32,767 bases of DNA. Source: FCB group bacterium (GTDB lineage Bacteria; Zixibacteria; MSB-5A5; GN15; JAAZOE01). Below the pieces are notes generated by a model. It saw only the letters and a list, made by a program, of their open reading frames with translations. It was not told the origin of the DNA and searched no databases. The DNA is taken from NCBI GenBank assembly GCA_024231695.1, contig JAAEQF010000383.1:1-32767 (forward strand). The letters run 5' to 3'. Of this stretch, positions 1-32,767 are shown piece after piece; positions within the stretch are counted from its first letter, which is position 1; each line of letters begins with the position of its first letter. The translations under genes were made by a program, and so were the position numbers.

Positions 1-1344
1 ATCCCGGCCTATCAGGGATTGGGACGTTCGGCTGATACGACTTCGCTCGAACTAATCGCCACCGGATTAAACGATGCCGATGATCGAGTTGTGGCCGCGG
101 CCATCACGTCCTTGAGGCGTTTCGGCCGACTGGGTCTGACCTATATTGAAAGAAAAATCGACGACCTTGAGGATGAAAAACTCCTGATTATGGCTGTGGC
201 CGCCATGGCCGATACGGCTAATTCCAAAGCCATCTCGATTATAAAAAAGACCTTTGAAAGCGACGCCCGGGAAAATATCAGGGCCGAATGCACCGCCGCC
301 CTGTTGAAACGAGGAGGCGTCGAATATCTGCCTTATGTGGAAAAAATTATCTCCGATCCAACAACCTATCAAAAGATCAAAATGGCTGAGGGGCTGGCCT
401 TTATTGATCAGAAGGTTTCGGCGGCCAGGCTGGGTCAATTGGTGACCGACCCGGCGCCGATTGTCCGCGCCACTGCCTTGGAATCGCTTTGTGCCGTCGA
501 TTCCCTTTCCGCCCCGCATTACCTCAGCACAGCCATGAACGACAGCGACTTTGTCGTGGCCTCTACTGCGGTATATCTGGCCGGTAACAAAGGACTGATC
601 GAATTGATTCCCGAAATCGCCGGACTTTATCTGGACAACCGACGGCAGGTCGATGATGACCTCAAACGATCGATATTTGACGCCTGGACCGAATTCCTGA
701 CCGACAGCACCTACGACCATAGATATGACAGCCTGATCATCGCTACTCTCGAAGAAGGTTGCAACGATGAATGGCAAGTCATTCGCCGGGCAGCCGCGGA
801 GTTGCTCTGGGACAAACTTGAAATCGACCGCCGCAGTCAAATCGGCCGGGCTCGTTCAAGAATCGAGAAGCGTAATTTCAAGGATATGTATTTCCGTTTT
901 ACAACCAACCCAACGGCCATTATCAATACCGACCGCGGTCCGATTGAAATCGAATTGTTTTACGATCAGGCCCCGATGACAGTCAATAATTTTGTATCGC
1001 TGACGGAAAATGATTTTTACGATGACCGCGTATTTCACCGCGTGGTCCCCAATTTCGTCATCCAGGACGGCTGTCCCCGAGGCGACGGCTGGGGCGGCCC
1101 CGGATATGCCATTCGCTGCGAGTACAATCGCCTCACCTACGCCACCGGCATGGTCGGTATGGCCTTGTCCGGCAAGGATACCGGTGGATCACAGTATTTC
1201 ATCACTCTGTCGCCACAACCGCATCTGGACGCCCGCTACACCATCTTCGGCCGGGTGCTGTCCGGCATGAATTACGCCCGGCAAATGGTAAGAGGTGATC
1301 GTATCGACAGCGTGACCATTCATTATAATCAGGAGACAAAATGA
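1..1344 (+). CDS. HEAT-repeat / cyclophilin-type peptidyl-prolyl isomerase fusion (5' partial)
   Basis: The frame is open to the window edge, so the true start is probably upstream; a TTG at 19 is only the first possible start visible. About 290 residues of paired-helix HEAT-like repeats (alternating AAITSL, AECTAALL, ATALESL type helices) are followed by a complete cyclophilin domain of about 145 residues. Cyclophilin active-site landmarks are present: FHRVVPNFVIQDG (catalytic Arg, Phe and Gln), GSQYFIT and HLDARYTIFG. The domain should catalyse cis-trans isomerisation of prolyl bonds, and the HEAT part probably recruits a client. It overlaps the next gene by ATGA, so the two are translationally coupled. 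No signal sequence can be judged because the N-terminus is missing. The cyclophilin call is secure; the client and cellular compartment are unknown. Confidence 0.9.
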   Translation: MPAYQGLGRSADTTSLELIATGLNDADDRVVAAAITSLRRFGRLGLTYIERKIDDLEDEKLLIMAVAAMADTANSKAISIIKKTFESDARENIRAECTAALLKRGGVEYLPYVEKIISDPTTYQKIKMAEGLAFIDQKVSAARLGQLVTDPAPIVRATALESLCAVDSLSAPHYLSTAMNDSDFVVASTAVYLAGNKGLIELIPEIAGLYLDNRRQVDDDLKRSIFDAWTEFLTDSTYDHRYDSLIIATLEEGCNDEWQVIRRAAAELLWDKLEIDRRSQIGRARSRIEKRNFKDMYFRFTTNPTAIINTDRGPIEIELFYDQAPMTVNNFVSLTENDFYDDRVFHRVVPNFVIQDGCPRGDGWGGPGYAIRCEYNRLTYATGMVGMALSGKDTGGSQYFITLSPQPHLDARYTIFGRVLSGMNYARQMVRGDRIDSVTIHYNQETK

Positions 1345-2114
1345 TGCGGCAATTGATTATACTGATTAGCCTGACGGCGGTTTTGCTCTGCCCCGGTATG
1401 GCCCGGTCCGAGGTCGAACCGGACATCGAAAAAATAGTCGACGGCGCCTATTTGCGTGACAGCCTGAATCGGTCGACTATGTATGACATAACTTTCTCGG
1501 CCGAATCGTATTCGCGCAAACTAAAAGGTAACGGCGAAGTCAAGGAAGAGAAAAGATATTTCAAAACGTACTATTTCAAAGACACGCTGTTCAAGGCCGA
1601 ATTTCTGGAGTATTCCAAGAACGGTGAAAAACAGAGTGAAAAAGATTTACAAAAACAGATCAAGGATTTGGAGAAGAAAGGACATCTGCGAGATGTCACT
1701 ATCAATCCTCTCCGGCCGTTTTATCCGGAGGCTCGCGCCAACTTTCGATTCAATCTTCTGGGCGTTGAATCAAAATCAGACTATTCCTGCTATCATGTGA
1801 CTGTTGAATGCCTGATCGAAGACAAGGAATTGTATGAAGGCGACTATTGGCTGGAAACAACCAACTTAAACCTCGTTACCGCCCTGTTCCACCCCTCGAA
1901 ATTACCGGGACCGATCAAACAACTGGATATGGAAATGATCTATGCTCCACTCGACGATGGATACTGGCTGCCCCGGCGTTTTCATCTGTTCGGCCGGGGC
2001 AAGGTTATGCTCTTTATCAAATTCAACTTTGAAGCCGAGGAATTTTATTCCGATCATCTGGTTAACTGCGGCCTCACGGAAGATTTTTTTCAGGAGAAAA
2101 GTGATGAGAAATAA
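1341..2114 (+). CDS. exported LolA-like / outer-membrane lipoprotein-sorting-like hypothetical protein
   Basis: 257 residues. A typical signal peptide (MMRQLIILISLTAVLL, cleavage probably near ARS-E) is followed by a Lys-rich charged stretch (about 65-115) and then beta-strand-rich sequence with repeated Tyr/Phe-x-hydrophobic strands (FKTYYFKDT, YHVTVECLIE, GDYWLETTN, YWLPRRFHLFG). This resembles the LolA/LolB-like fold of outer-membrane lipoprotein-sorting relatives, but no diagnostic residue confirms a lipoprotein carrier role. An AGGAG Shine-Dalgarno lies 5 bases before the ATG, and the start overlaps the stop of the cyclophilin gene. Its own stop overlaps the following gene. The operon position suggests a periplasmic or envelope protein co-made with the isomerase; the function is not recognised. 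Confidence 0.7.
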   Translation: MMRQLIILISLTAVLLCPGMARSEVEPDIEKIVDGAYLRDSLNRSTMYDITFSAESYSRKLKGNGEVKEEKRYFKTYYFKDTLFKAEFLEYSKNGEKQSEKDLQKQIKDLEKKGHLRDVTINPLRPFYPEARANFRFNLLGVESKSDYSCYHVTVECLIEDKELYEGDYWLETTNLNLVTALFHPSKLPGPIKQLDMEMIYAPLDDGYWLPRRFHLFGRGKVMLFIKFNFEAEEFYSDHLVNCGLTEDFFQEKSDEK

Positions 2115-2586
2115 GACATACAAAATCGAGCCGCTCGAAGGCGAAAATATTATTTTGGGAATGTCTCATTTTATCAAAACAGTCGAGGATATCTACGAGA
2201 TCATGGTCAATTCGTCTCCAGCGATCAAATTCGGCGTGGGGTTTTGTGAGGCATCCGGTCCCTGCTTGGTTCGCAGCGATGGCAACGACGACAAATTGAT
2301 TAAAAAGGCCGAACAGATGGCTCATGATATCGGCGCTGGACACAGTTTTATTATTATCATGCGCGGCGGCTTCCCCATCAATGTTCTGCCGGCCCTGAAA
2401 GCCTGCCGGGAAGTATGTCGAGTCTTTTGCGCCACGGCCAATCCGGTTGAGGTATTGATTGCCGAAACCGATCAGGGCCGAGGTATCCTGGGTATCATCG
2501 ACGGCTTCAGCCCCAAGGGTATCGAGACAGTCAAAGACAAAGCGGCACGCATCAAGTTTCTGCAAGATATCGGCTATAAGCGATAG
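2104..2586 (+). CDS. adenosine-specific kinase family protein (PF04008-type)
   Basis: 160 residues. Sequence landmarks of this compact family are unmistakable: IILGMSHFIKTVEDIYE, IKFGVGFCEASGPCLVR, GAGHSFIIIMRGGFPINVL, VCRVFCATANPVEV and RGILGIIDGFSP. The family is named for reported adenosine binding/kinase activity in an archaeal member; the physiological role in bacteria is not established. The length matches the family norm of about 160. I chose the ATG at 2104, inside the end of the previous gene, because AGGAG sits about 8 bases upstream and the family N-terminus (KIEPLEGENIILG) begins there; a longer reading frame upstream is a shadow. It ends the operon of three overlapping genes. It is cytoplasmic, with no signal sequence. 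Confidence 0.88.
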   Translation: MRNKTYKIEPLEGENIILGMSHFIKTVEDIYEIMVNSSPAIKFGVGFCEASGPCLVRSDGNDDKLIKKAEQMAHDIGAGHSFIIIMRGGFPINVLPALKACREVCRVFCATANPVEVLIAETDQGRGILGIIDGFSPKGIETVKDKAARIKFLQDIGYKR

Positions 2587-2883
2587 AGCAAAAAGATAAA
2601 CTGCGCTTAAAGAGCACCTCGGCTGCCTGACATATTACATTTTCAAAAGTGGTTCGATGACCCGTTGCGGGCAACTTCGCCTATAGTTGTTGGGGCCGAT
2701 CGAAATAAATATTCTACCGTATCAACTTTTTTAGAACAAATAGCGATCCATTACGTCTTAATAGAGTAAGAGCGATCCCGGGGTCAACCTCATTCTCCCC
2801 GATTCTGTCAATGTCAAACCTTCGCTCACTAACGCCGCCTATAAAAATAAGACACACCTGTTATTAGGTATGGGAGGTTTGCT
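2587..2883. other. intergenic region before the carboxypeptidase gene
   Basis: About 300 bases with stops in all frames and no recognisable RNA gene. A TATAAA box at 2840-2845 could be a -10 element for the following gene, but no matching -35 is visible. A strong GGAGG ribosome site lies immediately before the ATG at 2884. Confidence 0.4.
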
Positions 2884-4917
2884 ATGGGCACATGCAATTC
2901 ATTCTTACGGTACTGCGGATTATTCTTCATCGTTTTTCTGATGACACAAACGGGTGGTACAACAGACATTCCGCCTTACGAAGATCATTCTTTGATGTAT
3001 CTCCATCCTTTGTCGCCGGTACAAATGCCGGAATTTCTCAGACGGGGATATGATATCATCGAAACTATGGCAGACGGCAGCATGAAAATCGTGGCCACGT
3101 TCGCCGAGCGCGACCAATTGATCGCCGATTACGGGGCCAAAGTTGAAATTGACAACATGGAGGAAAGCTACCGTCAGGGATTGGATCCCAATGTCAGAAA
3201 CGGGGGATACAATTCCTATTTGGATTTGGGGCCGTTGCTCTGGATGGCCACTCTCAATTCCGACATCATCCGCGTCGATACCATCGGTTACACTTTGGAA
3301 AATCGACCCATGTATGGAATCAAAATCTCCGACAACGCCGATATCGACGAAGATGAACCGGAAGTGGCTTTTGTCGCCATGATCCATGCCCGCGAACCGA
3401 TCGGTTTGGAGATAGTTTTATATTTGATGGATTATCTGCTTCAAAATTACGAGACTGATCCGGAAGTGGCGGCCATGGTGGACGGAACTGAAATTTGGCT
3501 GATCCCCTGCATCAATCCTGATGGTTATGAATACAACCGGATGACCAATCCCGAAGGCGGCGGTATGTGGCGTAAAAACCGCCGCGATAATCTCGATGGG
3601 ACCTTTGGCGTCGATCTCAACCGCAACTGGGGCTGGGGCTGGGGTTTCAACGATTTCGGGTCATCTCCCAATGGCGCATCAGAAGTGTATCGGGGTACCG
3701 GACCGTTCTCCGAACCGGAAATCCAGGTAATGAGAGATTTTATTGACGATCATGATTTTCGCTTCATCGTCAATTACCACGCCTACGGCGATTATTACTA
3801 TAAGCCGTTCCTTTATGACCACGAACGAATCGCACCGGACAACAATTACTGGTATTCACACATGGCCGACAGCCTGATCAACCTCAACGGCTACCCTACT
3901 TTTGAAGGCCCCGGCCCAAATTCCAACAACGGCATGGCCGTTGACTGGCAATACGGCGAACAGTTCACCAAACCAAAAGCAATGTCCTGGGGCGCTGAGG
4001 TCGGCTACAACTTCTGGCTGAACGGTGTCGATATTGAGCCTTACTGCGCTTTGCATCTGCCCAGTAATCTGTATTTTATTCGGGAGACTATGCGCGTTGA
4101 AACCCGGCCTACTTTTTCACTGGCCACCAGTTTCACCTATTATGATCTCGATACCCTGGTCAGCGGTTGTGCCGAAGATTTTGATCATATCGCCACTTTC
4201 CATAATGAATACGGCACGATTCCGCTGGAAGTGGAGATCGACTATATCGACCAGAGCACGACTCCGGGTTGGTTCACCACAGAGGTCACCAGCACAACCA
4301 TCGCTCCCGGAGCCAGCCACGATATAATCCTGAACTTTTCGCCGTCGGCAATGGGCGGATCACTTGCGAACAACAATTCTCATGGTTTCCTGCGATTGAT
4401 CGTAGCCCATCAGGGCGCTCTTACCGTGGCCGATACCCTGTATTATAGAATCGGTCTGGCCCTGATCATGGATGATCCCGACGGCGATTTTGTCAGCAGT
4501 GAATGCGACGTTTGTCCTTATGACGCCGATGATGATCTTGACGGTGACGGGTATTGCGCCGATGTGGACAATTGCCCCGGATGGGCCAATCCCGATCAGG
4601 AAGATACAGACGGAGACCTGCGCGGTGACAGTTGCGACAACTGCATCACTGTCATTAATCCCGATCAGGAGGATATGGACGAAGACAATGTCGGTGACGC
4701 CTGCGATTTCATGTGCGGCGACGCCAACGGGGATGAAGCCATTAACGTCGGCGATGCCGTTCACTTGATCAATCATATCTTCAAAGGCGGCGACGCACCC
4801 TGGGCCTTTGACCAGGGCGACGCCAACTGCGACGATGGCATAAATGTCGGTGACGCCGTCTATTTAATTAACCATGTCTTCAAAGGCGGCCCGGCGCCAT
4901 GCGAGGTCTGCCCCTGA
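2884..4917 (+). CDS. secreted M14 family zinc carboxypeptidase with TSP3 and dockerin-like C-terminus
   Basis: 677 residues with an N-terminal signal peptide. The peptidase M14 (carboxypeptidase A-like) domain spans about 110-400. Zinc ligands are the HxxE pair His168/Glu171 in MIHAREP and His299 in NYHAYGD; the substrate-binding VDLNRNWGW segment and catalytic Glu372 in SWGAEVGYN are present, so it should be active. A beta-rich linker follows. Then come Asp/Cys-rich thrombospondin type 3 calcium repeats (about 528-608, DxDGDxxxDxxDxC pattern) and two dockerin-like EF-loops (about 609-675, GDANGDEAINVGDAV and GDANCDDGINVGDAV). It probably removes C-terminal residues from peptides outside the cell while held at the surface or a complex by its tail. 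GGAGG precedes the ATG. It stands alone and ends at a strong terminator. Confidence 0.93.
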   Translation: MGTCNSFLRYCGLFFIVFLMTQTGGTTDIPPYEDHSLMYLHPLSPVQMPEFLRRGYDIIETMADGSMKIVATFAERDQLIADYGAKVEIDNMEESYRQGLDPNVRNGGYNSYLDLGPLLWMATLNSDIIRVDTIGYTLENRPMYGIKISDNADIDEDEPEVAFVAMIHAREPIGLEIVLYLMDYLLQNYETDPEVAAMVDGTEIWLIPCINPDGYEYNRMTNPEGGGMWRKNRRDNLDGTFGVDLNRNWGWGWGFNDFGSSPNGASEVYRGTGPFSEPEIQVMRDFIDDHDFRFIVNYHAYGDYYYKPFLYDHERIAPDNNYWYSHMADSLINLNGYPTFEGPGPNSNNGMAVDWQYGEQFTKPKAMSWGAEVGYNFWLNGVDIEPYCALHLPSNLYFIRETMRVETRPTFSLATSFTYYDLDTLVSGCAEDFDHIATFHNEYGTIPLEVEIDYIDQSTTPGWFTTEVTSTTIAPGASHDIILNFSPSAMGGSLANNNSHGFLRLIVAHQGALTVADTLYYRIGLALIMDDPDGDFVSSECDVCPYDADDDLDGDGYCADVDNCPGWANPDQEDTDGDLRGDSCDNCITVINPDQEDMDEDNVGDACDFMCGDANGDEAINVGDAVHLINHIFKGGDAPWAFDQGDANCDDGINVGDAVYLINHVFKGGPAPCEVCP

Positions 4918-4961
4918 GGAGGTGAATTGCCTAAAACAACTACCAACCAGAGTCCGTAATG

Positions 4962-4992
4962 AAAACGGGGGGGTTACCGCCCCCCGTTTTTT
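4962..4992 (+). terminator. Rho-independent terminator of the carboxypeptidase gene
   Basis: An 11-bp perfect stem, AAAACGGGGGG at 4962-4972 paired with 4980-4990, has a 7-base loop and runs into TTTTTT at 4987-4992. It lies 45 bases after the M14 stop codon. Confidence 0.9.
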
Positions 4993-5165
4993 AATCTTTC
5001 GTCGGCATAATCCGCAAGAAAGATTTTTCTGGACCATCCGTTATTTCTTATTTATTCCCCCCCAGGGCAGAACTCAATACCATGAGTTTCGGGATATTCA
5101 ACGCTGGCTGTTGATTTATACCGCAAAATAAAGCAACGCCCCTAAACCTCTCTCGTAATCGTATT

Positions 5166-5171
5166 TATAAT
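5166..5171 (+). promoter_or_regulatory. -10 box of a candidate small-RNA promoter
   Basis: Perfect TATAAT, placed so that transcription would begin at about 5177-5178, the first base of a stem-loop. The matching -35 position (5143-5148, TAAACC) is poor, so this is tentative. Confidence 0.4.
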
Positions 5172-5176
5172 TATAT

Positions 5177-5283
5177 GACTAAACATTGTCTTCTTTTAGT
5201 CGATATACAGCCCTGAGGGTTCAAAAGTATATCTTCCTTCTGCTAAAGCGCCGGATCGGACCTGTCCCTTCCGGCGCTTTTTA
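5177..5283 (+). ncRNA. candidate intergenic small RNA with its own terminator
   Basis: No coding frame explains this stretch, yet it carries three successive stem-loops. These are GACTAAA/TTTAGTC (5177-5183 with 5195-5201), a small CCC-TGA-GGG hairpin (about 5211-5219), and a 10-bp terminator stem (5245-5254 with 5271-5280) ending in TTTTT. A consensus TATAAT ends 5 bases before the first stem. The predicted product is about 105 nucleotides and matches no RNA family I know. The alternative is that the last hairpin only terminates the lipoprotein gene read from the other strand, and the rest is chance. Confidence 0.4.
5245..5282 (+). terminator. stem-loop terminator between convergent units
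   Basis: The perfect 10-bp stem AAAGCGCCGG / CCGGCGCTTT (5245-5254, 5271-5280) has a 16-base loop. The T-run (5278-5282) follows on the plus strand; on the minus strand only TTT follows. It is therefore better as a plus-strand terminator, though it could also end the minus-strand lipoprotein gene at 5321. Confidence 0.75.
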
Positions 5284-5320
5284 TAATATGAAAATGGAAT
5301 AGTGATCGGTTAAGATCAAA

Positions 5321-6529
5321 CTACGGCCGATACCATACGCCACCGATATAGGCGCTGTCGAGCACATAATCTTCGTTATCCAGAAGCCCCACGCCCCGGG
5401 CATAATATTCGAAATAGCCGCCCAAATCATAAGACAATCGAATAACATCGTCGAAATGCCCGGCCGGAACGTCTTTGGTCACATAGCCGGTAAAGCGTAA
5501 CTCTTCGGTGATTTCAAAATAGGCAGTATCATTGCCACGCTCAAAAGCATGAGTCGTATCATAAAATATTACATTTTTTACCAGATCAAGCGGTATGGTC
5601 AAAGGTGGATCAAGTCGATACAGCCCGGCCAGCATACGCAATTCAAAACCCTCGCCCGAAAAACCCCAGGCTTCGGTGGGGACGCCGTTTTCTACGATTT
5701 TTTTATAGTTTACGCTACTGAATGTCGTATCCCCTTGCACCGATCTCGTAACCTGCAGCCCCGTATCGTTGGTGAAATACCAGGTGTCGCCATCGGCCAT
5801 CGGGAAAAATTCCTGCCCGTCGGTAATCGTTACCGGCTCGGCCGTAAATTGCCAGGAGTAATTCTGTTCCATGGCGTTGCCCAGCGTATCGGTGACGCCG
5901 GTAGTTATCGTGGCTGTATAAACCGTATCGTAGGCGAGATAATCATCCAGAGTAAACAGGGCGACTTTGTTATTGTAGCTAACCGTACCGGTCACGCCGT
6001 GATTGATGGAAAAAGTGGTTCCGTTGATCGTCGCCGGATCCATATCCTTGGAGAAGGTAGCGGTGACATTGACCGTCACCGGAGCATCGCCGGCTCCATT
6101 AGTCGGGTTAGTAGCGACCACTACCGGCGGAGTGTTGATGGAAAACGATCTAAACGACCAGACGTAAGCCTGCGCCAGAGAATTTCCGGCGACATCTTTG
6201 ACGCCCGTGCCGACCGTTACCGTGTAAAGTGAATCAAATTCCAACTCGCCCGAAGGATTGAATGTCGCCCTTTTATCGCCATAGGTCACGGTGCCGGTAA
6301 CTCCGCCGGAAACGGTGATATTGGCCGTCGTGATCGTAGCGGCATTCATATTTTCTGAAAATGTAATGGTGATATTGGCGCCAATCGGCACGCCGGTTTG
6401 ATCATCGTTGGGATTGGTGAAAACGACCGTTGGCGGAGTCGTATCGGGGTCGGTGCCGTTACCGCCTCCGTTGCAGGATATAATCATACCAAAAGTTACA
6501 AAGAGCAATGCCGTATACAGTTGACGCAT
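5321..6529 (-). CDS. lipoprotein with two Big_5/SbsA Ig-like domains
   Basis: 402 residues. A lipoprotein signal peptide ends in the lipobox IISC (Cys19), followed by a Gly/Asp-rich tether. Two tandem SbsA-type (Big_5) Ig-like domains follow, about 30-127 and 133-230. Each has the hallmark order PPTVVFTNP... / PPVVVATNP..., ITFSENMNAATI / ATFSKDMDPATI, and a closing VWSF / SWQF strand. The last 170 residues are a separate beta-rich domain (FFPMADGDTWYF...) found in some envelope lipoproteins, of unknown function. The ATG has GGAGG about 6 bases upstream. It is probably anchored in the outer membrane and displays binding domains. It is monocistronic and divergent from threonine synthase. Confidence 0.85.
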   Translation of the reverse strand: MRQLYTALLFVTFGMIISCNGGGNGTDPDTTPPTVVFTNPNDDQTGVPIGANITITFSENMNAATITTANITVSGGVTGTVTYGDKRATFNPSGELEFDSLYTVTVGTGVKDVAGNSLAQAYVWSFRSFSINTPPVVVATNPTNGAGDAPVTVNVTATFSKDMDPATINGTTFSINHGVTGTVSYNNKVALFTLDDYLAYDTVYTATITTGVTDTLGNAMEQNYSWQFTAEPVTITDGQEFFPMADGDTWYFTNDTGLQVTRSVQGDTTFSSVNYKKIVENGVPTEAWGFSGEGFELRMLAGLYRLDPPLTIPLDLVKNVIFYDTTHAFERGNDTAYFEITEELRFTGYVTKDVPAGHFDDVIRLSYDLGGYFEYYARGVGLLDNEDYVLDSAYIGGVWYRP

Positions 6530-6578
6530 CCAAAACCTCCGCAGGGTCTTTTCTTCAGAAAGCGAAAATATCGCTAAT

Positions 6579-6654
6579 ATATCCTGTCAAAGCCGGGAAA
6601 TCTACAAGTTCCCGGTCATTATACAACAAACTGGCGAAATGAGGCACAGGATAT
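6579..6654. promoter_or_regulatory. nested inverted repeats in the divergent lipoprotein / thrC promoter region
   Basis: The outer arms ATATCCTGT (6579-6587) and ACAGGATAT (6646-6654) are perfect 9-bp inverted copies. Between them lies a second perfect inverted repeat, CCGGGAA (6593-6599) / TTCCCGG (6609-6615). The left outer arm overlaps a TTGACA reading toward the lipoprotein on the minus strand. This could be an operator pair for a dimeric regulator serving both genes. Confidence 0.45.
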
Positions 6655-6718
6655 TATCTTTATCGGCAAATCATGAGTTTGGACAAGCCCACGTGTCAGA
6701 GTTTAACCGGGAGATGTC

Positions 6719-7903
6719 ATGGCTGCAACAAACACCACGGTAACCGACCTATATTGCTCCAAGTGCAACGCCCGCTATGACATAAATTCCATCCAAACTC
6801 TCTGTCAATGCGGCGGACCGATTCTGGTTGACTATGATTACCACAAAGCAGCCAAACTTATTGACCGATCCAATACAGTAGGCCGAGCATCGTCAATGTG
6901 GAGATTCCCTGAAATACTACCGGTTTTCGATACCGAAAATATCGTCTCCCTGGGTGAAGGCTTCACTCCGCTATTGCCCGCCCCCGCAATCGGCAAGGAT
7001 TTAGGTTGCCCTCATATATACTTTAAAGATGAAACCGTCAATCCGACCGGGTCATTCAAAGCCCGAGGATTGGGTATGGCTGTTTCACGAGCCAAAGAGC
7101 TGGGTATTGAAAAGTTGATTATCCCCACCGCCGGCAACGCCGGATCGGCCGTGGCCGCCTATGCCGCCCGAGCTGGCCTGAAAAGCCTGGTTGTTATGCC
7201 CAAAGACGTCCCGGCTCCTTTTCTGGTTGACAGCGTTTATCATGGCGCCGAAATCGAACTGGTCGAGGGTAGTATTGCCGATTGCGGTAAACGAGCCGCC
7301 GAACGCGCTGCTGCTGAGGGCTGGTTCGCCGTGGCCACCTTAAAGGAACCGTATCGGATCGAAGGCAAAAAGACCATGGGGTATGAACTGGCCGAACAGT
7401 TTGGCTATACTCTCCCCGATGTCATCATCTATCCCACCGGCGGCGGTACCGGGCTTATCGGCATGTGGAAAGCTTTCGACGAAATGGAAACAATGGGCTG
7501 GATCGACGGCAAGCGCCCCAAGATGGTAGCCGTGCAGGCTGATGGCTGTGCTCCGATTCCCCGGGCATATGACGAGGGCAAAGAAGATGCCGGGATGTGG
7601 GAAAACCCGACTACTGTGGCCGCTGGCCTGCGTGTCCCTTCGGCGGTTGGAGACTTCTTGATGCTTCGGGCCATCAGGAAAAGCGGCGGCACGGCATTGG
7701 CTGTTTCCGATGACGAATTGATGGCCTGCACTAAGGAACTGGCTGCTCGGGAGGGTATCTTTTCCTCGCCCGAAGGCGGTGCCTCATTGGCCTGTCTGAA
7801 AAAACTGATCGAATCGGAGTCGGTTAAATCATCTGACAAGATTGTCGTGTTTATAACCGGTGGCGGATACAAATACCTCGATGTCCTGGAAGATTATATT
7901 TAG
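6719..7903 (+). CDS. thrC: threonine synthase (zinc-ribbon, PLP fold-type II)
   Basis: 394 residues. The enzyme converts O-phosphohomoserine to threonine with pyridoxal phosphate. The N-terminus carries a small zinc ribbon (Cys13, Cys16, Cys29, Cys31) typical of one thrC branch. The catalytic Schiff-base lysine is Lys114 in NPTGSFKARG, the phosphate-binding loop is in PTGGGTGLIG, and PTAGNAGSAVAAYAA and FITGGGYKYLD complete the fold. The length fits the family. A GGGAG ribosome site lies just before the ATG. It is not in an obvious threonine operon; no homoserine kinase or dehydrogenase is nearby. Related fold-type II enzymes such as cysteate synthase have the same layout, so the exact substrate is inferred. 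Confidence 0.88.
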   Translation: MAATNTTVTDLYCSKCNARYDINSIQTLCQCGGPILVDYDYHKAAKLIDRSNTVGRASSMWRFPEILPVFDTENIVSLGEGFTPLLPAPAIGKDLGCPHIYFKDETVNPTGSFKARGLGMAVSRAKELGIEKLIIPTAGNAGSAVAAYAARAGLKSLVVMPKDVPAPFLVDSVYHGAEIELVEGSIADCGKRAAERAAAEGWFAVATLKEPYRIEGKKTMGYELAEQFGYTLPDVIIYPTGGGTGLIGMWKAFDEMETMGWIDGKRPKMVAVQADGCAPIPRAYDEGKEDAGMWENPTTVAAGLRVPSAVGDFLMLRAIRKSGGTALAVSDDELMACTKELAAREGIFSSPEGGASLACLKKLIESESVKSSDKIVVFITGGGYKYLDVLEDYI

Positions 7904-7919
7904 ACCTTTGGCAATGGCT

Positions 7920-7950
7920 CAGGGCCCAAAGCAACAAATGATTGGCCCTG
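7920..7950 (+). other. hairpin after thrC, without a U-tract
   Basis: CAGGGCC (7920-7926) pairs with GGCCCTG (7944-7950) across a 17-base loop. No T-run follows, so it is a weak terminator at best, or an RNA-processing or stability element between thrC and the small membrane protein gene. Confidence 0.4.
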
Positions 7951-7990
7951 TCGTATGATTAGACAATAATTGGAAGAAGGGATTGTTCTT

Positions 7991-8197
7991 ATGGTAACGT
8001 TTTTACTCTGGTGCATACTGTTTCTACTCTGCTGGCCAGTGGCTCTCATGGCCCTGTTACTATATCCACTGGTCTGGCTACTGCTTTTGCCCTTCCGGCT
8101 TTTGGGTATTGCCGTCGATGGCGTGCTGGAATTGATCAAGTCCATTATTCTTTTGCCATCGAGACTTTTCGGGAGTCTCAATCGCGGCAAATCGTGA
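7991..8197 (+). CDS. small hydrophobic membrane protein
   Basis: 68 residues, almost entirely hydrophobic up to a short basic tail (SRLFGSLNRGKS). It contains two or three likely membrane helices rich in Leu, Trp and Pro (LLWCILFLLCWPVALMALLL, YPLVWLLLLPFRLLG). I placed the start at the ATG at 7991 because AGAAGGGA lies 8 bases upstream; a TTG at 7970 would include the ribosome site in the coding region. Similar small proteins with the LLYPLVWLLLLPFRL pattern recur in several phyla as uncharacterised inner-membrane proteins. No partner is evident from the neighbours. The function is unknown. Confidence 0.65.
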   Translation: MVTFLLWCILFLLCWPVALMALLLYPLVWLLLLPFRLLGIAVDGVLELIKSIILLPSRLFGSLNRGKS

Positions 8198-8226
8198 GAC
8201 CTTCCCGCCTTCCCCTATAGCCAAAC

Positions 8227-8275
8227 CGCTTTTCTGTCGATAAAGATAATAGCAAACCAATATCACAGAAAGGCG
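8227..8275 (+). promoter_or_regulatory. RNA hairpin that would cover the ribosome site of the next gene
   Basis: CGCTTTTCTGT (8227-8237) and ACAGAAAGGCG (8265-8275) can form 11 consecutive RNA pairs, one of them a G-U, across a 27-base A-rich loop. The right arm contains the AGAAAGG Shine-Dalgarno of the gene at 8280, so folding would block translation. The same sequence could instead be a DNA operator for the encoded ribbon-helix-helix-like protein. Confidence 0.45.
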
Positions 8276-8279
8276 CTTC

Positions 8280-8558
8280 ATGGCTGTGCTTAAACAACCG
8301 ACGATTAAACAAAAAAGCGGAGCACCAGAAAAGGTTGAAAAATCAATCTATGCCACCAATGTACGGATCGACCGCGAAGGCAACCCCTGGCAGAAAAAAG
8401 GCGTTTGGTTACGCGAAGAGCATCTGGGCAAATTGAAAGTTATCGCCCATTTCGAAAAGACTACTACCCAAAATCTGATTGATATGGCCCTTGGTGAATT
8501 TATCAAGGATAAGCTGGACAATTCTATGGCCGTACGCAAGCTGGTTGAAAATAAATAG
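8280..8558 (+). CDS. small basic protein, probable ribbon-helix-helix DNA-binding fold
   Basis: 92 residues. The basic N-terminal tail (KQPTIKQKSGAPEKVEKS) is followed by a strand (KKGVWLREEHLGKLKVIAHF) and two helices (TTTQNLIDMALGEFIKDKL), the size and order of a ribbon-helix-helix (CopG/Arc-like) domain. The Trp-Leu-Arg-Glu-Glu-His start of helix one resembles such regulators. No toxin gene accompanies it, so an antitoxin role is not supported. Its start is preceded by AGAAAGG inside a predicted hairpin, and a near-perfect palindrome follows the gene at 8599-8617, both consistent with self-regulation. The assignment is structural inference and could be wrong. Confidence 0.6.
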   Translation: MAVLKQPTIKQKSGAPEKVEKSIYATNVRIDREGNPWQKKGVWLREEHLGKLKVIAHFEKTTTQNLIDMALGEFIKDKLDNSMAVRKLVENK

Positions 8559-8598
8559 CCTACTATAAATAACTACTTCTTCGACGGGACAGACCTAA

Positions 8599-8617
8599 CA
8601 TCATCCGTCGGATGATG
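8599..8617. promoter_or_regulatory. palindrome upstream of the 8665 promoter
   Basis: CATCATCC-gtc-GGATGATG is a perfect 8-bp inverted repeat with a 3-base centre, ending 12 bases before the -35 box of the next gene. It lacks a T-run, so a protein-binding site is more likely than a terminator. Confidence 0.45.
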
Positions 8618-8629
8618 ACCTCAAAGCTC

Positions 8630-8658
8630 TTTACAATTCGGCCGCAATCGACTACCTT
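8630..8658 (+). promoter_or_regulatory. promoter of the 8665 gene, predicting a leaderless mRNA
   Basis: TTTACA (8630-8635), 17-base spacer, TACCTT (8653-8658), then 6 bases to the ATG at 8665. No Shine-Dalgarno is present, so the predicted transcript start coincides with the start codon. Confidence 0.5.
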
Positions 8659-8664
8659 GGCTTA

Positions 8665-10554
8665 ATGCCCGATAGAACTATAAAGGCGACTCTGCTCCTG
8701 ACTTCCGCCCTTGGCCTGTTTTATATGATCCTCGGTTTCCTACCGGGCAACCAATGGTGGGGATTTAATCATCTACTGTTTTTGCCTCTCTATCTTCGCC
8801 TCATTATAATCGCTGTTATAATCGCCGTTTTTATTCCTTCGGTACATGGAAATTTATCGTCAACGGCTGAATTTGTCACCCGAACTCGTAAGCCGCTTTT
8901 TTATCTCCTGTTGCCGATTCTACTGTTTTTCCTTCTGCGGGTCAGTGTTCATTCGCTGGGAGACGGCTATCAACGGTCATTCGAAATCGAACAGGGAGCC
9001 TGGTATTTTTCAATCGAAGCCCTCGACTTTTTCATTCACGCCCTTGTCTATCATCTGATCAATTATTTTGTAGCCATCCCGGCGACGACAGCCATGGCCG
9101 CCGTCAGCATGATAGCCGGTATCGCTTTCGTTTATATCCTGTTCCGGATGGCGCCGTTTGAGAAGGCGACCCGTCTGCTGTTTATTCTAAGTGTACTCGG
9201 ACTGGGCGGCTCTCAGTTTTTCTTTGGCTATGCCGAATCATACACTCTGCTTTACTTATTTGCCGTCTGGTATCTTCTTCTAGCTTTCCGCGAAGGTGAT
9301 GCGACCGCCGGGTTCGCAGCTATCACCGCCGTCTATCTGCTGGCCGGACTGGCCCATCAACTGGGATTGATCCTTTTACCCTCCTACTTATATCTGGCTC
9401 ATATCAGGTATGCTGGCCATCCGCGCCGCCTGATGATCTTTCCTTTTGTCCTGATCGCCGCCGCCCTGCCGATACTTTTGCCCATGACCATCGACAGGAT
9501 TTTTGACGCCGGAATGATTGGAAGTTTGTCCGATTATCTCCTGCCCCTGACCGATGAAACTTACGGCCTGCTTTCGATGGTTCACATTTTCGATATTGTC
9601 AACCAACTTCTACTCACCGCGCCGCTCCTGATAATGCTTTTACCTTTTATACCGCAGTTTATAAGTAATAAGAAAAGGCTGGCTCCGGCTCTGGCGCTGA
9701 TTATTCCGGCGCTGTTGTTTTTGCTCTGTGTCGATCCCAAGCTGTCGATGGCCCGCGATTGGGATCTGTTTGCCCTGCCGGTCACGCTAATAACCATCCC
9801 CTTTATTTACAGCCTGCTTGATTCCCGTCAAGCTGAAACCTCATTCAACAAATCATACCTGACCGGCTCAGTGTTGACCGCGCTGATCATCCTTTTCAGT
9901 TGGGTAGCGCTTAATAGCTCGCAGGCGGCTCATCTTCAACGAGCCGAACAAATTATCGATCATTCGGTCAAGGGACAGCCTTACGGCTACGAACTCCTGG
10001 CCTTTTATTACAGCACGAACGATGATATCGAAAGCGAACTGCGCATCCTGCAAAAAATAGAACCGGGCTGGCGTTCCGCCCGTATTTACGGCAAGATCGC
10101 CCAGGCCAATTACGTCCTGGGGCGCAACGAACAGGCCTATCAGATGGCTCAACTCGGAGTAACTCTCGACAATCCAACCCTGCTCAATATTCTCATCGCC
10201 GGAGTCACCGCGGCCGACCGCGAAGAATATGACCGGGCCGTTTTTTATCTTCGGATCGCCACCGATATGGATCCTACTGATATTGACAATTTCTGCAAAC
10301 TCGGTGATGTGCTCTGTCATGCGGATTCGGTGGACGCCGCCCTGCGCGTCTATTTCAAAGCCATGGATATCGACCGCGATTATCCACGGCCCTATTTCTG
10401 TCTGGCCAACGCTTTTCGTTTACAAGGCGATTATCAGAAAGCGGTGGAATGGATGGATGCCGGTATGCGCCGCTTCCCCTCGTACCCCGGCGCCCGCGAC
10501 CTGTGGGAACGAATACAGGTTTTAAATCCCGACAGCGCTGACACGAATAATTGA
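8665..10554 (+). CDS. polytopic membrane protein with C-terminal TPR domain, GT-C-like
   Basis: 629 residues. About eleven hydrophobic segments span residues 5-420, followed by a soluble region with tetratricopeptide-like helices (about 430-620, e.g. ARIYGKIAQANYVLGRNEQA, FCKLGDVLCHADSVDAALRV, YFCLANAFRLQGDYQKAVEW). The first large loop holds HSLGDGYQRS, where GT-C glycosyltransferases usually keep an acidic catalytic residue, and a late loop has DPKLSMARDWDLFALP. This suggests a polyprenyl-sugar-dependent glycosyltransferase relative, but no confirmed active site is visible. The TPR part may dock a substrate protein. The gene is monocistronic with no ribosome site; its promoter sits at 8630-8658. 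Function unproven. Confidence 0.75.
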   Translation: MPDRTIKATLLLTSALGLFYMILGFLPGNQWWGFNHLLFLPLYLRLIIIAVIIAVFIPSVHGNLSSTAEFVTRTRKPLFYLLLPILLFFLLRVSVHSLGDGYQRSFEIEQGAWYFSIEALDFFIHALVYHLINYFVAIPATTAMAAVSMIAGIAFVYILFRMAPFEKATRLLFILSVLGLGGSQFFFGYAESYTLLYLFAVWYLLLAFREGDATAGFAAITAVYLLAGLAHQLGLILLPSYLYLAHIRYAGHPRRLMIFPFVLIAAALPILLPMTIDRIFDAGMIGSLSDYLLPLTDETYGLLSMVHIFDIVNQLLLTAPLLIMLLPFIPQFISNKKRLAPALALIIPALLFLLCVDPKLSMARDWDLFALPVTLITIPFIYSLLDSRQAETSFNKSYLTGSVLTALIILFSWVALNSSQAAHLQRAEQIIDHSVKGQPYGYELLAFYYSTNDDIESELRILQKIEPGWRSARIYGKIAQANYVLGRNEQAYQMAQLGVTLDNPTLLNILIAGVTAADREEYDRAVFYLRIATDMDPTDIDNFCKLGDVLCHADSVDAALRVYFKAMDIDRDYPRPYFCLANAFRLQGDYQKAVEWMDAGMRRFPSYPGARDLWERIQVLNPDSADTNN

Positions 10555-10671
10555 TAGTTAGCGGTCGCATATAACCATGCGATTGACTTAGGGTCGCAGT
10601 CCAAGCACACCGATAAATACTCCGGTGACATGGATATGTAATCTCGCGGTCTGACCGCAATTGATTCATAT

Positions 10672-10702
10672 AAAGGCCCGTTGCCTTCCGCAAAGGGCCT
10701 TT
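10672..10702 (+). terminator. probable terminator downstream of the TPR membrane protein gene
   Basis: AAAGGCCC (10672-10679) pairs perfectly with GGGCCTTT (10695-10702); the loop is 15 bases and the tail is TTTCTTCT. It is a moderate terminator, 118 bases after the stop. Confidence 0.55.
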
Positions 10703-10709
10703 CTTCTGT

Positions 10710-11387
10710 GCGGGCGAAGCCCGCCAAAAACTGGCTCCGCCAGTGGGTTTGTTTCACCGCTGAGTAGGTCGAAAGTCCTGACTTTCGACATTTGGCTGTC
10801 GAAACCACAGGGGTTTCGACCTATGCAACTTAGTAGCCCACCCAGAGCCGAAGGCGCCGGGTGGGTTTATGTTTTATGCCTGAGACCTCGCCTTCATCAA
10901 TTTCCTTATCAAATCGCCCCTGATCCCGGGCCTGCCCTCTCTGATGTATCCTGAAACCGGGAGGCTATAATTATGCATAACCATAGGCTGAAAAATCGCA
11001 CCGCCATGAGCGATAATCGCATGCGAACCCAAAACGAACCCATTTTCTCTATAACTCACACGCCCCTTTTTAATTACAGCATTTTTTATCATCCGGGGGA
11101 CAGCCAAAATGTGGGGACCCCCTAAAAATGAGCAACCAAACCCAAATTTCCGATTAGTCTATGAGCGGTAACTGTTTAAATCCTTCAAAAAGAGGACAGG
11201 TGTATGACTCATCCATCAGTTCGGATCAATCCACACGACAGTCAAAAAGCGGCTCCGCCATCCCACAGCAAGCTGTAGGGCACCCGGTCTGATTCTGAAG
11301 GGCGAGATAGCGATGCGATCGAGAACAGAACAGGCTCCGCCTGTGTGGGGGCGATGCCCCCCGGCGGCCTGCCTCGTTAAGGCCGCC
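10710..11387. repeat. cluster of palindromic, REP-like elements in a gene-free region
   Basis: The whole 10555-11468 interval (about 0.9 kb) has no credible gene. It contains GCGGGC-GAA-GCCCGC (10710-10724), CTGGC-TCC-GCCAG (10731-10743), the paired hairpins at 10765-10823, CCCACCC/GGGTGGG (10837-10843, 10859-10865), CAGGC-TCC-GCCTG (11331-11343), GGGGGC-GAT-GCCCCC (about 11347-11361) and GGCGGCC/GGCCGCC (11363-11369, 11381-11387). GGCTCCGCC recurs three times. A large part of 10866-11225 shows no structure I can name. Such clusters usually consist of dispersed repeat copies. Confidence 0.6.
10765..10823. repeat. REPIN-like double hairpin
   Basis: Two adjacent hairpins are built from the same word. 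GTCGAAAGTC-CT-GACTTTCGAC occupies 10768-10789. GTCGAAACC-acagg-GGTTTCGAC occupies 10798-10820. The ends TAGGTCGAAA (10765-10774) and TTTCGACCTA (10814-10823) are exact 10-bp inverted copies of each other, so the whole unit is also symmetric. This is the architecture of a pair of inverted REP sequences. TAGGTCG appears again at about 11433. Confidence 0.6.
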
Positions 11388-11468
11388 GTGGACATCGAAC
11401 CCAGGGGTCTGCAACGACTGGGATTCAGGGGGGTAGGTCGTCACAAACTCCGGAGGATTTTTTATTGC

Positions 11469-12689
11469 TTATTCATAACGCAATGCATCGATCGGGTTTA
11501 AAGCCGCAGCTTTACGGGCCGGATAAAATCCAAAAAACACGCCGACTGCGCCGGAAAACACAAATGAAATCAGCACGATCTCCGGTTTTATCAGGGTGTA
11601 CATATCGGCGAATTCGGTCAAGCCATAGGCGATCCCGAATGATAAGACAATGCCGATGATGCCGCCGGTTAGGCTGAGCACTACCGCTTCGGCCAGAAAC
11701 TGGGTCAGGACGTCGCTGCTACGTGCTCCGACAGATAGACGGATACCGATCTCGCGTGTTCGTTCGGTGACCGAAACCAGCATGATGTTCATAATTCCGA
11801 TACCGCCGACGATCAGCGATACGCCGGCAATCGATCCCAGCAGGAGGGTCATCACTCGCGAGGTTTCGGTAACCGCTTCGGTTATCTCGGCCTGATTGGC
11901 GATAGTGAAATCATCCTCGTCGCCCTCGTCCAGTCGATGCGCTTCGCGCAGCAGGATGCGCATTTCTTCTTGAGCGGCGTCAATGTATTCGGTTGCAATG
12001 GCTTCGGCGTTAATCATATCGACAATGCGGCGGCCTTTGAGACGATAGAGGACGGTGGTCGAGGGAGCCAGAACGATGTCATCCTGATCTTGCCCCATGC
12101 CGCTCTGGCCTTTGCTTCTTAGGACACCGACGACGGTGAAGGGGATATTGCGGATGCGAATGCGTTCGCCGGTCGGGTCTTGATCGGGAAACAGTTCATC
12201 GGCCACGGTTTTGCCCAGTATGGCGACTTTCTTGTGGGAACTGATATCACGCTCGGTGAAAAAATCGCCGTATTCTACTTCCCAGTTGCGGATATCGAAA
12301 TAGTCGGTGGAGACGCCGTAGATCATGCAGTTCCAGTTGTTGCTGCCGCCGATAATCTGTCCGCCGGTACGCACGACCGGAGATACGCCGGAAAGAAGCG
12401 TGGCTTCTTTTTCCAGCTTTTCCACGTCGTCGAAAGTGAAACGGTTGAAACTTCCGGCGCCGCGATGAACGCCGCCGCTTCTACTGCCGCCGGGGAAAAC
12501 GACGATCAGGTTAGTGCCCAGCGAATCGATTTCCTGTTCGATCCGATCCTGCGTACCCTCGCCGATGGCGACCATGACGATCACGGCCGAGACACCGATG
12601 ATAATGCCCAGCGAGGTTAACAGGCTGCGCATCCGGTTTTTGAGAATGCTTTTGAAGGCCGCTTTCAGAAGGTTTCTAAGTTGCAGCAT
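11469..12689 (-). CDS. MacB-like ABC transporter permease (FtsX family)
   Basis: 406 residues with the MacB layout minus its own ATPase. There is an N-terminal transmembrane helix (about 20-45, SLLTSLGIIIGVSAVIVMVA), a large periplasmic MacB_PCD domain (about 50-270), and three C-terminal helices in an FtsX domain (about 280-400). The FtsX domain has the ERTREIGIRLSVGARSSDV coupling segment. The ATG lies 2 bases after the ATPase stop, with GAGGA upstream inside that gene. As a mechanotransmission permease it would act with the ATPase and adaptor encoded upstream to push a substrate through an outer-membrane channel. No TolC-like gene is in the window. The substrate is not predictable. Confidence 0.88.
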   Translation of the reverse strand: MLQLRNLLKAAFKSILKNRMRSLLTSLGIIIGVSAVIVMVAIGEGTQDRIEQEIDSLGTNLIVVFPGGSRSGGVHRGAGSFNRFTFDDVEKLEKEATLLSGVSPVVRTGGQIIGGSNNWNCMIYGVSTDYFDIRNWEVEYGDFFTERDISSHKKVAILGKTVADELFPDQDPTGERIRIRNIPFTVVGVLRSKGQSGMGQDQDDIVLAPSTTVLYRLKGRRIVDMINAEAIATEYIDAAQEEMRILLREAHRLDEGDEDDFTIANQAEITEAVTETSRVMTLLLGSIAGVSLIVGGIGIMNIMLVSVTERTREIGIRLSVGARSSDVLTQFLAEAVVLSLTGGIIGIVLSFGIAYGLTEFADMYTLIKPEIVLISFVFSGAVGVFFGFYPARKAAALNPIDALRYE

Positions 12690-12691
12690 GA

Positions 12692-13432
12692 TTATAAATC
12701 CTCATCCCGAAAGTCGGCCAGGTCGGTTTTGGCGTCGCGGCGACTTTCCACCTGGTAATCCTGGCGGATTTGACCGTCGCGCATTTTCACGATCCGTTTG
12801 CAGTATTGAGCTATTTCCGTTTCATGGGTGACCAGAATAATGGTGATACCCTGATCGTTCAGTTCCTGAAAAACCGAGAGGACGTCGATGGAGGTTTTGC
12901 TGTCGAGATTACCGGTTGGTTCATCGGCCAGGATAATGGCCGGTCGATTGACCAGCGCTCGGGCAATTGCTACCCGCTGTTGTTGTCCGCCGGAAAGCTG
13001 ATTCGGTTCATGATCCATACGGTCGCCCAGTCCAACGCGCTCCAGCGCCTCAATCGCCGCCTTCCGCGGATTTTTGATGCGAGTGTGACGATCATAAAAA
13101 AGAGGCAGTTCAACGTTTTCCAATGCCGTTGTACGAGCCAGCAGGTTGAAAACCTGAAAGACAAAACCGATTTTCTGATTACGGATATCAGCATATTGGT
13201 TTTTGGTCAGACTATCCGCCCGGTTGCCATCAAGGATATATTCACCCGAAGTCGGCTGATCGAGACAGCCCAGCAGATTCATCAACGTCGATTTGCCCGA
13301 TCCCGAAGAACCCATGACCGCCACGAACTCGCCCTGTTCCACGGTCAGATCGACGCCCCGAAGAGCCCGGACATCCACGTCTCCCATGCAGTAGGTTTTG
13401 GTGATATCGCGCGTTTCAATTACGGTATTCAT
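12692..13432 (-). CDS. MacB/LolD-type ABC transporter ATP-binding protein
   Basis: 246 residues from the chosen start. All nucleotide-binding motifs are present: Walker [10 protein letters not shown] (41-49), Q-loop QVFNLL, signature [15 protein letters not shown], Walker [12 protein letters not shown] and the switch histidine in TIILVTHE. The order and spacing match the LolD/MacB/FtsE subfamily that partners with four-helix permeases. I start at ATG 13432 ([14 protein letters not shown]) because AGGTG lies just upstream and the family N-terminus begins there; a frame start 15 codons earlier would overlap the adaptor gene. It powers the export system encoded by the surrounding genes. Confidence 0.9.
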
Positions 13433-13445
13433 TTTCACCTGCCCC

Positions 13446-14714
13446 CTAAAATCCCGGTCCCCGGCGCGGCGGTCCACCGCTCAAGGCGCTGTTGCCGCTT
13501 CCGGATGATTTGGATGTCGTGCCGGTCAGACCAATGCCTCCGATCACCTGCATACCTTCGGTCAGGTTCCGCGATCGGTCTATCACCGTATTGCTTCCGT
13601 CGGTCATGCCCTTCTTGAACATGCCCATGGCTAGATTACCATCATCATCCAGATACCACAGCTGGCCCATATCGCTTCGATTCATATTGCGACCGCCTCC
13701 CATACCCATCATTCCCTCCGGGGGGCGTCTGTTTTCTCGTAGTGAATCGGGCCGGTCAGCCCTTTCGGCCTGTCGTCTCTGCCGGAAATCCTCCAACTGT
13801 TCCTCGGAAGGTCGAAAACGCAAGGCGGAATTGGGAACCAGCAAAGCGGCACTGATATCTTCAATGATGAAATCCACCGTGGCCGTCATGCCAGGCAGCA
13901 GCAAATAATCATCATTGGCCGCATCCACAACTACGGTGTAGGTGACCACATTGGAGATGGTTGTCGGTTGAAGGCGCACCTGCGTGACCGTGCCTTCGAA
14001 TAGCTTATCCGAATAGGTTTGGACATCAAAACGTACTGCCTGCCCGGTTTTGATTAATCCGATATCGCTTTCATCCACTTCGGCCAGGATTTCCATCCGG
14101 GCCATATCTTCGGCGATGATAAATAGTGTCGGAGTGGATAGGCTGGCCGCGACCGTTTGACCGGTTTCGACTTCCCGCTTGATAACCGTGCCGCTGATCG
14201 GCGAGGTGATGACGGCATACCCTAGGTTTTGTTCCGCCCGTACCTGTGACGCCTTGGCCGATTTGAGTGTAGCTTTTTGAGTTTTGACAGCTATCTCATA
14301 CGGAAGAAACTCGGCTTCGGAAATCAATCCTTTTCCAAAAATCGGCTGGAAGCGTTCATAGTTGGCCTGAGCTTGTTCCAGTTGCGCTTCCGCCTTTTCC
14401 ACTCCGGCTTCGGCATCCAGCACCGAGGCCCGAAGGAGGATAGTATCCAGAACGGCCAGTACCTGCCCCTTTTGAACCTGATCGTTGTAATCGACAAATA
14501 CACTGTCGATGGTTCCGGAAACCTGTGTACCGATCTCAACAGTGGTAACCGGACTGAGTGTTCCACTGGCGGAGATAGTACTTTCCAGATCACCGCGTGC
14601 GAGCTCAACGAAATTGTATCCGCTCTCGGCCACCGCCGATGACCGGAGAAAGAAGTACCAGCCGCCGAAACCACAGACGGCCGCGATGACGATTATGACG
14701 AGGACTTTTTTCAT
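13446..14714 (-). CDS. MacA-like periplasmic adaptor (HlyD/RND membrane fusion family)
   Basis: 422 residues. An N-terminal membrane anchor (KVLVIIVIAAVCGFGGWYFF) is followed by a lipoyl-like half (VEIGTQVSGTIDSVFVD, about 62-90). Next come an alpha-helical hairpin (about 100-165, VEKAEAQLEQAQANYERF and TLKSAKASQVRAEQNL) and the second lipoyl half (ITSPISGTVIKREVETGQTV). A beta-barrel follows (EILAEVDESDIGLIKTGQAV), then a membrane-proximal part. An unusual insertion near 320-350 is rich in Arg, Met and Gly (PEGMMGMGGGRNMNRSDMG). The C-terminus is Gly/Ser-rich. It starts one base after the lipoprotein stop and lies 13 bases ahead of the ATPase start, so it belongs to one operon. It should bridge the permease to an outer-membrane channel. 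Confidence 0.88.
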   Translation of the reverse strand: MKKVLVIIVIAAVCGFGGWYFFLRSSAVAESGYNFVELARGDLESTISASGTLSPVTTVEIGTQVSGTIDSVFVDYNDQVQKGQVLAVLDTILLRASVLDAEAGVEKAEAQLEQAQANYERFQPIFGKGLISEAEFLPYEIAVKTQKATLKSAKASQVRAEQNLGYAVITSPISGTVIKREVETGQTVAASLSTPTLFIIAEDMARMEILAEVDESDIGLIKTGQAVRFDVQTYSDKLFEGTVTQVRLQPTTISNVVTYTVVVDAANDDYLLLPGMTATVDFIIEDISAALLVPNSALRFRPSEEQLEDFRQRRQAERADRPDSLRENRRPPEGMMGMGGGRNMNRSDMGQLWYLDDDGNLAMGMFKKGMTDGSNTVIDRSRNLTEGMQVIGGIGLTGTTSKSSGSGNSALSGGPPRRGPGF

Positions 14715-14715
14715 T

Positions 14716-15612
14716 TTAATTCACTTTTCCGTCTTTATTATTATCAGTGTTATCTTCAGCCGACAGGGGCAATATCGTTTTGACCCAGAATTCCTGTTTT
14801 TCCGGCATTTCCGGACGGTCCATACCGCCGCCTCGGCCGCCACCCATACCGCCGCCTTTACCTCCGCCCATACCGCCGCCGCCACCACGGCCACCGCCGC
14901 CCATAGAAGGACGCAATTCTTCCGTATTCATTTCTCCCCATTCGCCGCCAATGCAGATTTTCTGACCCGGTTTAACACCGAAGCCGTAAACATCATCGGC
15001 CATGCTCTGAAGGGGAATATTGAATTCGTAAGTAAAGAGTCCATTATCATTCCCGTGGGCAACGGCCGGTCCGCGGCGACCATCTTCGGGTAATGGCATC
15101 GGTTCATACCAGCGGCTTTCGTCGATCAAACATAATTGCACCGGATTGGCAACCATTCTTTCCTGCATCTTCTTTTCCATCTCTTCCATCATGCCGCCGC
15201 GCATATCACCACTCCTGCCGCCGCCTGCACCACGGCCGGCCATGAGTGAATCGATCGGCAGAGGTATGCCATTATATCGCAAACCGAAATTTTTATCCTT
15301 ATTACCATGATCGTCGAGCCAGATGGTCAGCCCGGTGGCCCGGATGGCCTGCAGCCAGGATCGGTCGCGGAAGCGCAGCAGGATGTACAGATTATCATTA
15401 TCACTGCGCAGTCCCAGCAGGACGCCATTCTTCTCAAAATATATATTTCCCCGATCCTCCCACTCCGACATCTGTCCATCGATTTTGATCGGCTCGGAGG
15501 GCCAGTGACATTGCACTTCCTGAGTTTTACAACCGACTGCCGAAAACACTATCAATGATAAGACAACTACTTTGGCGAATCTACGCGTCCTTCTGTGTTC
15601 CGATCGCATCAT
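14716..15612 (-). CDS. lipoprotein with CBM9-like domain and Gly/Met-rich tail
   Basis: 298 residues. A basic N-terminus and hydrophobic segment end in the lipobox AVGC (Cys28). Residues about 38-215 resemble the carbohydrate-binding-module-9-like beta-sandwich often found in FCB exported proteins. They show the typical opening EPIKIDGQMSEWED, the strand NLYILLRFRD, and a mid-domain TIWLDDHGNKDKNFGLRYNG. Two low-complexity segments rich in Gly, Met and Arg follow (around 125-150 and 240-268, repeats of GGGMGGG). It is the first gene of the MacAB-like operon, preceded by AAGGTAA. It may be a substrate-capture or accessory lipoprotein for the exporter; that role is inferred only from context. 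Confidence 0.75.
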   Translation of the reverse strand: MMRSEHRRTRRFAKVVVLSLIVFSAVGCKTQEVQCHWPSEPIKIDGQMSEWEDRGNIYFEKNGVLLGLRSDNDNLYILLRFRDRSWLQAIRATGLTIWLDDHGNKDKNFGLRYNGIPLPIDSLMAGRGAGGGRSGDMRGGMMEEMEKKMQERMVANPVQLCLIDESRWYEPMPLPEDGRRGPAVAHGNDNGLFTYEFNIPLQSMADDVYGFGVKPGQKICIGGEWGEMNTEELRPSMGGGGRGGGGGMGGGKGGGMGGGRGGGMDRPEMPEKQEFWVKTILPLSAEDNTDNNKDGKVN

Positions 15613-15835
15613 AATTTATTACCTTCAGAGCAAAAGTGAGTCACCTGATCGGGTTTTCCATTTTATTTGTTGACAGCCGGATGGAAATAAAGACCAAATA
15701 AAATTCCCACTGGATCTATTTGGGGGCGATTACAGACCAGCGTACTGCCCGGCAAATCGGTAGGCAGAAATTTTCTTGTTGACCTTTGCCCCTTTGGTTA
15801 TTAGGTTAATGATATAATTTCCTCAAGGAGTATAT

Positions 15836-16972
15836 ATGAAAACACGGCAATTAGCCCTGATGGCGCTTTTGGCATTGGCCCTGTTTGTTATCGGCTGTTC
15901 GGGTGACGATAACGTCACCGACAACAACGGCGACATTACCACGGGCGAAAATCAAATCGGTCCGGCTGGTGGGACAGTGGAAATCACCGGGAAAATTTCA
16001 CTGAATATTCCGGCCGGCGCTTTAACCGATACGATCACCTTCACTATCAATCAAAACGGCTCGCCCACGGCTCCTCCGGGAACCAGAGGTCTCGTATCGC
16101 CGGCCTACACTATCGGTCCCGCAGGAACGTCGTTTTCCTCGGACGCCACATTGACAATCGTTTACAGCGAAGCGAGTCTTGGCGGCGCCGATGAAGGCAC
16201 CATTGTACTGTGCGGTGACAGCGGTTCGGGCTGGGAGGATCTTGTTTCGACAGTAAATACCGGCGGCAATACGGTCAGCGCCGACATTTCCCATCTGTCC
16301 GATTTTTCGGCCATGGTTGATACTTCATCTTATACCGAAGGCGTATTCGCCAGATTGATTGTTTCCCGGATGATTGTCTTCATGGGTTACGGCGATCCTC
16401 TCCGCACCGACGGCTACGAAGCGCTGATAGACAGCGCCTATGCCCCCTGCGATCCGATCAGCCCCTATCAAACACTGAATATTACCTGCGAGGGACAGAC
16501 TCTGGTCTGGAGCAGTAACCTCCATTTCTACATTTATCCGGAAATACCCGATCCGATGAGTCCGTTTATTACATTGGGGAACGTTTATGACTTTAACGTA
16601 GCGGCAGGCAGCGGCGTGTCGGCTCTTTCCGAGTCGATTGCTTTCCCAACCAGCGAACCGTACGTCACTTCGCCCACCTACATGTCCACGGTCAACAAAT
16701 CGGGTTTTACCACCAATTGGGCCGGTTCCGGTAGCGGGGTAGTGGAATTGATGATAATCAACATGGGTGGAGATTCAGCCATTTTTCTGGAAACAGCCAA
16801 TGACGGCAGTCATACGTTTTCTTCGAGCGACCTCTCTGGTTTGATAGCCGGCAATTATTCGTTGATCCTCAATCATTATAACCGGGAGACGTTTGTGGCG
16901 ACCGGCTACGATTCGCGCAGTTTTATCGCTGCCCGGGTAATGAGCACTACTCTGTTCACGCTGGCGGATTAA
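15836..16972 (+). CDS. lipoprotein with ZU5-like domain
   Basis: 378 residues. A lipoprotein signal peptide ends VIGC (Cys21), followed by an Asp/Asn-rich tether. Residues about 38-160 match the ZU5-like pattern: IGPAGGTVEI, ISLNIPAGALTDTITFTI, SPAYTIGPAGTSFSSDATL, then GSGWEDLVSTV and ISHLSDFSAM. This fold mediates adhesion or autoproteolysis in other proteins; no autocleavage site is evident here. The C-terminal 200 residues form a separate beta-rich domain I do not recognise. AAGGAG sits 6-7 bases before the ATG, and TATAAT at 15813-15818 is a plausible -10 box without a good -35. It is monocistronic and divergent from the MacAB-like operon. Confidence 0.78.
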   Translation: MKTRQLALMALLALALFVIGCSGDDNVTDNNGDITTGENQIGPAGGTVEITGKISLNIPAGALTDTITFTINQNGSPTAPPGTRGLVSPAYTIGPAGTSFSSDATLTIVYSEASLGGADEGTIVLCGDSGSGWEDLVSTVNTGGNTVSADISHLSDFSAMVDTSSYTEGVFARLIVSRMIVFMGYGDPLRTDGYEALIDSAYAPCDPISPYQTLNITCEGQTLVWSSNLHFYIYPEIPDPMSPFITLGNVYDFNVAAGSGVSALSESIAFPTSEPYVTSPTYMSTVNKSGFTTNWAGSGSGVVELMIINMGGDSAIFLETANDGSHTFSSSDLSGLIAGNYSLILNHYNRETFVATGYDSRSFIAARVMSTTLFTLAD

Positions 16973-16976
16973 ATTA

Positions 16977-17017
16977 AAGTTCGGGGATCTGCCAAGGAAA
17001 CTGAGATCCCCGAACTT
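16977..17017. other. 14-bp perfect hairpin after the ZU5-like lipoprotein gene
   Basis: AAGTTCGGGGATCT (16977-16990) pairs with its exact complement at 17004-17017 across a 13-base loop. No T-run follows on the plus strand, so it is either a terminator of unusual type or an mRNA 3'-end stabiliser. A 10-bp palindrome TAGAATTCTA (17019-17028) follows directly. Confidence 0.55.
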
Positions 17018-17135
17018 GTAGAATTCTATCCCGGTGACGATTATGGTCAAGATGCCTGTCGCTTCGGTTGAGCAGAATGTCGATTATTCATAGACAAATA
17101 AATCACTTGCTCAATTCGTTCGACAGAATTATTGA

Positions 17136-17163
17136 TTGACAAAACAGGTCTTTATTGTATACT
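17136..17163 (+). promoter_or_regulatory. sigma-70-type promoter of the Cys-repeat protein gene
   Basis: Perfect TTGACA (17136-17141), 16-base spacer, TATACT (17158-17163). Transcription would start at about 17170, giving a leader of nearly 60 bases with a GAGGAG ribosome site. Confidence 0.75.
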
Positions 17164-17226
17164 AATAATGTCATCATTAAGTCAGGTATCAAAAAAGTCA
17201 TTACTCACCAATCGAGGAGATTGCCG

Positions 17227-18675
17227 ATGAACGAATTTAAATTTCTGCACAGGTTTTGTATCGCCAACTGCGTTTTAATTCTTGTTTTTCTGGCGTTCCT
17301 TGGTACAACGGCAAATGCGGTGGATATAACTGATGCCTATATCTGCGGCGATGCCAATAGCGACGGTTCCATCAATGTCGGCGACGCCGTTTATCTGATC
17401 AACTATGTTTTTAAAAGCGGGCCGGCGCCGGATGAAGACTGCTTTGCCGACTGCAACGATGCTTGCCCGGCCGGTTATGAATGTATTGCCGGTATCTGCG
17501 TTATTAATTGTATTCTGCCTGAAATCAATTGTGGCGGCGAATGTGTGAACACGACCGATGACGATGATAATTGCGGCGGTTGCGGTAACGCTTGTCCGCC
17601 CGGTTATGAGTGTGTCGGCGGCTCCTGTCAGCTGGCTTGCCCGCCCGGACAAACGGATTGCGGCGGTCAATGCGTGGATACGCAGAACGACGAAGACAAT
17701 TGTGGCGGCTGCGGTAATGCTTGCCCTCCCGGATATATATGCAATGGATCGGCTTGTCAATTGGAATGTCCCTCAGGCACAACCAAGTGCGGAGCTGAAT
17801 GCGTTGATACCAATGACGATGAGGATAATTGCGGCATGTGCGGCAATATTTGTCCTCCCGGATACGTTTGCAACGCCGGCTCCTGTGAGTTGGAATGTCC
17901 AACGGGGATGACCAAATGCGGTTCCGAATGTGTGGACACCAATGATGATGAAGACAACTGCGGTGGTTGCGGCAACGTCTGTCCCACCGGCTATATCTGC
18001 AACGGTTCGGTCTGCCAACTGGAATGTCCAACGGGGACGACCAAATGTGGTTCCGAATGTGTGGACACCAATGATGATGAGGATAATTGCGGCATGTGCG
18101 GCAATACCTGCCCGCCGGGATACGTTTGCAACGCCGGCTCCTGTGTCCTTTCCTGTCCGTCGGGATTGACCAATTGCGGAGGTCAGTGCAAAGACACTCA
18201 GACCGACGAGGACAATTGCGGTGCCTGCGGAAATGCCTGTCCTACCGGCTATATCTGCAACGGTTCGGCCTGCGAGTTGGTTTGCCCCTCGGGGACGATC
18301 AAATGCGGTTCCGAATGTGTGGATACTAATGATGATGAAGATAATTGCGGCGGTTGCGGCCTAGCCTGCCCGCCCGGATACGTTTGCAACAGCGGCTCCT
18401 GTGTCCTGTCCTGTCCCTCGGGCTTGACCAAATGCGGTCCCGATTGTGTGGATACCATTGATGATGAGGATAACTGCGGTGGTTGCGGTCTCACCTGTCC
18501 GCCGGGATATACCTGCAGTGGCGGATCCTGTCAGTTGATCTGTCCCTCAGGGCAAACCAAATGCGGTACCGAATGCATCGATTTACAAAACAATGAGGAA
18601 AACTGCGGTAGTTGCGGCAACATCTGCGGCCCCGGTTACAAATGCGTCAACGGAAGCTGTGTTGTCTGCCCTTGA
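17227..18675 (+). CDS. secreted protein with dockerin-like loop and nine Cys-rich repeats
   Basis: 482 residues. A signal peptide ends near TTANA-V, then one dockerin-like calcium loop (CGDANSDGSINVGDAVYLIN, about 40-60) and a short Cys-rich linker. The rest is nine tandem repeats of exactly 43 residues with eight cysteines each, spaced C-x6-C-x3-C-x9-C-x2-C-x3-C-x5-C-x4-C. Similar CGGxCVDxxxDxxNCGGCGNxC repeats occur in secreted proteins of myxobacteria and other environmental bacteria; their role is not established, but adhesion or a rigid stalk is likely. I use ATG 17227 because GAGGAG precedes it and the promoter at 17136-17163 lies downstream of where a longer frame would begin. It ends at a strong terminator. 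Confidence 0.85.
   Translation: MNEFKFLHRFCIANCVLILVFLAFLGTTANAVDITDAYICGDANSDGSINVGDAVYLINYVFKSGPAPDEDCFADCNDACPAGYECIAGICVINCILPEINCGGECVNTTDDDDNCGGCGNACPPGYECVGGSCQLACPPGQTDCGGQCVDTQNDEDNCGGCGNACPPGYICNGSACQLECPSGTTKCGAECVDTNDDEDNCGMCGNICPPGYVCNAGSCELECPTGMTKCGSECVDTNDDEDNCGGCGNVCPTGYICNGSVCQLECPTGTTKCGSECVDTNDDEDNCGMCGNTCPPGYVCNAGSCVLSCPSGLTNCGGQCKDTQTDEDNCGACGNACPTGYICNGSACELVCPSGTIKCGSECVDTNDDEDNCGGCGLACPPGYVCNSGSCVLSCPSGLTKCGPDCVDTIDDEDNCGGCGLTCPPGYTCSGGSCQLICPSGQTKCGTECIDLQNNEENCGSCGNICGPGYKCVNGSCVVCP
17509..18669 (+). repeat. nine tandem 129-bp coding repeats
   Basis: Nine in-frame units of 129 bp without length variation. The first and last are most diverged and the inner ones most alike; units four and five share long identical stretches. 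Units 2, 4 and 6 end YICNGSxC while 3, 5 and 7 end YVCNxGSC, which shows growth by a two-unit (258-bp) step. Confidence 0.9.
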
Positions 18676-18710
18676 TGATTTTAGTAGGTCGATTGATTTA
18701 ACAGAAATAA

Positions 18711-18743
18711 AAAAGCCCTCTCTTGGTGAAAGAGAGGGCTTTT
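18711..18743. terminator. bidirectional terminator between convergent genes
   Basis: AAAAGCCCTCTCTT (18711-18724) pairs along 14 bases with 18730-18743 around a 5-base loop. TTTT closes it on the plus strand, and the A-run upstream (from 18706) gives a T-run on the minus strand, so it can serve both the gene ending at 18675 and the one ending at 18769. Confidence 0.92.
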
Positions 18744-18768
18744 ATATGACCAAGAGAAACTCAATCGA

Positions 18769-19242
18769 TCAGTCGGCTTTCATCTCCTCCATCTTTTTCA
18801 TTTCCTCGGCGTTACGCTTGTTCCATTCGTGCAGAGCGGACACGACATTTTCCTTGTCTGCCGTAAAGATATGAATGTTGCCTTGGGACGTTTCGATCGA
18901 TTCGGCTTTGACTCCTTTGGGGAAAAGCCCGGACAAAGACTGACAACTGCCGCATAACTGCATATCATTGCCGGCCATCAGCTGTTCGCTGATTATTTTC
19001 ATTTCCGACCGGGCATGGCGGTAAACATTCAAGAACTTTTCATTGACGGTGGTGACCATAATGACGCCGTTGCTGAGAGGATAGCTTTCCCAAGCGATGT
19101 TCTCCATCAACTGGTCATGTTTGAGAAACGGCTTGCACATATTGCAGTTTTCCATATCGAACCAGTGGGAGTCAGCGGCAAAAGCCGTGGCCGCAAAAGT
19201 GATAATAATCGCAGCCAGGGAAATCTTGATGAAAATCTTCAT
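18769..19242 (-). CDS. small exported protein with two CxxC motifs
   Basis: 157 residues. A clear signal peptide (KIFIKISLAAIIITFAATAFA, cut before ADSHW) is followed by HWFDMENCNMCKPF and later MQLCGSCQSL, so the mature protein has exactly two CxxC pairs about 55 residues apart. Methionines and histidines are frequent near both. The C-terminus is a highly charged helix (NKRNAEEMKKMEEMKAD). The thioredoxin fold is not evident, so the pairs more likely bind a metal ion or form structural disulfides than act as a redox site. A strong AAGGAG site precedes the ATG. It is monocistronic and shares the bidirectional terminator. I do not recognise the family. Confidence 0.75.
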   Translation of the reverse strand: MKIFIKISLAAIIITFAATAFAADSHWFDMENCNMCKPFLKHDQLMENIAWESYPLSNGVIMVTTVNEKFLNVYRHARSEMKIISEQLMAGNDMQLCGSCQSLSGLFPKGVKAESIETSQGNIHIFTADKENVVSALHEWNKRNAEEMKKMEEMKAD

Positions 19243-19475
19243 TGTTCTCTCCTTGTGATCCTGAACTGTTTTACTATATTTCCCATAGCGTTAGACGGCG
19301 CAGGGCGATATCCGGCGATATAAATTTATAACAGAGACCTGATTTATCCACATTAACAAATGTCGACACAAGTTTGTTCCGGGAAATGAATAAACGCCTA
19401 CACGCCTTGCCCTTATAAACTGAAAATTGTCTATTTCCTGTAGGCTTAAAATCCAATGCCGGCTATAGATGATCC

Positions 19476-19505
19476 TTGACTAAAGGCGAATAATCTCCCT
19501 TTATT
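19476..19505 (+). promoter_or_regulatory. promoter of the histidine-kinase gene, predicting a leaderless mRNA
   Basis: TTGACT (19476-19481), 18-base spacer, TTTATT (19500-19505), then 6 bases to the ATG at 19512, with no ribosome site. The -10 match is only four of six. Confidence 0.4.
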
Positions 19506-19511
19506 CCCAAC

Positions 19512-20825
19512 ATGGTTGCCAGACGGAAAGCGGCGTTGGCCGCGGTTATTTTTACCACTTTAGTACTTGGGGCCGTCAATGTCGGCTGGTGGTGGTATTA
19601 CAGCACCATTACCGTTTATCTCGAAAAGCAATTATCGCATCGCCTGACCGCCACGGCCGCCGCGGCCGCTTTGCATATCACCCCGGAAACGGTTGACGGG
19701 CTTTTGATCGACAATCTGGACCGCTACGCCGAAACTCATCTATATCTCGATTCGTTGACCGTACTCGATTCGCTTTCGGAAACCTCGATAATCGATCTCG
19801 ATTTTGCCTATCTCGTCTCTTCGCGCGAGGATACTTCGCTGGAAGGATATCTTCTGTCCCGGCCCAATTTTGATGATCTGCAAAAGGCGGCGTCCGGCAC
19901 CGCTTCGGCCTCGGCCCTCTATGATATCGACGGGACCTATTTGAAGTCGGCCTATGCCCCGCTTTACGGCGGCGACGGAGTTATCGAAGCGATCATGGTC
20001 GTTGAAGCCGGGGCTGGGTATTTCGAGCTTTTGGATACTATGCGGCGTAACCTTTATCTTCTGGCCGGGGGATCGGCGGCGACGGTCATCTTCCTTCTGT
20101 TTTTTTATATCGTATATAATCGTCGTATGGCCTCAGCCGAGGAACAGATATTCAGAAACGGATCACAGGCGGCACTGGGCCGCATGGTGGCCGTGGTCAG
20201 TCATGAAATCAAAAACCCGATGATGATCATCCGGGCCGCCGGGGAACGGATTGAAAAAAAATACGAGGACCCGGAGTCATCGTTTATAATCGAGGAGATT
20301 TCCCGGCTGGACAAAATTGTTTCCGGTTACTTGTCCTTTGCCAGAGGTGACAGCCTGGTCAACCCGGAAAAGGTCGATCTCGGCCAGCTGGCCCGGAAGA
20401 TTACAACCGATTTTTCGCCGCAGTTTACCCGTGAGGAAATTGCACTTCACATCGAAATCGAAGATTCGGCTCCGGTAATTATGGCCGATCCGGTCGGCAT
20501 GCGGCAAGTGATCATAAATTTATTGCTTAATGCCTTGCAGGCCGCCGGTGAAGGTGAAACAGAAAAAGGCAAGGTGGTCATGGAGATCGGATCTTTGGCC
20601 GGAAGTTCCGGAATGTTTATTCGAGTGGCTAACAGCGGTAGAACGATCAAGCCATCGCAACGGGAAAAACTGTTCGAACCTTTTTTTACAACCAAAGTAC
20701 AGGGTTCGGGACTGGGACTTTATCTTTGCCGGAGAATCGTTGAAGCCCACGGCGGGACCATTCGTATAACAGATAACTTGGAAAAGATGACAGTCTTTGA
20801 AGTAACTTTGCCAAATGGAGATTGA
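19512..20825 (+). CDS. membrane sensor histidine kinase
   Basis: 437 residues. Two transmembrane helices (about 9-30 and 178-202) flank a periplasmic sensor region of about 145 residues without a recognised fold; no HAMP domain is evident. The dimerisation helix carries the phospho-accepting His231 in VVSHEIKNPM. The ATPase domain has the N-box QVIINLLLNALQAAG and the G2 loop GSGLGLYLCRRIVEAHGG. The G1 box is unusual: it reads ANSGRTI instead of the normal DxGxGI, so the adenine-contacting Asp is replaced by Asn. It is followed 2 bases after its stop by its cognate activator gene. It probably senses an envelope signal and phosphorylates that activator. No Shine-Dalgarno is visible. Confidence 0.92.
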   Translation: MVARRKAALAAVIFTTLVLGAVNVGWWWYYSTITVYLEKQLSHRLTATAAAAALHITPETVDGLLIDNLDRYAETHLYLDSLTVLDSLSETSIIDLDFAYLVSSREDTSLEGYLLSRPNFDDLQKAASGTASASALYDIDGTYLKSAYAPLYGGDGVIEAIMVVEAGAGYFELLDTMRRNLYLLAGGSAATVIFLLFFYIVYNRRMASAEEQIFRNGSQAALGRMVAVVSHEIKNPMMIIRAAGERIEKKYEDPESSFIIEEISRLDKIVSGYLSFARGDSLVNPEKVDLGQLARKITTDFSPQFTREEIALHIEIEDSAPVIMADPVGMRQVIINLLLNALQAAGEGETEKGKVVMEIGSLAGSSGMFIRVANSGRTIKPSQREKLFEPFFTTKVQGSGLGLYLCRRIVEAHGGTIRITDNLEKMTVFEVTLPNGD

Positions 20826-20827
20826 AC

Positions 20828-22156
20828 ATGAGCGCCATCCTGATTATCGACGACGAGCCCAAAATGACCATGATCATATCATCGAATCTCAACGATGCCG
20901 GATACACCACCGACACCGCCTCCAGCGGCAAAGAAGCGATGGAAAAACTGAACCGCCAGGACTTTGACCTGGTAGTGACCGATTTACGGCTGCCGGCTCC
21001 GGACGGCATGGCCATTCTGGATTGGATCATGAGCAATCGGCCAGAGACAATAGTTATTATGATGACCGCCTTCGCCGAAGTAAAAACGGCGGTCGAAGCG
21101 ATGAAAAAAGGCGCCGCCGATTATCTGATCAAGCCATTTCCGCTGGAGGAGTTAACCCTTCAGATCGGCCGACTCCTATCGTATCGGCATACCCGGCAGA
21201 TGAAGGATCTGCGGGAAAAGGATTATGAAGATCTGGCTTATGATGATTTTATCGGTGAAGCCGCCGCTACCCTGGCGTTTTTTAATCTGATCGACAAGGT
21301 TGCGCCGACCGAATCATCGGTTTTGATTACCGGTGAATCGGGTAGCGGCAAGGAACTGGCCGCCCGCCGGATACATAATCTTTCCGAACGCCGGAATCAG
21401 CCATTTATCGCCATCAATTGCGCGGCTTTGACCGAAACACTTCTGGAGTCGGAACTTTTCGGCCATGAAAAAGGAGCTTTCACCGGCGCTATCAACCGCA
21501 AATCGGGCCGTTTCGAACTGGCCTCGGGCGGCACTATTTTTCTTGACGAAATCGGTGAAATGTCGCCCTCGTTGCAAGCCAAGTTGCTTCGTGTTCTTGA
21601 GGAGCGGACACTGGTCCGCGTCGGCGGAGTCGATGAGATAAGAATCGATATCAGGTTGGTCACGGCGACCAACAGGAATTTGAAATCGATGATCAAGGAG
21701 GGTAACTTTCGCGAAGACCTGTTTTTCCGTCTCAACGTTTTCCCGATCGTGTTGCCGCCTTTGCGGGACAGAACCGCTGATATTCCACTGTTGACTCATT
21801 ATTTTCTGGTCAAGAGTGGTTTTGCCTTTCCGCAGCTGGACGATGAGGTTCTGAGCTTGTTGAAAAAATACAGCTGGCCGGGAAATATCAGAGAGTTGAA
21901 AAATATCCTTGACCGGGCCATCATTCTCTCCGGCGATGAACCGATAAACGCCGGTTGTATCAGTATTGACGATGATGATCTGGAAAGTTGTGGAGCTCAG
22001 ACAAAGACCGGAAAATCGCTGGGAGAAAGTGAAAAGGATCTAATCCTCGACTCTCTAAAACAGGCCAAAGGGAGTAAAACCGAGGCGGCCCGCATGTTGG
22101 GGATAACGCGGCGAAGATTGTATTCGCGAATGAAAATCCATGGCATTTCGCCCTAA
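20828..22156 (+). CDS. NtrC-family sigma-54-dependent response regulator
   Basis: 442 residues with the full three-domain plan. The receiver has acidic pocket Asp8/Asp9 and phospho-acceptor Asp52 (VVTDLRLP). The AAA+ domain has Walker A GESGSGKE, the sigma-54 contact loop GAFTGA, Walker B GGTIFLDEIGE and the sensor region NVFPIVLPPLRDRTADIP. The C-terminal Fis-type helix-turn-helix is KTEAARMLGITRRRLYSRMK. I start at ATG 20828, with GGAG 7 bases upstream inside the end of the kinase gene. When phosphorylated it should open sigma-54 promoters; a candidate lies directly downstream at 22279-22294, ahead of the envelope genes 22329 and 23379. Confidence 0.94.
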   Translation: MSAILIIDDEPKMTMIISSNLNDAGYTTDTASSGKEAMEKLNRQDFDLVVTDLRLPAPDGMAILDWIMSNRPETIVIMMTAFAEVKTAVEAMKKGAADYLIKPFPLEELTLQIGRLLSYRHTRQMKDLREKDYEDLAYDDFIGEAAATLAFFNLIDKVAPTESSVLITGESGSGKELAARRIHNLSERRNQPFIAINCAALTETLLESELFGHEKGAFTGAINRKSGRFELASGGTIFLDEIGEMSPSLQAKLLRVLEERTLVRVGGVDEIRIDIRLVTATNRNLKSMIKEGNFREDLFFRLNVFPIVLPPLRDRTADIPLLTHYFLVKSGFAFPQLDDEVLSLLKKYSWPGNIRELKNILDRAIILSGDEPINAGCISIDDDDLESCGAQTKTGKSLGESEKDLILDSLKQAKGSKTEAARMLGITRRRLYSRMKIHGISP

Positions 22157-22251
22157 TATTGTCCTCCAAGGTACATATGACCGACAAGGTACACGGGTTA
22201 TTTAAGGGCAAGCGACAGTACCAATTGTAACATATTACGGAACAAAGAGAT

Positions 22252-22272
22252 AGGCGGAGTGCTCAACCGCCT
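22252..22272. promoter_or_regulatory. inverted repeat, possible activator site
   Basis: AGGCGG (22252-22257) and CCGCCT (22267-22272) form an inverted repeat just upstream of the sigma-54-like promoter. It could be a binding site for the Fis-type domain of the adjacent regulator, although such sites usually sit farther from the promoter. Confidence 0.35.
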
Positions 22273-22278
22273 CCGTAT

Positions 22279-22294
22279 CGGCACGGGAATTGAG
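22279..22294 (+). promoter_or_regulatory. sigma-54-like (-24/-12) promoter
   Basis: CGGCACGGGAATTGAG follows the TGGCACG-N4-TTGCW plan. The -24 GG and the full GGCACG are exact and the TTG is in register, but the -12 GC reads GA. It lies 34 bases before the gene at 22329 and directly after an NtrC-type activator gene. Confidence 0.5.
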
Positions 22295-22328
22295 ACAGTC
22301 TTAGCAGGTAATTAGAAAGGTTGCAAGT

Positions 22329-23375
22329 ATGAAGAGACGGATAAGGCTGTTTATAGTAGTGTGGCTGTTGGTTCTAACCGGAACCGCCGGGGCTCAATAT
22401 GACCCTGGCGAAACAATGGAGGCGGCGGCCAGGGATCTGGATAGAACCGATCTGGTGATTGAACGGGCCAAGGAGGTTGTCGTCGAAAGTGGCTCGGAGC
22501 GGGCCAAAAACCTGCTTGAGGCTGCTATTCGTTTACAGAGGCAGGCCCGGAGCGAAATGCGTTCATTTGATTTCGATAATTACGGACAAATTGCCGGGCA
22601 GCGGTTGGGTAAATATACTATGAGCGCCCGGAAAAAGGCCCAGCGGGCGATTGCCGTCACCCGTCAGGCGGATGAAAACGAGAACCATGTCCGTCGTCGG
22701 CTGGAAATGACCGACGAGTTGATTCGGCGGATTGAGGAAAATACCGACTCCGCCACTCCGGAAAATATACTTCTGGTTCTGGAAACGGCCATTAACAAAC
22801 AACAGCGCGCCCGGGAACTATTCCGAAATCGGCGGCTTAAAATGGCCTTGCAACTGACCATGCAGACCCGGAAATCACTGGAAAGAATGGCCGAGCAGAT
22901 CAGCGGTCATTTAAAAACCAATAGGCATCAGAACAGTTTGCAAGAGCGTTATTATACTCTATTGGACAGAATAGAGGTGAGCGAGGTGGCTCATCGGGCG
23001 GAGGTCAAAAACCGCTTACAGCGGGCCGAGGAATTTCGCCTACAGGCTGAGAAATACGCCGCCGAAAATCGTTATAGTCGGGCCGAAAAGGCGATGCAGG
23101 AAGCGGTTAATCTCTTGTCCCGCATTACAGAGAGGTTTAAGACGCCCGAGCGTATTAAAAATTCGCTGGAAAGTATGACAAGGCGGATGGAGGAGATCAG
23201 ATCAAGGGTTGGCAGTTCTCGAAATCAGCAATCGGCAAGATGGTATGGATCGGCTTCCGAGCATCTGGAAAAGGCGTCGGCCTTTTACCTGGCAGGGAAA
23301 TTCGAAGAAGCCGCCGTCCAATTGCAGGCCGCCCGCCAGATGTTGTCCCGGGCCAAAAAGTCATTGGAGGACTAA
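22329..23375 (+). CDS. exported alpha-helical coiled-coil protein
   Basis: 348 residues. A signal peptide (KRRIRLFIVVWLLVLTGTAGA, cut before QYDPG) is followed by almost uninterrupted charged helix. Arg, Glu, Ala, Gln and Leu dominate, with heptad-like spacing (AKNLLEAAIRLQRQARSEMR, RRLEMTDELIRRIEEN, AEEFRLQAEKYAAENRYSRA). Repeated Leu/Ala blocks such as EKAMQEAVNLL and EEAAVQLQAARQML resemble degenerate TPR-like hairpins. It probably acts as a periplasmic scaffold. AGAAAGG precedes the ATG. It is the first gene after the sigma-54-like promoter and runs directly into the beta-barrel gene, so the two may form one envelope complex. No family is recognised. Confidence 0.75.
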   Translation: MKRRIRLFIVVWLLVLTGTAGAQYDPGETMEAAARDLDRTDLVIERAKEVVVESGSERAKNLLEAAIRLQRQARSEMRSFDFDNYGQIAGQRLGKYTMSARKKAQRAIAVTRQADENENHVRRRLEMTDELIRRIEENTDSATPENILLVLETAINKQQRARELFRNRRLKMALQLTMQTRKSLERMAEQISGHLKTNRHQNSLQERYYTLLDRIEVSEVAHRAEVKNRLQRAEEFRLQAEKYAAENRYSRAEKAMQEAVNLLSRITERFKTPERIKNSLESMTRRMEEIRSRVGSSRNQQSARWYGSASEHLEKASAFYLAGKFEEAAVQLQAARQMLSRAKKSLED

Positions 23376-23378
23376 AGG

Positions 23379-24698
23379 ATACAAGACTCCTTATCAGTAG
23401 CAATATACAGCTTAATCGTATTATTATCCTTGGCGGCAGTCTGCCCGGCAGTATCCGCCAATGATCCTTCGGGAAAGAACGATTTCTCGGTATCGGCGGG
23501 GATGGAATATCAGCTTTTATCGCAGGAATATTACGATGCCGTGATTGACACCTCCCAGTCCGATCTGATTGAAAGCTGGTATTTGACAAAAGACGAGATA
23601 AACGACCTTATATATCGCACGATTGTTGATTATCGTCATAAAAATCAGAAAACTGATTTCAGCCTGTTAGGGAATATGGAATACTCCACGGATCGCCTGT
23701 TGGGCCGAGTGGAGAGTTTTTTCTCTCTGGGCGATTATAACCGAAGTCTCAAATTATTCGGCAAATATGAAAATAAATCCGTAAGCGAAAATGGTGATCA
23801 GAGTTATGACGATGCCTATGATTACTTTCAGACCTATTTGAAGGCCCGGCGGAGGATTTCATCCCGTATGCGCCTGCAATTCAAGGCCGGTTACGAAACG
23901 GTGAACTTTGACAGTAAGCAACCTGATGACACCTCGTCTTTCATCAATTACGATTATTCTATAGTTTCTTCGCGGTTAAGTGGTGACTTGTCCTTGAATG
24001 AATTTTCTAAACAGCTTTTCTGGGCAATTTCATATCATCACAGACAGGTTCCCGATTCTCAGGAAGCGGCCTATGACGATTTCAGATTCCTTCTCGATTA
24101 CAGCAATTTTGATCTCAACGGTCAGCTGGGACTTGAGGTGGAGTTGGAACACAAAAATTATTCCCGGGCAGACAGCCGATACGATTTCACAGCACTGTTT
24201 TTTCGGGGTCGATTCGGCCGGTCGATCGGCCACAATATAGAGTGGGACATGAATTTTGACCTGGACAATTATCAATATTCGACGCCCGATATTATCAACC
24301 GCAATTATAATTTAATAAAAATCAAAATCCAGGCCCTTCGTCAGCCGGCCGACTGGGGTATCGGCCCTTTTGCCCGACTGGAGTTTCGATCTGAAGAAGA
24401 GCTTGATATTGAGGCGGAAGAATACAGTCAATGGGAATTGGGGTTGACCGGAAATATTCTGAATATCACGACTTTATTTTTCGATTCAGAATTGTCGGTC
24501 GGCAAGAGAAATTACAACGACGGCAATAGTATCCTGACTTCTTATTCCTTCGTTTCAATATCGACCATGGTCAATATTCGTCTATTAAGGTTTTTATCAT
24601 TGAATCTGGCTTTTGACGGGGACTTTGAAAGTCATGATCAATGGGAAACCGATAGTGATCTTTATTTATTATCGGCCGGTCTAAACGCCCGATTTTAG
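23379..24698 (+). CDS. outer-membrane beta-barrel protein with probable ATA start
   Basis: About 439 residues if it starts at ATA 23379. The mature part alternates hydrophobic and polar residues in amphipathic strands with many Tyr, Asp and Ser turns (e.g. TDFSLLGNMEYSTDRL, RMRLQFKAGYETVNFD, GQLGLEVELEHKNY). It ends in a C-terminal Phe (SAGLNARF), as outer-membrane barrels do. The first conventional start, TTG at 23430, would fall inside a signal peptide. The frame just upstream encodes the missing half (SLSVAIYSLIVLLSLAAVCP, cut after VSA). Only ATA at 23379, 8 bases after a perfect GGAGG, fits. It lies in the same frame as the preceding gene, separated by one TAA. A mutated or misread ATG is an alternative. 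Confidence 0.75.
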   Translation: MQDSLSVAIYSLIVLLSLAAVCPAVSANDPSGKNDFSVSAGMEYQLLSQEYYDAVIDTSQSDLIESWYLTKDEINDLIYRTIVDYRHKNQKTDFSLLGNMEYSTDRLLGRVESFFSLGDYNRSLKLFGKYENKSVSENGDQSYDDAYDYFQTYLKARRRISSRMRLQFKAGYETVNFDSKQPDDTSSFINYDYSIVSSRLSGDLSLNEFSKQLFWAISYHHRQVPDSQEAAYDDFRFLLDYSNFDLNGQLGLEVELEHKNYSRADSRYDFTALFFRGRFGRSIGHNIEWDMNFDLDNYQYSTPDIINRNYNLIKIKIQALRQPADWGIGPFARLEFRSEEELDIEAEEYSQWELGLTGNILNITTLFFDSELSVGKRNYNDGNSILTSYSFVSISTMVNIRLLRFLSLNLAFDGDFESHDQWETDSDLYLLSAGLNARF

Positions 24699-24731
24699 GG
24701 CAATTGTGCAATTATTGATCTCAAAAAGCGC

Positions 24732-24759
24732 TTGACAAATACCCAAAATATGTTAGGTT
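24732..24759 (+). promoter_or_regulatory. promoter of the large surface-protein gene
   Basis: Perfect TTGACA (24732-24737), 16-base spacer, TAGGTT (24754-24759). Transcription would start near 24766, leaving a leader of about 320 bases. Confidence 0.6.
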
Positions 24760-24765
24760 GTGTGT

Positions 24766-25084
24766 GTCTAGGGATAAGTTGTGTTTTTTCGCACCTTTAA
24801 GAGTTTCAAACGCACCTTTAGTAGCTATCTTAGTTCCTGCTTGATTTACCGCAGGTACCTATTTGCTCTTACAAAAGCCCTTTTTACTAAGTACTAAACT
24901 GAAATGTTTATTACTGGAGAAACCAAAACAGGCTTTTCTTCTATGAAATCATTAATTGAAATGACAAAACAGGAAAAAGGCTTGAACCTACTTAAACCAA
25001 AAACAAAGGTTTTAAGTAAAAAGGTGATTTCATTATGGTGTTTCTATCAACACCGTATTGAACTAAATTTAAAGGAGCAATGTA
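24766..25084 (+). promoter_or_regulatory. long structured AT-rich leader of the surface-protein gene
   Basis: It contains two exact direct repeats CGCACCTTTA (24790-24799 and 24811-24820) exactly 21 bases apart. There is a bulged stem CTTAAACC/GGTTTTAAG (24991-25016) and a hairpin GGTGTT-tctatc-AACACC (25037-25054) before the AGGAG site. A reading frame of 63 codons from 24904 has no ribosome site and overlaps the gene start, so I do not call it a gene. Confidence 0.4.
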
Positions 25085-27721
25085 ATGAAGCATAACAAGC
25101 TACTTACATTAACATTGCTGGCCGCGTTTCTAATCCTGGTTTCTGCTTCCTTCTCTTATGCGCAGAATTCACTCACTTTTGGGACTGTTGAAGTCTGTCC
25201 TAGCCCTGCCGGTTCGACGGTTGATGTACCCGTTTATATCAACAACAGTGTCGAATTGGCGGCAATTGACATCGTTGGTGAGGTTGTAACGATCGCGGAT
25301 GTCAGTTTGACTGTCTTGAGTGTTGCTTACGACACCCGGATGTCGGATGTCACGGTAATTGATTACCGTTTTGGCATCTCTGATCTTGGTGGCGGTGTGT
25401 TCCGTTTCGGAGCCACAAAGCTTAACCACGACGTCAATCTGGCTGTTGCTGATGGTCAAGTTGCAACTCTGACTCTTGAGTTTACCTCTGACTGTGAACT
25501 CGGTTCTGCCGCGATCGATCCGGCAAGTGGTGTTAGTGGAGCAAACACTGTCTCTACTACATTCGCTGACAATGCCGCTACTTTGATCGTTCCGGATCCG
25601 ATTACCAGTGGGTTAATCAGCGTTGTCAATGATACCCCCGAATTTGTTGCGTGTCCAGACGACCAGTCGATTTACTGGAATGGCGGAAGCTATTCATTCA
25701 ATTTCGACGCCACTGATGCAGATCTTGCATGTGGCTGTGACGTGCATACGTATCGTCTCCTGAACAGCAGTATCGGCTCTATTTCTGTTGATCAGGGCGT
25801 TTATCAGTATGCCGGCCAGCCTGGCGACATCGGTTGCAACACTGTGACCGTTGAAGTCGAAGATCTTTATGGTGGCACTGACACTTGCATCTTCGAGCTA
25901 GAGGTTCTCAACGTGGCTCCGGTAGTAGTCTGTCCGGATGACGTCGTTGAAATTCTCTGGGGTTATGAAGCCACGGCTACGGCTACGGCAACCGACGCGG
26001 ACTTTGGTCCGTCTGGTTTGACCTACTCGCTGGGCCTCGGCACCACCTGTCCGGGAAGCGGCGCACATGAACCGCAGATCGGCGTAACTGATGGTGTCTT
26101 CACCTGGTTGACCGAAGAAACCAATGCCTATCTTGGCACTTTCTTTGCCGAAGTGATCGTCACTGACGGCGCTCCTCTCGATCTTTGCAACACGGAAAAC
26201 GCTGACACGTGTTATATCGAAATACTCGTGAAGCCTAAATTCCGCGTTACTATCGAGAAAGCCGAAGGTCCCGATGGCTATGGTGTTCTTCAGGGTCATT
26301 ACTACAGCCTACCTATCTTCCTGGATGACTCCTATGTCTCCATGGAAATGGGCGGTTTTGACTTCTTAATCGCTTATGACGCTTCCGCTCTGACCTTCAT
26401 CGAGGCCACTCCGGGAGCTCTGCTCACCCAATGTGGATGGGAATACTTTGTTTATCGGTTCGGTCCTGACGGTAACTGCGGCAACGCTTGCCCCTCCGGC
26501 TTGCTTCGCGTGGTAGCCATGGCTGAAACCAACAATGGTAACATCCACCCCACCTGTTTCGACAGTGGTTCGGGTACCGAGCTGGCGCTTTTGAAGTTCT
26601 TCGTTACCAACGATCGTACGTTCGAATGTCATTATGCCCCGGTCGAATTCTACTGGATGGACTGCGGCGACAATACCATATCGTCCAAATATGGTGACAC
26701 GCTCTTCCTCGAAGACGGCGTGTGGACGTTTGAAGGCAATCCTATGGGCGACCCGCCCGTTGGTTACGACCTGCTCCCGGGTTACTGGGGTGTAGGTGAT
26801 GACTGCCTCGTAGGCGACAAGCACTTCCCGCTGCGCGCCATTGACTTCAAAAACGGCGGCATTGATATTATTTGTGCCGACGATATTGATGGTCGTGGCG
26901 ACATTAACGCCAACGGTCTGATGAACGAAATCGCTGATGCGGTTATGTTCACTAACTACTTCATCAACGGTCTGGCTGCCTTTGCCGATCATGTCGAAGC
27001 TTCTATTGCCGCTTCCGATGTGAACGCCGACGGTACCACGTTGTCCGTGGCTGACTTGGTATATTTGATCCGTGTCATCCAGGGCGACGCCCAGCCTTAT
27101 CCGAAACTCACCCCGAACGCCGAATCCATCACCGTTCTTACCCAGCTTATGGGCAACGCGATGACGGTTAAGTATAACGGCGTGGAAGCCGGTGCGGCCC
27201 TGTTTGTCTTCTCCCTTGAAGGCACTGTTGGTCAGCCGACTCTCCTGGCGGGCGCTGATGGCATGGAAATCGCTTATAGTGCCACCGATAGTGAAGTTCG
27301 CGTCCTGATTTATAATATCGGACCGAATGCCATTAACACCGGTGACATCCTGAGCATTCCTGTCGAAGGCACTCTTGAGTTGACCGAAACTGAAATAGCC
27401 GACTTTAACGGTAGCGCGCTGAACGTTTCCACGCGCATCCTGCCGACGAGGTTCGAGCTGGCTCAGAACTATCCTAACCCGTTTAACCCGACCACGACGA
27501 TGATGCTAGCCATGCCGGTAGCTGGTAATTATAATCTTGCCATCTACAACATTGCTGGTCAGCTCATCCAGAGCTTCAGCGGTCATGCTGAAGCCAGTGT
27601 AGTCGAAGTTACCTGGGATGGTACGGACTCTTATGGTAGCAAAGTTGCTTCCGGTGTTTACTTCTATAAGTTCACCGCGAATAACTTCTCTGAAACCAAA
27701 AAGATGATCCTGATGAAGTAA
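25085..27721 (+). CDS. large surface protein: cohesin-like, Ig-like, dockerin-like and Por-type sorting domains
   Basis: 878 residues. Signal peptide 1-26 (cut at SYA-Q). Residues 28-172 look like a cohesin-type sandwich (GSTVDVPVYINN..., FRFGATKL..., VATLTLEF). Two Ig/cadherin-like domains follow (PDDQSIYWNGGSYSFNFDAT; PDDVVEILWGYEATATATAT), then a second cohesin-like region (about 390-565, HYYSLPIFLDDS..., FDFLIAYDASALTFIEATPG). A dockerin-like pair is at about 605-675 (DINANGLMNEIADAV, DVNADGTTLSVADLV). The last 95 residues are a Por secretion-type sorting domain (FELAQNYPNPFNPTTTM ... GVYFYKFTANN, KKMILMK), implying export through a type IX-like system. AAAGGAG precedes the ATG and a strong terminator ends the unit. 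Its long leader and more even codon use than its neighbours suggest high expression. It may be a major surface or scaffolding protein. Confidence 0.88.
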   Translation: MKHNKLLTLTLLAAFLILVSASFSYAQNSLTFGTVEVCPSPAGSTVDVPVYINNSVELAAIDIVGEVVTIADVSLTVLSVAYDTRMSDVTVIDYRFGISDLGGGVFRFGATKLNHDVNLAVADGQVATLTLEFTSDCELGSAAIDPASGVSGANTVSTTFADNAATLIVPDPITSGLISVVNDTPEFVACPDDQSIYWNGGSYSFNFDATDADLACGCDVHTYRLLNSSIGSISVDQGVYQYAGQPGDIGCNTVTVEVEDLYGGTDTCIFELEVLNVAPVVVCPDDVVEILWGYEATATATATDADFGPSGLTYSLGLGTTCPGSGAHEPQIGVTDGVFTWLTEETNAYLGTFFAEVIVTDGAPLDLCNTENADTCYIEILVKPKFRVTIEKAEGPDGYGVLQGHYYSLPIFLDDSYVSMEMGGFDFLIAYDASALTFIEATPGALLTQCGWEYFVYRFGPDGNCGNACPSGLLRVVAMAETNNGNIHPTCFDSGSGTELALLKFFVTNDRTFECHYAPVEFYWMDCGDNTISSKYGDTLFLEDGVWTFEGNPMGDPPVGYDLLPGYWGVGDDCLVGDKHFPLRAIDFKNGGIDIICADDIDGRGDINANGLMNEIADAVMFTNYFINGLAAFADHVEASIAASDVNADGTTLSVADLVYLIRVIQGDAQPYPKLTPNAESITVLTQLMGNAMTVKYNGVEAGAALFVFSLEGTVGQPTLLAGADGMEIAYSATDSEVRVLIYNIGPNAINTGDILSIPVEGTLELTETEIADFNGSALNVSTRILPTRFELAQNYPNPFNPTTTMMLAMPVAGNYNLAIYNIAGQLIQSFSGHAEASVVEVTWDGTDSYGSKVASGVYFYKFTANNFSETKKMILMK

Positions 27722-27752
27722 GCGGTCCAGCAAGTAAGACTGCAATGCTTTG

Positions 27753-27787
27753 TGCCCCGTTTCCCCTAGGAAACGGGGCATTTTTTT
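27753..27787 (+). terminator. strong Rho-independent terminator of the surface-protein gene
   Basis: TGCCCCGTTTCC (27753-27764) pairs with its exact complement at 27769-27780 around a CCTA loop, followed by seven T (27781-27787). Confidence 0.95.
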
Positions 27788-27833
27788 CCCCACCCAACCG
27801 CTCATTGATCTTCTTCCCGGCCACAATCAGCGA

Positions 27834-27862
27834 TTGACACCAATTTGCTTTTTACATAGCTT
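27834..27862 (+). promoter_or_regulatory. promoter of ruvX, predicting a leaderless mRNA
   Basis: Perfect TTGACA (27834-27839), 17-base spacer, TAGCTT (27857-27862), then 6 bases to the ATG at 27869. There is no room for a ribosome site. Confidence 0.65.
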
Positions 27863-27868
27863 AAACTT

Positions 27869-28309
27869 ATGGAGAATCAACGCTTTTTAGGATTTGATCC
27901 GGGTGGACGACGGTTCGGCGTAGCCGTTTCCGACCCAGGCGGCCTGATTGCCCGGCCGGTGAAAACCTTGATCGTAACCGGCCGCGATGACGCTCTCCGG
28001 CAGGTTATGGAACTGATTGTCGAATACGAACCGGTTGGAATCGTGATCGGCAAGCCGCTGGGTTTGGCCGGTGGTTCTTCGGAAATGTCAAAAGAGGTTG
28101 ATAAATTCGCCGATAAACTGCGTAAGCTATGCTCTATTCCGATTTTCCTTGAAGATGAACGGCTTAGCTCTCGCCAGGCCGAGGCAGTATTACACGCGCA
28201 CGGGAAGAAAATCAAGGGCAACAAGGCTAAAATAGACCGTATTTCGGCGGCCATTATCCTACAGTCGTTTCTTGACCGGCGAGGTTTGCATAGCGGGGAT
28301 CAGTCTTGA
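27869..28309 (+). CDS. ruvX: RuvX/YqgF family, pre-16S rRNA nuclease / Holliday junction resolvase-like
   Basis: 146 residues, normal for the family. The RNase H-like fold is shown by FLGFDPGGRRFGVAVSDPGG, with the first catalytic Asp. VGIVIGKPLG and FLEDERLSSRQAEAVLHAHG carry the second acidic cluster, and KAKIDRISAAIILQSFLD the last. E. coli YqgF trims the 5' end of 16S rRNA; a resolvase role has also been proposed. It is cytoplasmic. The ATG has no Shine-Dalgarno and lies 7 bases after a -10 box. The stop overlaps the start of a 54-residue gene, and mltG follows; ruvX next to mltG is a common arrangement. Confidence 0.9.
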   Translation: MENQRFLGFDPGGRRFGVAVSDPGGLIARPVKTLIVTGRDDALRQVMELIVEYEPVGIVIGKPLGLAGGSSEMSKEVDKFADKLRKLCSIPIFLEDERLSSRQAEAVLHAHGKKIKGNKAKIDRISAAIILQSFLDRRGLHSGDQS

Positions 28310-28470
28310 CACAGTCCCGGAAACCGGCGGGCGAGAATCGATCATCCCATTATCGCCCTACCTGGCGAGCGCGGTTTCATCATTTCTTCTGGAGTCTGAT
28401 TTTGGTTGCCCTGAAGCCGGTGGCGCTTATATTTCGTGGACTTGAAAGGCTTAAGTATCGTGACAAGTAG
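28306..28470 (+). CDS. small membrane protein between ruvX and mltG
   Basis: 54 residues. It starts at a TTG that overlaps the ruvX stop (TTGA) and ends inside the first codons of mltG. The N-terminal third is basic and polar (QSRKPAGENRSSHYRPTWRA). Then comes a helix of membrane length (FHHFFWSLILVALKPVALIF) and a basic end (RGLERLKYRDK). A single-pass inner-membrane protein with cytoplasmic basic flanks is likely. The overlaps on both sides and the well-formed helix argue for a real gene, but it is short, uses TTG and has no clear ribosome site; translation coupled to ruvX is possible. Function unknown, perhaps linked to cell-wall synthesis through its neighbour. Confidence 0.5.
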   Translation: MTQSRKPAGENRSSHYRPTWRARFHHFFWSLILVALKPVALIFRGLERLKYRDK

Positions 28471-29455
28471 GTTTCGGAAATATCTGATGATGGCCGGATT
28501 ATTGATGATTGTTTTCGTCATCTGGTTCGGCTGGTGGTTGTTTGACTCTCATCGCGTTTATCCGGCTTCGATTTATGTCGAATCGGGCGAACCTTTTTAT
28601 AAAGTCGTGGTCAAGCTCAGGGACCGAGAGGTTATCGGGTCTCCCTGGTTTTTCTCCAAAGTCGGTATGTTGGCCGGTCTTGACCGCCGAATTATCCCCG
28701 GGCGTTATGATTTTTCCAGCCGCCTCTCCAATTATGATGTACTGCGTACTCTCTGGCAGGGCCGGATAGCCCGCTTGTCGTTTACTGTGCCGGAAGGTTA
28801 TAGCCTTAGTCAAATCGGCCAATTGCTTCATCAGCGTTGCGGCACCGACCTCGATGTTTTTAACTCGCTAGCCCGGGATTCAATATATCTGGACTCGTTA
28901 GGGATTAAGGCCGGTTTTGCCGAAGGTTACCTATTCCCGGAAACCTATAATTTCCAGTGGGGAATTACCTCCCACGAGGTTTTCGAGTCGATGGCCGAGC
29001 AACTTTTTGTCAGGCTGGACGACACCCTTATGGCCCGGGCCGATTCGCTGGGGTATGATTTGGACGGGCTTTTGACCATGGCTTCCATTATCGAAATGGA
29101 AGGCAGCCGGGTGGATGAATTCGGAAAAATAGCCTCAGTTTACGCCAATCGCCGCCGAATAGGTATGAAACTTCAGGCCGACCCGACGGTCATCTACGGC
29201 ATGGGTGGCCTTGATCGAAAGCTGCAAATAAAAGATTACGAATTCCCCTCCCGCTACAACACCTATCTACATCACGGCTTGCCCCCAACGCCGATTTGTT
29301 CGCCAGGCATGGCCGCCATCCGGGCAACTCTGTATCCCGATTCAACCGATTATTTGTATTTCGTGGCGGATGGTACCGGCTATCATGTTTTCAATAAGAC
29401 TTACAGTGGGCATTTGACAGATACGCGAAAAATTAAAAGCAATAAACGGCATTGA
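28460..29455 (+). CDS. mltG: endolytic murein transglycosylase MltG (YceG-like)
   Basis: 331 residues from GTG 28460. One N-terminal membrane helix (LMMAGLLMIVFVIWFGWWLF) is followed by a LysM-like region (about 30-90, RVYPASIYVESGEPFYKVV) and the YceG catalytic domain. The catalytic Glu is Glu212 in ASIIEMEGSR, followed by the family blocks LQADPTVIYG, YNTYLHHGLPPTPICSPG and DYLYFVADGTGYHVF. The enzyme cuts nascent glycan strands in the periplasm and sets peptidoglycan chain length. AAAGG lies 10 bases before the GTG, and the start overlaps the small gene's stop, so I prefer it to an upstream in-frame GTG at 28436. Confidence 0.92.
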   Translation: MTSRFRKYLMMAGLLMIVFVIWFGWWLFDSHRVYPASIYVESGEPFYKVVVKLRDREVIGSPWFFSKVGMLAGLDRRIIPGRYDFSSRLSNYDVLRTLWQGRIARLSFTVPEGYSLSQIGQLLHQRCGTDLDVFNSLARDSIYLDSLGIKAGFAEGYLFPETYNFQWGITSHEVFESMAEQLFVRLDDTLMARADSLGYDLDGLLTMASIIEMEGSRVDEFGKIASVYANRRRIGMKLQADPTVIYGMGGLDRKLQIKDYEFPSRYNTYLHHGLPPTPICSPGMAAIRATLYPDSTDYLYFVADGTGYHVFNKTYSGHLTDTRKIKSNKRH

Positions 29456-29527
29456 AGATTTTCACGCTTGAAGACCAGCATCAGAGAAGAACTCCCGTGG
29501 AGTTGTAATTTCCTGGTGATAGTAAAA

Positions 29528-30109
29528 CTATTTTACAGTTTCCGGTACCGGCTTCAGAATATTACCCAGCAGGCCGACAAACTGTTCGACCATTCCTACC
29601 CCGACTCCTTCAAGATACAGGCCGAAAACGTTTTCGTTGGATGAAGCCAGACTTAAAAGACCCAGCTTGGTCGAATCAAGCAGCAGAGGAACCATCAAGA
29701 CCGACCGGGTGGCGTTGTTAAGGAGAATTTTTTTCTCAATAATTCCGGCGGAAATATGATCCGGATAATTATCAGCCACCGGGAAACCCTGCGCCAACAC
29801 CTGATACAGCATAGATCCCTTGGTTGGAAAATTGAGGGTCAATCCGGTCTTAAGAGAGCGGTTGTCGTACATATGCGTTACGCGAAGGCGTTTGGCATTG
29901 TCGTCATAAAAGGCCAGAGAGGCCTTGTCGATGACAAAAAACCTTCCCAGCTTTTCGATCAATTGATGAAACGAAATATTGAATTCCTTATTGCCTGATA
30001 ATCGTGATCCAAGACCGGGCATATTCAATCCTTTGTTTTTTCTGAGAACCGGCTTGAGGTTGTCGAAATCATCAAATAATTCTTCATACATTCCTGGCCC
30101 CTTTTCCAT
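29528..30109 (-). CDS. GAF-domain protein
   Basis: 193 residues, cytoplasmic. Residues about 45-185 form one GAF domain: FHQLIEKLGRFFVIDKASLA, LRVTHMYDN, GLTLNFPTKGSMLYQVLAQG, the mid-domain ATRSVLMVPLLLDSTKLGLL and a closing helix VGMVEQFVGLLGNIL. No output domain is attached, so it is a free-standing ligand sensor; no Cys/His set for haem or iron-sulfur binding is visible. The start follows the response-regulator stop by 14 bases, making it the third gene of the kinase-regulator operon, and it may modulate that system. A second ATG six codons in (30091) is an alternative start. Confidence 0.85.
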   Translation of the reverse strand: MEKGPGMYEELFDDFDNLKPVLRKNKGLNMPGLGSRLSGNKEFNISFHQLIEKLGRFFVIDKASLAFYDDNAKRLRVTHMYDNRSLKTGLTLNFPTKGSMLYQVLAQGFPVADNYPDHISAGIIEKKILLNNATRSVLMVPLLLDSTKLGLLSLASSNENVFGLYLEGVGVGMVEQFVGLLGNILKPVPETVK

Positions 30110-30123
30110 GGGTGGCGATCCTA

Positions 30124-31488
30124 TCAGACCGCCTCCGGTTGTTTAAGATTGAACTTCCTGACCTTGCGCCAGAGAGTGGTGCGGCCGATACCCAGCTGAT
30201 CAGCGGTCATGGAGTAATTCCAGTTGTTTGCCTCAAGTGATTTCAAAATCTGTATTTTCTGATTTTCCAAGAGCGATCGTTTCGATACCGGTTCGGCCGG
30301 TTCGACAGTCAACTTCGTTCGTTGCGGTGAGATAAAGATAATATCTTCCCGGCTGATTGAATCCCCGCTGCTCAGGGCCAGCGCCCGTTTAAGAGTGTTC
30401 TCCAATTCCCGGACATTACCCGGCCAATTGTGACGCAATAACATGTCGACACTGTCGGCTGTGAGAGTCACCTCGTTGCGACCGTACTCTCCCCGAATTT
30501 TACGCAGGCAATACTCGGCCAGCAGCGGAATATCTTCGGGGCGTTCCCTAAGCGGCGGAACGTGCAGAGGCATGACATTGAGACGATAAAACAGGTCTTC
30601 ACGAAACTGCCCGTTTTCAACTTTTTGTCCCAGATCGGAATTGGTGGCGGCAATAATGCGTACATCGATTGACCGGGTGGAATTACCACCGACGGGACGA
30701 ATTTCTTTTTCCTGAAGTACCCTGAGTAGTTTGGCCTGAGTCGAATACGGTAGATCGCCGATTTCATCTAGAAAAAGGGTACCTCCCTCAGCTTCCTCAA
30801 ACAGGCCGCGGCGATTGGTCACGGCGGAAGTAAAAGCTCCTTTGATATGCCCAAATAATTCCGATTCCAGCAGGCTTTCGGGGATAGCCGAGCAGTTTAT
30901 CGGTACAAAGCCTTTTTTGCGACGAGCGGAATGATGATGCAGGACTTTGGCAAAAAGTTCTTTACCCGTACCTGATTCACCGGTGATCAAAACAGCAATA
31001 TCGGAATTGGAAATCCGACCGGCGATCTTTTTCAGATCGGTGATGATTTTGGAGTTGCCGATAATATTATCAAAACCGAATTGATGAGCGACTTCCTGCC
31101 TGAGCAAGCGCACCTCGTTGCGCAATTCGATTCGCTCCAGAGCCTTGCTCACTTTAAGAAGCAACTCATCATGCTTGAACGGCTTGGTGATATAATCCCA
31201 AGCCCCGTTTTGCATAGCCTCAACTGCCGTCTTTACCGATCCGAAAGCGGTCATGATAATGACTTCTGTTTCAGGATGAAGCCGTTTGCTTGCGTTCAAA
31301 ATGTCCAGCCCGGAAGTATCACCCAGGCAAAGATCGGTCAGGACCAGTTCGAAGATGTCGTTTTTGAGGGCGGATTCGGCCTCTTTTCCGCAGGCGGCTG
31401 AGGATACGCGGTATCCTTGTCCGGTCAACAGGTTGATCAGAACCTGGCGCAGTGTATTGTCGTCTTCGACTATAAGTATCGATGCCAT
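30124..31488 (-). CDS. NtrC-family response regulator with GAFTSA loop
   Basis: 454 residues. The receiver has Asp9/Asp10 and phospho-acceptor Asp52 (VLTDLCLGD). The AAA+ domain has Walker A GESGTGKE, Walker [12 protein letters not shown] and [18 protein letters not shown]. The Fis-type helix-turn-helix is [20 protein letters not shown]. The sigma-54 contact loop reads GAFTSA instead of GAFTGA; the essential Thr is kept and only the following Gly is changed, as in some natural activators, so function is probably preserved. AGGAG lies 11 bases before the ATG. It is encoded 14 bases after its kinase and 14 before the GAF gene. Its targets are unknown; I saw no convincing sigma-54 promoter beside it. 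Confidence 0.93.
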
Positions 31489-31502
31489 TTAAGCTCTTAC
31501 TC

Positions 31503-32225
31503 CTACATTTTTTCCATAATGGGGAATTTCAGTTTTACCATAACGCCTCCTTGTCGGCGGGAAACGATATCAATGGTACCTTGGTTATCGCGGGTCAGAC
31601 GGCGGGCAATGGCCAGACCCATTCCGGGCAAACCGGAATGAAGCGATAGGAACGGCTTGAAAATAGTCTCCTCCGCCCCAGCCGGAATTCCCCGGCCGGT
31701 ATCCTCAACAGTCAAGACAACGGCATTCTCCTGGCAACTGGTTTTCAAGCTGATTGTCCCTTTGATGTCTATGCTTTCGACGGCGTTATCGATCAAGTCG
31801 GACAGAATAAGGCGCAGGTGGTTAGCGTCGCCAAAAACCGGCGGCAGCTGATGGTCGAGCTCTGTTATGAATCTCACTCCACCTTTGGCTCCAGAGGCGA
31901 TTATTTGATTGCGACTCACTTCTGCCAAGCATAAGTCGTTGATATTAATCGGTATTGGCCGAGGAGGATCGGGGCAGCCGTATTGAACGAAGCGCTGGAG
32001 AATATGCTCAAGACGATCGGCGGCCGTCAGCACGGCGGTTAGCAAGGATAAATCGTCCGGGTCACTTTTATCCCGGATATTTTCGTCCAATTGGCTGGCA
32101 GCTGTAATTATCACACTTAACTGATTGCGCAGCTTATGAGTCAACTGCTCGACCAGCTCCGCAAGCGGAATTTCTTCCCGGCTATCATCTGCCGTCGTCG
32201 GTACCGAAATCGTTAACTGTGTCAT
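31503..32225 (-). CDS. cytoplasmic sensor histidine kinase
   Basis: 240 residues, without transmembrane helices or an N-terminal sensor domain. The dimerisation helix begins at once, with phospho-acceptor His30 in QLTHKLRNQLSVI. The ATPase part has the N-box LILSDLIDNAVESID, G1 EDTGRGIPAG (with the Asp its counterpart at 19512 lacks) and G2 GLPGMGLAIARRL. Because it has no sensor, it probably receives its signal from another protein; the GAF protein two genes on is the obvious candidate. I start at ATG 32225 because GAGGGG lies 8 bases upstream; a TTG seven codons earlier would put that site in the coding region. Confidence 0.9.
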   Translation of the reverse strand: MTQLTISVPTTADDSREEIPLAELVEQLTHKLRNQLSVIITAASQLDENIRDKSDPDDLSLLTAVLTAADRLEHILQRFVQYGCPDPPRPIPININDLCLAEVSRNQIIASGAKGGVRFITELDHQLPPVFGDANHLRLILSDLIDNAVESIDIKGTISLKTSCQENAVVLTVEDTGRGIPAGAEETIFKPFLSLHSGLPGMGLAIARRLTRDNQGTIDIVSRRQGGVMVKLKFPIMEKM

Positions 32226-32428
32226 TCCTTTTGCCCCTCGTTTCAATCTGCAACACTATTTTATATATCGGTCAAAATGTGAAACAGTTTACCCTTCAGA
32301 AACAGCCGGACTGGCGGCCGGGAAGCGAAAATCCCATTTCGATAAGCCGACGGTGGTCGCTTCAACAAGGATTATTGATCGGGGGTGGACAAAAATCACA
32401 TCCATCAGCCCCGCTGGTTGGTTTTTAC

Positions 32429-32457
32429 TTGACAGGCCGATCAGTTTTTAATACCTA
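32429..32457 (+). promoter_or_regulatory. promoter of the GatC-like gene, predicting a leaderless mRNA
   Basis: Perfect TTGACA (32429-32434), 17-base spacer, TACCTA (32452-32457), 5 bases to the ATG at 32463, no ribosome site. The region after the -10 (AAACATATG) resembles that of ruvX (AAACTTATG). Confidence 0.5.
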
Positions 32458-32462
32458 AACAT

Positions 32463-32663
32463 ATGCCGATATCAAGGGACACTGCCCGACGTCTTTCCCG
32501 ACTGGCGCGACTCGATTTGCCTGCCTTAGAACTGAATAAAATCACTACTTTATTGTCTCAATTTGTCAAATTAGCGGAATTCCTGCGGGCAATGGACATC
32601 AAAGCCTCAAGGGGCATATCTCTCTTGAAGGGCGGCTTAATTCTTGTGCCGAGAGTAATCTGA
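32463..32663 (+). CDS. short GatC-like protein (amidotransferase subunit C N-terminal part)
   Basis: 66 residues. The first 45 fit the helical hairpin of GatC, the small subunit of the tRNA-dependent amidotransferase (SRDTARRLSRLARLDLPALE, then LSQFVKLAEFLRAMDI). The usual tail, which wraps around GatA and normally contains a Pro-Thr-x-His and Arg-Glu-Asp motif, is missing; the family is usually about 95 residues. The frame that continues into kdsB reads GHISLEGRLN at the place where a GatC tail would have its histidine, so a one-base frameshift is possible. It has no ribosome site and lies 5 bases after a -10 box. Its stop is 2 bases before the kdsB ATG. Confidence 0.5.
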   Translation: MPISRDTARRLSRLARLDLPALELNKITTLLSQFVKLAEFLRAMDIKASRGISLLKGGLILVPRVI

Positions 32664-32665
32664 CC

Positions 32666-32767
32666 ATGGCTCGTGTAACCGCGATCATTCCGGCCCGTCT
32701 CGCAAGCAAGCGGTTTTCTCGCAAGGTTCTCCACCCTCTAAACGACAAGCCTCTGATTTACCATGTC
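32666..32767 (+). CDS. kdsB: 3-deoxy-manno-octulosonate cytidylyltransferase (3' partial)
   Basis: Only the first 34 residues are in the window, but they carry the nucleotide-binding start of CMP-KDO synthetase: VTAIIPARLASKRFSRKVLH followed by NDKPLIYHV. The enzyme activates KDO with CTP for the lipid A inner core, which implies a lipopolysaccharide-bearing outer membrane. Related CMP-sugar synthetases share the first motif, but IPARLASKRF with K-x-L is typical of KdsB. It follows the GatC-like gene by 2 bases. Confidence 0.85.
   Translation, partial: MARVTAIIPARLASKRFSRKVLHPLNDKPLIYHV

Follow-up and report, generated by a model that had tools for sequence, protein, structure and literature searches.

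We propose that this Zixibacterium and the rest of its order display proteins on the cell surface through a peptidase-rich, non-cellulosomal cohesin-dockerin system, a reading whose chances we consider to be even, with the 878-residue protein P0001 as a possible second receptor or structural stalk. In the proposed model, approximately 100 proteins, peptidases included, would be tagged with one near-uniform C-terminal dockerin. Cohesin proteins carrying the C-terminal tail of the type IX secretion system (T9SS) would be attached to the outer membrane and would hold the tagged proteins at the cell surface in a calcium-dependent manner, without a cellulosome. The main receptor would be an approximately 300-residue single-cohesin protein (G000:C408) that is conserved across the order. 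P0001 would be a surface protein exported via the T9SS, its EF-hand-like pair forming part of its own architecture and lying outside the dockerin code. We infer export, attachment, binding, calcium dependence and function from sequences, the predicted fold of one domain of P0001 (domain 2), counts, position and conservation. The window, that is, the whole stretch of 32,767 nucleotides analyzed, encodes P0001 and two further proteins, a carboxypeptidase starting at 2884 (P0002) and a Cys-repeat protein starting at 17227 (P0003). An earlier note had grouped the three as one locus that may assemble a surface complex other than a cellulosome.

The dockerins of the window belong to a genome-wide repertoire. 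The genome, a draft assembly of 1001 contigs totaling 5.14 Mb (estimated contamination 7.9%), contained at least 122 Dockerin_1 matches at E <= 1e-3 (150 of the 216 candidates were scored). We fetched 77 stretches around dockerin or cohesin matches and found the ORFs in them with an HMM built from the genome's own dockerins. This approach retrieved 113 dockerin ORFs: 101 with the module at the C-terminus, 4 with the module near the N-terminus, 5 with the module inside a T9SS-tailed protein, 2 with an internal module and no tail, and 1 cut off. A dockerin was counted as C-terminal if the stop lay no more than 60 residues beyond it; in practice, no tail exceeded 31 residues and most were shorter than 8. 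None of the 101 C-terminally tagged ORFs had a T9SS tail, an outcome that is in part forced because both modules need the C-terminus. The dockerin was also C-terminal, within 17 residues of the stop, in 37 of 40 loci sampled from relatives (20 from genome G008 and 20 from 14 other genomes, these being the best-scoring among those listed); two were not C-terminal and the frame of the remaining one was cut by its stretch. Among the families listed, peptidases were the most frequent enzymes of the tagged set (S8, 4; M14, 4; M28, 3; C25, 3; C10, 3; M23, 2; M1, C1 and M6, 1 each), which also included beta-propeller, Ig-like and FG-GAP domains. Among the families listed for the 101 tagged ORFs (25 of 41 and 25 of 40), there was no glycoside hydrolase or cellulase family and no apparent sign of a cellulosome. 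A crude signal-peptide count did not discriminate the tagged ORFs (84 of 89) from other ORFs (109 of 135).

Cohesin matches above the cut-off were present in all 26 genomes compared. The genome under study had 10 at E <= 1e-3 and 17 at E <= 1, and the two best were in small proteins (C408 and C827) that read, by inspection, as a signal peptide, a cohesin and a T9SS tail. When used as a query, the cohesin of C408 retrieved some match from each of the 26 genomes. The best match spanned at least 150 of the 184 residues within an open frame of 203-440 residues (E <= 3.3e-10) in 24 of them, and the matches in the other two (G004 and G023) were weaker. A T9SS tail was found at 19 of the 20 C408-type loci that we fetched; the last one runs beyond its stretch. 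Further, PorU and SprA scored above their curated cut-offs in the genome under study and were each found in 24 of the 26 genomes; thus, the T9SS tail has its machinery. The anatomy of C408-type proteins is, as judged from their sequences, that of a minimal cell-surface cohesin anchor, making the approximately 300-residue G000:C408 the likeliest candidate for the predicted dockerin receptor. The numbers of the two modules count against the display model in one respect: dockerins ranged from 3 to at least 150 per genome (in some of the 26 genomes, a maximum of 150 candidates was scored) although nearly all of the genomes retain the single-cohesin protein, and the correlation between dockerin and cohesin numbers was modest (Spearman 0.46, p = 0.018).

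The loops of the C-terminal dockerins are near-uniform at positions 11, 17 and 18 (157, 160 and 153 of 164 loops, respectively), and position 10 is mostly V (140 loops) or I (19 loops); we take these four positions to be the cohesin contacts of cellulosomal dockerins. The two residues preceding the last loop Asp, which presumably correspond to the species-specificity determinants of clostridial dockerins, were VG in 141 of the 179 loops from this genome and IG in another 19. They were IL in 52 of the 63 loops from eight genomes of family f3, 39 of the 63 loops coming from a single genome. The code is not strict within family f1, for the ten loops from its other genomes had IG (4), VA (3), LG (1), VG (1) and IT (1), and the sampling of these genomes, of f2 (2 loops) and of f4 (4 loops) was thin. 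The dockerins of C. thermocellum and C. cellulolyticum likewise have two loop positions whose residues are particular to the lineage. We tentatively propose that the C-terminal dockerin serves this order as a general tag for retention at the surface, alongside the T9SS tail, with which one conserved, T9SS-anchored single-cohesin receptor could display up to a hundred or more proteins, and that the two-residue code of the whole repertoire may have shifted together between families, from VG to IL. A comparison of six f1 and seven f3 single cohesins for covariation with VG/IL gave five fixed columns, including a gap column, and none was an evident counterpart. We also tried a saturation test for the age of the dockerins; they were not saturated, which goes against our reading.

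The same loops could be explained without a cohesin receptor if recent duplication had spread the C-terminal dockerins as a secretion signal or as terminal caps that bind calcium. Consistent with this, dockerin matches outnumbered cohesin matches approximately tenfold over the 26 genomes. The identity at fourfold-degenerate (synonymous) sites of the loops (0.458) also exceeded that predicted from codon use (0.296); part of the uniformity may therefore stem from gene conversion or recent duplication. However, just 10 of 13,299 loop pairs were more than 90% identical in DNA, no genome of the 26 lacked a cohesin match above the cut-off, and the uniformity falls on the presumed cohesin contacts. 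We regard a receptor-free cap or signal as improbable. The features of P0001 are as follows.

25085..27721, + strand: the 878-residue surface protein P0001 (ORF calling; Pfam, NCBIfam, AlphaFold and fold search).
25166..25624, + strand: cohesin-like domain 1, approximately residues 28-180 (Pfam Cohesin; poor AlphaFold model).
25625..26233, + strand: two Ig/cadherin-like domains, approximately residues 181-383 (pLDDT, fold search and Pfam matches in orthologues).
26234..26878, + strand: cohesin-fold domain 2, residues 384-598 (fold searches of two models).
26894..27070, + strand: embedded dockerin-like pair, divergent and EF-hand-like, residues 604-662 (weak Dockerin_1 match; cassette conservation).
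27122..27439, + strand: third beta sandwich, approximately residues 680-785 (strands in the AlphaFold model).
27470..27709, + strand: T9SS C-terminal sorting domain, residues 796-875 (Por_Secre_tail, TIGR04183 and PorU fold match).

A signal peptide, recognized by inspection, precedes these domains in P0001. The earlier note had read two cohesin-like sandwiches in the protein and proposed fold prediction as their test; the second one stood up to it. In the fold search with the full-length protein, cohesin or scaffoldin entries (counted together as cohesins) occupied 42 of the 50 rows, the best match to domain 2 having a Z of 16.2 and an rmsd of 2.1 across 140 of 141 residues. The remaining 8 rows were PorU, Vpr and six cadherin entries. 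The search with a model of the C-terminal cassette returned cohesin or scaffoldin entries in 50 of 50 rows (Z 10.8-15.6). We built two AlphaFold models from 12 input sequences each, taken from the window or related loci; their mean pLDDT was modest (63.8 and 67.5). In ten-residue blocks, the pLDDT of residues 384-598 lay mostly at 65-82 in the first model, mostly at 66-90 in the second, and dropped to 41-59 in places. Domain 2 is, thus, a predicted cohesin jelly-roll over its whole length. Domain 1 scored just above the Pfam Cohesin cut-off (24.9 versus 24.1 bits, residues 37-150) and was modeled poorly, with pLDDT blocks of 24-66 at residues 31-180. An orthologue (L091) has a Pfam Cohesin match above the cut-off at residues 50-158, and 9 of the 10 orthologues scanned had a cohesin match at E <= 1, 3 of them at or above the cut-off. 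The middle of the protein (residues 181-383) had pLDDT values mostly between 75 and 90, falling to 54-60 at residues 321-340. It matched cadherin pairs in the fold search with Z scores of 10.4-10.9 and a high rmsd (7.8-10.3), and several orthologues had Big_9, He_PIG or Cadherin_4 matches for these domains.

The Por-type sorting tail also described for P0001 was confirmed by Por_Secre_tail (32.1 bits, cut-off 27) and by the T9SS type A model TIGR04183 (44.6 bits, cut-off 23). Residues 788-878 matched the PorU entry 6za2 in the fold search (Z 11.3). A phmmer search of the whole protein against the PDB gave five matches at E <= 1, two of them to the tail (6za2 and 3c12) and three to weakly matching UL31 chains. 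From the tail and the presence of PorU and SprA, P0001 would be exported as a T9SS type A cargo. The dockerin-like pair attributed to P0001 is present as an EF-hand-like pair, yet it is embedded and divergent. Its Dockerin_1 match (residues 605-662) had an E value of 0.07 and 13.8 bits against a cut-off of 22.9, and its loops have 13 residues by inspection, versus 12 in the C-terminal dockerins. By Pfam score and loop length it is not a type I dockerin. It was not matched by the HMM of the genome's own dockerins and lacks the INVGD core, and the longer INVGDAVYLIN is absent from the P0001 sequence. The pLDDT blocks of the pair (30-49 and 34-55 in the two models) describe no confident fold. Neither fold search listed a dockerin among its matches, a result that carries no weight for a pair modeled this poorly.

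The other two proteins of the presumed locus are the following.

2884..4917, + strand: P0002, an M14 carboxypeptidase that has weak TSP_3 matches and ends in an INVGD dockerin at 4717-4878 (Pfam, genome search and PDB match).
17227..18675, + strand: P0003, a Cys-repeat protein with one N-terminal dockerin half at 17347-17457 (Pfam, NCBIfam and genome search).

P0002 does carry the dockerin ascribed to it. The module scored below the cut-off of 22.9 bits in the Pfam scan (20.0) and above it in the genome search (24.5), both calcium-loop-helix segments of a type I dockerin were seen by inspection, and it resembles solved dockerins (best match 2y3n_B, E 6e-4). P0003, which starts at the ATG at 17227 within an ORF spanning 17155-18675, has Cys-repeats that are STIG1-like in Pfam and MXAN_6577-like in NCBIfam. 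Its dockerin covers positions 2-39 of the 57-position profile (Pfam scan, 19.9 bits; genome search, 23.2 bits). A single segment was seen where a type I dockerin has two, so the first half of the module claimed for this protein is there and the second half is missing. The INVGDAVYLIN core was found in both proteins, as the earlier note had it.

These modules could suggest that P0001 is itself a scaffold that binds the dockerins of P0002 and P0003 through its two cohesins, forming a local surface complex. The cohesin fold and T9SS tail of P0001 share one window with the dockerin matches of both proteins, and counting the sub-threshold pair of P0001 as a third dockerin gives P(>=3) = 0.037. The modules themselves exceed chance, but two tagged ORFs in the window are within it (P(>=2) = 0.16), the expectation for 32,767 bases being 0.72 dockerin ORFs. 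Moreover, the two dockerins are only two of at least 122 in the genome, P0003 has half a dockerin, and the P0001 cohesins take the 13th and 17th places among the genome's 17 cohesin matches. Dockerin ORFs occurred in 2 of 12 neighborhoods of P0001 orthologues (0.7 to 20 kb long, three reaching the distance of 17227 or beyond), and the neighborhoods fetched revealed no conserved partnership of 2884 or 17227 with P0001. Because dockerins are genome-wide and appeared in few of the orthologue neighborhoods fetched, and because a better receptor candidate is encoded elsewhere, the grouping as one locus does not hold and a local complex, which we consider unlikely, is unsupported. A non-cellulosomal cohesin-dockerin system at the cell surface is nevertheless supported by the cohesin fold, the T9SS tail with PorU and SprA, and the 113 dockerin ORFs, among whose enzymes peptidases were seen most often.

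P0001 has wide relatives of its own. A match at E <= 1e-3 was found in all 40 genomes searched (its own and 39 relatives), and long orthologues are present in families f1 to f4. The C-terminal cassette (approximately residues 365-878), which comprises the cohesin fold, the embedded EF-hand-like pair, the third sandwich and the T9SS tail, has several paralogues per genome, mostly 40-55% identical in the rows listed. It is fused to many different N-terminal regions within the order, in proteins that reach approximately 4,000 residues. The EF-hand-like pair scored under the Pfam dockerin cut-off in P0001 and all 10 orthologues scanned, being reported only in P0001 and one orthologue. Its sequence character was constant in the f1, f2, f3 and f4 rows seen, whereas the C-terminal dockerins differ between f1 and f3. 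The pair followed the cohesin fold in 11 of 12 cassette alignment rows, all selected by similarity to P0001; the twelfth row stops early. One protein (C890) has a cassette that ends in an INVGD dockerin in place of the T9SS tail, and it contains four cassette-type cohesins with one EF-hand-like pair, located after the fourth cohesin. Another (C752) likewise ends in a dockerin instead of the tail, with a weaker cassette match. Upstream of P0001, the window encodes four conserved neighbors.

19512-20825, + strand: histidine kinase (neighborhood comparison).
20822-22156, + strand: sigma-54 response regulator, NtrC-type (neighborhood comparison).
22329..23375, + strand: helical protein whose start resembles a signal peptide by inspection (neighborhood comparison).
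23430..24698, + strand: putative outer-membrane beta-barrel (sequence character; Pfam OMP_b-brl only at E 0.53).

In 9 of the 11 informative neighborhoods (four in f1, one in f3 and four in f4; the helical protein was unmatched in one), the kinase, regulator, helical protein and putative barrel lay ahead of the orthologue of P0001. Two f2 neighborhoods did not have this order and the twelfth stretch was too short. The lasting partners of P0001 are, thus, these four genes. A sigma-54 promoter for P0001, suggested by the NtrC-type neighbor, was rejected: the window had 23 matches to the pattern versus 26.4 in shuffles, and none with two or fewer mismatches lay in 24699-25084. The conserved partners raise the possibility, to which we give somewhat less than even weight, that P0001 is a structural stalk or adhesin working with the putative outer-membrane barrel and the two-component system. 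In that case, the cohesin fold and the EF-hand-like pair of the protein would pack in cis, with no dockerin bound in trans. A gene order kept in three families, the recurrence of the pair after the cohesin fold in rows chosen for their similarity to P0001, and the cadherin-like pair in the middle of the protein are all consistent with a stalk. Against it, the four cassette-type cohesins and single EF-hand-like pair of C890 are what a receptor array would be expected to have, and no cis contact was resolved in the AlphaFold models. Elsewhere in the genome, the display model could hold alongside a stalk role of P0001, so the probabilities of the two readings overlap.

The display model has parallels in known systems. 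As in the clostridial cellulosome, in which cell-surface anchors with a single cohesin are also found, there is a cohesin fold and there are C-terminal dockerins. Clostridial anchors rely on SLH or sortase, whereas here the cell is diderm, the tail is that of the T9SS, and no cellulase family is among those listed. This kind of system has already been inferred for Cloacimonadota, Planctomycetes and ANME archaea, and that of Zixibacteria would be a variant. The cellulosome-like system of Candidatus Stygibacter (Cloacimonadota) is described as inferred from genomes only (PMC8542988). It has C-terminal dockerins on secreted enzymes, S8 and C25 peptidases included, and a cohesin protein with a conserved C-terminal surface-attachment domain, and substrates other than cellulose are proposed for it. 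It differs in that a single scaffoldin of 3,755 residues carries tandem cohesins and CBMs, and in its GH18 and GH57 enzymes; the genome studied here has approximately 100 dockerin ORFs, small receptor candidates with a single cohesin, a cassette shared among proteins and, in the families listed, no glycoside hydrolase. The Planctosome of freshwater Planctomycetes (PMC6461901) is also a proposed cohesin-dockerin complex for polypeptide degradation that includes an M14 carboxypeptidase. Its tether is, however, a lamin tail domain protein rather than a T9SS tail, in an architecture of P-domain, TSP and HYR modules. ANME archaea (PMC9012536) have a non-cellulosomal expansion with proteins that combine one dockerin and several cohesins, comparable to C890; their context is the S-layer and ABC-transporter binding proteins, in contrast to the T9SS and peptidases here.

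We found no report of a cohesin-dockerin system in Zixibacteria (Zixiibacteriota), or of cohesin with dockerin in Latescibacteria, in the literature searched. If the display model is true, it would caution against inferring a local complex from dockerin genes found together. The combination of one short tag and one small receptor would be simpler than a cellulosome, and the change of the loop dipeptide between families would offer a natural experiment on how specificity changes jointly across a whole repertoire of binding modules. For the organisms themselves, the model would mean that the cohesin-dockerin pairing dresses the cell surface of an uncultured phylum in bulk with peptidases and beta-propeller proteins.

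Positions 19512-27721 of the window hold a series of five genes that starts with a histidine kinase and an NtrC-type regulator, continues with a helical protein and a putative outer-membrane barrel, and ends with P0001 (the 878-residue cohesin-bearing surface protein), an arrangement kept in 9 of the 11 informative neighbourhoods across the order. Two further proteins are encoded in the window:

15836-16972, ZU5-domain protein with a sub-threshold match to the type IX secretion (T9SS) tail
17155-18675, Cys-rich repeat ORF, half a dockerin and then a run of similar Cys-rich repeats

The repeats of the latter comprise nine Stig1 stretches (Pfam) and four MXAN_6577-like stretches (NCBIfam).

Elsewhere, the source genome encodes the following:

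Locus L113 (on C582), 4582-6318 of the locus, ORF of 579 residues, mostly about six dockerins in tandem
C865, 3-5342 and 10526-15265, paralogue of the P0001 C-terminal cassette (cohesin fold, embedded EF-hand-like pair, third sandwich and T9SS tail) and SprA gene, the paralogue lying ~5 kb upstream of SprA
Locus L129 (on C890), 2073-5519 of the locus, protein in which four cassette-type cohesins are accompanied by a single EF-hand-like pair and, at the C-terminus, an INVGD dockerin

The dockerin core reads NVGD in the source genome, whereas most sampled dockerins of family f3 (loci L194-L213 of genome G008 and other f3 loci) have NILD; IL was present in 52 of 63 f3 loops, sampled from best-scoring loci of eight genomes, with 39 of the 63 contributed by a single genome. 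The C890 protein looks like an adaptor scaffoldin.
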